From Nitrospira sp. (GTDB lineage: Bacteria > Nitrospirota > Nitrospiria > Nitrospirales > Nitrospiraceae): a DNA stretch of 64,000 bases. A program made the translations under genes and the position numbers. The DNA lies in the NCBI GenBank assembly GCA_024998595.1, contig JACOEK010000003.1, positions 124,001 through 188,000 of the forward strand, in the 5' to 3' direction. This document shows positions 1-64,000 of the stretch, piece by piece. Position 1 is the first letter of the stretch. Every line of letters starts with the position of its first letter. The notes under the pieces were generated by a model. It ran no database searches and was not told the origin of the DNA. It was given only the letters and a program-made list of their open reading frames with translations.

Positions 1-2137
1 CCAAATGGGGCGGATCTTGTTTGTAGTCAGCCAAGAGCGTGGCTAGATTGTTGGCCGACAGGAGATTGCGCGGATTGATTCGTAAGACAGTTTCATACGA
101 TGCAATAGCCTCGTCGATCAACCCACGGTCGGCGAGCAATGACGCCAGCAGCATGTGCAATTCTTCGCTCGAAGGATTGGCAACCAAACCTTCCTGCACG
201 ATCTTGATGGCCTGGTCAGGCTGTCGTTGCGCCTGCATCAAGCTTACCCAGTTGAGCCAAGGCGTCACCCAGGCTGGATTGATTTTCGTAGCCTGTCGAT
301 AGTGTGCTGCGGCTGCGTCTCGTCGGCCGAGAATGGATGAGACCTCTCCCAATAGACCATACGCATAGGGGTGGGAAGGGTTGGTGCTTACGATGCTTTC
401 CAGTCGCCGGCGGGCATGCTCCGCTTGTTTTTGCATGAGGTCAAGCCGAACGAGGGCCACAAGCGGATCTGCAACATTCGGGGCCATGGTTGCAGCCCGC
501 TCAAAGGCGACGGAAGCTCTCGCATAGTCATTCCGGCTCTCGTGCAGGCGCCCCTCTGCCATAAAAAATGATGGACTGTCTCCCGTCGCTTGACGTAAAC
601 GGTCAAGGACTGATTTGGCATGAACCCATTCACCGACCGCCAGATCTAAAAGGAATAAGCCTTCCAATGCCGGCAAGTAGGCAGGATTCATTTTGAGCAA
701 GCCCAGGAGGCGCGCCCGTGCCTTGGGGCCATGCCCTGCTTGGGTCTCCAGTGTGGCCAATGCTAATCCCGGTTCTAAGGCACCTGGGTTGAGAGCCACC
801 GCGCGCTCGAAACTTTCACGGGCAAGCTGGGCCTCTCTCGTCTGAATATAGGCCTGGCCCAGAAGGTGGTGGACGTGGGACAATTCTGGCTGGTCGCGCA
901 ATACAGTCCGAAAGGCCTGTACTGCCTCTCTTCCGTTTTGCCCTAAGAGCGCAATCTTGCCTTGCAAGATTAATCCTTCGGCGGACCGCGGATTTTCTCC
1001 TAATACCGCAGCCAGCCGCTGCAGGGCCTCATCCTGCTTTCCTGCGGCGAAATCGAGTTGAGCGATTTTGACACTGGCGTCTAGGCCGGCTGGCTTCTTT
1101 TCGTATTCCTTAGCCATCGATGCATATACATTCCGGGCCGCAATCATATCCTTCTGATGCTCGTACAAGGCGCCCAATGCAAGCGGAATTTTGGTCGAGT
1201 ACGGCAGTCGTTCCATGGCCTGCCGAAATGCGGCTTCGGCGGATTCTTTTCCTCTTCGCAATCTTAAGAAATCAGCCAATGCCAGCCAGGTTTGCTCTTG
1301 GTCAGGAAGCGCCTGCAAGGCTTCGCGCAAGGTAGCTTCGGCACGGTCAAACTCATGGTGCTGGTCGTAAAACCGCGCGAGTTTCAACCGATGGTCGTAG
1401 ATGGTCGGTTCTTCTTGGACCATCTGACGCAACACCTGCTCCGTGGCGGGGTTGTCATGCGCTTGGTCTAAAATGGCCTTGAGGTTATTCAATAGATCCA
1501 AATGATGAGGATGTGAGCGGAGGGCCTGTTGCAAGATGGTTTTTGCTTCCTGTAAGCGCTGCTGATGGCCATAGAGGGTTGCTAACAGGATAGCCGTGTC
1601 CGGTTCATCAGGATGGCGCCGGTAGAGATCTTCAGCTCGTCCCACGGCTTGGGAAATTTTGTCTTGTTGGGCGAGCACGGCAATTTTCAGCGCCTCAGCC
1701 TGAGGATCTTGTGGAGTTTTTCTTTGCACTCTTTCCGCTATGCGCAGTACCTCGTCGGCGAGTTTGGCTTCCAAGTAATATTTCGCCAGCATGATGAGAG
1801 CGTCCCGGTGATCGGGATTGATATCCACCACTTGTTGGTAGTTGGCGACAGCATTACGCCAGTTCTTCTCCTTCTCTTCCACCTGGGCCACGAGGTAATA
1901 AGCCTCGGCATCCTTGGGATCAATCTTCAATACATTGCGAAGTGCGACACGGGCCTTCGGGAAGTTCCCCGCCTGGATATACTCCTGGGCTTTTGCACGG
2001 TATTGCGCCTTCCGCTCTTGAGGCCCCCCGCATGCCGACAGGGTGAATATCAGCGGTAGCGTGAACATGACGGCGAAACGGCAGAAGGTTGTAGGCCGAC
2101 GCTCGCTCATGAAGCCACCAAGCTCATCATTTTCCAT
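1..2137 (-). CDS. prsT: TPR-repeat lipoprotein of the PrsT type (PEP-CTERM/exosortase system), 3' end outside window
   Basis: The reading frame runs from an ATG at 2137 to the left edge without a stop, giving at least 712 codons; the C-terminus is missing. The N-terminus has a basic stretch, a hydrophobic segment and a lipobox-like LSAC-G, so it is predicted to be an outer- or inner-membrane lipoprotein. The rest is almost wholly tetratricopeptide repeats (for example IQAGNFPKARVALRNVLKID and NPRNLLSANNLATLL). Very long TPR lipoproteins beside exosortase genes are known as PrsT, thought to serve export or assembly of the exopolysaccharide that accompanies protein sorting. It starts 4 bases after the stop of the WecA-like gene, so the two are probably cotranscribed. 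A second in-frame ATG at 2110 is possible. The PrsT assignment rests on length, lipobox and context. Confidence 0.8.
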   Translation of the reverse strand, partial: MENDELGGFMSERRPTTFCRFAVMFTLPLIFTLSACGGPQERKAQYRAKAQEYIQAGNFPKARVALRNVLKIDPKDAEAYYLVAQVEEKEKNWRNAVANYQQVVDINPDHRDALIMLAKYYLEAKLADEVLRIAERVQRKTPQDPQAEALKIAVLAQQDKISQAVGRAEDLYRRHPDEPDTAILLATLYGHQQRLQEAKTILQQALRSHPHHLDLLNNLKAILDQAHDNPATEQVLRQMVQEEPTIYDHRLKLARFYDQHHEFDRAEATLREALQALPDQEQTWLALADFLRLRRGKESAEAAFRQAMERLPYSTKIPLALGALYEHQKDMIAARNVYASMAKEYEKKPAGLDASVKIAQLDFAAGKQDEALQRLAAVLGENPRSAEGLILQGKIALLGQNGREAVQAFRTVLRDQPELSHVHHLLGQAYIQTREAQLARESFERAVALNPGALEPGLALATLETQAGHGPKARARLLGLLKMNPAYLPALEGLFLLDLAVGEWVHAKSVLDRLRQATGDSPSFFMAEGRLHESRNDYARASVAFERAATMAPNVADPLVALVRLDLMQKQAEHARRRLESIVSTNPSHPYAYGLLGEVSSILGRRDAAAAHYRQATKINPAWVTPWLNWVSLMQAQRQPDQAIKIVQEGLVANPSSEELHMLLASLLADRGLIDEAIASYETVLRINPRNLLSANNLATLLADYKQDPPHL

Positions 2138-2141
2138 GACC

Positions 2142-3770
2142 CTACATCCATGCCTTCACCCCCAATCCAAACAACACCCAGAGCGACACCGCCCCCAATT
2201 GCTTCACGCGATCGGTGAAGCTATGCAACAACAGCTCAAAGGCGAAATACAGAACGATCAATTTTGCGGCTAAGATACTCAGGGTAGGCATGTCCGCCCG
2301 CATTTCCGGCAGCAACGGAACGATCAAGGCGAAAAATACCATGAGGTAATCAAGCGGCGTAGTTTGGAAACGGTTACCGCGGCCGAACCGCATGCTTAAC
2401 AAGACTAAAACGGCAATGAGGGCTAAAAGTGAATTTTGAGTGACATAGATGGGCCATATGTCCGGTAGTCCGGAATGCTCAACCATATACATCAGAAAGG
2501 CGCTGCCGACGTACAACCCTCCCCGTACAAAATGTGAGCGATACTGGGGCAGGAACCACGGCCCGGCCAACACCACCACGAAAAGACTAATGGCCGCAAA
2601 TCCGACATCTCTCGGTACATGCCCAGGGAGGAAGATATGTGCGACTAAAAATAGTGGAACGACGACGGCCAGAAAACGGGGGGTCATGTCACTGACCCAC
2701 AGCCCTGCCCTGGCGAGTTTGCCGTCAGAGAGTACCCGACCGTTTGATGTAATGGACGAGGCCTCACGGCGACGCTCAGTCGCAACAAACAAGGAGAACA
2801 TGGCTAGGGCGAACGCACCATAGATGGCAAGGATCAGCACATCGGATTGCCAACGAAGAAGATAGGCCAGCCCCACCATCACCGCCTGAATCCCATAGAT
2901 CACGATGACGGCTTCATAATGGGACAATCCCAGCGCCAGAAGCTTGTGATGTATATGGTTTCGATCACCGATGAAAGGCGAGCACCCCTTTGCAAGCCGT
3001 TGACCCATGACGGCAATCGTATCGAGAAAGGGCAGTCCGAGTACAAGCAAGCCAATTGTTAAGGGAAAAGGACCCCGGGCTGGATCGCTCATGAGCAGTA
3101 CAAGGACCCCCATCGAGAACCCGAGCAATTGACTGCCCGCGTCGCCCATGAAAATCCTGGCCGGATAAGTGTTGTAGCGTAAGAATCCGAGTAACCCGCC
3201 TAAGAATCCCGCGGCCAGCACCAGCACGGCTGTGTCATGGGATAGATATGCGAGATAGGCAATGCCGGCGAAACTCAGGAACGCCAGACCTCCTGCCAAT
3301 CCATCGAGGCCGTCGGAGAGGTTGACGGCGTTCGAGGCTCCGACTAGAAATATCACGGTCAAGGGTACTGTCAACCAGAGCGGCGCTTCTTCTTCGTAGA
3401 GAAATGGGATCTGTTCGAAGCGGATCTGGCCGATGACCACCACCACCAGCACAGCCAGTAATTGCCCAAGGAGTTTTGTGCGGTAGTTCAGATTGGCCCG
3501 ATCATCCCAAATGCCGAATCCGAGGAGGATGGCCGCGCTCACCAATGCCGGCGCAATGACCGGATCTTGCGGCACCCAGAAGAAAATGGACAGGATGGCC
3601 GCAGAGCCGAACGCGATGCCGCCGATCCTCGGGATTGGATTGGCGTGGACCTTTCTCTCGCCAGGAAGATCCATGAAACTCCAGCGCCCGGCATTCATCT
3701 GCAACGGCGGGATGAGCGCCATGCAGATGAAGAGCGAGGTGATGAAGCAAAAAAAGACTGCGCTGGTCAT
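2142..3770 (-). CDS. WecA/MraY-family undecaprenyl-phosphate sugar-1-phosphate transferase with extra C-terminal membrane domain
   Basis: This polytopic membrane enzyme would transfer an N-acetylhexosamine-1-phosphate from UDP-sugar to undecaprenyl phosphate, starting a lipid-linked glycan. The family motifs are all visible: an early DLPGERKVH/PIPRIGG block, FGIWDDR, NAVNLSDGLDGLAGG, MGDAGSQLLGF and the GDRNHIHHKLL histidine motif. The 542 residues exceed the usual 350 or so; about 200 extra residues at the C-terminus contain further membrane helices and do not resemble the catalytic core. I chose the ATG at 3770 because it lies 2 bases after the exosortase stop and begins with MTSAVFFCFI; an upstream in-frame extension to 3938 would overlap the exosortase and is low-complexity. 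WecA-like enzymes are regular members of exosortase/exopolysaccharide loci. Confidence 0.88.
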   Translation of the reverse strand: MTSAVFFCFITSLFICMALIPPLQMNAGRWSFMDLPGERKVHANPIPRIGGIAFGSAAILSIFFWVPQDPVIAPALVSAAILLGFGIWDDRANLNYRTKLLGQLLAVLVVVVIGQIRFEQIPFLYEEEAPLWLTVPLTVIFLVGASNAVNLSDGLDGLAGGLAFLSFAGIAYLAYLSHDTAVLVLAAGFLGGLLGFLRYNTYPARIFMGDAGSQLLGFSMGVLVLLMSDPARGPFPLTIGLLVLGLPFLDTIAVMGQRLAKGCSPFIGDRNHIHHKLLALGLSHYEAVIVIYGIQAVMVGLAYLLRWQSDVLILAIYGAFALAMFSLFVATERRREASSITSNGRVLSDGKLARAGLWVSDMTPRFLAVVVPLFLVAHIFLPGHVPRDVGFAAISLFVVVLAGPWFLPQYRSHFVRGGLYVGSAFLMYMVEHSGLPDIWPIYVTQNSLLALIAVLVLLSMRFGRGNRFQTTPLDYLMVFFALIVPLLPEMRADMPTLSILAAKLIVLYFAFELLLHSFTDRVKQLGAVSLWVLFGLGVKAWM

Positions 3771-3772
3771 GG

Positions 3773-5323
3773 TCAATCCGGAATGTATCGGGTGAGTTGA
3801 GGCTGAATCTGTCTGGCGAGTTGGAGGATGCGATGCTCCACCTCCTTCTCCGCCTCTCCCGGAAGGACTGATGCCGAAAGACGAATCAGCGCCCCGTCGC
3901 TTCGCTGCTTCGTCAAGGCATCCCATAAGAGATACCATTTCACCGAGTATTCGCTTGCAAGTTGTCGATCGCGCTGCTTGAACCAGTATAAGACCAACTG
4001 TTTCTCGCGATCTTTCTGAATCAAGACGCGATTGACGGGAATAGCTCTTCCATCGGCTGGGAGAATCACACGGTCATGCGAGGTAATCTCCCAACCACCT
4101 CCGGGAATGCAGCTCGACGGAGAGTGAGCGGATCGACCATTACGCTGTGAGCGGTAGTAGGCCATGTAGAGGGTAACTGGTGCCTTTTCGGACTCTGCAT
4201 AGTCCGCAAGCAGGTAATCGTCGAATCGCAAGGTGGAAATGAGTTGGGGTTCCACCGGCAAAGTGTTGCCATGCCAGTTTCCGATGCGCATAGCAAAATC
4301 CATAAACGCGGCGCGTGCGGGGGGACGCTCCTGGCGATCACCCATCGACCATCCAAACAGAGCGGCGCAGGCGAGCAATGACATGCTTGCGACGTAAGCC
4401 GGAAAAATAAACCCAGCATTGGGAGCAGATGGACCAGGTCCGGAAGACGGCATGGCGGAGCTGCCAGCATTCGAGTTGTCATAGATCTGAAAGTGCGAGA
4501 TTCCACGTGAGCCAGGTAAAGATTGCACCCTCGAGAGTGCCCACATTTCCGCGAACAGTATCCCCAGGGTGGTCAAGAATAGAACCCATCCTTCAAATAG
4601 ATGCAGGAAGCCCTCCGCTGCTTGAGGGCCGTACCACTCCACGAGAACACCTACCATCCCAATGCGCACGCCATTGACCAGTACCGAGATTGGCAAAGCG
4701 GAGAGAACCAGTACGATTCGCTTCCACATGCGATCACGGAAAAAGTATGCACACAAGAGGGCAAGTGCCGTCAGCGGAAACAGGTACCGAATGCCGCTAC
4801 AGGCTTCGGCCACCTGCAATTGGACCGGCCCGAGATCGATGACATTGCCTTCGCGAAAAGCAGTCACTCCGATAAATTGGAGGACCCCTACCCCAAGAGC
4901 CGATGACCACAGCTGCAATTGGGCGGAAAGGCTGTTATAGAGAAAAATAGGCAACGGGATGGCGGTCAGCAGATAGGCCAGAGGAAAAGTCAGTTCTTGT
5001 AGCGCTTTGATACCAAGGAATGAGAGCACCAGTCCGACAATCATGAGCCACAGCGACAGATGAGAGATTATGTAGAGAGTACTGACGTTCCCTGCTACGT
5101 AGAGCAGAAGGCCCGGAAGCAGAACCATTGTCCCCCACCAGGACGGCTCAAACGTCACTTTCGCCAACTGGTGGCGGTGGTGCCAGATTAGAACTGCGCT
5201 GATAATCGGGATGAAAGGACCGTGGCTATAGTCGTCACGTCCCCATTGGCCCATCATGAACAACAGACTATCGGCATACATGTAGCCCAGGAGGGCAACA
5301 GTAACCAATCCGATGAAAGCCAC
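3773..5323 (-). CDS. xrtD: Exosortase fused to EpsI domain, probably XrtD (VPLPA-CTERM-specific)
   Basis: This is an integral-membrane transpeptidase-like enzyme that recognises C-terminal PEP-CTERM-type tails of exported proteins. Residues 1 to about 275 form the multi-helix exosortase domain with DDYSHGPFIP near the N-terminus, the catalytic-cysteine motif EACSGIRY (Cys175), the NGVRIG arginine motif (Arg220) and a later histidine (His241). The remainder, after one more membrane segment, is an EpsI domain with the SSCIPGGGWE motif. The neighbouring exported protein ends in a VPLPA-CTERM tail, which is the partner of the XrtD exosortase type; that pairing is why I prefer XrtD over XrtA, and this is an inference. 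It begins an apparent operon with the WecA-like and PrsT-like genes, with gaps of 2 and 4 bases. Confidence 0.85.
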   Translation of the reverse strand: MAFIGLVTVALLGYMYADSLLFMMGQWGRDDYSHGPFIPIISAVLIWHHRHQLAKVTFEPSWWGTMVLLPGLLLYVAGNVSTLYIISHLSLWLMIVGLVLSFLGIKALQELTFPLAYLLTAIPLPIFLYNSLSAQLQLWSSALGVGVLQFIGVTAFREGNVIDLGPVQLQVAEACSGIRYLFPLTALALLCAYFFRDRMWKRIVLVLSALPISVLVNGVRIGMVGVLVEWYGPQAAEGFLHLFEGWVLFLTTLGILFAEMWALSRVQSLPGSRGISHFQIYDNSNAGSSAMPSSGPGPSAPNAGFIFPAYVASMSLLACAALFGWSMGDRQERPPARAAFMDFAMRIGNWHGNTLPVEPQLISTLRFDDYLLADYAESEKAPVTLYMAYYRSQRNGRSAHSPSSCIPGGGWEITSHDRVILPADGRAIPVNRVLIQKDREKQLVLYWFKQRDRQLASEYSVKWYLLWDALTKQRSDGALIRLSASVLPGEAEKEVEHRILQLARQIQPQLTRYIPD

Positions 5324-5347
5324 AACACACCTAGATGGGAAGCTAGA

Positions 5348-5371
5348 CCTCTCCCCCAGTAGGGGGAGAGG
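5348..5371 (-). terminator. Perfect 10-bp hairpin between VPLPA-CTERM gene and exosortase gene
   Basis: CCTCTCCCCC and GGGGGAGAGG form a perfect 10-bp stem around the loop AGTA. It sits about 85 bases after the stop of the VPLPA-CTERM gene and 24 bases before the exosortase start. No U-tract follows on the minus strand, so it may be a pause/terminator element or an RNA-stabilising hairpin rather than a classical intrinsic terminator. Confidence 0.5.
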
Positions 5372-5456
5372 AAGGAAACGGCAAGTTGGATGGATTCTGC
5401 TAGTGCTGTAGAAATTAATCTGCTTGCTCAGCGTCCAGGGAACGGAGGCGGTGAAT

Positions 5457-6146
5457 CTAAGATTCCTTTCGGGAAACTAAGCCCCGTGAACCCAGACCGA
5501 CCAGCGCGATCAATCCTGCGCCGAACAACCACACCGCCGCCGGCAATGGGACCAGAGACGTCAAGGCGCCCTGTACCCGTGTGCTCGCTGATCCAAACAG
5601 AAGGCGGAACTGGGACGTGGCGAACGATGAAAGGCTCGGCGGAACTGCTGGAAGCTTATCGTTGGAAAAGATAGTGCCGCTTGGATCGGTTAGCTCAAGC
5701 AGAAAGCTCGTCGGCGTGTATCCGTTCACAGGATTGCCGAACAACCCATTAACTCGCAGTTCATAAATATCGTTGCCGGCGCCAGGGGCGCTATTGGTCA
5801 CTCTGATAAAGCTGTTTCCCGGTGCAAAGGTGGCGAAGTACGTCCCAACGGTCACAGAGAAATTTTGGATCGCGTTTGTATATTGCCCGATGTTCGAAGC
5901 TGCGTTCCTATCAGTTGTCAGCGTGTTGAAGCTGGCTCCTCCGGACACCGGGAGAGACGTGCTAAAGCCGTCTGCGCCGAAACCCCCTGGCGTGAACACA
6001 CCGCCGGATACGCTTCCGACAGAACCACTGAAGTTAAAGGACATTGAAGCTGCCTGAGCCGCACCAGGTGTTGCGAGCACCGCACAAAGAAGGCCCGCTC
6101 CTATCCCGAGCATGGTCATCACTGGCTTTTGATTGCTGGTTGTCAT
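5457..6146 (-). CDS. Exported protein with VPLPA-CTERM sorting domain
   Basis: This 229-residue protein has a signal peptide (MTTSNQKPVMTMLGIGAGLL, then a hydrophobic core ending at AQA), a secreted body of about 170 residues rich in Ser, Gly, Asn and Thr, and a C-terminal tail VPLPAAVWLFGAGLIALVGL followed by a short Arg/Lys-containing end. That tripartite tail is the VPLPA-CTERM sorting signal handled by exosortase. The ATG at 6146 has a strong Shine-Dalgarno (GAGGAGGAAAGAG); an in-frame extension upstream to 6272 lacks signal-peptide character. It is probably a surface or extracellular-matrix protein and is the only sorting substrate seen here. No enzymatic domain was recognised. A hairpin at 5348-5371 separates it from the exosortase operon, so it may be made in greater amount than the sorting enzyme. 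Confidence 0.9.
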   Translation of the reverse strand: MTTSNQKPVMTMLGIGAGLLCAVLATPGAAQAASMSFNFSGSVGSVSGGVFTPGGFGADGFSTSLPVSGGASFNTLTTDRNAASNIGQYTNAIQNFSVTVGTYFATFAPGNSFIRVTNSAPGAGNDIYELRVNGLFGNPVNGYTPTSFLLELTDPSGTIFSNDKLPAVPPSLSSFATSQFRLLFGSASTRVQGALTSLVPLPAAVWLFGAGLIALVGLGSRGLVSRKES

Positions 6147-6535
6147 CTCTTTCCTCCTCGACAGGTATAAAAGCGCACTTGCATAACCACGCATGGCCCA
6201 CTTAGGCAGAGCACAATTTCGCTGTAGCTCTAATGGTCTTTGGACAGTACTCAAAACTGAAAAGCAGCGCAAGGTTTTTTTGGAAAAAAAGTAAAATAGT
6301 AATACGTATTCTACGTGTCTGTATGGATTGTCCTACACACATGTCGAAGAGAAACGGGAATCACTTCGAATAGTGTCTCATGTTGTGACATTTCTAATTA
6401 TCGGCCGGAGCCAAGTGGACCTATGCACAAGCAAACTCAGTCACGTGTGAATATGCGCGACGTGTCACACGTCATTTTTAGTTCTTCCGTGTCGTTCACT
6501 TGGACGAACCCAGCCAAAACCCAGCAACACATTAC
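6147..6535. other. 389-bp intergenic region upstream of the VPLPA-CTERM gene
   Basis: No gene is evident. It should hold the promoter of the leftward VPLPA-CTERM gene. It is AT-rich around 6265-6320, with a poly-T/poly-A inverted pair and the palindrome AATACGTATT. A 15-bp perfect palindrome GACGTGTCACACGTC lies at 6459-6473, and related TGTGACA/ACGTGTGA strings occur nearby, so a regulator site is possible. A GCCGATAA string at 6398-6405 (minus strand) resembles a sigma-28 -10 box but lacks a convincing -35. Confidence 0.4.
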
Positions 6536-7435
6536 TTAGGGTTGTGTGGCTGGCAATTTCTTGATGAACTCCTTCGTCACCGTCCACCAGGCAGCGTTGT
6601 TATCCCATTTAGCCGGACCGCCATTGTCCCACCCGCCCCAAATCACGACTCCATCCGCGTATGTCTTGGCCATCTGCAATTGCAATCTCCAGAAATCCGC
6701 AGGCAAGTAGGCCCCTTTAATCGAAGGGTTTGAGTTGTGATACTGGGGCATAATGAATACGTAGACTGGTTTTCCCTTTGCGAGACGTTTAGCTTCTGCA
6801 ATCTGAGTGTACGCATAGCGCACCCAGCCACCGCGGTCCGTGTAGAAGGTGTAGGCTGAAGGAAAAAGAATGTCTACGGCATGAGCAAGAGGGGTCAGTG
6901 AATCATTCCCAGCCGTAAAGGACGCCCATTCCTTGCTTCCCGGGAACGAGAGCGACTTCCAATAGTCGCGTATGGGTGGGGCACCGTAATAGCCTACCTT
7001 TAGGGATGGGGCCGCTTCCTTAAACCACTGCAACACTGTCATGTATTTTGATAGACCGTTTCGAACCTCATTAGAGTCTCCCTGCAATGGCCAATGCTCA
7101 ATATCAATGACCACAGGGTTGTTTGTGGCCTGTGCGCCCAACGCGAGACGCTCTACCACATCCTTTTCTGGCAAACGGTCGGCATTTTTGTACCAATCTT
7201 GCCCAAATTGGGTCGTATAAATTATTGAGAGTGGCTGGATGCCATATGCCGAAAGGTCTGGCTTGCCGGCGTACAAGGTGCCATCAAAGACTTTGAATGG
7301 CTTTGCAGTCGATAGTCCTTGTGCGTGTGCAGTGGGCCAGTCCACGTCACGCGCAAAAAACGAAATCGACCAAATCCCCAAGCTTGTTGCTGCGACAAAT
7401 GCGGCAACAAAAAGTATTCTATGCATTGTTTTCAT
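6536..7435 (-). CDS. Exported protein with GH56 (hyaluronidase)-like motif order, paralogue A
   Basis: This 299-residue protein has an N-terminal signal segment (MKTMHRILFVAAFVAATSLG) and a body resembling a TIM-barrel glycosidase. Its landmarks follow the order seen in GH56 hyaluronidases: an early IIYTTQFGQDW block, VVIDIEHWP with Asp111-x-Glu113 where GH56 has its catalytic D-x-E, KVGYYGAPP (GH56: GYYGFP-like), DILFPSAYTF (GH56: LYPSIY), KPVYVFIMPQYH, and DGVVIWGGW (GH56: GVVLWVSW). The match is by eye; family membership is an inference. The predicted role is cleavage or remodelling of an extracellular polysaccharide. The ATG at 7435 has GGAGG 7 bases upstream. A close paralogue lies next to it on the same strand, and glycan synthesis genes follow. 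Confidence 0.65.
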   Translation of the reverse strand: MKTMHRILFVAAFVAATSLGIWSISFFARDVDWPTAHAQGLSTAKPFKVFDGTLYAGKPDLSAYGIQPLSIIYTTQFGQDWYKNADRLPEKDVVERLALGAQATNNPVVIDIEHWPLQGDSNEVRNGLSKYMTVLQWFKEAAPSLKVGYYGAPPIRDYWKSLSFPGSKEWASFTAGNDSLTPLAHAVDILFPSAYTFYTDRGGWVRYAYTQIAEAKRLAKGKPVYVFIMPQYHNSNPSIKGAYLPADFWRLQLQMAKTYADGVVIWGGWDNGGPAKWDNNAAWWTVTKEFIKKLPATQP

Positions 7436-7870
7436 GATGCATCCTCCACGTAAAGTTCTTTTACTCGCCCATCTCGACCAGTCAAATTCATGTGCATGAG
7501 TTATCTTAAACAAGCGGCTTCACCCCGCTATCTTCATGCTCATCGGTCGCCGGCAAGTGCAACTTGACTCAGATGAACCAGCGCACAATGTGATTCCTAA
7601 TCTCTTACATCATGCCGCCACATGCCGATCCCTCGGACCAGAGACGTATGGTGTTACCCCTCACGTAGAGCGACTTAGGGGTAGAAATGTGTCTGCTGAG
7701 ACCTGGAATGGATTCGGAGTACGGGCCGAACAGTTGGGTCAGAGTTTGGTCACGCAGCCGCAAGGAACATGGAACGCGCGGGCGCTGTAGTTGTCTAGAG
7801 GTGAGAAAGACGATGTGTCATTTTGATACGTCGGCACATATTTCCTATGGTTCGTCGTACCCGTTGAGTG
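7436..7870. other. 435-bp intergenic region between the two GH56-like paralogues
   Basis: I see no coding sequence that I would support, no strong hairpin and no repeat. It must contain the end of the 7871-8746 transcript and probably a promoter for the gene starting at 7435. Short frames on both strands lack Shine-Dalgarno sequences and recognisable protein character. Confidence 0.4.
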
Positions 7871-8746
7871 TCAGGGTTTTGGGTTCTGTATTGTCGTCAT
7901 AAAATCCTTTGTCACCTTCCACCACCCAGCCTCTTCATCCCATTGTGCTGGGCGATTGTTCTTTCCCCACCCTCCCCATAGAACAATCCCATCGGCATAT
8001 TGTCTCGCCGTTTCCAGCTCGAGACGCCAATAGTCAACGGGCAAATATGTTCCGGAGAGCGTCCGATTAGAATCATGGTATTGCGGCCATAGAAACACAT
8101 ACACAGGCTTTCCATTCGCACATCTTCGTGCCTGTGCAATTTGACCATAGGCATAACGCACCCACGCCCCTTGATCGGCATAGAAGGTGTACAAGGAGGG
8201 AAAGAGCACATCCACCGCTCCCGCCAGGGACCGTAGCCGGTCGTTATCGGTGGAAAGAGATTCCCACTCCTTGCTGAGGGGGGGGCGTATTGCTCTCCAA
8301 TAGTCGCGCAATGGTGGGACGCCATAATAACCAGTGACTAATTCGGGAACCGCTTCTTTAATCCACTGCAGAACCGTAATGTATCTCGATAGACTGGATT
8401 CCACTTGGGCGGAGTCTCCAGTCAGGGGCCAATGTTCGATATCGATCACGACATAGCCGGCTTTTGCCTTGGATTCGAGAGCCACTCGCTGCACGACTTC
8501 CTTATCAGGTAAGCGAGTGGCCGTTTTGAACCAGTCCTTACCGAACTGGCCCGCATAGGTAATGCTGATAGGCTGAATCCCGACTAGAGCCAGATTCGGC
8601 TTATCGGCGTACAGCAGGCCGTCAAACACGACGAACGGTTTGGGTTGCGTAAGCGACTGCGCATCACCAATAGAGGGCGCAGCGCATAACGCCATGATAC
8701 TCAGGACACGGAGGAGAAAGGCTGCAAAACCGCGAAGGTCAGACAT
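7871..8746 (-). CDS. Exported protein with GH56 (hyaluronidase)-like motif order, paralogue B
   Basis: This 291-residue paralogue of the 6536-7435 product shares its blocks over nearly the whole length: KPFVVFDGLLYADKPNL, SITYAGQFGKDWF, VVIDIEHWP (Asp102-x-Glu104, the presumed catalytic pair), VTGYYGVPPLRDYW, DVLFPSLYTFYAD, KPVYVFLWPQYHDSN and DGIVLWGGW. The N-terminal hydrophobic segment ending near GDAQ is a likely signal peptide. ATG at 8746 and GTG at 8749 are adjacent possible starts, with AGGAAGGTG upstream. A hyaluronidase-like glycosidase acting on the polysaccharide encoded by the neighbouring cluster is a reasonable hypothesis, but the substrate is unknown and an inactive carbohydrate-binding barrel is also possible. 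Confidence 0.65.
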   Translation of the reverse strand: MSDLRGFAAFLLRVLSIMALCAAPSIGDAQSLTQPKPFVVFDGLLYADKPNLALVGIQPISITYAGQFGKDWFKTATRLPDKEVVQRVALESKAKAGYVVIDIEHWPLTGDSAQVESSLSRYITVLQWIKEAVPELVTGYYGVPPLRDYWRAIRPPLSKEWESLSTDNDRLRSLAGAVDVLFPSLYTFYADQGAWVRYAYGQIAQARRCANGKPVYVFLWPQYHDSNRTLSGTYLPVDYWRLELETARQYADGIVLWGGWGKNNRPAQWDEEAGWWKVTKDFMTTIQNPKP

Positions 8747-8782
8747 CACGTTACACCTTCCTGGGCATCGGGAAAATTGGTT

Positions 8783-10000
8783 TCATCCGCATTGCATAGC
8801 ACTTGTAATTTCCTGCTGCCAATGCCCGACGGCATACGATTTTTCAAATCGTTGCTCAAATAACGTTCGTGCTCTATTCCCCAATACACGGCACAGCGAC
8901 GGGTCCTTCGTAAGGGGCGATATCAGATCAACGGCTCTCTGGACGTCGTAAGGCGCGACGGTAAAACCGCATTGGGCGTTTTGTATCAACAGCGGAACTT
9001 CACCCTCCCTATCACCAATATAGAGAATGGGTCTTCCGGCGGCAGCAATTCCGTAAAATTTGCTCGGTACAATGAAGCCTTCCAGCGCCGGCAGGAGCGA
9101 GATGACATGTATGTCAGGAACACTGAGACTGAGTGCCAGCAGATCACGCGGCTGGTAGGGCTTGAAGATGACGTTGGCCAGAGCCTTCTCTTCCACCGTC
9201 CGTTTCATGGAAGACAGTTGGGCGCCATCTCCGATAAACAGAAATACGATGTCCTTCTCATTTCGCAAAAGATCGGCCGCCATGAGAATCGTGCCGAATT
9301 CATGAGCTCTCCCGAAATTGCCTGAATAGCCTATTACAAATTTGCCTTCGAGTTTCCATTGCATGCGAAGCGTATTGGTCTCGGGCTCAATAGGATGGAT
9401 CGCCGATCCATCAGCCCAATTATGGATCACGCGAATTTGCGCCGGCGGAATACCTTCCCCTGCGAGCTTTCGTGCCATGCCCTCCCCGATTACGACGTTC
9501 CGCTTCGCGGTTAGGAGAGATCGGTTTCTAACCGCACGGAGTGGTCGGTCAAACCATTGAGCCCCGTCGATGGCAAGCGCTGACGCCACCTCAGGAAAGA
9601 GGTCCTGAATCCAATTGACCAGGACGGCTCCGCGAATGCGCGAGACTATCGCACCAACCACAGAGATCAGAGGAGGATCGGTCTTGGCTATGATCAGAAC
9701 ACCTTTCTCTGTGCCAGCAAGTAAGTGCCATAATGCACTCAGGTAAAATGTCAGATAATCCAGCGTACGCCCCGCGAGCCGTTTCCGCCCAAACCGAGTG
9801 GACCACACTCGGATGATTTCAATGCCGTGCAACGTGTCTGTCCTGGGCTGCATCTTATGCGAGTTGTCCGAAATCAGCCGACTCGTCAGCACCTTAACGT
9901 CAAATCCGTTCTGCGCGAGGTGAAGAGTCAGGTCCGTCAACAATTGACTCGTCGCAGAATGATCAGGGAAGAAGAATCGATTGATGAAAACGATCTTCAT
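8783..10000 (-). CDS. Group 1 (GT4) glycosyltransferase, WbuB-like
   Basis: This 405-residue protein has the two-Rossmann GT-B layout: N-terminal MKIVFINRFFFPDHSATSQL with the acceptor-domain pattern of WbuB-type fucosaminyl/N-acetyl-sugar transferases, and a C-terminal donor domain with VIGYSGNFGRAHEF, KPYQPRDLL and the ALEGFIVPSKFYGIAAAGRPIL segment containing the E-x-PSK nucleotide-sugar contact region. It is expected to act at the inner face of the cytoplasmic membrane, adding one sugar to a lipid-linked repeat unit. It begins 3 bases after the stop of the next gene upstream, so the two are probably translated from one message. Sugar specificity cannot be read from the sequence. Confidence 0.85.
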   Translation of the reverse strand: MKIVFINRFFFPDHSATSQLLTDLTLHLAQNGFDVKVLTSRLISDNSHKMQPRTDTLHGIEIIRVWSTRFGRKRLAGRTLDYLTFYLSALWHLLAGTEKGVLIIAKTDPPLISVVGAIVSRIRGAVLVNWIQDLFPEVASALAIDGAQWFDRPLRAVRNRSLLTAKRNVVIGEGMARKLAGEGIPPAQIRVIHNWADGSAIHPIEPETNTLRMQWKLEGKFVIGYSGNFGRAHEFGTILMAADLLRNEKDIVFLFIGDGAQLSSMKRTVEEKALANVIFKPYQPRDLLALSLSVPDIHVISLLPALEGFIVPSKFYGIAAAGRPILYIGDREGEVPLLIQNAQCGFTVAPYDVQRAVDLISPLTKDPSLCRVLGNRARTLFEQRFEKSYAVGHWQQEITSAMQCG

Positions 10001-10003
10001 CTT

Positions 10004-10906
10004 CTATTTGTGAATTGTTGAAGAATCATTGTCGACAACAAGAGAGCCTCTTTCGAGTCGCTGCAATTCGTAACAGCAGGCATCGACGTAAAATCTAAAC
10101 CAGAACCCCTGCAGGACGTGATAGATCAATCCAGGAGTGCCGTCAAGGAATCCGCCCCTGAACAAGTATCGAGTGATGAAATAGAGAAAAGCTCGAAAGA
10201 ACATGGGAGTCTTCGCATACAGGCTTGAACGCAACCACCGTCTTCTTTCAATTGGCGATCCGTGCAATTTCCCCTGAACAGCAACGGAAGCGTCTCTGCC
10301 ATGACCTTTGAGCTCACGGGCTTCCATTTGTGCCCACTTGTTGTGCCGCGCAGTCCATGAAAAGAGCGATGTGGCGGTCAGTTCTAGTAAATCTGCCTCT
10401 ATTAGGGAGGTGCGGCCATCGACGAGGAAATGCTGATCATACTCCCGGTCTTCGCAACGGCCGGATTGCCTCCGAAAGATTCTGCAATGGTACGTGGGAT
10501 ACAGCCCACCGTGGATCATGGGTTTTCCGAAGAAGATAATTTTTCGCCGGACCATGAATCCAGCATAATCCTGCGCCGCGTGCGACCTCTCGGAAAACAG
10601 CTCACGTAGTTTATCAACAAGTTCCGGCGATACTCGCTCGTCAGCGTCGATATGAAACACCCATTCATGCGACAGTGGCACATTATTCTGCGCCCAATTT
10701 CTCTGATGGGAATAATTCTGGAAAGGATGTGTCAGGACTTTCGCACCGTATGTACTGACAATGTCCAAGGTGCGATCCGTGCTTCCGGAGTCGACAACAA
10801 AGACTTCTTGCGCCCAGTGAACAATGGTTTCCAAGCATGGCCCGACATTCCCTTCTTCATTGAATGTCAGAACAATGATTGATAGCGGCAACTTTTGAAG
10901 TGACAT
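10004..10906 (-). CDS. GT2 glycosyltransferase, WaaE/KdtX-like
   Basis: This 300-residue GT-A enzyme has an N-terminal LSIIVLTFNEEGNVGPCLE, the FVVDSGSTDRT nucleotide-binding segment and the WVFHIDADERV acidic motif (DAD, metal and UDP-sugar binding). This pattern is typical of the WaaE/KdtX family of beta-glucosyltransferase-like proteins. The C-terminal part has a hydrophobic FFRAFLYFITRYLF segment that may bind the membrane. It is followed after 3 bases by the WbuB-like gene. The family name is secure; the acceptor and donor sugars are not. Confidence 0.85.
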   Translation of the reverse strand: MSLQKLPLSIIVLTFNEEGNVGPCLETIVHWAQEVFVVDSGSTDRTLDIVSTYGAKVLTHPFQNYSHQRNWAQNNVPLSHEWVFHIDADERVSPELVDKLRELFSERSHAAQDYAGFMVRRKIIFFGKPMIHGGLYPTYHCRIFRRQSGRCEDREYDQHFLVDGRTSLIEADLLELTATSLFSWTARHNKWAQMEARELKGHGRDASVAVQGKLHGSPIERRRWLRSSLYAKTPMFFRAFLYFITRYLFRGGFLDGTPGLIYHVLQGFWFRFYVDACCYELQRLERGSLVVDNDSSTIHK

Positions 10907-11081
10907 TCGTTTTCTCAGTGAGTAGAAGCAGAGTGTGGCAATGGAGAGAGTTGTTCAATCGTTCTTACCCAAGAATTTACCAATCAGTTACCGCGGGTAG
11001 GTTGGTATTAGAGTTCCATTCAATTGGTGACTGATTACCTTTTCGCCTCAGGTCCGCCCATTGCCCCCCCACGCGGTATCA

Positions 11082-12014
11082 TCACGCGAGGGGCGCCAGA
11101 CGACCAGCAATTTCTTCGTAAGGAACGAAACGCCGTCTGTTTAACTCGACAAAGAGTCTAAACGTAGGGAGGGAGATCGGTGTTCGTTTACCCAGTCTGG
11201 CGAAACAGGACGCATACCCACGCACGATCCCTTCAAGGGCGATGGGCAGCTGGCGAATGTTACTCACGCCTCTTGCGAGGCAACGTGCGGTTTGGAGACC
11301 CAGCAATGGAATCAGCAGTGGGAGCGGTGCCGTATACCATGATGACAAAATCATGTTCCGATACAGCCACACATTTTTTCCTCTTTTGTGCCTTCCCTCT
11401 GTTGCCGGAAAATGGTGGATAGGATCGGTCATCGCCAACCGTACAACTCTGCCGGCATTAAGCATTCGTTGGGAAAATTCAGGCTCCTCGCCCCAGTGGA
11501 AAAGATGGCCTTGAAAGCCTCCCAAAGCTAAGAACAGATCGCGTCGTACCGCATAGGCGGCACCTGTAAAGGAATGCATAACCCAGAACGCGTGCTTTTC
11601 ACTCGGCCTTCCCACATAAAATTCTCGCGCAACACCTCCAATGACGTTGATTAACGGCAGTGCTAGCGCCCCGACTCGTTCCTCGGAGAAATATGGTAAT
11701 GCCTGAGAAATAACCTTCGGGGAAGAAAAGATCGCATCATCATCCAACGAGAATATAATGGGGCTCGTTGCAATTTCTGCGGCGCGGTTTCTTTGTACGA
11801 TCAATCCACAGCGAGTCTCAGATGTCACAAGTCGCACCATCGGGAACTCCGCCCTTACCATTTCACCGGTTCCATCAGTGGAGGCATCGTCCATCACAAT
11901 AATTTCTACTTGTTCCTGTTGCGCCAGAGTGGAGGTGATGGCGTCCCGGAGTAGTTCTTTTCTATTCCGAGTGGTGATCACGACTGTTGCTAGCTGGTTT
12001 TGGCTTTTGCTCAT
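11082..12014 (-). CDS. GT2 glycosyltransferase
   Basis: This 310-residue GT-A glycosyltransferase has ATVVITTRNRKELLRDAI at the N-terminus, EIIVMDDASTDGT as the nucleotide-binding motif and IFSLDDDAIF as the metal-binding D-x-D. A later HWGEEPEFSQRML segment fits the ED catalytic-base region of rhamnosyltransferase-like GT2 proteins, so deoxysugar transfer is possible but unproven. Its start overlaps the stop of the WcaF-like gene by 4 bases (12011-12014), a translational-coupling arrangement. About 175 non-coding bases separate it from the downstream WaaE-like gene. Confidence 0.85.
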   Translation of the reverse strand: MSKSQNQLATVVITTRNRKELLRDAITSTLAQQEQVEIIVMDDASTDGTGEMVRAEFPMVRLVTSETRCGLIVQRNRAAEIATSPIIFSLDDDAIFSSPKVISQALPYFSEERVGALALPLINVIGGVAREFYVGRPSEKHAFWVMHSFTGAAYAVRRDLFLALGGFQGHLFHWGEEPEFSQRMLNAGRVVRLAMTDPIHHFPATEGRHKRGKNVWLYRNMILSSWYTAPLPLLIPLLGLQTARCLARGVSNIRQLPIALEGIVRGYASCFARLGKRTPISLPTFRLFVELNRRRFVPYEEIAGRLAPLA

Positions 12015-12601
12015 ACTTCTCCCTGGCTGCCTTCGTCATTGAGGGTCCGGCTTCTTATGACACGCGCCGGATTGCCGCACACGACAACCCACGGCATGAC
12101 GTCCCGCATCACCGTCGATCGCGCCCCCACTACTGATCCTTCACCAACGGTAACCCCTGGTCCTACAAAAACATCCGCCGCCACCCATGCACCGCGTTCA
12201 ATCACTATTGGTGATGAGGTGAGAGGCATGTTCTGCAACGTATAGTCGTGACTGGCTGTGCACAAAAAACTGTATTGACTCACCGTGGCATGCGAACCTA
12301 ATCGAATCTGGCCGACGGAATAACATTCCACTTTTTCTGATAGACAACTGTAGTCTCCCATCTCCAGATTCCAGGGAGCCCATATGTCAGCGGAAGGGTA
12401 CGGATGAGCACCACGGCCGATTTTCGCACCAAAGAGTCTTAGGAGAGCGCGACGCCAGGCATGAAATGGCCGAGGGCTTGGACGATACAGCGTCCGCCAT
12501 ACGACCCGCCACAGCAATCTAGCCAGTTTGTTCCCGAATGAATGCGAACTCGGACAATGCGAGAGATTGACTACCCTATGCTCGCCGGTCTTGTGTGCCA
12601 T
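12011..12601 (-). CDS. WcaF-like hexapeptide-repeat acetyltransferase
   Basis: This left-handed beta-helix acyltransferase is expected to acetylate a sugar of the polysaccharide using acetyl-CoA. Visible are the FGAKIGRGAHPYPSADIWAP segment typical of WcaF (colanic-acid acetyltransferase), hexapeptide turns (IRLGSHATVSQYSFL), the catalytic-type histidine in TASHDYT, and the C-terminal VVGARSTVMRDVMPW plus GNPARVIRSR. The start is uncertain: ATG at 12601 gives 196 residues and avoids overlap with the upstream gene, while ATG at 12637 and GTG at 12646 would overlap its end. It shares 4 bases with the following GT2 gene. Confidence 0.82.
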   Translation of the reverse strand: MAHKTGEHRVVNLSHCPSSHSFGNKLARLLWRVVWRTLYRPSPRPFHAWRRALLRLFGAKIGRGAHPYPSADIWAPWNLEMGDYSCLSEKVECYSVGQIRLGSHATVSQYSFLCTASHDYTLQNMPLTSSPIVIERGAWVAADVFVGPGVTVGEGSVVGARSTVMRDVMPWVVVCGNPARVIRSRTLNDEGSQGEV

Positions 12602-12624
12602 GTGTTCAGAGTCGCGCACTCCCA

Positions 12625-13194
12625 CTATTGTGCCCATGGAGGGCACAATTCCGGAGTCATCAACTCCCCCTCGAGCATTTTTTCATGAATTTGCCGGTCA
12701 TTCGAATCGGGAAAACGCTCTCCAATTTTGCGATTCGGCACTCCGCCGTGTATTTCAAATGGGGGCACATCTTTGGTCACCACAGCACCTGCACCGATGA
12801 TGGCACCGCGGCCGATCGTCACCCCTGAAAAAATAATCGCTCCAAAACCAACCCAGGCATCCTCACCAATATATGTGCGTTTCATGTGCGGTCGCCCTGA
12901 AAAAATTATCGGCTTACCTGGGATGTCATAGACGTGATCTCCGCCGACAATGGCTACATGAGGAGCCAACATGACATAGCGACCCAGCTCTACGTTCGGT
13001 CCCAGGATGCAGCCGATGTTGACGAAGCTGTATTCATGGGCCGTCAGATCACTCGACACCCGACAGCCGTGTGCCATGTAAAACGTGGGGTGCACGTTGC
13101 TCAATCCAAAGCGCCAACGGCGATATGTCATAAGACCTTTGCGAGCCAGCTTGTAGCTCCAATCCATGGACCGTATGAGATTAAGAAAATTCAT
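12625..13194 (-). CDS. Hexapeptide-repeat O-acyltransferase
   Basis: This 189-residue acyltransferase has a beta-helix C-terminal half (RYVMLAPHVAIVGGDHVYD, then YIGEDAWVGFGAIIFSGVTI and GRGAIIGAGAVVTKDVPPFE, followed by GVPNRKIGER), the pattern of CysE/LacA/NodL-type acetyltransferases, with a histidine in GGDHVYD as the likely catalytic base. Together with the WcaF-like protein it suggests the surface glycan carries at least two acyl modifications. It lies between a GT4 gene and the WcaF-like gene on the same strand. The substrate is unknown. Confidence 0.83.
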   Translation of the reverse strand: MNFLNLIRSMDWSYKLARKGLMTYRRWRFGLSNVHPTFYMAHGCRVSSDLTAHEYSFVNIGCILGPNVELGRYVMLAPHVAIVGGDHVYDIPGKPIIFSGRPHMKRTYIGEDAWVGFGAIIFSGVTIGRGAIIGAGAVVTKDVPPFEIHGGVPNRKIGERFPDSNDRQIHEKMLEGELMTPELCPPWAQ

Positions 13195-13227
13195 TCAGTG
13201 GACGCATGTGTGTGTCGATAGCCGCAG

Positions 13228-14385
13228 TCAAGTTTGGCCTTCAGCAGGACAACCCGCTACAGCACGCGAAATTATATTTGCCTGGTACTGAGGGTTGTAG
13301 AAGCTTTCAATTATCGCGATGCACTCTTGGCGGGACGTAGCGTCCGGCCATGGACGATGGACCCATCGTTTCAACACCTTTGCCAGGTCCACAACATCAC
13401 CATGGCGAAATAGGTCCCCTGTTTTTCCTGGAACAATAGATTCCGACTCAGGCATCTGGTTGTGAACATCATCATGTGTCACTACGGGAACTCCATAGGC
13501 TAGGCTGTGCATGGCAGTCAGACCGACCTGACCCGGAGACACCGTCAGATTCGAGGACATGATCAGTTCCGCCAGCCGTTCCTCCTCGTAACAGGCACCA
13601 AAAAAGTACACGCTTAGTCCCCGGTCGAAAGCCATCTCTTTTAATGCCGATCTTTCTGGCCCCTCTCCAACTAATAGAAGAGATGTGTTGAGCCCCTCAT
13701 CGCGCAATAAGGACATGGCTTCAAGCAAGAGGTCTATTCGTTTCAGTTTGTTCAATCTGCCGGTGCATATCATGACGGGTGAGGCGGGATCGTTAAAAAA
13801 CCGACTTCGGATGCTGGTAAGCCGGGAGCGACCAATGGTTTCCCTCAATTTGCGCTGTTGTGGATAGTTCAGACTGTTGTAAATAACGTATAAGTTTTCT
13901 TGAGGAAACCCGTTTCGTAATCCAATCGCTCTCGCTCTATTCCCGTACAGCAACAAACCGTGCGCCAGCCTGTAAAACGAATTTCTTACGAGCCGTTTGA
14001 GTCCACGCTCATCCCTCACCCATCCGTGTGTCCAAAACAAAACCCGCTTACCTAGCAACCTCGCCAGAGCTGCTGAACACCACGTGCTCAGGTAATTGGC
14101 GTTCCCGAGAAAAATGATTACGTCCGTTCTCGGTTGTGTCGCGAGGCGCAGCAACCCTTTTTGCCAAATGAGATTCGCGCCGAGTTTCAAGCAGGGAGAC
14201 CAACGCCACCGGTCCTTGGGAGGTTGCCATGCCTCGATTTCGTTGTTGGGTTCATCTAGATCGCTTACCAACAAATAGTCGATTGTCTCTGAGGCAAGCA
14301 GTGTCTGCATGATCGCTGCACGGTAATGGGCAAAAAAGTGATAAACGACCGCAACGCGCCGCCTTTCACCACGAGCTTGAACCAT
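13228..14385 (-). CDS. Group 1 (GT4) glycosyltransferase
   Basis: This 385-residue GT-B enzyme has an N-terminal Rossmann domain (RVAVVYHFFAHYRAAIM) and a C-terminal GT4 donor domain: VMICTGRLNKLKRIDLLLEA (the GR-x3-K phosphate-binding motif), LLLVGEGPERSALKEM and LTVSPGQVGLTAMHSLAYG. The usual E-x7-E is changed to a Q-x3-A-x-H-S-L form, seen in some GT4 enzymes that build polysaccharide side chains. The ATG at 14385 follows the end of the O-antigen ligase gene by 21 bases. It probably adds one sugar of the repeat unit. Confidence 0.84.
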   Translation of the reverse strand: MVQARGERRRVAVVYHFFAHYRAAIMQTLLASETIDYLLVSDLDEPNNEIEAWQPPKDRWRWSPCLKLGANLIWQKGLLRLATQPRTDVIIFLGNANYLSTWCSAALARLLGKRVLFWTHGWVRDERGLKRLVRNSFYRLAHGLLLYGNRARAIGLRNGFPQENLYVIYNSLNYPQQRKLRETIGRSRLTSIRSRFFNDPASPVMICTGRLNKLKRIDLLLEAMSLLRDEGLNTSLLLVGEGPERSALKEMAFDRGLSVYFFGACYEEERLAELIMSSNLTVSPGQVGLTAMHSLAYGVPVVTHDDVHNQMPESESIVPGKTGDLFRHGDVVDLAKVLKRWVHRPWPDATSRQECIAIIESFYNPQYQANIISRAVAGCPAEGQT

Positions 14386-14406
14386 CCCTGTGTTCCTATC
14401 TCTCTC

Positions 14407-15747
14407 TCATGATGTCGGTTGGTCGGCCAGGTATCGAAAGGATGAACGGGTCACCTCCAGGTCGGATTGAGCATCGAATCTTCTTCTTGCCATGACTTGT
14501 TCGAAACGACCCAAACAGATGCCTAGCATAAAGGGTTCGAGGTTGACCAGCAGACTTCCCTGCTTAAGCGACAGGATAACCGTGAACAGGTACATGCCGA
14601 AAAGTCCACCCAAGAGCATTCTCAAATCTGGATCACCTTGCGACAGCTGCAGGCCCATGTAGCACGAACGCAGCGTAAGGACCAGAATGATTCCGTATAA
14701 CACGAAGCCAAACACTCCTTCTTCCGCAAGGACCTCTAGTGGTAGAAAATGCGGATAGATCCCAAGAATGCGCCGGTCATAGGCTGCGGAATTGCCAAGA
14801 CCAAATAGGAAAGTAGTTGGTGACTCACTGGCAAGGTCGACCATAAGCATGGCGTTGGCAAGTCGTCCTGAAACATCCTGCTGGGCGGCATGTTCGTTCC
14901 ATCTCCCTTTTCCACTGGCGACTTCTCCTCCCCAGAATTCTTGCATGGTCCAGCCTACCGCCGCGCTGATAAACAGGATGACTAAGGTGAGGATGGCAAA
15001 TTGCTTCACGTTTCTGAGTCCACGACTTATGGGCCAGCATACGAGACAAACTAGCAATACCCCGAGCAATTGACCGCGTGAGCCTGACCTCACGATTAAA
15101 GCCAGTGCCATCGCGACAAACGTCCACTTCAAGGAAAACCACAGAACCGATCGAGGCCCAGGCTCGGTTAAAATCAGAATGACAACAACCAGTCCCGCCA
15201 TGGCTGCAATGGCAAGCGGATTGCCCAGCACGTCATCAAGGACGATCCGTCGCGACTCCCATTTCACGAAGAAAAGCAGCAGCATGGCCAGAGTTCCTCC
15301 GACCAAGGCCAATGCGGCATTGGCTGCATGAAGATCGCGCTCTTCGGTAATCAACAAGGGGCACAACATGACGATGGTCACAATGTAGGGCCACCGACTT
15401 TCCCACAAATTCAAGCTCAGATCTGGGCGAGGAGCCCATTGAATGGTGGCGAAGGCATAGAGGAAAAATGCCAAGGTGAGCCAGCCGATTGTCGGGTAAC
15501 CCTTGAATAGGACAAGTCCTGTACGAAAGAACTGCACGATGAGAGCGAAAACGAGTATTCCGCCTATCACAAGGTTCGTCGCACTCTGATGATGAGCAAA
15601 AAACTTCGTCGTCGCTTGTCCCCACTGTTCGAGTCCGAACATGCACAGCACGCCCGCAATGGCCGCTCCAGGGTGACGCCACGAGGCTGCGAGGAGACCA
15701 ACGCATATTAGTGCGTAGGTAACCAAGCCCAGCGAACTAGATTGCAT
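14407..15747 (-). CDS. O-antigen ligase/polymerase family membrane protein (Wzy/WaaL type)
   Basis: This 446-residue polytopic protein has about ten to twelve hydrophobic segments and a large extracytoplasmic loop between roughly residues 270 and 330. Its core SGSRGQLLGVLLVCLVCW is the conserved RG motif of the O-antigen ligase/Wzy superfamily. The periplasmic loop ends with FGLGNSAAYD and a histidine in YPHFLPLEVLAEEG, matching the catalytic H-N/x-L-E pattern of this family. It either polymerises lipid-linked repeat units or ligates the chain to its acceptor; sequence alone does not separate the two. The Wzx flippase next to it favours a Wzx/Wzy-dependent pathway. Confidence 0.84.
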   Translation of the reverse strand: MQSSSLGLVTYALICVGLLAASWRHPGAAIAGVLCMFGLEQWGQATTKFFAHHQSATNLVIGGILVFALIVQFFRTGLVLFKGYPTIGWLTLAFFLYAFATIQWAPRPDLSLNLWESRWPYIVTIVMLCPLLITEERDLHAANAALALVGGTLAMLLLFFVKWESRRIVLDDVLGNPLAIAAMAGLVVVILILTEPGPRSVLWFSLKWTFVAMALALIVRSGSRGQLLGVLLVCLVCWPISRGLRNVKQFAILTLVILFISAAVGWTMQEFWGGEVASGKGRWNEHAAQQDVSGRLANAMLMVDLASESPTTFLFGLGNSAAYDRRILGIYPHFLPLEVLAEEGVFGFVLYGIILVLTLRSCYMGLQLSQGDPDLRMLLGGLFGMYLFTVILSLKQGSLLVNLEPFMLGICLGRFEQVMARRRFDAQSDLEVTRSSFRYLADQPTS

Positions 15748-15779
15748 GCCGAAACCTCTCTAGAGCCTGGAAATGTACG

Positions 15780-17318
15780 TTACGGTGTTTTCTCAGCAAG
15801 GCGGGCATGAAATGATTTCCTCATTACAGATAAAACATCTCTCCATTCGGTATAATACAGCGAGACATTTCCGGCAACGACCAGTGTCAGGAAGACAGCA
15901 GTCGTGAGCAAAGTATTCATCGGGCCAGCGAAATCGTACCGTAAGAACTCAATCAGGAACATGCCCGCCATCGCGCAAGCGATGTTGAGGACGATCGGAC
16001 CAAATACTGCTGACGACAGCGCGGTCAGCGGCAGGTCTAGCATCCTCGGCATGGTGAGAATGAGTCCAATAGAAAACAGTACATAATAGGCAGCCACCGT
16101 CAATGCAATGTCGGTCGCCCCGCCCATCCATGCGCCTAAGCCCGCTGCCGTAATACCACCTGCACCATATGCGGCGAGCAATAAAAATCTCTTTCGCCAG
16201 AGTCCCTGAGCCTCGAGCAAAGCGCGGACCAGCGACACTACAACCCAGGCCGGAATAGAGAACGCCAGCATTTGCGTTGCTTGAACTGCGCTGTCCCACT
16301 TCCCAGACCATAAGAAATGGATGAGCAGAGAAACACTGAAGGATAGCAGTACGGACACTGAAGTGGTCGTCAGCATAAGCGTATGTAGTGATTTGAAAAA
16401 GGCCTCCTTCTGTTTCGTAGGGTCGTGATTAAGGGAACGCAGGAGCGAAGGGAATACCGTCTCCACGCCATTGGTAAACAGCTGCGCGCAGGTAACGACC
16501 ATTTGGAATGCGAAGAAATATGTGCCGACGACCTCCTTTTCCCGAAGTAGCCCGACCACAAAATAGTCTCCTGTGACGGCCAGTGACAGCACGGCCGCAC
16601 TGCCCATGATCCAACTGGTTTCTTGCACAAGTCTCTTGACTGAAAAACCCTCGATTGTGTGCCAAACTCGAGGGGTTTCTTTGACCATCAGCCAACCGGC
16701 GACGCTTTCGTATACCGCTTGAATCAGCAAGGGCAAGACAAAGCTAAACGCTCCAAAACCCAGGAAGGCCAAACTCACGGCGCTGCTCTGCCATACCAAT
16801 GCAGATGTAGTATTCAAGCCGGCAAGCGAACGGAAACGCCTATCTATACTGAGTTTGGCGCGGAATATTGCCCCCAATGTTCCAAGTGGAAAAGACAATC
16901 CAATGCATGCCAGCATCCAAGGCAATTCTGTTGAATCAATGAGGGAATCTGTCAAGGGAGCAACGGCACATAGAATCACCATTGCAAGCGTGTTGAATGC
17001 AAGAGCATAGAGTGTCATGACACCCGCCCGCTCAGTGTACCTATCGCCTTGCTGGATGAGCAGTTGGCTGACACCTCCGTTGCGAATCGCTCCGATGGCC
17101 GTAGATATTGACAGTGCAAACGCATAGATGCCGAATTCGCTCGGAAGCAGCAGCCATCCCAACACGAATTGTGTCGCAAGACTGAGTGCCCTCCCGACTA
17201 ACGTGTTCGCAAAAAACCACGCCATTCCAAAAACGGCAGACGCTTTGCGACCGCCGACTTTTTGCATTTCTAAATTAGCCAATTCAGACCGGGGAATTGT
17301 AGGAGTGATAGCTTCCAT
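15780..17318 (-). CDS. wzx: Wzx-type polysaccharide flippase (MOP superfamily)
   Basis: This protein of about 512 residues has 12 to 14 predicted membrane helices and the polysaccharide-synthase/MOP exporter pattern (FANTLVGRALSLATQFVLGW near the N-terminus, FGIYAFALSISTAIGAIRNG next). It would flip the undecaprenyl-linked repeat unit across the inner membrane. The ATG at 17318 (MEAITPTIPRSEL) is taken as start; an upstream TTG at 17333 is also in frame and neither has a strong Shine-Dalgarno. It ends 32 bases before the O-antigen ligase gene, consistent with a flippase/polymerase pair. Confidence 0.86.
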   Translation of the reverse strand: MEAITPTIPRSELANLEMQKVGGRKASAVFGMAWFFANTLVGRALSLATQFVLGWLLLPSEFGIYAFALSISTAIGAIRNGGVSQLLIQQGDRYTERAGVMTLYALAFNTLAMVILCAVAPLTDSLIDSTELPWMLACIGLSFPLGTLGAIFRAKLSIDRRFRSLAGLNTTSALVWQSSAVSLAFLGFGAFSFVLPLLIQAVYESVAGWLMVKETPRVWHTIEGFSVKRLVQETSWIMGSAAVLSLAVTGDYFVVGLLREKEVVGTYFFAFQMVVTCAQLFTNGVETVFPSLLRSLNHDPTKQKEAFFKSLHTLMLTTTSVSVLLSFSVSLLIHFLWSGKWDSAVQATQMLAFSIPAWVVVSLVRALLEAQGLWRKRFLLLAAYGAGGITAAGLGAWMGGATDIALTVAAYYVLFSIGLILTMPRMLDLPLTALSSAVFGPIVLNIACAMAGMFLIEFLRYDFAGPMNTLLTTAVFLTLVVAGNVSLYYTEWRDVLSVMRKSFHARLAEKTP

Positions 17319-17421
17319 CAATATTGCATGCAAAAAGTTAGTGCGACTTTACTGGATTGGATCCCGGATCGTGTACTCGGCAGCGTTCCTGCAGTTGTGC
17401 TCCAACAGGTGCAATGTGAAA

Positions 17422-18453
17422 TTAGTGTGCTAAATGTTCAGAATATACTGCTTCAAGTTTCTCCGCGGAACGGTGCCATGTGAGGTTCTTGGCGATGTGG
17501 TCGCGAAGGGCATCGTGTCGAGGTTGATTCCAGACCTGTTGAAGCGCGTGAGATATGTCTTCAAGTTCAAAGGGGTTCACATACACGGCATGAGGACCGA
17601 AATAATCGGGGGGGCCGCCGTTTTTTGTAATGACAAGATGAGCACCGAGAAGCCCTGCCTCCAGCGCAGCTAAGCCAGTGCCCTCATGATGGCTCGGCAA
17701 GCAGAATACGTGACACAGCGCATACAATGCGTTTCGAGTTTGTTTGTCGATGAAGCCCAGCATCCGAATATTCTTTGAATGTTGTGCTTTCTGAGAGAGC
17801 TTCGTGTAGACAGCTCCGGGTTCGCTATGGCCGGCAATTACGAGTGGAATTCCCAACTTGTCCACGGCGTCGACGAGCCGGAGAGCATTTTTGCGTTCTT
17901 GCGTGTAAGAAGAGATATGAAGAACGAATTTGTCTGGCAGGTTGAGATTCAATTTGACATCCGCCATAAAAGATGAGGGGACCGCTTGCACATCTATGCC
18001 GTTCAGAACTACGGCTACCTTAGACGCTGGAATTCCGAGCCCCTCCATGATGCGTTGTCTTTCATGGCGCGAACGGCAAACAACCACGTCACTGGCTAGA
18101 GCCTGTTGTCTGAGCAATCCTTGAATCGTAAACACTCTTGGATGAACCTCTCCGCATCGTGCCGCGAATCGATACAGTGTATTTGAATAGTTCGAATCGA
18201 TAATTGGCGAAAAGACCAAACATGGTCGGCTAGCCTCTTTCCGTCCGCGCTCTATGCCATACAGCTGGGCTCCGCCCAGAAAGAAATGCAGAACGTCGAG
18301 ATTGGCTTTTGGATAATGCTCCCAGGGATTAAGCCGAACCACTTCATGCCCTCTTTGTTCCATTGCGAGGGCTATATTTCGGGCTTGCTCCAATATTCCA
18401 TTGCCAGGGTTGCCGACCGCAAATTGCGAGGGTAACAAAAATCCGATTCGCAT
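17422..18453 (-). CDS. Group 1 (GT4) glycosyltransferase
   Basis: This 343-residue GT-B glycosyltransferase has an N-terminal MRIGFLLPSQFAVGNPGNGI loop for acceptor binding. Its donor domain contains FVLHISSYTQERKNALRLVD, IPLVIAGHSEPG, NIRMLGFIDKQTRNALYAL and the C-terminal LPSHHEGTGLAALEAGLLGA, in which the E-x7-E motif (EGTGLAALE) is intact. It lies between a methyltransferase gene and the Wzx gene and is separated from the latter by about 100 bases. Sugar specificity is unknown. Confidence 0.85.
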   Translation of the reverse strand: MRIGFLLPSQFAVGNPGNGILEQARNIALAMEQRGHEVVRLNPWEHYPKANLDVLHFFLGGAQLYGIERGRKEASRPCLVFSPIIDSNYSNTLYRFAARCGEVHPRVFTIQGLLRQQALASDVVVCRSRHERQRIMEGLGIPASKVAVVLNGIDVQAVPSSFMADVKLNLNLPDKFVLHISSYTQERKNALRLVDAVDKLGIPLVIAGHSEPGAVYTKLSQKAQHSKNIRMLGFIDKQTRNALYALCHVFCLPSHHEGTGLAALEAGLLGAHLVITKNGGPPDYFGPHAVYVNPFELEDISHALQQVWNQPRHDALRDHIAKNLTWHRSAEKLEAVYSEHLAH

Positions 18454-18491
18454 GATGTTTGGCCCTGCGTGGAGATCGTCGACGTTGGGGG

Positions 18492-19088
18492 CTACTTAAC
18501 CATATACATAAGAATGTTTTGTGCAGGGAATAGTGAACGCAGAAATGTCATCTCATAGTATTTTTGAGTTCGCGCAGATAGGTTGATGAAAGCCTCAACC
18601 CAACTGTTGTAAAAGAGCGGGCCCCGCGCGAACCCAATGTGCTTGTGTTTCATCTGTCGAAAACTAAAGTCAAAATAATAGTCTCTCCCTGTTCCATTGT
18701 TGGCCACGAAAAAGTCTAGTGTGCGGATAGAGAATCTATTCTGATGGGTTGGGTCCACGTAGTTGTCTACTGATGTGAAATGTGGCACTTGTATGCAGAG
18801 TTGCCCACCGATGCGGAGGATGCGATGAATCTCGCGCAACAGTGGAATATAGTCCACATGTTCCAGGATGTCCTTAGCAAGAACGTAATCAAACTGTTCA
18901 TCCTGAAACGGCAAAGGTAGTATTTTCAGGTCATGAACTACGTTAACTCCAGGTAATCGTGCAACGTCCAGATTAATCCAGCCTGACCGAATATCTTTCC
19001 CGCACCCCAGATTGAGCCGCTGAGCATCGTTCCCCACTGAGGCGTCAGCTGCCGCAATGTCGTAAGAGCTATTACTGCTACGGTTCAT
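18492..19088 (-). CDS. Class I SAM-dependent methyltransferase
   Basis: This 198-residue protein has a clear Rossmann methyltransferase core: LNLGCGKDIRSGWINLDVA (motif I with the LGCG glycine loop), LPLPFQDEQFDYVLAKDILE (motif II/III with the post-II DxLEH) and RILRIGGQLCIQVPHF (motif IV). It is probably a methyltransferase for a sugar or for the end of the glycan chain, given its place between the GDP-fucose genes and a glycosyltransferase. A 140-base gap without obvious genes separates it from fcl. Confidence 0.83.
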   Translation of the reverse strand: MNRSSNSSYDIAAADASVGNDAQRLNLGCGKDIRSGWINLDVARLPGVNVVHDLKILPLPFQDEQFDYVLAKDILEHVDYIPLLREIHRILRIGGQLCIQVPHFTSVDNYVDPTHQNRFSIRTLDFFVANNGTGRDYYFDFSFRQMKHKHIGFARGPLFYNSWVEAFINLSARTQKYYEMTFLRSLFPAQNILMYMVK

Positions 19089-19228
19089 GATATCAATGCC
19101 TGCATCCGCTTGGTCCTTCTACGTTTGCCGCTTCGCCCGCAATCCCCGTCTACGACCAGCATGTCTCGAGCTCCACATGGTTCGTTCCCGCCATAGACTT
19201 CATCTCGAGCTGCCGCACGTCCTTGAAG

Positions 19229-20184
19229 TCAAAATGCGACCTCACGGAGCGATTCACGATTGGCCTGAAACCAGCGGATCGTAGTGCGTAATCCCGTCCT
19301 TAGCGTCATCGCTGCTTCGAATCCAAACAGTTGTTTCGCCCGGCTCGTATCCAGGCATCGCCGCGGCTGGCCGTTCGGTTTTCCGGTATCCCACACGAGT
19401 TCCCCCTTGTAGCCGACCTCATCGGCGATCAGATGCGCCAGGTTCTGAATAGTGATCTCCTCCCCCGTGCCGATGTTGACCGGTTCGTTGCCGTTGTACT
19501 GTTCGGCTGCCATCAGAATAGCGCGGGCAGCGTCGTCCACATACAGAAACTCGCGTGACGGCGAGCCGTCGCCCCACAGTACCACCTGTTTCTCGCGCTT
19601 GGCTTGCGCCTCCACGCATTTCCTGATAAGGGCCGGGATGACATGCGAGGTTTGCATGTCGAAGTTGTCGCCGGGACCATAGAGGTTCACTGGAAAAAGC
19701 ACAATGGCGTTAAACCCATATTGCTGCCGGTAGGCTTGAGCCTGAACCAGCATCATCTTTTTTGCCAGACCGTAAGGGGCATTGGTTTCCTCCGGATATC
19801 CGGCCCATAGATCTTCTTCACGAAAAGGAACCGAGGTGTATTTGGGATACGCGCAGATGGTGGCCAGTGCGACAAATTTCTCCAGCCCCCGTTGACGCCC
19901 CACCTCCATCAACTGTGTACCCATCATGAGGTTATCGTAGAAGAAGCGGCCCGCATTGGCTTGATTGGCTCCTATGCCTCCGACCCGTGCCGCCAAGTGC
20001 AACACGATGTCCGGTGCTGCATCGTCGTACAGTCGCTGGACGGCCTCCATCTGGACGAGGTCGTAATCCACGCTTCTGGGAATCCAAATATTCCGGCAGC
20101 CCTGGTGTCGAAGTTGTGCAACGACGACAGAGCCCAGGAACCCGGCCCCTCCAGTCACGACTATCCGTTTTTCGCTCCAGAAGC

Positions 20185-20188
<4 letters not shown>
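19229..20188 (-). CDS. fcl: GDP-L-fucose synthase (GDP-4-keto-6-deoxymannose epimerase/reductase)
   Basis: This 319-residue short-chain dehydrogenase/reductase carries out the final step of GDP-L-fucose synthesis: 3,5-epimerisation of GDP-4-keto-6-deoxy-D-mannose and NADPH reduction. It shows the NADP-binding [11 protein letters not shown], the [12 protein letters not shown] block, the catalytic LATICAYP plus YGLAKKMM (Tyr-x3-Lys), and the LYGPGDNFD loop typical of Fcl/WcaG. It overlaps the stop of gmd by 4 bases (20185-20188), as these two genes usually do. It shows that the surface glycan or flagellar glycan probably contains L-fucose or a derivative. Confidence 0.94.
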
Positions 20189-21198
<1,010 letters not shown>

Positions 21199-21543
21199 TG
21201 CCTTGCACTCCTGTTGGCAAATACAATTTGCACACATGGGTCAGCCGATGCTGGCGTATGTGCATATGGAGAGGCTGATCCATAACACAAAGTTGTTACG
21301 TAGTGTTAGTGCCGTATGTCCTCGACTGATAATCCATACAGCATCTGTCGTATTCTGACGCATGACCTTATGTCCACGTGTAGGATTCTGTCGCAAACCT
21401 GGACGTGTGTGTACGTGGTTTTTCGGCATTGACCTCGGCCTTCTACGACTGTACTGTGCCTTCAACGAAGTTGCATCTGACCAAGGCTGAATGGACGGAG
21501 TCTTGGTCAGGATTTTGTTCGCCCATTTTGTTATGGCTGATCA
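21199..21543. other. 345-bp divergent intergenic region between gmd and the heparinase-like gene
   Basis: No gene is evident. The region should hold the leftward promoter of the gmd operon and the rightward promoter of the heparinase-like gene. It contains a short inverted repeat at 21217-21231 next to the gmd ribosome-binding site, and an imperfect inverted pair (GGTCAGCC near 21238 and GGCTGATCC near 21275). No sigma-28-like or convincing sigma-54-like element was found. Confidence 0.4.
21217..21231. promoter_or_regulatory. Inverted repeat just upstream of the gmd ribosome-binding site
   Basis: GCAAAT-ACA-ATTTGC is a perfect 6-bp inverted repeat with a 3-base spacer. It ends a few bases upstream of the CAGGAG Shine-Dalgarno of the TTG-started gmd. 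It could be an operator or a small mRNA hairpin beside the ribosome-binding site. Its function is unproven. Confidence 0.35.
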
Positions 21544-23415
21544 TTGCGCGTAACACTGTCATTCAACCCCAATGCCCTTCCTCAACGCCTCGTCTCATCG
21601 GTGAAGGCTCTCGCTGCGCCAAGACGCTTGGAATGGTGGAGCCAGGCGAGAGAACGGGCGGTCTTTTCGCTCCTACACTTGGGCCAGGGACTCGGTCGGC
21701 GATCGCTTCATCGATTGATCACCGCTGAGGATGTCGCGCACTACTCGTTCTGCACCAGTCCGTCACCGATACTGCCGCCGCTGCCCTGGCAACTTCCGGC
21801 GGACGGTGGGCAGTTGGACGATTTACTCAAAGGCGTTGTGCCGGTCTTTGGGTATTCGTGGACCTGGAACTCAGATGGTTCCTGCTGGCATAGCGCGCCG
21901 GATACGGGCTCACTGTGGCCGCGCCGTTTTTTCGCCGACATCCCGTTTCACGCTGGTAATCCCTGCGGGGATATCCGCATAGCCTGGGAACCTTCACGCC
22001 TTCAGCATCTGGTGCTCTTAACGATGCTGGCTCAACAGGCTGAACCGACCATTCGCAGCAGCGCTGTGGCGGCGGTAGAAGCCCAACTTGTCTCGTGGGT
22101 TGAGGCGAATCCCTTTCTGACCGGCATCCACTATATCTCTCCTAGAGAATGCGCGCTTCGCCTCTTGGCGGTGTGTCATGCGGTGGATGCACTCCGTCCC
22201 TTGGATTCAAACTCTGTGCGGCTGTGGCCTGCGGTCCTGACCCTGATTTCCGGACATGCGGAACTGATCAGAAAACGCCTCTCGCTTCGCCTGACCACTC
22301 CGCATGACACATTAGCGGCGACAGTGGCGCTGATTTATGCGGGCAGTCTTTTCCCTGAAATGGAGATGGCTGAGCGATGGCTGGCGTTTGGGCATTATCT
22401 GTTGGAAGCAGAGACTCCTCAACATATCAGTCACGACGGCGGCAGTCAGGAGCAGGGGCTGGGATACCTTCAGTTTTGCACAGATCTCTACGGGATGGTC
22501 TTGGCGCTCCTTGATCATCGCCAGATGCCCGTTCCGGAAAAAATCCGTCAGGTCTTCACGCGTAGCTGCGATTTTCTTCATGAGTTTCGCAATTCCACCG
22601 ACGGGAGTTTGCCCTCCATTGGGGAGGGTGAGGATGAGCATGCGCTTTCTCCCGCCATGCATTTTGTTCACCCCATCAAGCCGCACTCTCCGGGCCTGAC
22701 CACATTTCACCTCGCCGGGTATTCGATTATTCGAGGCCGAGCGCTAGAGAAGGCTATTTTCGATCATGGCGCATTGGGGATGGCTCCGCGGTACACGCAT
22801 GGTCATGCGGATGCGTTGGCTTTATGCCTTCAGGTAGGGTCGCGTGATGTGTTGATTGACCCTGGTACGTATACTTTGAGCGGCCATGAAGAGTGGCGGA
22901 GGTACTTTCGCAGCACCCGCGCTCACAATACGGTGACCATCGATGGGCTGGACCAAGCCGTGCAGGATGGCCCCCTGGCATGGACGCTGCCCTTCGACAC
23001 GCACCTGGTTTACAAAGATGAGACGCCAGAAGGAAAGATCACTGTGATCGCCCGGCATTATGGATATAAGGATCGTTTAGGTGTCACCCATTTGCGCGGA
23101 GTGTCGTATGAGCCGCCCGGTTCCTGGATGATTTGGGATTGGTTGACGGGAACCGGTACTCATCACCTGGAGCTCAATTGGCATTTGGGATGCAGGCCTG
23201 TTTCGGTGGAGGGGGGCTATCGACTAGAGGGCTTTGATCGCCCCCTTCTGATGACCATCGAAGGCGGGACGTCTTCACTCTGCGAAGGCAGTGTACAACC
23301 GGTCGGTGGATGGGCCTCGACACAGTATGGCTCGAAGCACTCGATAACAACTCTGCGCGTGGAACACACCGGACCGATTCCGCATGAGTTTATGACTCGG
23401 CTTCGATTTGTCTAG
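21544..23415 (+). CDS. Heparinase II/III-family polysaccharide lyase-like protein
   Basis: This protein of up to 623 residues has an N-terminal (alpha/alpha) toroid-like helical domain and a C-terminal heparinase II/III domain. Diagnostic stretches include SHDGGSQEQGLGY and FCTDLYGM in the toroid, then RYTHGHADALALCLQVGSRD, LIDPGTYTL and YFRSTRAHNTVTIDG in the beta-domain; the last has the His and Tyr/Arg neighbourhood typical of the family. No signal peptide is seen, as in many exopolysaccharide-cluster members of this family. The start is unclear: TTG at 21544 follows an in-frame stop closely, and GTG at 21601 is an alternative; neither has a clear Shine-Dalgarno. It is the only rightward gene in the glycan cluster and may trim or edit the polymer. 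Confidence 0.82.
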   Translation: MRVTLSFNPNALPQRLVSSVKALAAPRRLEWWSQARERAVFSLLHLGQGLGRRSLHRLITAEDVAHYSFCTSPSPILPPLPWQLPADGGQLDDLLKGVVPVFGYSWTWNSDGSCWHSAPDTGSLWPRRFFADIPFHAGNPCGDIRIAWEPSRLQHLVLLTMLAQQAEPTIRSSAVAAVEAQLVSWVEANPFLTGIHYISPRECALRLLAVCHAVDALRPLDSNSVRLWPAVLTLISGHAELIRKRLSLRLTTPHDTLAATVALIYAGSLFPEMEMAERWLAFGHYLLEAETPQHISHDGGSQEQGLGYLQFCTDLYGMVLALLDHRQMPVPEKIRQVFTRSCDFLHEFRNSTDGSLPSIGEGEDEHALSPAMHFVHPIKPHSPGLTTFHLAGYSIIRGRALEKAIFDHGALGMAPRYTHGHADALALCLQVGSRDVLIDPGTYTLSGHEEWRRYFRSTRAHNTVTIDGLDQAVQDGPLAWTLPFDTHLVYKDETPEGKITVIARHYGYKDRLGVTHLRGVSYEPPGSWMIWDWLTGTGTHHLELNWHLGCRPVSVEGGYRLEGFDRPLLMTIEGGTSSLCEGSVQPVGGWASTQYGSKHSITTLRVEHTGPIPHEFMTRLRFV

Positions 23416-23471
23416 GTGGCTTTGTACTCCTGCTGTACCCTCGGCACCCGGCCGGTCCACCGGCAGTAGAG

Positions 23472-24566
23472 CTAACTCAGGAGTGTCTCGAGATGCTCTA
23501 CGATTCGCACGGCGGTTTTTCCGTCCCAGAGAGGCGGAATGGCGCCTTTCTTCCACTGCCCTGCCATCAAGCGCTGCAGGGCCGGTGACAGCTTCGCCGG
23601 GTCGGTTCCTATTAGCTCGTTCGTCCCGATCGTCACTGTTTCCGGTCGTTCGGTGTTATCACGCAAGGTCAAGCAGGGCACGCCAAGCACCGTCGTTTCT
23701 TCCGTAATCCCGCCTGAATCCGTTATGACTCCGCGGGCATGCTTCACCAAATAGTTGAACTCCAGGTATCCCAAGGGATCCACATAGTGCATGGACGGAA
23801 GCGCTTGTCCGGCCTCACGCAGATTCTTGGCGGTTCGTGGATGCACCGGAAAGACCACCGGCAATCCTTCTGTGCCCTCAGCAATGGCCCGTAACAGTCC
23901 AAGCAATTGCTGCTCACCATCCACGTTTGCGGGACGATGTAAGGTGACGACGAAGTAATGGCCCGGTTTCAAGGCGAGGGAACTCCAGCAGGCCGGGGGC
24001 CGTAACCGTTCCATGTGTTTGAGCAGCGTGTCGATCATGGTATTGCCGACGAAAAAGATACGCTCGTCGGCAACGCCTGCGCGACGCAAATTCTCGTTGG
24101 CTGTTTCGCTGGTGGTAAAGAACCAATTGGTGATGGAATCGGTGACGACGCGATTGATCTCCTCCGGCATCGTCCAATCGTTTGAGCGGATGCCACCTTC
24201 CACGTGGGCCACGGGAATTCCCATCTTGCGGGCCACGATCGAACAGGCCATGGTTGAGGTCACGTCTCCGACGACCAAACAGAGGTGGCTTTTCTCTTTG
24301 GCCAGGACTTTCTCGTAGTTCACCATGATCGCGGCAGTTTGTTCGGCCTGCGTGCCGGACCCGACTTCCAGATTAATGTCAGGGTCAGGGATGCCCAACT
24401 CTTCAAAAAAGCTGCCCGACATGGCGCGGTCGTAATGCTGCCCCGTGTGGATGAGGCGAAAACGAAGGTGGCTGCCACGTGACCGTGCGACATTCAACGC
24501 GTCGATGATCGGCGCAATTTTCATGAAATTCGGGCGTGCTCCGGCGATGAGATCGATGCGCGTCAT
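23472..24566 (-). CDS. wecB: UDP-N-acetylglucosamine 2-epimerase (non-hydrolysing)
   Basis: This 364-residue enzyme would interconvert UDP-GlcNAc and UDP-ManNAc, supplying ManNAc-type precursors to the glycan. The sequence shows LIAGARPNFMKIAPIIDAL, FRLIHTGQHYD, the VVGDVTSTMACSI and HVEGGIRSND blocks, FVTLHRPANVD-like VVTLHRPANVD, and the C-terminal GVITDSGGITEETTVLGVP, all typical of WecB with the UDP-GlcNAc allosteric and active-site residues. The ATG at 24566 is preferred over 24584 because AGGA lies upstream and the protein then starts at MTRIDLIAG. It converges with the heparinase-like gene across a 56-base gap. Confidence 0.93.
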   Translation of the reverse strand: MTRIDLIAGARPNFMKIAPIIDALNVARSRGSHLRFRLIHTGQHYDRAMSGSFFEELGIPDPDINLEVGSGTQAEQTAAIMVNYEKVLAKEKSHLCLVVGDVTSTMACSIVARKMGIPVAHVEGGIRSNDWTMPEEINRVVTDSITNWFFTTSETANENLRRAGVADERIFFVGNTMIDTLLKHMERLRPPACWSSLALKPGHYFVVTLHRPANVDGEQQLLGLLRAIAEGTEGLPVVFPVHPRTAKNLREAGQALPSMHYVDPLGYLEFNYLVKHARGVITDSGGITEETTVLGVPCLTLRDNTERPETVTIGTNELIGTDPAKLSPALQRLMAGQWKKGAIPPLWDGKTAVRIVEHLETLLS

Positions 24567-24764
24567 GGCTTGGTTTCCTGTCATGCGGCTGATAGTGGAT
24601 GGTCGACCAGTTCATTACATAACGAACCTTGGCCCGTCCGTCAACAAAAACGACGTGATTACGAGTGAGGCGAGAACGTGGAGCGGCTTGCCACGCAGCG
24701 AGCGGTGGTTGTCCGGGGAATCCACTGGGGTCGGGCAATCACGCAGCCTGGAAACAGAAAGGCG

Positions 24765-25004
24765 CTACTCTTTTTCCACCAGCCGCCACCCCTGCTTCTG
24801 GACGCAGCGTTCGGTCGCCTGGATGATCAAGAGTTGGATGCCCTGCTGCAGTTTGGGGTCACGCATGGTGTCGGCTTGACACTTATTATAGTCCAGGGTG
24901 AACTGATCCTTCGGCCGATTGGGATGGACCCATTCGGCGCTGCTACAACCAACCGACAAGGAACAGAGCAGCAGGAGATAAAGCGATCGTGTGAGACGAG
25001 TCAT
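24765..25004 (-). CDS. Small lipoprotein
   Basis: This 79-residue protein begins MTRLTRSLYLLLLCSLSVGC, a signal peptide ending in the lipobox SVGC, so it is probably a lipid-anchored periplasmic or outer-membrane protein. The mature part (SSAEWVHPNRPKDQFTLDYN, then a Cys, more charged residues, a second Cys and WRLVEKE) has two cysteines that could form a disulfide. This arrangement resembles small conserved lipoproteins of unknown role. GAGG lies 7 bases before the ATG at 25004; another ATG at 25016 lacks such a site. It stands alone between the glycan cluster and the signalling genes. Confidence 0.7.
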   Translation of the reverse strand: MTRLTRSLYLLLLCSLSVGCSSAEWVHPNRPKDQFTLDYNKCQADTMRDPKLQQGIQLLIIQATERCVQKQGWRLVEKE

Positions 25005-25107
25005 GAGGAGCCTCATATGTGAGCAGTCAGAAGGCAGCGGAATCAGCGAGGGGAAGATAAACCGCGAGCAGGAGGCGCGTCAAGACACAGTAGAGAGGAA
25101 GCACACC

Positions 25108-26007
25108 TCATGGTAAGGGCACGGAAAACGTCACCTCCGTCCCTGGTTCGTTGTAGGTCAGATCTGGGAATAACGCCTTGGCAAGAAAAACCCCGCGGCC
25201 ATTGGCATCACGGCTGTCACAGGGTTGTTCGGCTGTGGTCAAAAAGCGGTTCCAGGCAAAACCTTTCCCCTCATCCGTAATCGCATAGCGGAGGCGTCGG
25301 CGCGCTTTGTCGTACGAAGCCTGGACCACGACACGGCGCTTGGCAAACCGTGGATGGCGACGCCGCTCCGCGATCAACGCCTCAAACTGATCGGTGCTCA
25401 ACGCTTCGTGTTTTTCCTGATACAAGATTTCCAGACTGCCATGTTCCACGGCGTTGACGATGAGTTCAATGAGCGTGGTACGCAGGTGCAGGCGTTGCGT
25501 GTCGGGAAGCGTTAAGGCAGTCTGTTCAATCAACCAGGTCACACAGTCTTCGACGTGATTGGGATTGGTCCCCAGAACCAGGCGATAGTCCAGCTGTTCG
25601 ATTCCCGGAACGCTTTCTATGGTAGAGGGAATTTGACGGAGGGCCCGATCCAGCGCCAGGCCCAGTTCTTCCTCGGGCACCGGCTTTTGCAGATAGTCGC
25701 TTCCCCCCGCACGCACAACTTCCAGAATGGTACGAGCTTGCGCCGACTCCCCGGTCGCCATGACGACCGTTCGGGAGGAACGTTTGCGGATTTCGCGGAT
25801 TAACTCGAGGCCGCCCAGATCCGGTAAGAACAGATCCGTCATGAGCACATCGGGCACAGCCATATCGATCATCGCTACTGCCACGTGAGGATCGGGCGCG
25901 GTGATGACTGAGAGCCCACGAAGCTTCGCCTGTTCCATGACGAGGGCCCAGGTCTCGGCACAGGGATCGACGACCAGCATCGTGGGCGATGCGGTGGGAC
26001 CAGTCAT
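25108..26007 (-). CDS. Response-regulator receiver fused to RsbW-like HATPase (serine kinase type)
   Basis: This 299-residue protein has an N-terminal receiver domain (LVVDPCAETW, phosphoacceptor-type Asp58 in LMTDLFLPDLGG, TGE switch, Lys in YLQKPV) and a C-terminal GHKL ATPase of the anti-sigma factor/serine kinase type: ELIVNAVEHGS (N box), ITDEGKGFAW (G1) and GRGVFLAKALFPDLTYN (G2-like). The acidic pocket has only one of the usual two adjacent Asp residues at the N-terminus (VDP rather than VDD). It has no DHp domain, so it is not a typical sensor kinase; an RsbW-like role in phosphorylating a STAS partner is likely. It overlaps the Hpt gene by 4 bases and is the last gene of the adaptation/partner-switching operon. 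Confidence 0.85.
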   Translation of the reverse strand: MTGPTASPTMLVVDPCAETWALVMEQAKLRGLSVITAPDPHVAVAMIDMAVPDVLMTDLFLPDLGGLELIREIRKRSSRTVVMATGESAQARTILEVVRAGGSDYLQKPVPEEELGLALDRALRQIPSTIESVPGIEQLDYRLVLGTNPNHVEDCVTWLIEQTALTLPDTQRLHLRTTLIELIVNAVEHGSLEILYQEKHEALSTDQFEALIAERRRHPRFAKRRVVVQASYDKARRRLRYAITDEGKGFAWNRFLTTAEQPCDSRDANGRGVFLAKALFPDLTYNEPGTEVTFSVPLP

Positions 26008-26363
26008 GAGGGAAATCCTTTTTGCATGATCTCAACCAACGCGGCCGTCAGTCGTTCGACTTCCGCACGAGCCTGTTCGGCCGCTGCGGGGAGGTCCTGC
26101 ACGACCGCTTTCCTGGCGGACTCCTCAAGATGTGCGGCGGCGGCGACAGCTGGACGGGCACAAAATTCCATCGCCGATCCCTTCAGTTTGTGCGCCTCTT
26201 TGACCAACACGGGAAGGTCCTGTGCGGACAGCGCTGTCTGAAGGGCACCGAGTGCCTGTGCTGAGCGTTCGACATACAGGCCGGCGAGGGTGAGAAACAG
26301 ATCGTGGTCGCCGTCGAAGCGATCCAAGGCTGCGGCAAGATCCATGACCGGTTGCGACTCCAT
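26004..26363 (-). CDS. Hpt (histidine phosphotransfer) domain protein
   Basis: This 119-residue single-domain protein has the Hpt phosphorylation motif AHKLKGSAMEF (His58) in a four-helix-bundle pattern. It would relay phosphate between a histidine kinase and the receiver domains of its neighbours. The ATG at 26363 overlaps the stop of the RsbU-like gene in a TGATG junction, which sets the start; an upstream extension to 26453 would run through that gene. Its end overlaps the REC-HATPase start by 4 bases, so the three genes form a tightly coupled unit. Confidence 0.86.
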   Translation of the reverse strand: MESQPVMDLAAALDRFDGDHDLFLTLAGLYVERSAQALGALQTALSAQDLPVLVKEAHKLKGSAMEFCARPAVAAAAHLEESARKAVVQDLPAAAEQARAEVERLTAALVEIMQKGFPS

Positions 26364-27628
26364 CACGCTCTCTCCTTGTGGCACGTCACGCTCTCCAGCA
26401 TCTCCAGACCTAGCAGCGCCACATCGTCCGGGAACACGTCTCCGGCCAGCCATTGCCGTGCCGTGGCCATCGTGTCGGCGATGCTTTGTCCAAGACTATG
26501 GCTGCGGTGCGCTTCCAGCGTCGCTTGGAGGCGGGGGCGTCCCCAGAGTTCCCCTGTGGGCGACGGGGCTTCGTAAATGCCGTCGCTGAGCAAATACAGA
26601 CGATCTAAGGAGAGCAGCGGGGTATGCATGCTTTCAAAGATGCTGTGAGGATCGAATCCCAAAGGGAGACTAGCCATGGAGAGCCATCGGGACCCGTTTC
26701 CGGCCGCCTGCAGAAATGCCCCGCTATGACCGGCGGTGGCGTAGGAAAGCATTCGTGAAGAGATGTCCAGACGCCCGACCCATAAGGTGAAATATTCGCC
26801 GTCCTGCGTCAGCGGAAACAGACGGTTCGCTTCAGTAATGATGGCGCCCGGGTCAAGACTGCCGACCGCTTTTGCCAGATTGTCTTCACGCAGAAAACTC
26901 ATGAGTGCGACGGCCCGCAAGGCTGCGGCCACTCCGTGGCCTGACGCGTCCAGAATGTATAAACCAAGGGCATCGGCTCCCCAGGAGCAGACTTGAAACA
27001 GGTCTCCGCCCAGGGCCAGGGACGGCTGGTAGGCCCATTGCATGCTGACTCCTGCGGCCGGCATGCCGGGCAGGGGCAATTGGGCTCGTACGAAATCCGC
27101 AGCCGATTGGAGCTCGCTTTCCAGCTCTGCTTGTTTCGCGGACAGGAGGCGGTGGGATCGATCGAGATCGTCGCGCGTGTGTTCGATCTGACGAACCAGT
27201 GCGCTCGACCGAAGACTGGCTTGTACACGCGCAAGGACTTCCTGTTTGCTTGCCGCTTTGCTCAGAAAATCATCGGCGCCCCGCGAGAGTCCTTCGGCGA
27301 TCTGTTCGGGTCGGTCGTGTGCCGTCATGAGCACGACCTGGCTGGACTTCAACTCAGGATCCGCGCGGATCGCTTCGCAAACACTCGGACCGTCCATGCC
27401 CGGCATCATCCAATCGAGAATGACCAGATCCGGCCGCTGCGCGCGGATGGCGGTCAAGCCGGCGTTCCCGTCGCCGGCCTCGATCACACGGTAGCCCAAC
27501 CGTTTCAACCGTCCGGCCATACCCATCCGGGTGATCTCGTCGTCGTCGACCAGAAGAATGACCGGTGTCGCCTTTGCGGAGGTGTCACTGACGGATTGCG
27601 GCTCGAGACGTCGTGCTGGTTCAGCCAC
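26363..27628 (-). CDS. Response regulator with PP2C-type (RsbU/SpoIIE) phosphatase domain
   Basis: This 421-residue protein joins a receiver domain (ILLVDDDEITRMG, VILDWMMPGMDGPSVCEAI, LMTAHDRPE, FLSKAAS) through a coiled-coil linker (near RDDLDRSHRLLSAKQAELES) to a SpoIIE/PP2C phosphatase domain with QLPLPGMPAAGVSMQWAYQP, GGDLFQVCSWGADALGLYI, DASGHGVAAALRAVAL and LYLLSDGIYEA, which include the metal-binding Asp residues. It would dephosphorylate STAS anti-anti-sigma-like proteins when its receiver is phosphorylated. GTG start with AGGAG 8 bases upstream. It follows two STAS genes and precedes Hpt and REC-HATPase, making a complete partner-switching set. Confidence 0.9.
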   Translation of the reverse strand: MAEPARRLEPQSVSDTSAKATPVILLVDDDEITRMGMAGRLKRLGYRVIEAGDGNAGLTAIRAQRPDLVILDWMMPGMDGPSVCEAIRADPELKSSQVVLMTAHDRPEQIAEGLSRGADDFLSKAASKQEVLARVQASLRSSALVRQIEHTRDDLDRSHRLLSAKQAELESELQSAADFVRAQLPLPGMPAAGVSMQWAYQPSLALGGDLFQVCSWGADALGLYILDASGHGVAAALRAVALMSFLREDNLAKAVGSLDPGAIITEANRLFPLTQDGEYFTLWVGRLDISSRMLSYATAGHSGAFLQAAGNGSRWLSMASLPLGFDPHSIFESMHTPLLSLDRLYLLSDGIYEAPSPTGELWGRPRLQATLEAHRSHSLGQSIADTMATARQWLAGDVFPDDVALLGLEMLESVTCHKERA

Positions 27629-27651
27629 GTGTAGTGCTCCTGATACGTCCC

Positions 27652-28002
27652 CTATCCGGCTTTGCGCAAACTACAGGCAGCCAGCGCCTCCGGCTCCGAA
27701 TGGTAGACCGGCAGCAGTTGGTGTAAGTTGGCCAGGGTAAGGATTTCTTTGACATAACTCTGGGGATTCAGGAGACCGATCGTCCCTTTGGTCACGTTCA
27801 GGCTCTGTGTGAGTAGCGCCAGTGTTCCGAGCGCCGAACTATCAAGGAACCGAACGCCTTGCATGTTCAAGATCAGATGACGAACGCCGCTGGCTTTGCT
27901 CCGTTCTACCGACGCCTTGAACGTGGCTCGATTGGCATATGTCAGTTCGCCCACCAGGTCGAGGATGACGGCCTCCCCGATTCGCCGCTCAGTAATCTGC
28001 AT
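27652..28002 (-). CDS. STAS-domain anti-sigma factor antagonist-like protein 1
   Basis: This 116-residue protein is a single STAS domain: MQITERRIGEAVILDLVGEL, an early strand-helix unit, then GVRFLDSSALGTLALLTQ, where the Ser after Asp corresponds to the phosphorylated Ser of SpoIIAA/RsbV. It would be the substrate of the HATPase kinase and the PP2C phosphatase encoded just downstream. It sits between another STAS gene and the RsbU-like gene in the same operon as cheR, cheD and cheB. Confidence 0.88.
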   Translation of the reverse strand: MQITERRIGEAVILDLVGELTYANRATFKASVERSKASGVRHLILNMQGVRFLDSSALGTLALLTQSLNVTKGTIGLLNPQSYVKEILTLANLHQLLPVYHSEPEALAACSLRKAG

Positions 28003-28035
28003 GCCTGATTCCTTTCACCCTCAAAAAAGGAACGG

Positions 28036-28374
28036 TCACGCGCTTTTCTTCGCCATGGCGGGGACTGTCGATTCGATCAACGGAATGGTTTTGTGCAGGT
28101 TGGCGAGTTCGATGATCTGTCGAACAGTCGGCTGAGGATAGGCCAGGGTCAACGTGCGTTTGTCGGCTTGCAACTGCCGATGGGAAATCATCAGCAGACC
28201 CAACGCGGCGCTGTCGAGGAAGGCCACCTGCGACAGATCGATGACGATGTGCTCCATCGGCTCCACGCTGACAGACTTCAACATTTCTTGAAACGGTTTC
28301 CGCTGGGTATAGGTAAAATTGCCTTCCAGTTTCAAGGTCACTTTATGGTTGTGGACTTCGCTGGTAATCTTCAT
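28036..28374 (-). CDS. STAS-domain anti-sigma factor antagonist-like protein 2
   Basis: This 112-residue STAS protein has MKITSEVHNHKVTLKLEGNF at the N-terminus and VAFLDSAALGLLMISHRQLQ, with a Ser after Asp at the phosphoacceptor position. It is similar in layout to the next STAS protein but diverged, so the pair is an old duplication. Two antagonist-type proteins beside one phosphatase and one kinase suggest branched outputs. It starts 31 bases after the cheB stop. Confidence 0.88.
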   Translation of the reverse strand: MKITSEVHNHKVTLKLEGNFTYTQRKPFQEMLKSVSVEPMEHIVIDLSQVAFLDSAALGLLMISHRQLQADKRTLTLAYPQPTVRQIIELANLHKTIPLIESTVPAMAKKSA

Positions 28375-28405
28375 CGCAGCTCCTCTTCATGCAGATGGTG
28401 AACGA

Positions 28406-29458
<1,053 letters not shown>

Positions 29459-29513
29459 TCATCTCCTGGTCTTCTGGGGTGCGCCTGTTCTGTGCCGCCA
29501 CCCTTCGTCAATC

Positions 29514-30131
29514 TCAAAACAACGTAATATTGTCTTGTTGCACCGTCGGTTCGACTTCGATCCGATGCTGGTACTCCGTTTCCCGCTCGTAAATCGTGCG
29601 GTTCTTCACGCGCTCGATCTTCTTCATTAGGACACGGCCTGAATCTGTAAAGTAGTACACCTTCCTCGGAAAGACATCGCCCAGGTCGCTCTTGGCGAGG
29701 GCGTACCCCTCTGTCTTCAGATACTGGAGAACCCATTCCGTATTGCGAGCCCCGACGTCGATGTTACCGTCATAGATCTTTCCAGCCCCGAATAATTTCA
29801 CTTCCAACCGGTGCCGTAGTCCGCCGCGTTTCAAAATTTCGTTGATCAACTGTTCCATCGCGAACGACCCATACCGAGTGGATTCCCCTCCCCATGCGTC
29901 GCCGGACTGATGCTCTTTCGGAGCGGGAAGCATGAAATGATTCATGCCGCCGACTCCCACGATCGGATCTCGGATGCAGGCCGAGATGCAGGACCCGAGG
30001 ACCGTATAGACGACCATTGGTTCCCGGCTCACGAAAAACTCTCCCGGCAGAATGCATGCCACCTCATACGGGAAACGGCCGTCGCGCATGCGTCGGATAT
30101 GCGAGAAGGCCTCGGTGTCGATCACGGCCAT
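29514..30131 (-). CDS. cheD: Chemoreceptor glutamine deamidase CheD
   Basis: CheD deamidates receptor glutamines and may also stimulate the CheC-type phosphatases in other bacteria. The 205-residue protein shows the catalytic Cys in TVLGSCISACIRDP, the His in GGMNHFMLP and the KLFGAGKIYD strand of the family. The start at 30131 (MAVIDTEAFS) lies 5 bases after the cheR stop; an in-frame upstream extension exists but overlaps cheR. The C-terminus extends about 60 residues beyond the deamidase core and ends QDNITLF, close to the DANVTLF end of the receptor-like protein encoded at 37155-38270. No CheC gene is visible in the window. Confidence 0.93.
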   Translation of the reverse strand: MAVIDTEAFSHIRRMRDGRFPYEVACILPGEFFVSREPMVVYTVLGSCISACIRDPIVGVGGMNHFMLPAPKEHQSGDAWGGESTRYGSFAMEQLINEILKRGGLRHRLEVKLFGAGKIYDGNIDVGARNTEWVLQYLKTEGYALAKSDLGDVFPRKVYYFTDSGRVLMKKIERVKNRTIYERETEYQHRIEVEPTVQQDNITLF

Positions 30132-30136
30132 GTCTG

Positions 30137-30955
30137 TCAGGATTCCTTCCAATAGATCGTTGGAGCGAGGGTCTTGAAGGGGTGAGACACCCACTGCAAA
30201 CTTTCCGAGTGTCCGATGAAGAGATATCCACCCGGTTTGAGATGGTGATAGAACTTATTGACGAGACGTTCTTGAGTCGGGCGATCGAAATAAATCATGA
30301 CATTCCGGCAGAAAATCACATCTAACGGAGCCTTGATGGGAAATCGATCGTCCATCAAGTTGAGGCGACGGAATTTGATGATGGCAGAGAGGTGCGGCTT
30401 CACCTTCACGAGCCCGGCACTGTCTCCCCGTCCTTGGAGAAAATGATGTTTGACGATTTCGGCCGGCACCTCGCGCACACGGTCTTCTGCATACAACCCC
30501 TTGGCGGCGTGGGCTAAAACACGAGTCGAGATATCGGAGGCGAGAATTTGAAAGTTCCATTGTGCCGGGTGTTGCACACCTTCGTGCAGCGTCATGGCGA
30601 TGGTGTACGGTTCCTCGCCGGTTGAACAGGCTGAGGACCAGATGCGGATGCGCTTTTCCTTCTCAAGTGAGGGAAGAATGCGTTCGCGCAAAAAGTCGAA
30701 GTGCTTCGGTTCGCGAAAGAAATCGGTCTTGTTCGTCGAGAGCAGATCGAGCATTCGCGTAAATTCTTCGCCACTGTTGTCCTCTGTCACATAGTCGTAG
30801 TACGACGCGAAATCGTCCAGCTGGAGATCCCGCAATCGCTTTGTCAGGCGGGACACCACGAGGGATTGTTTGCTGTCTCCCAGTGAGATGCCGCTTTCGT
30901 CATAGAGTAAGGTGCGAATCTGATCGTATTCCTTCTTCGAAATGGGATAGTCCAT
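30137..30955 (-). CDS. cheR: Chemotaxis protein methyltransferase CheR (set 1)
   Basis: CheR methylates receptor glutamates using SAM. The 272-residue protein has the N-terminal helical CheR_N domain (MDYPISKKEYDQIRTLLYDE), then the catalytic domain with RIWSSACSTGEEPYTIAMTL (SAM-binding), DISTRVLAHAAKGLYAEDRV, VIFCRNVMIYFDRPTQERLV and GYLFIGHSESL. The ATG at 30955 starts 4 bases after the DUF420-like gene stop and has GGAG upstream; an upstream extension is disfavoured because it overlaps that gene. The short spacing to cheD (5 bases) suggests coordinated translation. Confidence 0.95.
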   Translation of the reverse strand: MDYPISKKEYDQIRTLLYDESGISLGDSKQSLVVSRLTKRLRDLQLDDFASYYDYVTEDNSGEEFTRMLDLLSTNKTDFFREPKHFDFLRERILPSLEKEKRIRIWSSACSTGEEPYTIAMTLHEGVQHPAQWNFQILASDISTRVLAHAAKGLYAEDRVREVPAEIVKHHFLQGRGDSAGLVKVKPHLSAIIKFRRLNLMDDRFPIKAPLDVIFCRNVMIYFDRPTQERLVNKFYHHLKPGGYLFIGHSESLQWVSHPFKTLAPTIYWKES

Positions 30956-30959
30956 CGTC

Positions 30960-31421
30960 TCAGCTCCGATACCAGACAAACAGCATGAGATACACAAGGT
31001 AGGCCGTAATCATTGTGCCGCTAAACGTCCAGATGAGGGCGTTACCCATTCGACGGTGCGTAGTCATGCCGGCGACCATGGCGCCTACACTTCCGAACCG
31101 CAATCGATGCAGTCCCATGTAGAGGTTGTAGGCTCCCAGGCCGATGGTGGTGACCGCCAGTAGCATGTGCGTGACGAAGACCGGAACATAGACCGACCAA
31201 TAGGCACTCTCCGGTCCCTGGAACGACTCTCGTCCGAAAAGAACTTGTTTGAGGACATAGGCTACGAGCCAGATTCCGACGATCGTGCATCCCACAATCA
31301 TGCGATGGGAATGATGCGTGACATCGTGGGATTTGGCGGCTTTGACTCCTGCTAACACGACAAGATAGGCGACGGTCAGGCTGAACAGGACGAGGTACCA
31401 GAGGAGGGTTTTGACGTCCAT
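30960..31421 (-). CDS. DUF420-like membrane protein
   Basis: This 153-residue protein has four predicted membrane helices and histidines near membrane boundaries (VTHHSHRMIVG, FVTHMLLA, TTHRRMGNALIW), a pattern like the DUF420 (YozB-type) family. Some DUF420 relatives are linked with heme or cytochrome oxidase biogenesis, but no such partner is present. It is the first gene of the operon with cheR, cheD, cheB and the partner-switching genes, ends 4 bases before cheR, and has a sigma-28-like promoter about 75 bases upstream. A membrane redox or heme link with the adaptation system is only a guess. Confidence 0.68.
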   Translation of the reverse strand: MDVKTLLWYLVLFSLTVAYLVVLAGVKAAKSHDVTHHSHRMIVGCTIVGIWLVAYVLKQVLFGRESFQGPESAYWSVYVPVFVTHMLLAVTTIGLGAYNLYMGLHRLRFGSVGAMVAGMTTHRRMGNALIWTFSGTMITAYLVYLMLFVWYRS

Positions 31422-31495
31422 GATTCGTTCCCGGGCTAAAGGTGGAATCGACCGGAATCTGTGTCGTTCCGATGTGAGTACACCCGCACGTTCTC

Positions 31496-31523
31496 TTATC
31501 GGTCGTTAAATCGTGTTTCTTGA
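31496..31523 (-). promoter_or_regulatory. Sigma-28-like promoter of the DUF420-cheR-cheD-cheB-STAS operon
   Basis: On the minus strand the -35-like box TCAAGAAA (31516-31523) and -10-like box ACCGATAA (31496-31503) are separated by 12 bases. The -10 is a near-perfect sigma-28/FliA match (GCCGATAA) while the -35 is weak apart from AAG. The start codon of the first gene lies about 75 bases downstream. The architecture matches the elements at 38587-38614, 49457-49484 and 54818-54845. Confidence 0.6.
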
Positions 31524-31578
31524 GGGGAATCGAATCGATGGGATGAGGAGAGGAACTTCGGTGTAGGAGAAGCGGTGG

Positions 31579-31617
31579 GGCCGCAGGAGCGGGCATCATC
31601 TGCCCACCCCTGCGGCC
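31579..31617 (-). terminator. Strong interrupted hairpin downstream of the globin-MCP gene
   Basis: GGCCGCAGG pairs with CCTGCGGCC (9 bp); GGGCA pairs with TGCCC (5 bp); the loop is TCATC, with a 3-base internal bulge on each side. It begins 7 bases after the stop of the globin-coupled receptor gene, on its transcript. No clear U-tract follows. It probably terminates or stabilises the set 1 operon transcript, before the next promoter at 31496-31523. Confidence 0.55.
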
Positions 31618-31623
31618 AGGGCT

Positions 31624-33933
31624 CTAGAATTCTTCGAAGTCGTCATCCTTTTTGCGACGATCGTGACCGTTGCCGGCTGAAACCCCTACGGGTTGCTTTG
31701 CCTCTCCCGGTTTTCCCGACACACCTGGTTTCTTCAGACCCGGTTTGGGAGCTGCGGTGACCGCCTTGACCTGAGACTTAGCACCAGCCGGTACTCGCGT
31801 CGGCGCCTGGTTCTCGACTGAACCGACGATAAACGCCTCCATCTGGCTCGTCAGTTCCCTGGCCTGATCCTTCATCGACTGGCTGGCCGATGTCGTTTCT
31901 TCCACCAAGGCGGCATTCTGCTGGGTCGTTTCGTCCATCTGCATGATGGCCTTGTTGACCTGATCGATGCCCTGGGCTTGCTCCTGAGACGCGGCCGTGA
32001 TTTCAGCGATGATGTCGGTCACGCGTTTCACCGAGCTGACGATTTCTTCCAGCGTCTTCCCGGATTGATTGACCAACTCGCTGCCGTCGCTGACGCGCTG
32101 GATCGATTCGTTGATCAATCCCTTGATCTCTTTTGCGGCAGTCGCGGACCGTTGCGCCAGGTTGCGCACTTCCGCGGCGACGACGGCGAACCCTCGACCG
32201 TGTTCCCCTGCTCTGGCCGCTTCTACCGCCGCATTCAAAGCCAGGAGATTGGTCTGGAAAGCGATCTCATCGATGACCGTGATGATATCTGCGATCTTCT
32301 TGCTGCTCTTGTTGATCTCGCCCATGGCTTCCACCGCACGGACGGTCACAGATCCACCCTTGTCGGCGATATCGCGCGCGGCAATGGCCAGCTGGTTGGC
32401 CTGCTTGGCATTGTCGGCGTTCTGCTTTACGGTTGAAGTCATCTCCTCCATGGAAGCGGAGGTTTCTTCCAGCGCACTCGCTTGTTCAGAGGTGCGCTGC
32501 GACAGATCCTCATTGCCCCGAGTAATCTGCTCTGCGCCGGCCGCGACGGCCTGAACTGCCTCCCGAACGGTCGTAATAGTCTGGTTCAGGTTTTGAACCA
32601 CCGCGTTGATGCTGTTCTTCACATTATTCAGATCACCGCGGTAGGTCTCAGTCATTTCGAGCGTCAGATCGTTGCTCGCAAGTCGCCCTAAAACTGTTTG
32701 GGCCTCCTTCACCAACATCTCCATATCGGTCTGTGATTGCTTCTGCCCAGTGATGTCGGTCGCCAACTTGACGACCCTCTGAGGTTTACCGACAGCATTC
32801 ATGATGGGGTTGTAGGAAGCCTGGATCCAGATTTCCTTGCCGCCCTTCCCGATGCGTTTGTACACGCCGGTGTCGAATTCCCCGCGATTCAACTTTGCCC
32901 AGAACGCCGAATACTCAGCGCTGTTGGCCCAGACAGGATCGCAGAACATACGGTGATGTTTGCCTTTGATTTCGTCGAGGGTATAGCCAAGGCAGGCGAG
33001 GAAATTGTCATTCGCGGTGACGATCGTGCCATCAAGGTTAAACTCGATGACGGCCTGGGACTTGCTCATTGCCGATGACTGTTGTTCCATTTTCCGCTTT
33101 TCGGTGACGTCGGCCCATTCCAAGGCATTGCCTAGATACTCGCCGGTTTGGCTCATCACGGCGGTGACCAACAGACTGAGGGTCAACGGGCCGATTTGAA
33201 TATCCGCTTTATGCGGCATGTTGGCCGGGTTCGAAAGGATCCGGCGTTGTTTGCTCGGATCCACATGGAAGTCGTCGATGCAGACGCCTACCACGGCGGC
33301 CGCGTTGAACTGAGGCAACACCTTCTTGATTTCGGATTCCAGCGCAACCAGGGTCTTCTGGGCTGTCGAGTTGGCATAGGTGATGACCAGATTTCGGTCG
33401 CAGAGCAGAATGTTGTTCTGCGATTGATCGAGTGCCCCGAGATAAAACTCGGTCATGTCCGCGTGGGCTGCGGCGCCCTTCTTTCCCTTCGGCTTACTCA
33501 TCGTCTTCTCTCCTTGTGTGTTGTGTACACGTTCTGCTCCAGCGAGCATGATGGTCTTGATCGCGCCGTAGGCTTCTGTCCATGCTTGTTTGACTTGAGG
33601 CGTCCATGCCGATCCGGCGAATTCGCCGAGCACGGCCAGGAGATTTTCCCCCACCGCATCGTAATGTGCCGGCTTCGCGCCGTATCCCACATGTCGAGCG
33701 CCCATATCCTGCAAGACAGGCGTGAGCTTTTCGGGACGGCGGAGATTTTGGATCACCAGCACCAGGGAGGCCAGGAGCTTCTTCTTCTGGTCCTTGATGG
33801 AAGTCTTCTTGAAGAGCGGCTTGACCGCCGGATATTTTTTGAACAGCCGTTCGTAGAACCGGGTCACCAAGGCTTCGCCTTGAGGTGCGACTAATTTAAA
33901 GCTGGACTCCAACAATTCGACCTGTAATGCCAT
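31624..33933 (-). CDS. Globin-PAS-PAS methyl-accepting chemotaxis protein (soluble, set 1)
   Basis: This 769-residue chemoreceptor lacks membrane helices, so it is probably cytoplasmic. Residues 1-140 are a flavohemoglobin-type globin: Tyr27 in FYERLF (distal B10), Gln49 in KDQKKK (E7) and His81 in ARHVGYG (proximal heme ligand) match the Vitreoscilla/Hmp pattern. Two PAS domains follow (about 155-290 and 290-405; the second with [20 protein letters not shown]), then an MCP signalling domain (hairpin tip near [20 protein letters not shown]) and a disordered tail ending DFEEF. That tail fits the aromatic-x2-aromatic CheR-tethering pentapeptide rule. It is likely an oxygen or nitric-oxide sensor for aerotaxis. 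Last gene of the operon beginning at the 38312-38542 STAS gene. Confidence 0.9.
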
Positions 33934-33959
33934 GTCCTTGTCTCCCTGGGTTCGAGTGG

Positions 33960-34469
33960 TTAGGCCGCGATTTTTTCGGTTTCCTGCAGATCACCGTCGG
34001 TCAGGAGGCGATCCATATCCAACAGTGCCACGAGCTTGTCACCGGCCTTGCCGATTCCATTCAGAAAACTGACATCGACCTGGGCGCCGAACTGCGGGGC
34101 CGGCTGGATGTCTTTCTTATCGATGTCGAGGACGTCCGAAACCGCATCAACCACGAGGCCCATGATCTTTTCCTTCACCACTACGACGACGATGACCGTA
34201 AACATCGTGTATTCAATCGTTGGCATCCCGAACTTGGTCCGCAACTCGACGATCGGAACAATCGTGCCGCGCAGGTTCAACACGCCCTTGATATGGGACG
34301 GCGTATTCGGGATGCGTGTGACCGCGGTATATCCTTTGATTTCCTGAACCCGAAGGATATCGACCCCGTAGAGTTCTTCTCCCAACTGGAAGGTCAGGAA
34401 TTGACTCCCGTCCGTCGTGGTCCCGATCTGCTGATTTGACTCTTTGCTTGTCGACTCCTGTGATGCCAT
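33960..34469 (-). CDS. cheW: CheW coupling protein (set 1)
   Basis: CheW links receptors to CheA. The 169-residue protein is a single CheW domain: [41 protein letters not shown] and [14 protein letters not shown] match the SH3-like subdomains. A hydrophilic N-terminal tail of about 20 residues precedes the core. It lies between cheA and the globin-coupled receptor. A second cheW is at 40742-41260. Confidence 0.94.
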
Positions 34470-34528
34470 CGTGTCCTCCTCGCCCTGTTCGTAAAATCTA
34501 TGCGCCGATGTTGTTCATGACGTGGTTG

Positions 34529-36652
34529 TTATGCCGCCTTCGCCTTCCCTTGCCGAGCGATAGTGAGTAATCCGCGCACATCGAGAATGAATCCGACGGT
34601 GCCGTCTCCGAGAATGGTCGCCCCAGCCACACCTTCGATCTTCCTGAAATTCTGTTCCATACTTTTAATGACGACCTGCTGTTGCCCGAGAATTTCATCG
34701 ACCATAACGGCGACGCGTTCACCTTCGGTTTCGAGGATCAACAAAATGGCTTTCGTGGGATCGGAAAGCTCCGGTTCCAATCGAAACACGTCATACAAGC
34801 GCATAAGCGGGAGGTAGGTGCCGCGAACATTGACCAACTCCCCTTTACCGACGAGAGTCTTGATCATCTCGCGCCGGGGCTGAATGGATTCCAGAATCGA
34901 CAGGAGCGGAACGATATAGGTGTCCTTCCCGACCCGGACCGTCATGCCCTCGATGATGGCCAATGTGAGCGGAAGCTTGAGGGTAAAGGTGGTGCCTTTG
35001 CCTGCACTGGTTTTAATGCTGACGGTGCCGCCGAGGCCTTCGATGTTGCGCTTGACGACATCCATGCCGACGCCGCGACCCGAGACATCCGTGACCTTCT
35101 CGGCCGTGGAGAAGCCAGGTTTGAAGATGAGCATCCAGATCTGCTCGTCGGACAGTTTGTCGGTTTCTGCGATGAGGCCCTGCTTGATGCCCTTGGCGAG
35201 GATCTTGTCTCGATTCAATCCGCGTCCGTCGTCTTCTACCGTGATGCAGATGTTGCCACCCTCATGAAATGCATTGAGACGAATAGTGCCTTGTTCTGGT
35301 TTTCCCGCCGCCACGCGCTCGTCGGGTGGTTCCAGTCCATGGTCGGCCGAGTTGCGCACGAGGTGTGTCAGAGGGTCACCGATCGATTCGATCACGGTCT
35401 TGTCGAGTTCAGTTTCTTCTCCGGAAAGTATCAAATGAATCTTTTTCCCAGCCTTTCCGGATAAATCGCGCACCAGGCGAGGAAAGCGACTGAAGGCATT
35501 CCCGATGGGCACCATGCGAATGCCCATGACACGCTCTTGAATTTCCCGTGTATTGCGCTCGAGTTGCGCGACGCGTTCCAGCAACACCGGCAGCTGGCTC
35601 ATTTCGAACCGTGACCCGAGATCGCTTAGCATCGACTGCGTGATCACCAGTTCGCCGACCAGATTGATCAGGCGATCGATTTTCACCGTGTCTACGCGAA
35701 TCGACGGAGTCTCAGCTTTCTTTGATGGCGCGCTGCTTTCGGTCTGCTTTTTCAGGGCTTCAGAAATTTGTTCAGGCGTGGCGATTTTTTGCTCGACCAG
35801 AATTTCGCCGACCCGCTTCTGTTGAGATAAGGCTTGGTTGAGTTGTGATTGGGAGACGACGCCGGTTTCGACAAGGATCTCGCCCAACGGCTTCGTTCCA
35901 TCCGATGTAGAATGGGATTCCTCGACCGGAGGAGGCGTGTCGACGATGGTCAGGGTGCTGTCCTCACGCACAAAGTCGAAAACGGCCTCGATGACTTTCA
36001 GGTCCTTGACCGTGTCCACCTCGATGGTCCAACCCAAATAACACTGCTCAGGGTCCAAATCCGTCAACGCGGGCAACCGGCTGGTATCTAGAATCACACT
36101 GGTCACGGAACCCAGATCGCCCAGCTCCTTGATGAATTGAACAGGGTCCAACCCACGCTGAAACAGGTATCGAGGGGGAACCCAGGTAATGGTGAAGTGA
36201 TGGGCTCCCTGTAACTGGGCGTGACGAGGTGTGGCTGCCGGAGTACTCGGGGTTGCCGCAGGTGTCCCACCCTGGCAGGCTTCGAGTTGGGCACCCAATC
36301 TCGCGATCTGGGCCTCGTCCGGGGATTCGCCGGTCTTCGCGCAGTCGATCAATGTCTTCAGGCAATCCAGCGACTGGAGCAGCAGGTCCGTGATCTCTAC
36401 AGTTACGACCATCTGACTGCTGCGCAACTGATCCAACACCGATTCCATTTTATGGGTGAACTGCGAGACGGCGGTGAAGCCGAACATGCCGCTGTTCCCC
36501 TTGATGGAATGGGCTCCTCGGAAAATGCGATTCAAGAGGTCGATGTCCCCCGGCCGCTGTTCAAGCTGGAGCAACCCTTCTTCAATCGTCGTCAGATGTT
36601 CTTGAGATTCTTCGAAGAAGGCATTCTTGAAATGCGAAAGGTCAGTGCTCAT
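34529..36652 (-). CDS. cheA: Chemotaxis histidine kinase CheA with P2-like domain and paired MshEN-like motifs (set 1)
   Basis: This 707-residue kinase phosphorylates CheY and CheB. Domains: Hpt P1 with AHSIKGNSG (His48); a P2-like region at about 150-238 (HHFTITWVPPRYLF to the end of FDFVRED); two 24-residue motifs at 255-278 (LGEILVETGVVSQSQ) and 280-303 (VGEILVEQKIATPEQ); then P3 dimerisation, the HATPase with HLVRNSADHG (N box), VEDDGRG (G1) and VSGRGVGMDV (G2), and a CheW-like P5 domain. The paired 24-residue motifs resemble MshEN-type c-di-GMP-binding repeats, here separated by one residue; binding is a hypothesis. It lies between cheY and cheW; the 707 length is typical for CheA with an insert. 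Confidence 0.95.
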   Translation of the reverse strand: MSTDLSHFKNAFFEESQEHLTTIEEGLLQLEQRPGDIDLLNRIFRGAHSIKGNSGMFGFTAVSQFTHKMESVLDQLRSSQMVVTVEITDLLLQSLDCLKTLIDCAKTGESPDEAQIARLGAQLEACQGGTPAATPSTPAATPRHAQLQGAHHFTITWVPPRYLFQRGLDPVQFIKELGDLGSVTSVILDTSRLPALTDLDPEQCYLGWTIEVDTVKDLKVIEAVFDFVREDSTLTIVDTPPPVEESHSTSDGTKPLGEILVETGVVSQSQLNQALSQQKRVGEILVEQKIATPEQISEALKKQTESSAPSKKAETPSIRVDTVKIDRLINLVGELVITQSMLSDLGSRFEMSQLPVLLERVAQLERNTREIQERVMGIRMVPIGNAFSRFPRLVRDLSGKAGKKIHLILSGEETELDKTVIESIGDPLTHLVRNSADHGLEPPDERVAAGKPEQGTIRLNAFHEGGNICITVEDDGRGLNRDKILAKGIKQGLIAETDKLSDEQIWMLIFKPGFSTAEKVTDVSGRGVGMDVVKRNIEGLGGTVSIKTSAGKGTTFTLKLPLTLAIIEGMTVRVGKDTYIVPLLSILESIQPRREMIKTLVGKGELVNVRGTYLPLMRLYDVFRLEPELSDPTKAILLILETEGERVAVMVDEILGQQQVVIKSMEQNFRKIEGVAGATILGDGTVGFILDVRGLLTIARQGKAKAA

Positions 36653-36745
36653 GGTCTCTCGGCGTCCTTCGTCGCACGTCAGAGGTACATTGGTGTCTTG
36701 CTAGAGACCTGCAAGAGACGAATGACCCGTGAGAATTACAATGGC

Positions 36746-37117
36746 TCAGCCAGGAAGCACTTTCTTGATCACGGCCATCATCTGTTCCGGATTGAAGGGC
36801 TTGACGATCCACCCGGTTGCTCCGGCCGCCTGCCCGGCTTTCTTTTTGTCGTCGGACGCTTCCGTGGTCAGCATCAAAATTGGAGTGAACTTAAGCGCCG
36901 GCATCTTCCGGATTTCCTTAATCAGCGTGATACCGTCCATCTCCGGCATATTCAGATCGGTGACCACGAGGTCAGGCTTGGCTCCTCCGTTCACCTTGCC
37001 GACCGCCTCTTTTCCATTGCCGGCTTCGACCACTTGATAGCCTGCGTTGGTCAGGGTAAACGCCACCATCTGCCGCATGGTGGGAGAATCGTCGACAACT
37101 AAGACTGTTTTCGCCAT
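36746..37117 (-). CDS. cheY: CheY-type response regulator (set 1)
   Basis: This 123-residue single receiver domain has VLVVDDSPTMRQM (acidic pocket), the phosphoacceptor Asp in LVVTDLNMPEMDGI, MLTTEASDD and the Lys in WIVKPFNPEQ. It would be phosphorylated by the CheA encoded just downstream and act on the motor or as a phosphate sink. It sits between the receptor-like gene and cheA. Confidence 0.95.
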   Translation of the reverse strand: MAKTVLVVDDSPTMRQMVAFTLTNAGYQVVEAGNGKEAVGKVNGGAKPDLVVTDLNMPEMDGITLIKEIRKMPALKFTPILMLTTEASDDKKKAGQAAGATGWIVKPFNPEQMMAVIKKVLPG

Positions 37118-37154
37118 GGCGCGCTCCTTAATTCTTTCCAGAAACCGGTGTTAC

Positions 37155-38270
37155 TCAGAACAACGTGACATTCGCATCCTCAGACGTGGCACTTCCCTGG
37201 GCTTCTTGTGAACCATGTCCATTTGTCGACTGATTGAATATGGCGCGCTCTTCTTGCATCGTGTAGCTGCGGTCCAGGTTCGTCAGAATGTTCATCTTGG
37301 CCTCGATCTGGTCATGAGGTTGCTTCTGGATCAAGGCGTCCATGATGCCGCGTACTTCGGTTAACGGCTCGATCACATGTTCGAGTTTTTGCCGCGTAAT
37401 GTCCTGGAATTGAAGCGACATAATGATTTGGCCGACGTCTTTGGCGAGTTCATCTGAGTGCGATTTTGAATTCATGACGGCTGAATGCAACGTTTGATTG
37501 CGGTCGGCCAGACCACGGGTCATCTGGTCGAGTCGATGCTTGATGGAGAGAGTTTTACTCAAATCGACGGAGGCCAAACTTTCAACGGTTTGCATTGCCT
37601 GAGACGTGCTTTTCTGCACGTCTTTGACCATCGTATTGATGCTGCTGGCGGCCTGGCCGGAGCGATTAGCCAATTTGGTGACTTCGTCGGCCACGACGGC
37701 AAAGCCGCGGCCGTGTTCCCCCGCCCTGGCCGCTTCAATAGCCGCGTTGAGAGCGAGCAAACGGGTTTGATCGGCAATAAACTCGATTTCGCCGATCATG
37801 CCGGTAATGGCTTTAGTACTGCGTTCGACCTCATCCATAATGGTCGCGATCTGGAGCGCCATTTCCGATGACTTCATGACGTCACTGACGAAGCCTTCGA
37901 GCATGGTGTCGGTGGTTTTTAGAACGGTATCGAGATTCATCTCGCCGTCGCCAAAGAGATGCATGGATTCGTTGGCCTGTAACGTCGCTCGCGACGCGAT
38001 CGTGCTGAACCGTCGGCCGAGGTCGGTTGCAGCCTGTTCGGTCTGGTTAATCACACTCTTCATTTGAGCGTTGAGCACCGCGACCAGCGGAATAATGGAA
38101 TGCCCCAGCTGCTCCCAGAGTGCTTCGCGATCTGCGTGCTGCCGGAGAATAACTGCTTGTGCGGCGTCAAGCGCTCGTGTGGCGGAAGCGGTCCGGCGTT
38201 GATTCCAGACCCAGGAGAGGAAAGCACCGAACACGAAGGCACCGATTGCGAGGAACCAGTATGAAGTCAT
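37155..38270 (-). CDS. Membrane-anchored MCP-like protein with CheZ-like FQDxxxQ motif
   Basis: This 371-residue protein has one N-terminal membrane helix ([18 protein letters not shown]), no sensor or HAMP domain, and an MCP signalling core ([20 protein letters not shown], then [20 protein letters not shown]). After the core it has [14 protein letters not shown] with Asp290 and Gln294 in the spacing of the CheZ active-site motif (Asp143/Gln147 in the E. coli enzyme, D-x3-Q). The C-terminus is DANVTLF, nearly the same as CheD's DNITLF. A receptor/phosphatase hybrid is plausible; alternatively the motif may be a structural helical feature of this receptor subgroup. It lies between STAS3 and cheY. 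Confidence 0.82.
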
Positions 38271-38311
38271 TGGTGGCTCTTCTTGTACAGCATCGCGAGG
38301 TGAAGCATGTG

Positions 38312-38542
38312 TTACGCGCCCAGATCGGTCATTCGCGCTCGTATGGGATCAGTCATTCCCGTCAGCGTACAATGCTCAGACCGGCGAACGACAATGAGCA
38401 ACTGAATGGCGGCGGCATCCAGCTTGTCGATTTCGGAGAGATCCAATTCGACTTGCGGATGGGTCGTACGCGCCTGTTTGACATCCTCGCATAAGGCGCC
38501 CACCTCAAAGATCGTCAGATCACCAACCGGCTTGAGCGTCAT
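38312..38542 (-). CDS. STAS-domain protein lacking the phosphoacceptor serine (STAS3)
   Basis: This 76-residue STAS domain has [20 protein letters not shown]. The position held by Ser in SpoIIAA-like proteins (D-S-S) is D-A here, so it cannot be regulated by the usual serine phosphorylation and may be a scaffold or MlaB-like partner. It is the first gene of the set 1 receptor operon, about 45 bases downstream of the -10 box of a sigma-28-like promoter. The downstream gene is the MCP-like receptor. Confidence 0.78.
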
Positions 38543-38586
38543 ACACCCGTTCCTTTCGAGAGGCGGTCGTTACCCCACGTGGTTCT

Positions 38587-38614
38587 GTATCGGTTCCTCT
38601 CACAAAAACCTTTA
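38587..38614 (-). promoter_or_regulatory. Sigma-28-like promoter of the STAS-MCP-cheY-cheA-cheW operon
   Basis: On the minus strand, TAAAGGTT (38607-38614; 7 of 8 with TAAAGTTT) and ACCGATAC (38587-38594; 6 of 8 with GCCGATAA) are separated by 12 bases, the same spacing as the flagellin promoter. The start codon at 38542 lies about 45 bases downstream. The match fits a FliA-controlled chemotaxis operon. Confidence 0.75.
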
Positions 38615-38686
38615 CACGTAAGGAGTTGACTGTAGAACGTTCATTGGTACTAACTAGGTCGGTTGGCCTGGGTCTTTAGGCCATAG

Positions 38687-39460
38687 TCATAGAGCCGGAG
38701 GGCCCCCATTGGGAAGAAGCGAATCGAGTGTTTCTTCCGTGAGATTCTTTTCCAGAACGATGATTTCCACTCGTCTGTTCTTCGTCCGACCTTCGGGGGT
38801 GTCGTTCGTGGCGATGGGTTTGGAGTCTGCAAAACCTGTGGCGGAAAGATGCGTAATCGGGATTTCATTCAGCTCGGAGAAAATTCTGACCACCATGACC
38901 GCTCGCACGGCCGAGAGTTCCCAATTGGAAGGAAACTGAGCCGTCCGGATCGGCACGTTGTCCGTATGGCCCAATACACGGACATGACGATCCATTTCGA
39001 TCAGGATCTGGGCCAGGGCTTTCAGGAAGGGAAGTGCTTCGGGGCGAACGCGCGCTTCCCCGCTGCCGAAAAGAATAGATTCCGGCAGGGATATCATGAT
39101 GGTTCCGTTTCCGGTCTCTATGATTCTGATGTCAGGCATTTCCAGCGCAAGTGAGGGATGAATCTTCTTGATGACCTCCTTCATGCGCCGAATAACGGGA
39201 TCGTTAGGGCTGGACATATCGGTATTGATCATCTTCGGTTTGGCATCGCCGACGGCGAAGGGCAAACGGCTTGAAGGCGTACTATTTACTGGATTCAATG
39301 CCGCTTTGATGGAATCGCTGACGGTTCGATATTTACCTTCGTTCACGGACGACACCGAATACATTACGACGAAAAAAGCGAACAGCAAGGTGATGAAGTC
39401 CGCGTAGGACACCAACCAGCGTTCGTGATTTTCATGTTCTTCGTGTTTTTTCTTTGCCAT
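38687..39460 (-). CDS. motB: Flagellar stator protein MotB (OmpA-type)
   Basis: MotB anchors the stator to peptidoglycan and carries the ion-binding Asp. The 257-residue protein has one N-terminal helix with the essential Asp in LVSYADFITLLFAFFVVMYS, a linker, and an OmpA-like C-terminal domain (RVLGHTDNVPIRTAQFPSNW, then LSAVRAVMVV and SATGFADSKPIATN). The peptidoglycan-binding NWELSAVRA and GRTKNRRVEI motifs are intact. It is the second gene of the motA-motB pair, separated by 82 bases. Coupling ion is not determined. Confidence 0.94.
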   Translation of the reverse strand: MAKKKHEEHENHERWLVSYADFITLLFAFFVVMYSVSSVNEGKYRTVSDSIKAALNPVNSTPSSRLPFAVGDAKPKMINTDMSSPNDPVIRRMKEVIKKIHPSLALEMPDIRIIETGNGTIMISLPESILFGSGEARVRPEALPFLKALAQILIEMDRHVRVLGHTDNVPIRTAQFPSNWELSAVRAVMVVRIFSELNEIPITHLSATGFADSKPIATNDTPEGRTKNRRVEIIVLEKNLTEETLDSLLPNGGPPAL

Positions 39461-39542
39461 GGCTCAACCCTTGCGGGTTATGCGTCAACCGGGTGGGTAC
39501 AGGGTACGAACTGTGTTCCGGCGACGAATGCCGAATGACGCA

Positions 39543-40313
39543 TCACTTTTTGTCAGCCTTGGTACGTTCGTGCGGAGGGAGGAAGCTCTCGAGTTTCTCT
39601 TGCAGAAGTCGTGGATTTTCGCCTTGAGCCAGACCGACAAGTCCCATGATTACCATCGTGCGTAGTCCGGCTTCTTCCTTGAGTTTGAACTTCATCTTAT
39701 TCGCGATGGGGAGAAAGAACAGATTGGCAAGTCCGACCCCATATACGGTCGCCACGAACGCCACCGCGATACCGCCGCCGAGTTTCGACGGATCGGCGAG
39801 ATTTTCCATCACGTGAATCAAACCGAGCACGGCGCCGAGAATACCGACCGTCGGCGCATATCCCCCCGCGGCTTCCCAGACCTTCGCCGCATGAACGCCT
39901 TCTTCTTCATGATGCTCGACTTCGATTTCCAAGATTTCCTGGAGGAGTTTAGGATCGGTCCCGTCGACGATCAGCTGGATGCCTTTCTTGAAGAACGGGT
40001 CATGGAGATCTTTGAGTTTGCCTTCCAGTGCGAGCAACCCCTGTTTACGCGCGACGTTGGCCAGGTCGAGAATCTGCGTGATCGTGCCCTTCACATCGTG
40101 CGGAGGATTGGTAATCACCAGGGTGACGCCGGTCACCGCCTTGATGACGACGGACAGCGGATTTTGCACACAGCAGGCACCGAACGTTCCTCCGGCGACG
40201 ATGATAAACGCCGTCAATTGAAGGATGGATCCAAGATGGCCTCCCTCGAGCGCTTGTCCCCCGATAATCGAGCCGAGGGCGACGACAATACCTAAGATTG
40301 TGGCGATATCCAC
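39543..40313 (-). CDS. motA: Flagellar stator protein MotA
   Basis: MotA forms the ion channel with MotB. The 256-residue protein begins MDIATILGIVVALGSIIGGQ at a GTG codon, has four membrane helices, and a cytoplasmic loop with the conserved charged residues (RKQGLLALEGKL and DPFFKKGIQLIVDG). Family features AGGYAPTVGILGAVLGLIHV and KLGGGIAVAFVATVYGVGLA are present. GAGG lies 10 bases upstream of the GTG. The operon motA-motB lies between the two chemosensory sets; no sigma-28-like element was found in front of it. Confidence 0.94.
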   Translation of the reverse strand: MDIATILGIVVALGSIIGGQALEGGHLGSILQLTAFIIVAGGTFGACCVQNPLSVVIKAVTGVTLVITNPPHDVKGTITQILDLANVARKQGLLALEGKLKDLHDPFFKKGIQLIVDGTDPKLLQEILEIEVEHHEEEGVHAAKVWEAAGGYAPTVGILGAVLGLIHVMENLADPSKLGGGIAVAFVATVYGVGLANLFFLPIANKMKFKLKEEAGLRTMVIMGLVGLAQGENPRLLQEKLESFLPPHERTKADKK

Positions 40314-40350
40314 AGCTCAGTTACCTCACTGCCGCGTCACACTGTGGCGT

Positions 40351-40385
40351 CCACCATCTACCCAGAATGGTGGGCTTGCGCCCAC
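40351..40385. promoter_or_regulatory. Two overlapping, mutually exclusive hairpins between motA and the small rightward gene
   Basis: CCACCAT (40351-40357) pairs with ATGGTGG (40367-40373). GTGGGC (40370-40375) pairs with GCCCAC (40380-40385) around the loop TTGC. The two stems share 40370-40373, so both cannot form at once. They lie 37 bases upstream of motA (leftward) and 58 bases upstream of the GTG at 40444 (rightward), which leaves open which transcript they serve. Confidence 0.4.
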
Positions 40386-40443
40386 GGGAAGCGCTTTGAT
40401 AGCGTGCAATCGAATCACACACGTCTTCCATGGAGGTGCTCTT

Positions 40444-40686
40444 GTGGGTCCTGCTGATGCCTTGATGCTCGATGCCAAACAGGCCATCCTCGATGAGCAA
40501 CACCGAAAGTTTCAGGTCTTGCAGAAGGAAGGCCGTTGGACAGAAGCCATGCAACAGTTTCATGTCACCCTAAACTGCGCGTCGGATGTTCTGGCAGAGT
40601 CGATTCAGTTGCTCGAACGGGTCCTCGACGCACGGAATCGCCGAGGACCCTCCCTGCCCGATGCTTCCGATCCTCACCAGTCCTGA
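40444..40686 (+). CDS. Small helical protein of unknown function between motA and cheW
   Basis: This rightward 80-residue gene is supported by a strong Shine-Dalgarno, GGAGGT, 6 bases before the GTG at 40444. The product is predicted to be mostly helical (LDEQHRKFQVLQKEGRWTEA, then QQFHVTLNCASDVLAESIQL) with no membrane segment. The frame runs further upstream, but that part is antisense to motA and lacks a site. A weak hairpin followed by CCTTTTT just after the stop (about 40711-40738) could end the transcript. It is antiparallel to the surrounding chemotaxis and motility genes. I do not recognise its family. A FliT- or CheW-related chaperone role is pure speculation. Confidence 0.65.
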   Translation: MGPADALMLDAKQAILDEQHRKFQVLQKEGRWTEAMQQFHVTLNCASDVLAESIQLLERVLDARNRRGPSLPDASDPHQS

Positions 40687-40741
40687 TTGACCGTCTCGCT
40701 CACCTGGAAGAAGGCTGGCTGTGAGAGCCCATCCTTTTTGC

Positions 40742-41260
40742 TTAGGCCGCTTCCCGGGCCAACAGTAGCCGGCTCAGATCCACCAGGATAAGCAACCGGT
40801 CATCGATCCGGCCGACTCCCTGCGTAAATTCTGCTCCAGCCATGGTGCCGACCGAAGGTGGCGGCTCAATGGCGCTTTTCGGTACACGCAAGACTTCTTC
40901 CACGGAATCCACGATCAACCCGACTAATCGCGCCTGCACCGACACGACCACGATTCGGGTCTGTGTGGTTTGTGCCGCGCCGGTCAGGCCGAAGAGTTTG
41001 CGAAGATCCAAGACGGGAATGATGCGGCCCCGTAAATTAATGACTCCTTCCACATAGGGCGGGGTCTTGGGGACTCGCGTCACCTCCACGATCCGATTGA
41101 TCTCCTGTACGCTCAAGACATCGACCGCGAACTCTTCACTGCCGATCAGACAAATGACGAACTGCAACAGATCGTCAGCGGACTTATCGACCAGACGCTC
41201 CGCAGCGTGTTCTGCGGGCGTCTGGATGTGAGATTGCACTTGTTGTTCAGTCGCACTCAT
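40742..41260 (-). CDS. cheW: CheW coupling protein (set 2)
   Basis: This 172-residue CheW has an acidic/polar N-terminal tail and the CheW core: FVICLIGSEEFAVDVLSVQE, YVEGVINLRGRIIPVLDLRK and LIVDSVEEVLRVPKSAI. It couples the set 2 receptors to the second CheA. It starts 27 bases downstream of the c-heme MCP gene, the last two genes of the set 2 operon. Confidence 0.94.
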   Translation of the reverse strand: MSATEQQVQSHIQTPAEHAAERLVDKSADDLLQFVICLIGSEEFAVDVLSVQEINRIVEVTRVPKTPPYVEGVINLRGRIIPVLDLRKLFGLTGAAQTTQTRIVVVSVQARLVGLIVDSVEEVLRVPKSAIEPPPSVGTMAGAEFTQGVGRIDDRLLILVDLSRLLLAREAA

Positions 41261-41287
41261 GCTGGGCTCCTTCTCGTGGTTGGCTGC

Positions 41288-42973
41288 TTACAGCTTGAAT
41301 CCACCCACGATCCCCTGCAATTCGACCGCCAACTGGCTCAGGTCCTGACTGGCCTTCGCCGACTCATGCGCGCCGGACGAGGACTCTTTTGTGACCTTCG
41401 CCACGTTTTCGATGTCGCTGGCAATCTGCTGTGTCGCAACTGATTGTTCTTCGGAGGCCACAGCAATCTGCCGGATCATGTCGGCACTTTCCGACACCAT
41501 CCGCACGATCTGGGAGAGGGCTTCGCCGGTCTTGTTGACCAGGTCCACACCCGCCGTAACTTTCTGCGTGCCCTGTTGCATCGAATCGACGGCTCCGCGC
41601 GTGTCCTGCTGGATCTGGCGGATCATATCGCCGATTTCTTTCGTGGCTTTGGTCGTCCGTTCTGCCAGTTTCCGGACTTCATCGGCCACGACTGCGAATC
41701 CACGACCCTGTTCTCCCGCTCGCGCTGCTTCGATTGCGGCGTTCAAGGCCAGCAAGTTGGTCTGATCGGCGATATCTTCGATCGTTCGGACGATTTCTCC
41801 GATTTGATCGGAAGACTTACCAAGGTCAGAGATAATGGTGGCCGAGTTCGACACGGCCTCGGACAACTGTTGCATTCCGGAGATGGTGCTCGAGACCACC
41901 GTTCCACCCTCTTGCGCAGTCTTGACCGTGTCTTGCGCCAGGCTGGCTGCTTTTCCGGAATTCTGCGCGACTTGTCCGACGGTGGCGTTCATCTCTTCCA
42001 CCGCGGCCGCAGTTTGTGATGCACGAGACGTCAAGGTATCGGTACCCTTCGAGATCTCTTCGGCCGTGGCCGACAGCTCAACCGAGGCGGAGGCGACCTT
42101 ATCCGTCACGTGAGCCACTTTCTTGATCATGTGCTGCAACTTCTCGATGAATTCGTTGAAGTATTGGCCCATCTGCGCGATCTCATCATGGCCATCGGCC
42201 GGCACACGCTTGGTGAGGTCACCCTCGCCCTTGGCGATGTCGCGCGAGATCTCGCTCATCTTGGCCATCGGCTGCAGAACAATGTTCCGAAGCAGCAGGT
42301 ACATCACGACAAGGATGATTACTACGATGGCGCCCATCAAGCCACCCGTCTGCCACATAGAGCGGTTCGAGAGTGCGATGGCCTCGGTCATCGGTACTGA
42401 CATGCTCAGCATGCCCAGAACATCGCCAACCTGACTGTTCGTATGGCAGCTCAGACAAGTGGTCGACGAGGCTTTATCCACCGTAGCGCGGCGGAACGTC
42501 GGCACCCCGTTCACTTCGTCTCGACGCGAATAGGACTCGGCCCCGCTCATGATCGCCCGAATGGCTTCGTTTTCGAAATTGTCCTTCGGTGAATTGGAGG
42601 GATTCATGGGGTTTTGGCTGATAAGGCGGGCGTTATAGAGGCCCGTGCGATTGGCCTCCTCACCCATTTCACGAACGGCTGTTGCAGGAAAAGGAATCGC
42701 ATCAGCCATACCGGCGTGGTCCTTAACCACCTGAATCTCACTGCCGGCTTTGGATTTTTTGATCTTGGCGACATAGTTTTGCGTGATATATGCGCGGCTG
42801 ATCATGATCTGGGTAGCGACGACGTTGGCACGACCGCTCAACATCGTGTCCATCTTCGATTCTTCCTGCTGATACAGCACTCCTAGTCCTAACGAGATTA
42901 CGATCATTGCTACCAATGAGATTGATAAAATGAACTTTGGACCGATAGTCATGTTCTTCATCATGCCCCCCAT
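41288..42973 (-). CDS. Methyl-accepting chemotaxis protein with periplasmic c-type heme (DUF3365/Tll0287-like) sensor
   Basis: This 561-residue receptor has two membrane helices (about 12-32 and 212-229). The periplasmic domain between them includes a CLSCH heme c-binding motif (Cys173, Cys176, His177), as in DUF3365/Tll0287-like heme sensor domains. HAMP ([20 protein letters not shown]) and the MCP signalling hairpin ([20 protein letters not shown]) follow. Periplasmic c-heme receptors are expected to sense redox state, oxygen or nitric oxide. ATG at 42973 has AGGAGG 5-6 bases upstream. It lies between cheB and cheW in set 2. Confidence 0.92.
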
Positions 42974-43021
42974 AACTCCTCCTAGCTCTCCATGCGTGAA
43001 CGGTTGAATAAACGAGTCATC

Positions 43022-44119
43022 TCACACCATATTCATGATTTCCCCGATAACTTTTGACAATGACACCACTTTCTCTGCACAGCCTGCCTCAACGACGGCT
43101 TTCGGCATGCCATATACGACGCTCGATGCTTCGTCCTGCGCCACGGTTCGACCTCCTGCTGCCTTGATGGCCTTCATACCCTCCAGTCCGTCATGCCCCA
43201 TTCCGGTCAGAATCACCCCAATGCTCCGTTCCCCGAACAAGGAGGCAACGGATTGCAGCATGATATCGACGGAGGGCGAATGGGGATGCTTTTCGTAATT
43301 GGGCGACAATTTGACCACTGATGTTGTGATGGTTTTCTTCACAATCCGGAACTGCATTCCACCAGGGGCCACTAACACCCGCCCCGCCCGCACTTCGTCA
43401 CCGTCGACCGCTTCCCGGACCTCTAATGCGCAAAGATTGTTCAAGCGTTCGGCGAACGGTTTGGTGAACGAACTCGGCATGTGTTGCACGATGACGATTC
43501 CGGCCGGGCAGTCGGCGGGGAGAGTCGGGATAATTTCAAACAAGGCTTGCGGTCCACCCGTGGAACATCCGATCGCAATCAGTTTGGTGCCGCGCGTTAC
43601 GGATACCGATCGACTACTCAATGCCTTGGCCACAGGGACCGTGGCCTTCGCCGCTCCGGTGACGCTCAGTTTCTTCAGTTTTCCCGCCGCATATCTGGCG
43701 GCAAGAACTTTGGGCACCAACTGCTTCTGAATGTCTGCGATGCGCGAGGCCACGCCGTCCAATTGTTTGGGGATGAAATCGACCGCCCCCCATTCCAAGG
43801 CCTGCAACGTTTCCTGTGCCCCTTCAACTGTCACGGAGCTCACCATGATGACCGGAACTGGATTCTTAGTCATGATCTGCTGAAGTGCTTGCAGCCCCGT
43901 CATACCCGGCATTTCCACGTCCATCGTGACCACATCGGGCTTTAACTGTTGCACCTGCTGGACGGCTTCCTCGCCGTTGCGCGCCACCCCAACCACCTGA
44001 ATCTGCTTCCCCTCTTCCAACATCGTGGTCAGGCTTTTCCGCATGAAGGCGGAATCGTCGACGACCAAGACGCGAACCAGGTTCGCGGCGCTCTGCGGCT
44101 GTGTGAGTGGTAGTGCCAT
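43022..44119 (-). CDS. cheB: Protein-glutamate methylesterase/glutaminase CheB (set 2)
   Basis: This second CheB (365 residues) has a receiver domain (VLVVDDSAFMRKSLTTMLEE, phosphoacceptor Asp in VVTMDVEMPGMTGLQALQ) and a methylesterase domain with the catalytic Ser in AIGCSTGGPQALF, His in GIVIVQHMPSSF and Asp in VILTGMGHDGLEGM. The N-terminus before the receiver is about 15 residues. Interestingly the set 2 CheB has Met-Thr-Gly where set 1 has Met-Asp-Gly after the phosphoacceptor site, so the two may respond differently. Located between cheV and the c-heme receptor. Confidence 0.95.
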   Translation of the reverse strand: MALPLTQPQSAANLVRVLVVDDSAFMRKSLTTMLEEGKQIQVVGVARNGEEAVQQVQQLKPDVVTMDVEMPGMTGLQALQQIMTKNPVPVIMVSSVTVEGAQETLQALEWGAVDFIPKQLDGVASRIADIQKQLVPKVLAARYAAGKLKKLSVTGAAKATVPVAKALSSRSVSVTRGTKLIAIGCSTGGPQALFEIIPTLPADCPAGIVIVQHMPSSFTKPFAERLNNLCALEVREAVDGDEVRAGRVLVAPGGMQFRIVKKTITTSVVKLSPNYEKHPHSPSVDIMLQSVASLFGERSIGVILTGMGHDGLEGMKAIKAAGGRTVAQDEASSVVYGMPKAVVEAGCAEKVVSLSKVIGEIMNMV

Positions 44120-44201
44120 AGGGTCTTTCCCGATACATCGGCCGTCCGGGGCAAAAGCTTGAATCGGCCGTCACCATGACGACGGTGTCTGCGGCTTATA
44201 C

Positions 44202-45185
44202 TCAGGCCGCTTTTTTCACCTGCAAGTTAGGATTTTGGATGTAGAGCGCCAGTTTCTCGCCCAGCATCTTCGCGTCAAACTTGGTGATGTAATCCGTTGC
44301 GCCGACTGTCCGTCCCTTTTCCATGTTGCAGGCTCCGGTCAGGGAGGAATGGAGCATGACCGGCAGGTGCGCCAGCCTCGGATCGGCCCGAATGTGCTTG
44401 GTCAGTGTGAAGCCGTCCATCTCCGGCATTTCGATGTCGCTGAGAATGCACTGGATCTGATCCACCCGTTCTTTCCCCTCAGCCGTCGCCTGATCGGCCA
44501 AGGCCTGGAGCTTTTGCCAGGCTTCCCCGCCGGTCGTGGCAATCACATACGACATGGAGAGGCGATCTAATGCTTTGCGGATCTGCATCCGCGCCACGGA
44601 CGAATCGTCCGCGAACAAGACGCATTTCGATCTCAACTCGGGGGCGATGGTCATACCGGCAAAGACATCGTCGTCTGTGCGGGGGCAAATATCGTTCAGG
44701 ACTTTTTCCACGTCGAGAATCAGAACCATTCGACCATCTTCAAGCATCGTGACCGCGGTCACGGCGCCTTTGTTGTTTTCCCGGACGATCGCAGGAGGCG
44801 TCTTAATGGCAGACCAGGAAAACCGAATGATGCGATCCACGCCTGCCACGAGGAAGCCTTGCAGGCTACCGTTGTATTCGGAGACGATCAGATACGGGTT
44901 TCCACCAGGCACCCCATTCACCTGTCCCTCATTTTCCATTCCCAGGCCCAAACTCCGTTTCAGGCCTACGACGGGGACCATAATGCCCCGGATATTCGCC
45001 ATGCCGACAATGCGGCTGTCGGCTTCGGGGATCTGGGTCAGTTCCGGCAGCTTCATCACCTCACGCACTTTAAAAACATTGATGCCGAAAATTTCATTCG
45101 TGCCAAGTTTGAACAGCAGCAACTCCATCTGGTTTGCGCCGGCCAGCCTGGTCCTGGCATCGATTTCATTGATCAGTGTGGACAT
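44202..45185 (-). CDS. cheV: CheV coupling protein (CheW domain plus receiver)
   Basis: CheV replaces or supplements CheW and uses its receiver domain for adaptation. This 327-residue protein has an N-terminal CheW domain (LLLFKLGTNEIFGINVFKVR, MANIRGIMVPVVGLKRSLGL) and a C-terminal receiver (VLFADDSSVARMQIRKALDR, phosphoacceptor Asp in ILSDIEMPEMDGFTLTKHI, Lys in YITKFDA). It lies between cheA and cheB of set 2, with gaps of about 85 bases. CheW, CheV and the set 2 CheA are all encoded together. Confidence 0.95.
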   Translation of the reverse strand: MSTLINEIDARTRLAGANQMELLLFKLGTNEIFGINVFKVREVMKLPELTQIPEADSRIVGMANIRGIMVPVVGLKRSLGLGMENEGQVNGVPGGNPYLIVSEYNGSLQGFLVAGVDRIIRFSWSAIKTPPAIVRENNKGAVTAVTMLEDGRMVLILDVEKVLNDICPRTDDDVFAGMTIAPELRSKCVLFADDSSVARMQIRKALDRLSMSYVIATTGGEAWQKLQALADQATAEGKERVDQIQCILSDIEMPEMDGFTLTKHIRADPRLAHLPVMLHSSLTGACNMEKGRTVGATDYITKFDAKMLGEKLALYIQNPNLQVKKAA

Positions 45186-45272
45186 ACTTCCTCCGATCTC
45201 GCGGGCCCCTGTTCATCGACTATTTGTGAATATCCGGCTCGTGATTCCATATCGTGGCGTGCGCGCCTTGTG

Positions 45273-47168
45273 TCAGGCAGCAATACCCGGGTTATGCCAA
45301 GCCTGGGCATTTTGGACCAACTCTGAGGTATCCAGAATGAGGACCACCTTGCCCTCGCCCGTGATCGTCGCGCCGGATACGCCTTTGACGGTTTCCAGAT
45401 AATCCCAGATCGACTTAATCACCACTTCCTCCTGAGACCGAAGCTCATCGACGACTACTCCCACGCGACGATCTCCCAATGCCGCGACGACCACATAGAA
45501 CCGTTCGCGATTGGCATCCGTCGGGATATCAAACTCCTGTGCCAGCCGAATGAGTGGCAGCACCCGATCACGCAGATGCAACACTTCGCGACCGTTGATC
45601 GTCTTGATCTCGGAACGCGAGATTCGAACGGCTTCGATCACAGTGCTCAATGGAATCGCAAAGATCGAACGCTCCACTTCCACCATCAAGGCCTGAATAA
45701 TGGCGATGGTGAGCGGCAGCTTGATAATGATCTGACTGCCCTTACCTGGCTCGGACTCCAGATCGACGCTGCCGTTGATTTTTCGAATGTTCGTACGCAC
45801 CACGTCCATGCCGACACCACGGCCGGAGACGTCCGTCACTTTTTCGGCCGTGCTGAATCCCGGCAGAAAAATCAGATTCAGAATTTCTCGGTGCTCCATC
45901 GTCGCGATTTCTGCTTCGCTGATCAGACCCTTGGCCAAGGCTTTTTCCTTGATCTTTTCCACTTGAATCCCGCGCCCGTCGTCGTTGATCCGAATGACGA
46001 TGCTGTTGCCTTCTTGGCTTGCAGCAATGGTCAATTGACCTTCCCCCGCTTTCCCTTTGGCCTGGCGCTCCGCGGGAGTTTCAATGCCGTGATCGATGGC
46101 ATTCCGTACCAAGTGAACCAACGGATCACCGATCTCGTCGGCGACGGACTTGTCGAGTTCCGTTTCCTCGCCGCGCATTTCCAGATGGACCTGCTTGTTG
46201 AGTTTTTGTGAAAGGTCCCGCACCATGCGAGGCAACTTGGCGAACACTTTTTTGATCGGCAGCATGCGGGTCTTCATGACGGCCAACTGCAGATCGGTCG
46301 TCACCAGATTGAGCTGCGCCAGTGTTTCGCTTAGCACACGGACCTGGGGATCCGATTCATGCTGCTGTTCCAATTGCGTGCCGATCTTAATAAGACGGTT
46401 TCGCCCGAGAACCAGCTCTCCGACCAGGTTCATCACGCTGTCGAGGCGTTTGGTCTCCACGCGGATGGTGGCATCTTCTTCCGCCGGTTTCGGTTGTTTC
46501 TCCTGTTTGTGCAGCGCCTGATCGAGGGCCCGCTCGGTAATGGCTTTGGCCTGAAGCAGAATTTCTCCCAGCGGCGTTTTGGGCTCCGGCTGATGCTGTT
46601 GCGCGGTCAACGCATCGAGGACCTGTTCTTTGGAGGCCAGGCCGTCGTTTACCAGAATTTCTCCCAGCGTCGGGGGCGAGGCGATAGGCGCACCTACCGT
46701 CGGTGTAGGTGACACGGCTTCGGCCTTCGCAGGGGCAGCCGCCTCTGCGAGCGTCGCAACCGGCGCCTCGGGGGCGGTGGTTCCGTTCAGGATATCGTCG
46801 AGCTTTGCGGCAATCATCACCGTGGGGACATGACTGTCCGTGCCTGTTCCTCGAATGTCGGCCATGATCGCCTTAATGACGTCAATGGTTTCGAGAATGA
46901 TGCTGATGATGGCAGGGTTGACGGCCATTTCACCCTGTCGCAGCTTGTTGAGAATGTTTTCGCCGCGATGGGCCACGTCCACGAGATGGTTGAAGCCGAG
47001 GAAGCCGGCTGACCCCTTCATACTGTGCATCGCGCGGAAGATCTCATTGAGGAGATCAGTGTTGTTGGGATCAGACTCCAACGTCACGAATCGCTGATCG
47101 AGCACTTCCAACATCTCGTTGGATTCGGTCAGAAAGTCGTTGAGTATTTCCTGCATTTCATCGCTCAT
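45273..47168 (-). CDS. cheA: Chemotaxis histidine kinase CheA with paired MshEN-like motifs (set 2)
   Basis: This second CheA (631 residues) has an Hpt domain with AMHSMKGSAG (His48), no recognisable P2 domain, a Pro/Ala-rich linker and two 24-residue motifs, at 167-190 (LGEILVNDGLASKEQ) and 199-222 (LGEILLQAKAITERA), separated by eight residues. Dimerisation, HATPase with HLVRNAIDHG, NDDGRGIQ and VSGRGVGMDV, and CheW-like P5 domains follow. The motifs again resemble the MshEN c-di-GMP pair. It lies between cheZ and cheV, with 8 bases to cheZ. This CheA would drive CheY2 and the CheZ phosphatase branch. Confidence 0.95.
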   Translation of the reverse strand: MSDEMQEILNDFLTESNEMLEVLDQRFVTLESDPNNTDLLNEIFRAMHSMKGSAGFLGFNHLVDVAHRGENILNKLRQGEMAVNPAIISIILETIDVIKAIMADIRGTGTDSHVPTVMIAAKLDDILNGTTAPEAPVATLAEAAAPAKAEAVSPTPTVGAPIASPPTLGEILVNDGLASKEQVLDALTAQQHQPEPKTPLGEILLQAKAITERALDQALHKQEKQPKPAEEDATIRVETKRLDSVMNLVGELVLGRNRLIKIGTQLEQQHESDPQVRVLSETLAQLNLVTTDLQLAVMKTRMLPIKKVFAKLPRMVRDLSQKLNKQVHLEMRGEETELDKSVADEIGDPLVHLVRNAIDHGIETPAERQAKGKAGEGQLTIAASQEGNSIVIRINDDGRGIQVEKIKEKALAKGLISEAEIATMEHREILNLIFLPGFSTAEKVTDVSGRGVGMDVVRTNIRKINGSVDLESEPGKGSQIIIKLPLTIAIIQALMVEVERSIFAIPLSTVIEAVRISRSEIKTINGREVLHLRDRVLPLIRLAQEFDIPTDANRERFYVVVAALGDRRVGVVVDELRSQEEVVIKSIWDYLETVKGVSGATITGEGKVVLILDTSELVQNAQAWHNPGIAA

Positions 47169-47176
47169 ACCACACC

Positions 47177-47830
47177 TCAGTTAAAACCGAATTGCTTCAG
47201 GATTTCGTCCGCGAGATCCTGATCCATCGACGTATTTTTCGTGGCTTCCAGTTGCTTCAGCATTTGGCTGGCTTTCCCCTGATCGGTTTTGGCCGCCTGC
47301 TTTTGATAGGGACCGAAGACCACCACGAGTTGAAGCAGCTTATGCTCGACTTCATCCAGAATCGTGACGAGTTTATTGACGCTCTGCGCCACCAGATCTT
47401 GAAACGATAAGGCCGTCATGATATCGAGCAGCCGTTTGTCGTCCTGTCCGAGCCCCTGCCCCAGTACCTGCATCTGTTGCATGAGTGCGGGAGATGCCTT
47501 TGCTAGCTGCAGCGTCTGTGTCATTTCCTTCAGCAGCTTACTGAGATGGGCGTGGTTGTCCTGAATGGCCTCCACCTCTAGCATCACTCGATGCGTCCCC
47601 TGTTCGGTCTGTGTCTTCAAATTCAACAGATGGGTTTGCGCTTGCGGCAGTTGTTCCGTGGAAGTGCTGACTGGAGTGCTGAACTCCGAGAGGGTTTTCA
47701 TCGTGGTATCGATGAACCGAGCCAGCTCTCCGAGTTCCTCGTAGAGTTTCGTGTCGGGCGTCTTGTCCGCCGGTTCTTCCTCATTGACCACTTCCTGCGA
47801 TTTTGCCGCCGCGCGTGGTTGTGCCATCAT
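47177..47830 (-). CDS. cheZ: CheZ-type CheY-P phosphatase
   Basis: CheZ dephosphorylates CheY-P. This 217-residue, largely helical protein has LLDIMTALSFQDLVAQSVNK with Asp145 and Gln149 in the position of the E. coli active-site Asp143/Gln147, and a C-terminal CheY-binding segment QDLADEILKQFGFN like the E. coli VDDLLDSLGF. Long helices between about residues 30 and 150 fit the coiled-coil hairpin. It is adjacent to cheA (8 bases) and cheY2 (21 bases). Identification rests on motifs; overall similarity to E. coli CheZ is probably low. Confidence 0.85.
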   Translation of the reverse strand: MMAQPRAAAKSQEVVNEEEPADKTPDTKLYEELGELARFIDTTMKTLSEFSTPVSTSTEQLPQAQTHLLNLKTQTEQGTHRVMLEVEAIQDNHAHLSKLLKEMTQTLQLAKASPALMQQMQVLGQGLGQDDKRLLDIMTALSFQDLVAQSVNKLVTILDEVEHKLLQLVVVFGPYQKQAAKTDQGKASQMLKQLEATKNTSMDQDLADEILKQFGFN

Positions 47831-47851
47831 GCCCTCACCGGTTAAAGACGA

Positions 47852-48232
47852 TTACTTGAAAATCTTGTTGATCTTCTCTTGCATCGTCTCAGCGGTGAAC
47901 GGCTTGACGACGTAATTGCTGACTCCTGCCTGGACGGCTTCCATGAGGTTTTCTTTCTGGGCTTCGGCCGTGACCATTAGAACCGGGATTTTCTTCAGGC
48001 TTTCATCTGCCCGAATCGCGCGCAGCATATCGATGCCCATCATGACCGGCATGTTCCAGTCCGACACCACGAAGCCATAGGTCTCTGCCTTGAGCTTGGT
48101 GAGTGCTTCCTGGCCGTTTTCAGCTTCTTCCAGATTGTTGAAACCGAGTTGCTTCAGGATATTTTTCACGATGCGCCGCATCGTAGACATGTCATCGACG
48201 ACCAGAATCTTCATATTTGGATCAGCTGGCAT
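47852..48232 (-). CDS. cheY: CheY response regulator (set 2)
   Basis: This 126-residue CheY has [20 protein letters not shown], the phosphoacceptor Asp in [31 protein letters not shown] and the Lys in [10 protein letters not shown]. The [16 protein letters not shown] segment is close to the canonical E. coli CheY, and the protein may bind FliM. It is flanked by cheR2 and cheZ, which favours it as the motor-controlling CheY of the window. Confidence 0.96.
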
Positions 48233-48244
48233 GGGTCATCCTCC

Positions 48245-49108
48245 TTACTGTTTTTCATGAATAACTGAACGGCCCGCATGAATCGTTTTAAAATGCCCCG
48301 CCGTATCGTGCAGGGTCTCTGAAAACCCGATCATCAGGTATCCCTTCGGGCGCAGGGCATCGCGCAAATCCGAGACGATCTGCGCTTTCGCTTTCTCATC
48401 GAAATAGATCAGACAGTTGCGACAAAAAATGATGTCAATGCCGCGGATGAGTTTCAGTCTTGGACGGTCGTAGAGGTTCACGTTCATGAACCGCACCATG
48501 TCCTTCACCTGGGGTACCAGCGTTTGGGTTTCTTTTTTCCCGCTGAAGTAGCGCGCGAGCATGGCCGGAGGAACCTTACGCAACGAATGAGATGAATAGG
48601 TCGCTGTCCGCGCGATGTTCAGGACGTTTTCACTGATATCGGTCGCCAGGATATCGATGGTCCAGCCGGCAAGCGGTGGGTAGTCGCGGAGCAACAGTGC
48701 CAATGTATAGGGTTCGTCCCCGGTCGAGCAGGCGGCACTCCAGATCCGAAGTTGTTTCGTCTGGGCGTTCGTTTTCATTACTTCCGGAATCATGACCTTC
48801 ATAAAACTGTCGAGCTGAGCCTCGTCACGAAAGAAGTAGGTCTCATTTGTGGTGATGACCGTATACAGTTCGGTGATTTCCCGGTCACGGTAGGCATCGA
48901 AGCGCAAAAAATTGAGATAGTTTTCGAACGTCTGACAACGGCAGGCCTTCAAACGAGGAAGTAACCGGCTTTCGAGCAGGTACGTCTTGTTGTCCTGAAA
49001 ATGAATGCCGGTCTTCTCATAGATGAGATCCCGGAGCTGCTTGAATGTGTCGGGGGACAGCTTGGGGGCAGGCAGCTCCGCTTTTCTCACCGTGTTGGTA
49101 TCGGCCAT
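48245..49108 (-). CDS. cheR: Chemotaxis protein methyltransferase CheR (set 2)
   Basis: This 287-residue CheR has the N-terminal helical domain (TFKQLRDLIYEKTGIHFQDN) and catalytic domain with LRIWSAACSTGDEPYTLALL (SAM-binding), DISENVLNIARTATYSSHSL, DIIFCRNCLIYFDEKAKAQI and GYLMIGFSETL. The ATG at 49108 has GAGG 6 bases upstream; the longer frame upstream is unlikely. It follows the small HTH gene by 107 bases and precedes cheY2 by 12 bases. Confidence 0.95.
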   Translation of the reverse strand: MADTNTVRKAELPAPKLSPDTFKQLRDLIYEKTGIHFQDNKTYLLESRLLPRLKACRCQTFENYLNFLRFDAYRDREITELYTVITTNETYFFRDEAQLDSFMKVMIPEVMKTNAQTKQLRIWSAACSTGDEPYTLALLLRDYPPLAGWTIDILATDISENVLNIARTATYSSHSLRKVPPAMLARYFSGKKETQTLVPQVKDMVRFMNVNLYDRPRLKLIRGIDIIFCRNCLIYFDEKAKAQIVSDLRDALRPKGYLMIGFSETLHDTAGHFKTIHAGRSVIHEKQ

Positions 49109-49215
49109 TGCATACCTCGTTCGAACGCTAAAGATGACCTGAGTCATCGGACATCCCATGGAGTCCGCGTCGCTCAGGTGTTGTCGGGCCCGGCATGTCC
49201 GTCTCTTCGACGAGA

Positions 49216-49446
49216 TCAGTGATGCTGGGTCCGACTGTGCATCCATTCGTGAATGTCGCGTCGAAGAAAGCGCCAGTGCTTTCCGATTTTGGAAGCAGGC
49301 AATTCTCCCAGACGCGCGAGTTTATACACCGTGGATTTCGGCACACGCAGAAACCGCGCGACGTCCGACACGGTGAGAATCTCGCCTTCCGAAGGCGATA
49401 CACTGTCGAGGCTGACGTTGGTTGTGGGCGCAATAGCGTTGTTCAT
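49216..49446 (-). CDS. Small excisionase/AlpA-type helix-turn-helix DNA-binding protein
   Basis: This 76-residue protein (if the ATG at 49446 is used) has the winged-HTH pattern of excisionase-family/MerR-like regulators: LTVSDVARFLRVPKSTVYKL, then ARLGELPASKIGKHWRFLRR and DIHEWMHS. The alternative ATG at 49473 overlaps the sigma-28-like promoter at 49457-49484 and would lie upstream of its expected start site. With that start site near 49450 the message would be nearly leaderless for ATG 49446. Members of this domain family control genes, not just phage excision. It is the first gene of the set 2 chemotaxis operon, so it may regulate motility. Confidence 0.78.
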   Translation of the reverse strand: MNNAIAPTTNVSLDSVSPSEGEILTVSDVARFLRVPKSTVYKLARLGELPASKIGKHWRFLRRDIHEWMHSRTQHH

Positions 49447-49456
49447 GACGGATATG

Positions 49457-49484
49457 GTATCGGTGGGCGCCATCTCAAACTTTA
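49457..49484 (-). promoter_or_regulatory. Sigma-28-like promoter of the HTH-cheR-cheY-cheZ-cheA operon
   Basis: On the minus strand TAAAGTTT (49477-49484) is a perfect 8 of 8 match to the sigma-28 -35 consensus, followed after 12 bases by ACCGATAC (49457-49464; 6 of 8). This is the best-matching of the four such elements. It overlaps the longest reading of the small HTH gene and so supports its shorter start. Confidence 0.78.
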
Positions 49485-49632
49485 GTTGCCCGTTCTTGAA
49501 CGATGGGGTTTAATAAGACACAGATTGCGAACCGGCTTGAAATGTCTCCCGGAGACCCGTTCGGCTTAGGTTCTTCGGACGAAGGACCGAGAACAGATTT
49601 TCGGCAATCACACACAAGGTTGAGAGCTCTGA

Positions 49633-50562
49633 ATGGCCACGATCGTTTCGATAGGATCAGGCAAAGGCGGTGTGGGAAAAAGCGTTATCGCCGCCAACTT
49701 GGCCATGTTGCTGGCCAAACGGGGCAAGCGCGTGGTTCTGGCTGATCTCGATGTGGGAGGCGCCGACGCGCACATTCTCTTCGGTTTGCTGAATCCTCTT
49801 CGCACCCTGACCGATTTCGTTGAACGGCGGGTTGAACGTTTGGAAGAGGTGCTTCAGCCGATCTCGGCCCACCCCTTCCTGCAACTACTGCCTGGCACCG
49901 GGGATACGCTGGCGACCGCCAATCTACCCTATGCCAAGAAAAAGCGGCTTATTCGCCACTTCTCCCAGTTACAAGCTGACGTCATCATCGCCGATATCGG
50001 CGCCGGCACCAGTTACCATGCGCTGGATTTCTTTCTCATGGCCGACCGTTATCTGACCGTGGCAACTCCGGATCCGACCTCGGTCCTCGACCTATACCGA
50101 TTCATCAAACTCGCCGCCATTCGACGGGTGTTATCGGCGTTTTTGTCCCGGGACGCCGTGAGCGAGGCGCTCTCGGATCGCGATTTTTCCAGTATCGATG
50201 ACGTCATTCAGGCGGTGGGTGAGACGGATCCGAATGCAAAGGAAACTGCCAGCCGGACGCTGCAAGGCTTTCAGCCCAACCTCATCGTGAACCGCGTATC
50301 AGGCAAATCCCGAGTGAATGTGCTGCAGTTGAAAAAGCTGCTGAAGGAGTATGTCGGGGGCGATTTGACGATGCTGGGGGAGATTCCAGACGATCCGGCG
50401 ATGACCCGCGCCGTTCGCAGCTACCTGCCGGTGGTCGAATTTGAGCCCACCGCGCCTGCTTCCGTTGCCCTTAATACCGCGGCCGATGCGCTCTTGGCTG
50501 AACTCGCCAGACCTGCGATGATACCGGCCGAATCCGCTGCCTCACCGGAACGGGCGGCATAG
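49633..50562 (+). CDS. flhG: FlhG/MinD-family ATPase
   Basis: This 309-residue protein has a deviant Walker A P-loop IGSGKGGVGKSVIAANLAML, the Walker A' VVLADLDVGGADAH, and VIIADIGAGTSYHALDFFLM (Walker B). The MinD/ParA-type layout, with RFIKLAAIRR and LIVNRVSGKSRVNVLQLKK later on, and flagellar/chemotaxis surroundings suggest FlhG (MotR/FleN), which limits flagellar number together with FlhF. FlhF is not in the window. It is divergent from the small HTH gene across about 160 bases and convergent with the PilZ gene. A general ParA/MinD role cannot be excluded. Confidence 0.8.
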   Translation: MATIVSIGSGKGGVGKSVIAANLAMLLAKRGKRVVLADLDVGGADAHILFGLLNPLRTLTDFVERRVERLEEVLQPISAHPFLQLLPGTGDTLATANLPYAKKKRLIRHFSQLQADVIIADIGAGTSYHALDFFLMADRYLTVATPDPTSVLDLYRFIKLAAIRRVLSAFLSRDAVSEALSDRDFSSIDDVIQAVGETDPNAKETASRTLQGFQPNLIVNRVSGKSRVNVLQLKKLLKEYVGGDLTMLGEIPDDPAMTRAVRSYLPVVEFEPTAPASVALNTAADALLAELARPAMIPAESAASPERAA

Positions 50563-50595
50563 ACGATCGCCGCACCTTCTTCTCGCAACCCAGAA

Positions 50596-51216
50596 TTACA
50601 GAAGGCTGTGCGCGGCTTTCCTCGTCCGTAGCCGTTCGGCTTGAACCTGCAGAATATGCCGAATAATCAGTTCCTGTTCGTCGCCGCCCAGGTCGACAAA
50701 CTGGGTGGCGAGATGAAATCCTGCCGAGCCCTGTTCGAGCGGCGTCACCCGGATGATTTTTGCCGTGGTTTCGATCATGCTGAACGGTGGGAGGATTACT
50801 TTTAGCACCAGGAGGTCATCTGCCTGAAATTCGCGGGGTGTGTCAAATCCTAACCCGCCCGCACTGATATCCACATCGGTCAATCTCGCGATCGTCACAC
50901 TGCCCGGGTGACTCTTCACCAGCGATTTGAGAATCGTCTCCAGCATCCAGTCGATTTTCGTGACCCATGGTAGGAGCGGAGAGCCCGCAAACGTCTCCCC
51001 TGCCCGCACCAATAAATCAACGGTCGGCTTCGAGACCGCAGTGGCAATGGTGTCTTCTGTCGCTGGAGGCAGGTACCGGTTCATGGCTTCCACCGGTTCA
51101 TCGGCCCGCCGATACTCGAGCAGCAGTCGATCGTCGATGCGAAGCCATTCGCGCCGCTCCTCATTCTTGATGTCGTGGTGTGGGCGTTGAAACAGCCCGT
51201 CGGGTGAAGGCGTCAT
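50596..51216 (-). CDS. PilZ-domain protein with a long insertion between its two c-di-GMP motifs
   Basis: This 206-residue protein has the N-terminal RxxxR (Arg22-Arg26 in RREWLRI) and the DxSxxG motif (Asp116-Gly121 in DISAGGLGF) of c-di-GMP-binding PilZ domains. About 90 residues lie between them instead of roughly 20-30, so a helical insert (around 66-105, with WVTKIDWMLETILKSLVKSH) interrupts the barrel. It ends the fliC-flaG-fliD-fliS-fliT order and could link c-di-GMP to filament or motor output. The residues needed for ligand binding are present, but the insert may alter it. The next gene is the convergent flhG-like one. Confidence 0.8.
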   Translation of the reverse strand: MTPSPDGLFQRPHHDIKNEERREWLRIDDRLLLEYRRADEPVEAMNRYLPPATEDTIATAVSKPTVDLLVRAGETFAGSPLLPWVTKIDWMLETILKSLVKSHPGSVTIARLTDVDISAGGLGFDTPREFQADDLLVLKVILPPFSMIETTAKIIRVTPLEQGSAGFHLATQFVDLGGDEQELIIRHILQVQAERLRTRKAAHSLL

Positions 51217-51272
51217 ACCAGACCTCTACGGTGGAAGATCACGGGGAGCCAGGCTATCTGGCCGCACGAACC

Positions 51273-51617
51273 TCAGGCTTCACAATGTATCGTTACACTG
51301 TCAGAGGCGAGTTGTCCGCTACTTTCGCGTAATTGGCGCAGATGGCGTTTCACTTGGGCGGCCTCAGACAAGAGACCTGAGATTCCCGCTTGAGCGACCA
51401 GGATGGCCTTGCGGACTTCTTCGTCCATGCTGAGAAGCTGTTGCGCGAATACGCGGTCGGGCACCCAACCAGCCAGACTGACCCCACGCGCGCTATAGCA
51501 GGCGTCGACTTGATCCCAGTCGCCGGCACGAGCGGCGTCCAGCGCTTGGATAGTGAGCAGTTCGATGGAGCGACGATCGTGAAGTGAAGTGGTAGTGGAG
51601 GGATTAGCTACCGACAT
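51273..51617 (-). CDS. fliT: FliT-like flagellar chaperone candidate
   Basis: This 114-residue protein is mainly helical (IELLTIQALDAARAGDWDQV, later KAILVAQAGISGLLSEAAQV). FliT proteins are small helical chaperones of FliD; sequence conservation is low, so the call relies on its place just after fliS and fliD. It starts 14 bases inside the fliS end (overlap 51604-51617). No other domain was recognised. A general flagellar chaperone is the safer statement. Confidence 0.65.
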   Translation of the reverse strand: MSVANPSTTTSLHDRRSIELLTIQALDAARAGDWDQVDACYSARGVSLAGWVPDRVFAQQLLSMDEEVRKAILVAQAGISGLLSEAAQVKRHLRQLRESSGQLASDSVTIHCEA

Positions 51618-51996
51618 GCGCCACCGCTTCTTGCCGCGCCACCACCTGCCAACCTTCCCGGAGGGTCGTCAGACAGCGAATCGGTCCATCCAGGTGTTTG
51701 CCGTTATGCCGAAGATTGGCTTGGATACACTGCTGAACCATGTAGTCATACAACCGGTGCAGAGACACGGCGATCTCCCCGCCTCGTTCGAAATCGAGGA
51801 CGCTGGACAGTTCACCGACAATCGCCATACTGCGATCGAGGAAACGAGCCTTATCTTTGTAGTTGTTCGTGAGAATGGCTTCCCGGGCAAGTTCCATCGA
51901 TTGAATGGCCGAATCGTAGAGCAGCACGATCAGTTGCACACGACTGGCTGTCATTACTTGCGTCTGTTGATAGGCGTTAGCTGCCGTAGCAATCAT
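51604..51996 (-). CDS. fliS: Flagellar export chaperone FliS
   Basis: FliS binds flagellin and prevents premature assembly. The 130-residue protein has the family pattern: YQQTQVMTASRVQLIVLLYD near the N-terminus, LAREAILTNNYKDKARFLDR and GGEIAVSLHRLYDYMVQQCI, all helical. It is encoded 15 bases after fliD and overlaps the FliT-like gene by 14 bases. The order fliD-fliS-fliT is common. Confidence 0.94.
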   Translation of the reverse strand: MIATAANAYQQTQVMTASRVQLIVLLYDSAIQSMELAREAILTNNYKDKARFLDRSMAIVGELSSVLDFERGGEIAVSLHRLYDYMVQQCIQANLRHNGKHLDGPIRCLTTLREGWQVVARQEAVAHVGS

Positions 51997-52011
51997 GGTG
52001 ACCTTATGGGG

Positions 52012-53406
52012 TTATTGTAACGCCTTGAGAGCGCTGGTTTGGCTTTGGAGCTTTTGTAGGAGTGAATCCAGGGATGCGAATTGCAGTCGCAACCGTTCTT
52101 CATATTGCGACGCGATATCTTCCTTGCGGCCGATTTCATCGGTGAGTTTGCTGATCTGACTGGTGATCGAGGTCTTTCTGATCGTAAACGAACCGGTATC
52201 GATCGCATCGAGAAAATCGACGGCCTTGACCACCCGATCCGCAATTCCGCTTGATGTGGTTTGTGTGACAAACAGAGCTTTCGTTGCACTGTAGTTGCTC
52301 GCCAATGCCGCGTCCAATTTGGCGTCGTCTATGGTGACGGTCCCATCGCGCTCCGTTTTGAATCCGACTGCCCCCAAGCTTTTGTACGTGGACAATCCCC
52401 CGACCTCTCCGGAGAGCGCTGTGCGTAATTGGCTCAAGACGCTTTTCGCCGTACTCTCATTGAAAAATATTCCGCCGGTCTTCGTCGAGATATCATAGGT
52501 GGTTCGTTCATTGACGAATTTCACAATATCGTTGTAGGCGGTCGCCAGAGTCTGGATATTGGTTTTAACGCTGTCGGGATCGGTCGTGATGTTGACCGTG
52601 ACCGGCTCCGGTGTCGGTGTGGTGACGGTCTTGGATTTCAGGGTGAGTGTGACATCCGGAATGGCGTCGCTGATCACATTGCTTTCACGTTCGATTGAAA
52701 TCGTCGTTTGGTCAGGTTCTCCGATCACCACGATGGCGTTCTGGCCTGCTTGGAGCGTACTGCTCCCTCCGGTCCCGCTCGTGTTGGTAAAGTCTAAACT
52801 CGTACTGTCCGCGACGACCGTCACCGCATTCGCGGCGCCTGATGCCGTAGCGGTGAGGGTCAAGCGATAGGCCGGAGTCGATACGGTTCCGGTATTGATG
52901 ACGGAAGCGGTCACGCCGGCTCCCAGATCGTTGATGGCGGATCGAAGGTCGTCCAGAGTGGCGCCATCGTTGAGCGTCACGGTTTGATTCGCACCGCTTC
53001 CGACTTTGAAGGTAAAGGTGCCAGAGCCGCCGGAAACGATCGGAGTGGTCGTGGCTGCGACGGCTTTGCCCGCACTGTTGGTAATCTGATGCGCCTTGGC
53101 GAGTTGCGTAACCTGCACCGTATAACTGCCGGTGGCCGCGCCTGCGCCGGCCTGAGCGGTCATCTTGGTCTCATCGCTGACGGTGGTGGTCGTACGGTCG
53201 AAACTGTTTGGGAGGCGAAGCGCATTGGCTGCGCTCTGAAGTGCGAGCAGCTTGTTGCCCAGGGTCCCGTAGTCGGTCAGTTTAGTCTGCAGGTCTTTTT
53301 TCTTCGCGTTTAACGCGTCGATCGGCAGGCGTTGGACTTTGGCCAACTCTGAAACGACTTGGCCAAAGTCCACACCATTGCCTAACCCGCCGAAACTGAT
53401 CGCCAT
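52012..53406 (-). CDS. fliD: Flagellar hook-associated protein 2 (filament cap) FliD
   Basis: FliD caps the filament and promotes flagellin folding. This 464-residue protein has the FliD N-terminal region (MAISFGGLGNGVDFGQVVSE, LPIDALNAKKKDLQTKLTDY), a variable middle rich in Ser, Thr and Val with NITTDPDSVKTNIQTLATAY, and the FliD C-terminal segment (DEIGRKEDIASQYEERLRLQ, ending in coiled coil LQKLQSQTSALKALQ). It starts 27 bases after flaG and precedes fliS. Confidence 0.95.
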   Translation of the reverse strand: MAISFGGLGNGVDFGQVVSELAKVQRLPIDALNAKKKDLQTKLTDYGTLGNKLLALQSAANALRLPNSFDRTTTTVSDETKMTAQAGAGAATGSYTVQVTQLAKAHQITNSAGKAVAATTTPIVSGGSGTFTFKVGSGANQTVTLNDGATLDDLRSAINDLGAGVTASVINTGTVSTPAYRLTLTATASGAANAVTVVADSTSLDFTNTSGTGGSSTLQAGQNAIVVIGEPDQTTISIERESNVISDAIPDVTLTLKSKTVTTPTPEPVTVNITTDPDSVKTNIQTLATAYNDIVKFVNERTTYDISTKTGGIFFNESTAKSVLSQLRTALSGEVGGLSTYKSLGAVGFKTERDGTVTIDDAKLDAALASNYSATKALFVTQTTSSGIADRVVKAVDFLDAIDTGSFTIRKTSITSQISKLTDEIGRKEDIASQYEERLRLQFASLDSLLQKLQSQTSALKALQ

Positions 53407-53433
53407 GACATCCCTTTCATGTCGTTGCGCAGG

Positions 53434-53793
53434 TTACACCTTGTGATGCAGGAGCAGCCCCGTGGGCGTTTCCAGCCTCTTCGCAAGGTCGATGACTTCC
53501 TGCTGTGGTATCTGGCGGATTATGGTACCGGAATCCCCGTCCATCACCTTAACGACCACCCGGTCCAGATCCGGATCGACGGTAAACTCCAGCCTGGAGT
53601 CTGCCTTCTTGAACACCTCACGCACGCGCGTGAGAGCCTGTTCCAGATCTTTTCCTTTAGTCTCAGCCGTAGACGACTCAGATTCCGGAGCTTTGGCCTC
53701 GACTTTCTTTTCAGTCGGATGCTGCGGCCCGTTCTGACTCGCCTGAATAGCGGCTGCGGGGAGGTCTTTATAATTGGAAACATCGTGGACCAT
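53434..53793 (-). CDS. flaG: FlaG-family flagellar protein
   Basis: FlaG affects filament length in other bacteria. This 119-residue protein has a Ser/Glu/Lys-rich N-terminal half and a C-terminal FlaG core with LEFTVDPDLDRVVVKVMDGD and GTIIRQIPQQEVIDLAKRLE. It lies between fliC and fliD. A 12-bp hairpin separates it from the fliC stop and may reduce its expression relative to flagellin. Confidence 0.93.
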   Translation of the reverse strand: MVHDVSNYKDLPAAAIQASQNGPQHPTEKKVEAKAPESESSTAETKGKDLEQALTRVREVFKKADSRLEFTVDPDLDRVVVKVMDGDSGTIIRQIPQQEVIDLAKRLETPTGLLLHHKV

Positions 53794-53817
53794 GTTACCC
53801 TCCTAGGATCAGGCCGT

Positions 53818-53845
53818 GGGTAGCTCTCCCCTCGGAGAGCTACCC
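53818..53845 (-). terminator. Perfect 12-bp hairpin between fliC and flaG
   Basis: GGGTAGCTCTCC and GGAGAGCTACCC form a perfect 12-bp stem with the loop CCTC, 13 bases after the fliC stop. No U-tract follows on the transcript. It probably works as a partial terminator or stabilises the flagellin 3' end, as hairpins downstream of fliC often do; full termination would leave flaG-fliD-fliS-fliT without an obvious promoter. Confidence 0.6.
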
Positions 53846-53858
53846 GCCGGCTGAAACC

Positions 53859-54686
53859 TTAACCTCTCAGCAGCGCTAACGCTTGCTGTGGCAGCGAATT
53901 GGCCTGGGCCAAAATTGCGATGCCGGATTGGGTGAGGATCTGGTTCTTCGTGAACACAGATGTTTCCTGGGCAATGTCCGCATCGCGAATCCGCGATTCG
54001 GCCGCTGTGAAGTTCTCGGCCGTGACCGTCAGATTCTGGATCGCGACTTCGAACCGGCTCTGGATCGAACCGTAATTCGCACGGGCGGTTGCGACCGCGC
54101 TGATCGCGCTGTCGATCTTGGCAAGCATCGACTGCGCAGCCGTCGCCGTCGACACGCTTGCGCCGGTCAAGCCGACCGCCGCCACGTCGAGGTCATCCAA
54201 GGCCACATTCAACGAGTTGCCCGATCCACTCTTGAAGCCGATGAAGACTTCAAAGGTGTTGCTGCTTCCACTCAGAAGCGGCTGACCGTTATATTCCGTC
54301 GTCGTTGCAATTCGGTCGATTTCCGAACGCAACGCCACAAATTCCTGGTCCAGATAGGAACGCTCGGTCGTTCCCAGCGTACCGCTGGCAGACTGAGTCG
54401 CCAACTCACGCATACGAGACAGCAAGCTGCCGACCGTGGCCGCCGCACCGTCTGCGACCTGCGTCAAGCTGATGCCGTCTCCGGCGTTTCGATTGGCCTG
54501 ATTGATACTACGAATCTGCGCCCGCAAAGTTTCGGACACGCCCAAACCGGCCGCGTCATCCGCCGCACGGGTGATCCGCAAACCTGACGACAATCGTTCA
54601 ACCGAACGACCCAATTGAGCTTGGTTGACTGCCAGGTTTCGCTGAGCTGCCAGGGACGCAACGTTGGTATTGACTACTAATGCCAT
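53859..54686 (-). CDS. fliC: Flagellin FliC
   Basis: This 275-residue flagellin is the main filament subunit. It has the conserved D0/D1 N-terminal region (MALVVNTNVASLAAQRNLAV, SVERLSSGLRITRAADDAAG, NRNAGDGISLTQVADGAAAT) and the C-terminal region (AENFTAAESRIRDADIAQET, FTKNQILTQSGIAILAQANS, LPQQALALLRG). The central variable part is short (about residues 140-190), which is typical of minimal flagellins. A strong Shine-Dalgarno (AGGAGGA) precedes the ATG at 54686 and a sigma-28-like promoter lies upstream. The following glycosyltransferase genes suggest post-translational glycosylation. Confidence 0.97.
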   Translation of the reverse strand: MALVVNTNVASLAAQRNLAVNQAQLGRSVERLSSGLRITRAADDAAGLGVSETLRAQIRSINQANRNAGDGISLTQVADGAAATVGSLLSRMRELATQSASGTLGTTERSYLDQEFVALRSEIDRIATTTEYNGQPLLSGSSNTFEVFIGFKSGSGNSLNVALDDLDVAAVGLTGASVSTATAAQSMLAKIDSAISAVATARANYGSIQSRFEVAIQNLTVTAENFTAAESRIRDADIAQETSVFTKNQILTQSGIAILAQANSLPQQALALLRG

Positions 54687-54817
54687 GACGTACTTCCTCC
54701 TGAAGATTCCGCACTACTCTCGGAGTCGCCAGCGTCCGTGCCGACGAGGTGGTAACCAGGTCTGATGGAGATGTGGCCACATCCCCGCTGTGCCTCGTTA
54801 CCGTGTTGCTGTGCCCC

Positions 54818-54845
54818 TTATCGGTAGGCTTTCAGGAAGACTTAA
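54818..54845 (-). promoter_or_regulatory. Sigma-28-like promoter of fliC
   Basis: On the minus strand TTAAGTCT (54838-54845; 6 of 8 with TAAAGTTT) and ACCGATAA (54818-54825; 7 of 8 with GCCGATAA) are separated by 12 bases. It lies about 130 bases upstream of the flagellin start, giving a long 5' leader. A second ACCGATAC box (54886-54893) lies further upstream but its -35 (TTATACAA) is poor. The position before flagellin is where a FliA promoter is expected. Confidence 0.78.
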
Positions 54846-54922
54846 GCGGTTCAAGATACGCAGGAAATGGCTGCAATGAGGAACAGTATCGGTCGGAGTG
54901 CCATATTGTATAACAACGAACA

Positions 54923-55465
54923 CTAAGCAGCCAGACCGGCGTCAACGAGCCGTGGCAATAATTCATATTCCAGAAGATCTGCAACACGGATCGAGTCGGC
55001 CGTGGTTCGTGCTCCCAACAGTTCCTGGATCCAGGGTAATAATGCGGCCGAGGACAGTCCGTCGACGCCCTGGGCATGCCCGGCTTCCAACATTTCGGTG
55101 TAGTCCGCCAGCCGCCCTAGCCAGGCATCAATGGTGCCGACCTGGGCGGTTCCGGAACGCAACGGAGCAAGTAGCACCTGCCCGTCTGATCGCAGCTCTG
55201 CGGCAAACCGGTCGATGGCCTGCTTCGCCTCGACGATGATGGTATGTAAGGACTGGGAGACGGCCTGTACCGCCCCCACATTCAGGACCTGTTGATTGAG
55301 AAACGGCGGGGTGAGATCGCGATCGCTGATGGTTTTCCCTCCCACGGTCAGCGACGTCACGATGCGATGTTGAGCATGGGCCCTGTCGCTCAGCGCCGCA
55401 AGCGCGTTCATCATCGACGTGTCATCCGGCAACTGCAGTTGTTCGCCATCAAGGGTGATATGCAT
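54923..55465 (-). CDS. Hypothetical protein of 180 residues upstream of fliC
   Basis: The product has an N-terminal beta-rich region (MHITLDGEQLQLPDDTSMMN, then IVTSLTVGGKTISDRDLTPP) that reminds one of small ubiquitin-like or ThiS-like folds, then a helical C-terminal half (QAIDRFAAELRSDGQVLLAP, EMLEAGHAQG, RVADLLEYELLPRLVD). I do not recognise a family. It lies between fliC and the first glycosyltransferase on the same strand, 43 bases after the GT9 gene. A role in flagellin regulation, chaperoning or glycosylation is suggested only by location. Confidence 0.6.
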   Translation of the reverse strand: MHITLDGEQLQLPDDTSMMNALAALSDRAHAQHRIVTSLTVGGKTISDRDLTPPFLNQQVLNVGAVQAVSQSLHTIIVEAKQAIDRFAAELRSDGQVLLAPLRSGTAQVGTIDAWLGRLADYTEMLEAGHAQGVDGLSSAALLPWIQELLGARTTADSIRVADLLEYELLPRLVDAGLAA

Positions 55466-55508
55466 GATCAGGCTCCTTTAAAGAGTTCGCACAGGTCTTT
55501 CTCTCTCG

Positions 55509-57185
55509 CTAAGCGGAACGCGCCATGGGTAGAGCTCGGGATTTTCCCCGATGCACCAGTCCTTGCGTTGTGTTGAACGAACGAAAACTCGTCGCCACCG
55601 CTTGCAATCGCTTTTGCCAGCGTCGATAGGTCGCGAGCCGGGATTGCGCCAGGCCGGTCAGTTCGCTGCCATCATCATTATGCGTATCCCGCACCATCGC
55701 CACTGCCAGAGAAGCGGTCGCCGGTGAGCGCATGCTGAGCGCAAGGATCTGTTGCCGGTTTGCGTTCTCAACAAGTTGCATCTGTTTCAACGCGTTGACA
55801 GGCAACGGGCGTCTGGTGGTGAGACGGACGAGCTCTTCAGTCTTCGACACCAGCTGCTTTGCCAAAGGGGTCAGATGCTCCATCACGGTCAGAGCCTCCG
55901 CCGAATCGGGAGACGGTTCGGGATGACAGGGAACCTGGCTGACACGGCCGGTGAATTCCTCGAACCAGAACCGGCGCCAAAAACGACCATACCACTCGAC
56001 CAGCGGATCTTCTCGTCCGGCATGAAGTTCTGTACTCCCCAGGCCGTCTTCATCGGCACGAGAGCGATAGATTCTCACTCCTGTCGTCGATCGGGGGAAT
56101 GCGACTCCGGTGAGCACATGCAAGCACAGGGCAGCCATCTGATCCGGCACGATCCGGTCCTTGCAGGCGTGCTGCAAACAGACCTGATCGAATCCGCAGG
56201 GAGCGCAACCGAGATCCGGCTGCACCATCCAATGCCCCGGTCCATAGGGCCCGGTTTCTCGAAAATCGACGTGACCGACTGAGAGGTCGACCACGGGCGT
56301 GCCGACACCCACCGCCAGATGCATGGGGCCGGTGTCGTTGGTCAGCAGGAGTCGACATTCCGCCAGTACAGCGGCGAGTTGCGGCAGCGAGGTCTTTCCC
56401 ACTGCATCGCAAAGCGGAGCGGTTCCTCCCGCCTTCCGGAATGTTGTTTGAGCGAGCTGAATGGCTTTTCGTTCTTCTTCGGTGCCGATAAACACGTAGC
56501 CGACTTGAGACTGCCGACTGAGCGCCGCTAATGTCTGCCCGAACAATTCAGGGCGCCAGGCCTTCATCGGATCGCTGGCACCCACCTGCACTGCCACCCA
56601 GGACATCTGCGGTCGCGCGTGAGGCGCGAGAAAGTCACGCGCCCATTGCGCGGTGTCAGGCGGAATATTCAATAAGAGCGGTGCAAAAGGCCCGATGCCG
56701 CTGCCGCCCAGGGCATAGATGTCGACGAGATTGAAATGGTTGAAGCGACGTTCATGATGCACGTCCGTCAGATAGGCCATCCAGGGGTTATGGATAGTCA
56801 CATCTCCATCTTTCGGAGCCGCGATGCCGCGTATTTCCTTCCCGCCGACGTAGGACGCCAGCAATCCGCTCCGACGATTGAAGGTCAGGTTGACGACCCG
56901 GTCATACCGGGCCTCAACCAGAGGGGCGGCCCACCCTGTCATATCTTGATAGAGAGTGACGACATCTTTGGTTTGCGCGCGACTCTCATCCACCAAACGA
57001 TGAAAGTCGTAGCTGACGATGTGGCGCAAATGGGGCAAGAGCTTCGCCACCGGGGCAAACCGTGTATCGACAACGAGATCGACTTCCGCTCCCGGCCATT
57101 CGTGCTGGAGGCGCTGGAGCAGCGTGCCCATTTGCACCAGATCGCCCATCCGGGTGATATTGATCAGAAGAACTCGCTTGCTCAT
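55509..57185 (-). CDS. GT9 (heptosyltransferase-like) glycosyltransferase with C-terminal extension
   Basis: This 558-residue protein has the GT9 fold: RVLLINITRMGDLVQMGTLL at the N-terminus, GAEVDLVVDTRFAPVAKLLP, VQVGASDPMKAWRPELFGQT and LLTNDTGPMHLAVGVGTPVV with VDFRETGPYG later. A further 150 or so residues after about 360 are unrelated to the core and may be a helical dock. It overlaps the CgeB-like gene by 4 bases. Location beside fliC suggests transfer of a sugar to flagellin or to a linked glycan rather than LPS core heptose, but that is an inference. Confidence 0.82.
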   Translation of the reverse strand: MSKRVLLINITRMGDLVQMGTLLQRLQHEWPGAEVDLVVDTRFAPVAKLLPHLRHIVSYDFHRLVDESRAQTKDVVTLYQDMTGWAAPLVEARYDRVVNLTFNRRSGLLASYVGGKEIRGIAAPKDGDVTIHNPWMAYLTDVHHERRFNHFNLVDIYALGGSGIGPFAPLLLNIPPDTAQWARDFLAPHARPQMSWVAVQVGASDPMKAWRPELFGQTLAALSRQSQVGYVFIGTEEERKAIQLAQTTFRKAGGTAPLCDAVGKTSLPQLAAVLAECRLLLTNDTGPMHLAVGVGTPVVDLSVGHVDFRETGPYGPGHWMVQPDLGCAPCGFDQVCLQHACKDRIVPDQMAALCLHVLTGVAFPRSTTGVRIYRSRADEDGLGSTELHAGREDPLVEWYGRFWRRFWFEEFTGRVSQVPCHPEPSPDSAEALTVMEHLTPLAKQLVSKTEELVRLTTRRPLPVNALKQMQLVENANRQQILALSMRSPATASLAVAMVRDTHNDDGSELTGLAQSRLATYRRWQKRLQAVATSFRSFNTTQGLVHRGKSRALPMARSA

Positions 57186-58999
57186 AACAGGTCGCGGGTT
57201 TCGCTCCGGTATTCATCCAACATCAACACCATCAATTCCTCGCGTTTGAGTGCCGCCGTCGAGCCCTTGCTCCGGATGTGAGCGGCCACGTCCTTCAATT
57301 CGACACGCTGTCCGGCGGGAAGGGCCTTCAGTAACGACTCCAGGGACGCATCCTCGGCGCAACGCTTCAGTAACATTTCCTGCTGGCGGTCCCCGCGCAG
57401 CACGGCACCGACGCGGTCAGGCTGAGACAACCCGATTTGTCCCAACAATTCGCGCATCCGATGCACGTAGGTATGGGATTCCAACACACGCGCACGAGCG
57501 GCATTGGCCATGGCCTGGCGAGCGGCTGGATCGTTGAGCCATCGTTGAACCAGTCCAGGAACCTCATCAAAATCACGGAATGAGACCATCTCCTGTTCCG
57601 TGAAGAATTGGGGAAGCTGCGAGCGATGATCCAACAACTGAAAGGCGCCGCAGGCGGCCAATTCAAACGTGCGTGGATTGACGAAGTCGGCCTGAGGATC
57701 CAAGCCTGCGCTCGTGGTGGAATGCAGATTCAAATTGATCGCCGTGGCATTGAACACTTTCATGCAGGTGGCGGTGTCGATTCTGGCTCCATCCAGTTGC
57801 AGCACGGCACGGAGATCGTCGGCTCCGTCCCACTCATTGCCCCAGAGTTTAAACGACCAGGGCTGGTGGAGCAGCGCCGGGAATAGGCGCCGGCGATTGG
57901 CATACCCCGCGCCGACGAACGATACATCGGAGCCGAACTTGTGCCGTTCTTCTTCCGACAAGGTCAGGGGACAATGCAACTCCGGGTCGGCCGCCATCGG
58001 AAGGTAACTGACCTGCCGCGCACCGGCCTGGCGGAACGCGTCGAGGCAGGCACCCTGCTGAAACACAAACCAAAAATCGTATCCCGGCGCCATCTGCTGC
58101 CAATAAGTCAGATGGCGATAGTTCTCCACGAACCACATCGCGGTTAGAAATTTTTTCTTTCGAAGATGTTCGAGGACCTGCAACGTCAAGGGAGCCTGCG
58201 CCATAGACAGGACAAGATCGGGAGGCGACTCCGCGAGTGTGGCTAACGTCCATTGGCTCAAAACATCAGCCATTCGCCCTTGCATCAGTTGACGATTACG
58301 AACGTCTTTGAGCTTGCCCATCACGTCATAGCTTGCCGCATGCACACTGTGATCGATCCACTGCACCTTGTGGCCCAGTGTCTCCAACGCCCGTTTCACG
58401 TAGCCGGCGATCGGAAGGGATCCCCCGTAAATCGGCCCCACCAGAGCAATCGTCAATTGACCACCGGCCTTGTGGGAAAGGCCTCGGCGCAATGCATCCT
58501 CAATGGCGCGATGGAAATCGGTATCCCAGACGGTTGCCGGCGTATAGGAGAGACAACGTATCGGGTGGCCTGTTCTGGTCAGTGTGTCGGCAATCTCGGT
58601 CGGCGACCCAGACAGCCAGAGAATGTGTTCACTCCAGGCCTCGAGCGGGCGTGCCGCAAGGACATCGTGCAGTTCATCGAAGTTTGGAATCAGAACGGCT
58701 AGGGAGACATCAGGTGCCAGCTTTTTTCGGAGCGCTTCGACATGATAGAGCAGCCCAACTCCTGCCACGACGACCGTTTCTCCCGCTTGGCAGGACGGTG
58801 CGTGGGTGTCAGCCCAGGTCTGGGCTTCACGCAGAGGGTCGTAGGCGCTATGAACCCAACGACCGGATCGACGCGCTGAAGGGACACTGCCGCGAGACGG
58901 TTCGATCGTGAGTACTCCGCCGGCAACAGATTTGACCGCTGCGACTAAGTCCTGATCGCGTAAAGCCAGTCGCTTGAGGTTGTCGTGAAAGATATTCAT
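57182..58999 (-). CDS. CgeB-like glycosyltransferase with Maf-like N-terminal region
   Basis: The 605-residue protein begins MNIFHDNLKRLALRDQDLVA, a segment similar to the N-terminus of Maf flagellin-modifying proteins. It has a GT-B region with LTIALVGPIYGGSLPIAGYV, LTAMWFVENYRHLTYWQQMA, DVSFVGAGYANRRRLFPALL and a CgeB/Glyco_trans_1_2-like C-terminal part (ATAINLNLHSTTSAGLDPQA, FELAACGAFQLLDHRSQLPQ). The ATG at 58999 overlaps the stop of the upstream GT9 gene (58996) by 4 bases, which fixes the start. The Maf-like start and flagellar location favour flagellin glycosylation. Confidence 0.8.
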   Translation of the reverse strand: MNIFHDNLKRLALRDQDLVAAVKSVAGGVLTIEPSRGSVPSARRSGRWVHSAYDPLREAQTWADTHAPSCQAGETVVVAGVGLLYHVEALRKKLAPDVSLAVLIPNFDELHDVLAARPLEAWSEHILWLSGSPTEIADTLTRTGHPIRCLSYTPATVWDTDFHRAIEDALRRGLSHKAGGQLTIALVGPIYGGSLPIAGYVKRALETLGHKVQWIDHSVHAASYDVMGKLKDVRNRQLMQGRMADVLSQWTLATLAESPPDLVLSMAQAPLTLQVLEHLRKKKFLTAMWFVENYRHLTYWQQMAPGYDFWFVFQQGACLDAFRQAGARQVSYLPMAADPELHCPLTLSEEERHKFGSDVSFVGAGYANRRRLFPALLHQPWSFKLWGNEWDGADDLRAVLQLDGARIDTATCMKVFNATAINLNLHSTTSAGLDPQADFVNPRTFELAACGAFQLLDHRSQLPQFFTEQEMVSFRDFDEVPGLVQRWLNDPAARQAMANAARARVLESHTYVHRMRELLGQIGLSQPDRVGAVLRGDRQQEMLLKRCAEDASLESLLKALPAGQRVELKDVAAHIRSKGSTAALKREELMVLMLDEYRSETRDLL

Positions 59000-60189
59000 G
59001 CCGCCATCGATTCGCAAAGGTCCGGTGCACAACCCCGCCAGACATCCGCACGTGAGCTCTCGGTGGCCTCTTTGTCGGAGCCATCATCAAAAAATGCTCC
59101 CCATCGATCTATACGACTCCTCCACAGAGCCCAATCGGCCGCAGGTCGACGCTGCTCGCCGCAGATCAGCGCGATACTCTCCATGATCGGCCACTGTTGA
59201 GGCGGTGCATTTGTGGCATGCTGATAGACCCAATGCCCCTCGCCATAGGGACCGGTTTCGTGCACCCGGGCACGTGAAAAATACAATCCCAGGGCTCGAG
59301 TGCCTACCAGCGTGCCAAGATGAAGCGGACCGGTATCGGCTCCGAGGACCCAGTGGCATTGCTGAAGAACCTGCATCAACTGCGATACGCTCGTGCGGCC
59401 GGTCGCATCCCACACACGCCCGTGTAGTAAAGCAGGCAGTGTGTCGAGGATCGCCTTCGCGGTTTCACGCTCCCCTCCGCTCCCGATCAGAACGACCTGT
59501 CCATCCTCTGTGTGTGCCAAGAACTCACGAATCCATTGGCTCCAGACGGCCGGCGCCACACACCGTTCGGCCTCCCCTGCTCCGGTGGCCAGGGCAACCC
59601 AGAGTCCCCGACGCTCTCCGATCTCGGCAAGATCTCCTGGAAGTGCTACGGTTGGTGGGACAGACAACGGCGCCTGTCCTCGCGGCCGGACTCCACACAT
59701 GCCGCACCAGGCATCAGCAAGATGCACGCGATTGGCTCCCCGTTCTTTGGCGACCTGCCGGAGATGCTGCGCCCAAGGACGCATGCGCGCCTCAATGTGG
59801 GTCTGATCGGTTTCGCGAGAGGAAGGGCGTAAAAACAGCTGCGACAGCAGGTGGCTTCGCTCGTGCTGATTCAGCGGATACACCCGCTCATAGGTCGTGT
59901 CGCCGAGAGACGTGATATAGGTCTGCATGGCCTGCAGGGTGCTAGTCGGATTCTCCTGCCATCGGTCGGCCCAGGTACGCCACTGTGCCCCGTCCCATGG
60001 AATAACGCAGCCGAGGTGACCGGCGCCGCCAAGGACCGCCGTCAACGGTGCCGCACAGACGACGTCCAACGTCCGTTCCGGGTAGGCCGCCTGCAGTGCC
60101 TCGATCGCAGGAAGCGTTTGCACCAGATCGCCCAACCGGGCCAGCTGAATCAACAGGTCTCGGTGTTTCGGTGAGGACTCATGCGGCAT
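58996..60189 (-). CDS. GT9 (heptosyltransferase-like) glycosyltransferase
   Basis: This 397-residue protein shows the GT9 layout: RDLLIQLARLGDLVQTLPAI, LDVVCAAPLTAVLGGAGHLG, LPGDLAEIGERRGLWVALAT (nucleotide-sugar region), VVLIGSGGERETAKAILDTL and WVLGADTGPLHLGTLVGTRA. The ATG at 60189 lies inside the last 11 bases of the upstream giant gene (stop at 60179). With the other GT9 gene it flanks the CgeB-like gene. The acceptor is unknown. Confidence 0.83.
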   Translation of the reverse strand: MPHESSPKHRDLLIQLARLGDLVQTLPAIEALQAAYPERTLDVVCAAPLTAVLGGAGHLGCVIPWDGAQWRTWADRWQENPTSTLQAMQTYITSLGDTTYERVYPLNQHERSHLLSQLFLRPSSRETDQTHIEARMRPWAQHLRQVAKERGANRVHLADAWCGMCGVRPRGQAPLSVPPTVALPGDLAEIGERRGLWVALATGAGEAERCVAPAVWSQWIREFLAHTEDGQVVLIGSGGERETAKAILDTLPALLHGRVWDATGRTSVSQLMQVLQQCHWVLGADTGPLHLGTLVGTRALGLYFSRARVHETGPYGEGHWVYQHATNAPPQQWPIMESIALICGEQRRPAADWALWRSRIDRWGAFFDDGSDKEATESSRADVWRGCAPDLCESMAA

Positions 60190-63100
60190 GGTTCGGCACC
60201 AGGCGTTCGGATTCCGCCAGTTGTTTCGCCAATTCGTCCATGCCCTCGAACGTCGGAACCATGGCGCGCAACCAGTCGTATTCCCGCTGCGCATCTGCTC
60301 GTCGCCCTGCTCTCAACAGTACCCCAGCCAAGGCAAATCGCATAGCAATATTGCCCGGATTGCGGGCAACAAATGAGGCGAGCCGTGCTGCGAGGGCGTC
60401 CCAGCGTTGCAGCATCGTTCCGCATTTGAGGAGCCAGTGCATGCATTCTTCATCATCAGGTTCATCGGCGCAGAGCGCTATCACATGTGACCAGGCGGCC
60501 TCAGCTCGGTTTCCGCCCATCGCCGCCATGACCAGACCGAGCGAAGCTTTGCGCTTGTTCGCCCCTGACTGTTTCGCCCTTTCGAATGCCTGTTCCGCAT
60601 CGTGATAGGCATTGAGTTGCATGGCGAGAATGCCTCGCAGGAGCCACCCCTCCCCATGTGATGGTTCAGCCTGCAGCAACGCGGTCAGATGACCATCCGC
60701 TTCTTTCATCGCGCCTGTCTCCAAGGCCTGTTTCGCCAAGGCCAACCGGGCTTCAGGATCGTTTTTCAACGGAAGCACACGTCTCCAGAACGGAAGGGAC
60801 AATTCCGGATGGCCGATGCTCTCGCTGAGCTGGGCTCCCCAACGAAGTATCCAGGCATCGGCCGGCCACTGCTCGATTCGTTTGAGCAGTGAGACGATCT
60901 TCTCCCGATCCTTCGCGGCTGTCGCACGTTGCACGTCGGCGACCAGAGCCCGTTCTGCCTTCACGGCCGGATCGGTGATGATGTACAGCGTGTATCCGAG
61001 GATGCCGTCCTTGAGATGTGTGTGCACGGAATAGCCATCGTCAAAGTGCAGCCGATCCTCGTCCGTAATCCACCACGACTTGCCCCAGCGCTCCCGGAAA
61101 CGTGTGGTGTTCGCCTCTTCGTGTGTTTTTCGCCCTGGCGTCCGGCTTTCCAGATGAATGACCGTGCTGTGGGGTTGGTAGACGATTTTCCAATTCTTTT
61201 CACCGACTTTAAGGCAAAGATCGACGTCTTCGAATCCGTTCTTGTAGCCTTCGTCGAATCCCCCCACTTGCGCGAATACCTGTCGTCGGATGAGCATGCA
61301 AGCCGCTGTCACGCATTGCAGCTCACGGCGACGGGAGACGAAGGGCGCGTCCGCCGGCACACCCGTATACATATGGTAGGGCATCAAGAACTCACGCGAG
61401 AACGCGACCCCCGCGTGCTGGACCGTCTTGTCTTCGTACAAGAGTTTGCTTCCCACCACCGCCACGTCGGAGTGAGTCTTCACCTCGTCGACGAGTGCGC
61501 TGAGCCACCCGGCTTGTGGAATCGTGTCGTTGTTCAGAAACACGAGGTATTCGCCCTTGGCTGCCTGAGCCCCCTGGTTGCAGGCCTTGGCAAACCCGAG
61601 GTTCTCGTCGTTCGTGATGATCTTCACGTCGCCGCTAAGCCCGGCGAGAAACGCCGGGGTTTCGTCCGTCGAGTGATTGTCCACCACGATGACTTCGTAG
61701 GAGACGCCTTGCGTGACTTCTGACAAAGCGGTCAAACACTGCATGGTGAGCGCCAGGTTGTTCCACACCGGGATGATAACGGAACAATCGAACGTCTTCG
61801 CCAGCGCGTCAGATCGCATTCCTTCTATTTTTTTCTGCTGGGCCGCCAGAACTCCGGCCACCCGCTCCGCATAGGGCCGGTATTTTCTGTAGATAATTTC
61901 CGTCGTGCGCCGATACGTGTCGCTGGTGCTGCTCGTCATCGACGAGCCATCGCGACGCCACGTGAAGGCCGCAGTAGTCTGCTTGATGTGGAGAAAGGGA
62001 TACAGCGTCGCCATTCGAATCCAGAGATCCCAGTCTTCGTGCGCAAACAGCGATTCGTCGAAATTCCCCACTTGATCGAGGAGACTTCTTTCGTGCATCA
62101 CGCAGAGCACAGGAAAATAGTTGCCGAGCAGCAGATCGATGCAATTGAAGTCGTGCGAATACGGGATATCCCGTCCTGTGACAACATATCCTTCGCCCTG
62201 CCGCACTTCATGGACGCGCCAGGCGTCCGTATAGGCGATCTTGTGCTCCCCACCCTGGAGGGCCTTGACCAAGGTCTCCAAATGATTCGGGAGGTAGGTG
62301 TCGTCGTCGTCGAGATAGGCGATATAGGTACCTTTGGCCGCCCGGAGTCCTGTATTGCGCGCCGCTGCCAGTCCACGATTGTGATCGTGACGGATCGTGG
62401 TGATACGCCCGGCCTTGTTCAGCGGCGCGACCACCTCGTTTACATCGGTCGCGCTATCATTGACGACGATGATCTCAAAATCCTGGTAGGTCTGGGTCAA
62501 CACGCTGTTGAGAGCGACCTGTAGCCTGTCCGGCCGATTGTAGGTCGGCACAATGACGGAGACCATCGGCGGGCGCGTAAACGAGGGCACTGGAGCAGGA
62601 CCTCGTCGCTGGCACGCCCAGATCTGATAGATGGGAACGAGCTTCAGTTTTGTGAAGTCAGCGGGGGTCGGTGCGGGGATATACCGCAGCGAGGGAAGTT
62701 CGCAGTGCACCCGCTCCAGGCCGAGTTCACAGAATCCTTGCGACGTGAAGATGCCGCGCAGTTGTGCTTCTGTGACCCAATCTTCAACCGGCTGGCAGGG
62801 AGGCGCGATCGTCTTCCACTGTTCCCACATCTCCCCGCGTGGCGTCGTCAGGATGACATAGCCATCCGGCTTCAACAGTGTGGCCAATTCCGCGACAAAG
62901 CCTTCCTTCCGGCCGTGCGGGATATGTTCGATGACTTCCGAACAGAGGATGACATCGTAGGGAGCAAAATCGGGTCGACTGAGCACGCTCTGGGCGGTGC
63001 CCGCTTCGAATCGCAGGTGCGGAAACAACCGTCGTGCGTGCTCGATGACGCCAGCCACCGGTTCGATGCCTTCGCATGTGCCATAGGTTGTCGCCAAATT

Positions 63101-64000
63101 CGTCAGCCAACCTCGTCCGCATCCAACATCCAGGATGCGCAGTTGCCGCTCCGGGTCCGCCTGACGTACACGGCGGAGCAGATATTCCAGAAACGAAGCG
63201 ATCTTGCTCCAACGGGCGGCTTCATCCTGATTGGGGGCAGCTGACGACCAGCCTCGACTGTTGACGAACATGTCGACGTAAAACTGATCCTGCTGCTTCT
63301 GCTCTTGAGGCGTCGGCGCGGAATTCGGTAACGCCTGGCGGCCTGCCGAGCCCAACGGTGCTTGATTGAACCCGTCCATCACGACCCCTTTCGTTTCGAC
63401 CTGTCGCCTTGAAGCGGGCGATGCTTCGGAAGTTCCTGCTTGCGCAAAGAGGCAGCGGAATTGTTCACGGAGTGCGTCCCGCCGCTGAGCGATAGAGACT
63501 GGTGTGGCAAAGGAATGAGAACTCGGCCGCCCTTCGATCAATGCGTCCCAGGCCGTCAATACGTTCGTCCAGTCATGTGACTGCGCCCAATGCTCTCGGC
63601 CGAGCCGGCCGAGCTCAGCGCAGAACTCCGGATGCGACCTCAGCGTCTGTACGGCCGAGGCGAATTGCGACAACGGCAGGACTAATCCACCCGCATGCTC
63701 AGCCGCCGTTCCACAATCCGGCGTGGCGAGCCAGGGCCGGCCGAGGCTCATCGCTTCCAACAAACACAGAGGAGAAACCTCCGCATGCGACGCAAGCACC
63801 ACGAGATCTGCCGCTGCCAGCGCCGAAGCCACATCGGTGGGATCCAGGCCTGCAAGCAGCCGGACATCGGGTCTTCTCACCAGGTGGGCCTTCACGGCTT
63901 GGACATACTCGGTTTCATGCGTGTCATTGCCGATCAGAACCAACTGCATCCCTTCCGGCAGATGGTCGAGGGCATCGAGCAATCCCGGATGATTTTTCAC
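60179..64000 (-). CDS. Multidomain glycosyltransferase/methyltransferase: GT4 - SAM methyltransferase - GT2 - GT2 - TPR, 5' end outside window
   Basis: At least 1,273 residues are visible and the frame is open at the right edge, so the true N-terminus is missing. Visible domains in order: C-terminal half of a GT4 domain (to about 160, with VVLASHAEVSPLCLLEAMSL); a SAM methyltransferase (about 285-430, LRILDVGCGRGWLTNLATTY, VILCSEVIEHIPHGR); two GT2 domains (about 480-700 with SVIVPTYNRPDRLQVALNSV, YLDDDDTY; about 740-960 with SVIIPVWNNLALTMQCLTAL, VFLNNDTIP); and a TPR-like C-terminus (ALAKQALETGAMKEADGHLT, GILAMQLNAYHDAEQAFERA). Such fused enzymes can build and methylate an oligosaccharide. 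It leads the glycosylation operon. Confidence 0.85.
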   Translation of the reverse strand: MKNHPGLLDALDHLPEGMQLVLIGNDTHETEYVQAVKAHLVRRPDVRLLAGLDPTDVASALAAADLVVLASHAEVSPLCLLEAMSLGRPWLATPDCGTAAEHAGGLVLPLSQFASAVQTLRSHPEFCAELGRLGREHWAQSHDWTNVLTAWDALIEGRPSSHSFATPVSIAQRRDALREQFRCLFAQAGTSEASPASRRQVETKGVVMDGFNQAPLGSAGRQALPNSAPTPQEQKQQDQFYVDMFVNSRGWSSAAPNQDEAARWSKIASFLEYLLRRVRQADPERQLRILDVGCGRGWLTNLATTYGTCEGIEPVAGVIEHARRLFPHLRFEAGTAQSVLSRPDFAPYDVILCSEVIEHIPHGRKEGFVAELATLLKPDGYVILTTPRGEMWEQWKTIAPPCQPVEDWVTEAQLRGIFTSQGFCELGLERVHCELPSLRYIPAPTPADFTKLKLVPIYQIWACQRRGPAPVPSFTRPPMVSVIVPTYNRPDRLQVALNSVLTQTYQDFEIIVVNDSATDVNEVVAPLNKAGRITTIRHDHNRGLAAARNTGLRAAKGTYIAYLDDDDTYLPNHLETLVKALQGGEHKIAYTDAWRVHEVRQGEGYVVTGRDIPYSHDFNCIDLLLGNYFPVLCVMHERSLLDQVGNFDESLFAHEDWDLWIRMATLYPFLHIKQTTAAFTWRRDGSSMTSSTSDTYRRTTEIIYRKYRPYAERVAGVLAAQQKKIEGMRSDALAKTFDCSVIIPVWNNLALTMQCLTALSEVTQGVSYEVIVVDNHSTDETPAFLAGLSGDVKIITNDENLGFAKACNQGAQAAKGEYLVFLNNDTIPQAGWLSALVDEVKTHSDVAVVGSKLLYEDKTVQHAGVAFSREFLMPYHMYTGVPADAPFVSRRRELQCVTAACMLIRRQVFAQVGGFDEGYKNGFEDVDLCLKVGEKNWKIVYQPHSTVIHLESRTPGRKTHEEANTTRFRERWGKSWWITDEDRLHFDDGYSVHTHLKDGILGYTLYIITDPAVKAERALVADVQRATAAKDREKIVSLLKRIEQWPADAWILRWGAQLSESIGHPELSLPFWRRVLPLKNDPEARLALAKQALETGAMKEADGHLTALLQAEPSHGEGWLLRGILAMQLNAYHDAEQAFERAKQSGANKRKASLGLVMAAMGGNRAEAAWSHVIALCADEPDDEECMHWLLKCGTMLQRWDALAARLASFVARNPGNIAMRFALAGVLLRAGRRADAQREYDWLRAMVPTFEGMDELAKQLAESERLVPNHAA

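What the first reader, a model, noticed from the sequence alone, without database searches (positions are those of the whole stretch)
6536..8746. Pair of exported proteins with GH56 hyaluronidase-like motif order in an exosortase/EPS locus
Both proteins have signal peptides and carry, in the same order as GH56 hyaluronidases, an I-x-Y-x-x-Q-F/L-G block, a catalytic-type D-x-E in VVIDIEHWP, GYYGxPP, LFPSxY, a KPVYVF strand and GxVxWGGW. GH56 is best known from animals and venoms. Neighbouring genes synthesise a surface polysaccharide, so the pair may cut or remodel it, or act on another glycan.
Basis: partly seen in the sequence, partly recalled or inferred. Interest (0 to 1): 0.75.

Follow-up and report, generated by a model that had tools for sequence, protein, structure and literature searches.

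The report
Hyaluronidase-like enzymes in bacterial polysaccharide loci
Two exported proteins of a Nitrospira bacterium are distant relatives of animal and venom hyaluronidases (GH56), keep all five of the known active-site residues, and sit beside the genes that build a surface polysaccharide, so they are probably enzymes that cut the cell's own slime rather than hyaluronan.

Summary
Window 7871-8746 (HylA, 291 aa) and 6536-7435 (HylB, 299 aa) are exported paralogues, 56% identical. Both exceed Pfam's cut-off for Glyco_hydro_56. Both AlphaFold models match all six GH56 entries listed from the PDB best (Z 17-21; next fold 15-16). The five published GH56 active-site residues align to D102, E104, Y141, Y186 and W257, conserved in 41, 43, 38 (+5 Phe), 43 and 43 of 43 relatives from about ten phyla. 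The Arg that binds hyaluronan carboxylates and the animal disulphides are missing, so hyaluronan is an unlikely substrate.

The genes belong to an XrtD exosortase/EPS operon. All 23 exosortases tested beside relatives are XrtD. A prediction written down beforehand was met in 60 further XrtD loci: GH56 never occurs with a WecG/TagA transferase (0 of 20) but does with GT4 (10 of 24). Split further, it accompanies the WcaI-type GT4 gene next door in 10 of 10 loci and a diverged GT4 with a heparinase-like gene in 0 of 14. In four genomes with two XrtD loci, only the WcaI-type locus has GH56.

Best explanation: retaining, substrate-assisted endo-hexosaminidases that trim the EPS which this transferase helps to build. 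Catalysis is untested.

The parts
7871..8746 (-). HylA, exported GH56-like protein, 291 aa; D102, E104, Y141, Y186, W257
   Evidence: PF01630 30.6 bits; AF2 pLDDT 88.3; GH56 top in Foldseek and VIA-align
6536..7435 (-). HylB, paralogue, 299 aa; D111/E113
   Evidence: PF01630 26.6 bits; AF2 pLDDT 92.4; GH56 top; duplication shared by several genus members
8783..10000 (-). GT4a, WcaI-type GT4 glycosyltransferase, 36 bp upstream of HylA
   Evidence: NCBIfam PRK10307 WcaI family E 1.1e-41, below its cut-off; GH56 in 14 of 14 XrtD loci with this type
5457..6272 (-). VPLPA-CTERM protein, probable XrtD substrate
   Evidence: TIGR03370 21.4 bits at the C-terminus, just below the cut-off of 25.35
3773..5323 (-). 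XrtD exosortase fused to an EpsI/DUF3485 domain
   Evidence: TIGR04152 E 1.7e-161, 538.6 bits; PF09721 and PF11984
2142..3938 (-). WecA-like polyprenyl-phosphate HexNAc-1-phosphate transferase
   Evidence: PF00953 E 1.3e-39; TIGR02380 wecA E 9.9e-44, below its cut-off
1..2137 (-). PrsT-like TPR lipoprotein of the exosortase/EPS system, runs off the window's left edge
   Evidence: TIGR02917 E 4.8e-81
10004..21237 (-). Rest of the EPS operon: GT2 and GT4 transferases, two acetyltransferases, Wzy (14407-15747), Wzx (15780-17333), methyltransferase, Fcl-like epimerase, Gmd

Best explanation
HylA and HylB are exported, bacterial GH56-type glycoside hydrolases dedicated to the polysaccharide made by their own operon. 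Shown here: GH56 sequence profile, GH56 fold, all five active-site residues, export-type N-termini, and strict coupling to one operon type. Inferred: they cut the chain as retaining endo-beta-hexosaminidases. Glu104 acts as acid/base, Asp102 orients the 2-acetamido group of a HexNAc in subsite -1, and that group is the nucleophile (oxazoline intermediate). The operon's WecA-like enzyme starts each repeat unit with a HexNAc-1-P, GT4a probably adds the next sugar, and Wzy joins the repeats. A HexNAc from the start of a repeat would then sit at -1 with GT4a's sugar at -2, which would explain why the hydrolase travels with GT4a. The likely outcome is control of chain length, release or turnover of the matrix polymer, as PelA does for Pel. 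Estimates: GH56 kinship 0.97, active hydrolase 0.8, own EPS as substrate 0.75, exact -1/-2 register about 0.4.
For: Pfam PF01630 above the cut-off for both and for 25 of 43 relatives at E 0.01. Profile vs PDB: bee hyaluronidase E 2.9e-8, wasp 3.4e-5, HYAL1 0.0027. Fold: all six GH56 PDB entries listed rank first for both models, Z 20.9-16.9, next GH164 at 15.1-15.6. Active site: bee D111, E113, Y184, Y227, W301 (PMC13080975) align to D102, E104, Y141, Y186, W257, conserved in 41, 43, 38 (+5 Phe), 43 and 43 of 43. Context: strict EPS markers in 38 of 56 GH56 loci vs 0 of 20 control stretches; 23 of 23 neighbouring exosortases tested are XrtD. Prediction written in advance: GT4 loci 10/24 with GH56 vs WecG/TagA 0/20, p 8.6e-4; WcaI-type GT4a 10/10 vs all other loci 3/50, p 3.8e-9. 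Same-genome pairs: G140, G311, G187, G260 have two XrtD loci and GH56 only in the GT4a one. Analogue: PelA hydrolase shapes Pel chains (PMC9894940).
Against: No activity data. D102 is Asn in two relatives and Y141 is Phe in five. The hyaluronan-contacting Arg (svHyal R115) is Pro107 here. GH56 is absent from most genus members (present in 6 of 29), so it is dispensable at genus level. Three XrtD loci have GH56 without GT4a (L119, L152, L155), and nine of 56 GH56 loci show no EPS marker. Loci are related by descent, so the p-values overstate independence. The roles of GT4a and Wzy and the anomeric configuration are inferred, not shown.
Confidence: 0.72

Rival explanations
1. The pair degrades foreign glycans (hyaluronan, chondroitin, chitin-like or host/biofilm polymers) for food or spreading.
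For: GH56 animal members do this; the proteins are exported.
Against: They lie inside an EPS biosynthesis operon and are inherited with one glycosyltransferase type; the carboxylate-contacting Arg is absent. From general knowledge, Nitrospira are chemolithoautotrophic nitrifiers.
Confidence: 0.08
2. A retaining transglycosidase: it uses the same oxazoline chemistry to transfer EPS chains to another acceptor (another chain, or a surface protein sorted by XrtD) instead of water.
For: GH56 hyaluronidases transglycosylate under some conditions (PMC11669647); operon with XrtD and a VPLPA-CTERM protein.
Against: GT4a-GH56 pairs also occur where no exosortase was found nearby (L044, L048, L058, L060, L061), so a sorted protein acceptor is not essential.
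Confidence: 0.1
3. A periplasmic peptidoglycan hydrolase that opens the wall for the EPS export machinery.
For: Peptidoglycan has a beta-HexNAc backbone; some peptidoglycan-hydrolase-type folds (Cwp19, SleL) appear lower in the fold lists.
Against: Does not explain strict coupling to the WcaI-type transferase and absence with WecG or the diverged GT4, although all these loci share XrtD and nearly all PNPT.
Confidence: 0.06
4. A catalytically dead GH56-fold protein that only binds the polymer.
For: D102N in two and Y141F in five of 43 relatives.
Against: E104, Y186 and W257 invariant in 43 of 43 and D102 in 41, both copies in the window intact; dead homologues normally lose the acid (general knowledge).
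Confidence: 0.05

Closest known systems
GH56 hyaluronidases (bee venom Hya 1fcq, wasp Ves v 2 2atm, human HYAL1 2pe4, PH-20 9jub)
   Same: Fold (Z 17-21), Pfam profile, all five active-site residues, seven-stranded barrel, endo-type cleft presumed
   Different: 12-23% identity; bacterial, about 250-residue domain with no EGF-like tail; no conserved cysteines; Arg that contacts GlcUA replaced by Pro; sits in an EPS operon
Glycoside hydrolases of EPS biosynthesis loci (PelA, PslG, PgaB)
   Same: Exported hydrolase encoded with the machinery of one EPS and presumed to act on that polymer
   Different: Other GH families and folds; here coupling is to a WcaI-type GT4 and XrtD
XrtD/VPLPA-CTERM exosortase loci (TIGR04152)
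   Same: The operon has XrtD, a VPLPA-CTERM protein, a WecA-like initiator and a PrsT-like protein
   Different: Only one of three locus types carries GH56; the others have WecG/TagA or a diverged GT4, often with a heparinase II/III-like protein

Membership tests
GH56 (Pfam PF01630) | Sequence profile above the curated cut-off | tested here: met
   30.6 and 26.6 bits vs 23.2; 25 of 43 relatives at E 0.01
GH56 (Pfam PF01630) | D-x-E catalytic pair, Glu as acid/base | tested here: met
   D102/E104 and D111/E113; aligned to bee D111/E113 in a weak secondary stretch; E 43/43, D 41/43
GH56 (Pfam PF01630) | Substrate-positioning Tyr, Tyr, Trp (bee Y184, Y227, W301) | tested here: met
   Y141, Y186, W257 aligned; 38 (+5 Phe), 43, 43 of 43; list from PMC13080975
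GH56 (Pfam PF01630) | (beta/alpha)7 barrel (PMC12254123) | tested here: met
   Seven barrel strands by DSSP reading in both models and GH56 top in fold search; residue-level superposition not available
GH56 hyaluronidases in the strict sense | Arg at E+3 contacting hyaluronan carboxylates (svHyal Arg115) | tested here: not met
   Pro107 in HylA; Arg in 2 of 43 relatives
GH56 hyaluronidases in the strict sense | Two conserved disulphides of the catalytic domain | tested here: not met
   HylB has no Cys, HylA two, most relatives 0-3
GH56 hyaluronidases in the strict sense | Hydrolysis of hyaluronan or chondroitin | not testable with these tools
   Needs an enzyme assay
GH56 as listed in CAZy | Listed in CAZy | not testable with these tools
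   CAZy is not held; a 2024 review of microbial hyaluronidases groups them in PL8/16/29/17/33/35 and GH16/84/88, no GH56
XrtD locus | TIGR04152 exosortase above its cut-off | tested here: met
   538.6 bits vs 400
EPS-locus glycoside hydrolase | Encoded in the biosynthesis operon and exported | tested here: met
EPS-locus glycoside hydrolase | Cuts the operon's polymer | not testable with these tools
   Needs purified EPS and enzyme

The most novel reading that the evidence does not exclude
GH56 is at root a bacterial family of EPS-locus depolymerases, each matched to a polymer whose repeat is begun by a WecA-like enzyme and a WcaI-type GT4, so that one operon encodes both the maker and the cutter of the same disaccharide; animal and venom hyaluronidases would be an offshoot with a changed substrate.
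Probability: 0.2. Interest if true: 0.8.

Novelty: new variant of a known kind. Interest (0 to 1): 0.6.

Why it matters
GH56 is treated as an animal and venom family, and the reviews read here list no microbial member. A bacterial branch in about ten phyla that keeps the whole active site but lacks the hyaluronan-contacting Arg would give new endo-hexosaminidase specificities and small enzymes without conserved cysteines, and could bear on where animal hyaluronidases came from. The strict pairing with one glycosyltransferase type gives a rule for guessing EPS structure and hydrolase specificity from sequence, and a handle on the biofilm matrix of nitrite-oxidising Nitrospira.

Tried and rejected
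ORF-based counting of the 60 XrtD loci missed two GH56 genes hidden by longer spurious ORFs; it was replaced by tblastn, and counts are not used. The first slot count in the genus put G010 in the GT4 group although its contig ends before that slot. The literature searches for GH56 with Nitrospira, hyaluronidase with exosortase, and VPLPA gave nothing. Considered and rejected: sedolisin and GDSL-like sequence hits (weak, partial); other TIM-barrel families such as GH164, GH42, GH113 and GH5 (lower Z than every GH56 entry, 7-12% identity). No residue-level superposition on bee hyaluronidase was possible because model coordinates are not readable.

Full report
1. What is there. The window lies in a Nitrospira genome (G000, contig 15, bases 124001-188000; close relatives are titled Nitrospira sp.). 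Two ORFs on the minus strand, 6536-7435 (HylB, 299 aa) and 7871-8746 (HylA, 291 aa), are 56% identical. Both have ribosome-binding sites before their ATG and a hydrophobic N-terminal segment.

2. Family. Pfam reports only Glyco_hydro_56 for each, above the curated cut-off. NCBIfam has no model for them. A scan of the species-level genome collection with a 12-member profile gave 56 loci in Nitrospirota, Pseudomonadota, Thermodesulfobacteriota, Planctomycetota, Bacteroidota, Acidobacteriota, Verrucomicrobiota, Cyanobacteriota, Fibrobacteres and a Peregrinibacteria MAG. Of 43 diverse members, 25 hit PF01630 and no other family was hit by more than one. A profile of the 43 finds bee venom hyaluronidase in the PDB at E 2.9e-8, then wasp and human HYAL1.

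3. Fold. AlphaFold models of HylA (pLDDT 88.3) and HylB (pLDDT 92.4) both put the six GH56 entries first in Foldseek and in VIA-align (Z 20.2-16.9, rmsd 2.9-3.6 A over 235-248 residues; Z 20.9-17.4). The next fold, GH164, has Z 15.1-15.6. Because many TIM barrels score 12 and more, the fold alone is not decisive; with the sequence match and active site it is. By my reading of DSSP both models have seven barrel strands, the (beta/alpha)7 type given for GH56 (PMC12254123).

4. Active site. PMC13080975 names Glu131/113, Asp129/111, Tyr202/184, Tyr247/227 and Trp321/301 (human/bee) as the residues whose mutation abolishes or cuts activity. In the profile alignment they fall on E104, D102, Y141, Y186 and W257 of HylA; the D-x-E part comes from a weak secondary stretch of that alignment and is anchored by position at a strand end. 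Across 43 members: E 43, D 41, Y141 38 plus 5 Phe, Y186 43, W257 43. Missing are the Arg at E+3 that contacts hyaluronan carboxylates (Pro107; Arg in 2 of 43) and conserved cysteines. So the chemistry is kept and the substrate is probably different.

5. Surroundings. Reading along the minus strand: Gmd, Fcl-like, methyltransferase, GT4, Wzx, Wzy, GT4, two acetyltransferases, GT2, GT2, GT4a (WcaI family), HylA, HylB, VPLPA-CTERM protein, XrtD, WecA-like transferase, PrsT-like protein. Across the 56 loci, with queries from the window, 26 have the exosortase, 24 the WecA-like initiator, 29 the GT4a. All 23 exosortases tested are XrtD. Strict EPS markers occur in 38 of 56 loci and in none of 20 spaced 17-kb stretches of four Nitrospira chromosomes. 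The control is from Nitrospira only, while the 56 loci are from many phyla.

6. The coupling. In the genus, 16 of 29 genomes have a close XrtD and GH56 occurs only in these: six, plus one with decayed copies. Reading the loci showed that the slot upstream of XrtD holds either a GT4 or a WecG/TagA transferase, and that no WecG locus has GH56. I wrote this down as a prediction and fetched 60 XrtD loci from the rest of the phylum. With tblastn scoring: WecG/TagA 0 of 20 with GH56, GT4 at about the registered threshold 10 of 24 (p 8.6e-4). GT4 scores fall into two groups; WcaI-type (200 bits or more) 10 of 10, diverged type with a heparinase II/III-like neighbour 0 of 14, neither transferase 3 of 16. 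WcaI-type against all others: p 3.8e-9. The 200-bit split was made after seeing the two groups, some GH56-positive loci had been seen earlier in the 56, and the loci share ancestry, so the p-values are descriptive. The best control is within genomes: G140, G311, G187 and G260 each have two XrtD loci, and only the WcaI-type one carries GH56. In the genus itself the WcaI type is 4 of 4, the diverged type 2 of 4 (G009, and G020 where GT4a and GH56 are decayed), WecG 0 of 7.

7. Interpretation. WecA-like enzymes load HexNAc-1-P on the lipid carrier (established for the family); WcaI-type GT4s act early in repeat-unit assembly (inference from family name); GH56 needs a 2-acetamido sugar in subsite -1 (established). 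A hydrolase that reads HexNAc at -1 and the GT4a sugar at -2 would follow GT4a from locus to locus, as seen. This register is inference. The biological role is most likely chain trimming, release or turnover, by analogy with PelA, whose hydrolase activity produces secreted low-molecular-weight Pel (PMC9894940).

8. Two copies. The tree puts HylB in a well-supported clade of five from five genomes and HylA with the G007 copy as its neighbour, so the duplication predates several species of the genus and both copies kept the active site. They may differ in fine specificity or timing; nothing here decides that.

9. Known or new. GH56 membership by sequence, fold and active site is met; membership among hyaluronidases in the strict sense is not supported, since two of their features are absent and activity is untested. 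Reviews read here list no microbial GH56; CAZy itself could not be consulted, so bacterial entries may already be listed there. I rate it a new variant of a known kind.

Noticed in passing
window 21544-23415 (+); L084-L087, L090-L092, L120-L159: A heparinase II/III-like protein accompanies XrtD loci without GH56: all 14 diverged-GT4 loci of the test set and several WecG loci. It may be the cutting enzyme of those EPS types, as GH56 is of the WcaI type.
   Followed up: partly
L078 (G020, Nitrospira sp. RBC_NOB1), L097: GH56, GT4a and part of the XrtD locus are broken by stops or truncated, a locus decaying as a unit.
   Followed up: partly
L010 1-1848 (+), genome G086: A 600-aa protein with a GH56-like C-terminal half and a LDLEPPEF motif; a far larger and more divergent cousin.
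   Followed up: no
L079 1356-2966 (+): Fibrobacteres member with a long Ser/Pro/Val repeat tail after the GH56-like domain, so the domain also occurs in a modular protein.
   Followed up: no
L062, L066, L074, L077: Sphingomonadales members with Tat-like or short N-termini lie next to Gmd/Fcl genes and no exosortase was found nearby, a separate locus type.
   Followed up: no
G000:C9:225122-226519 and G000:C2:482182-482853: The window's genome has two further, divergent exosortase-like genes outside the window.
   Followed up: no
window 7436-7870: 435 bp without a gene separate HylA and HylB in an otherwise tight operon; possible promoter or remnant.
   Followed up: no
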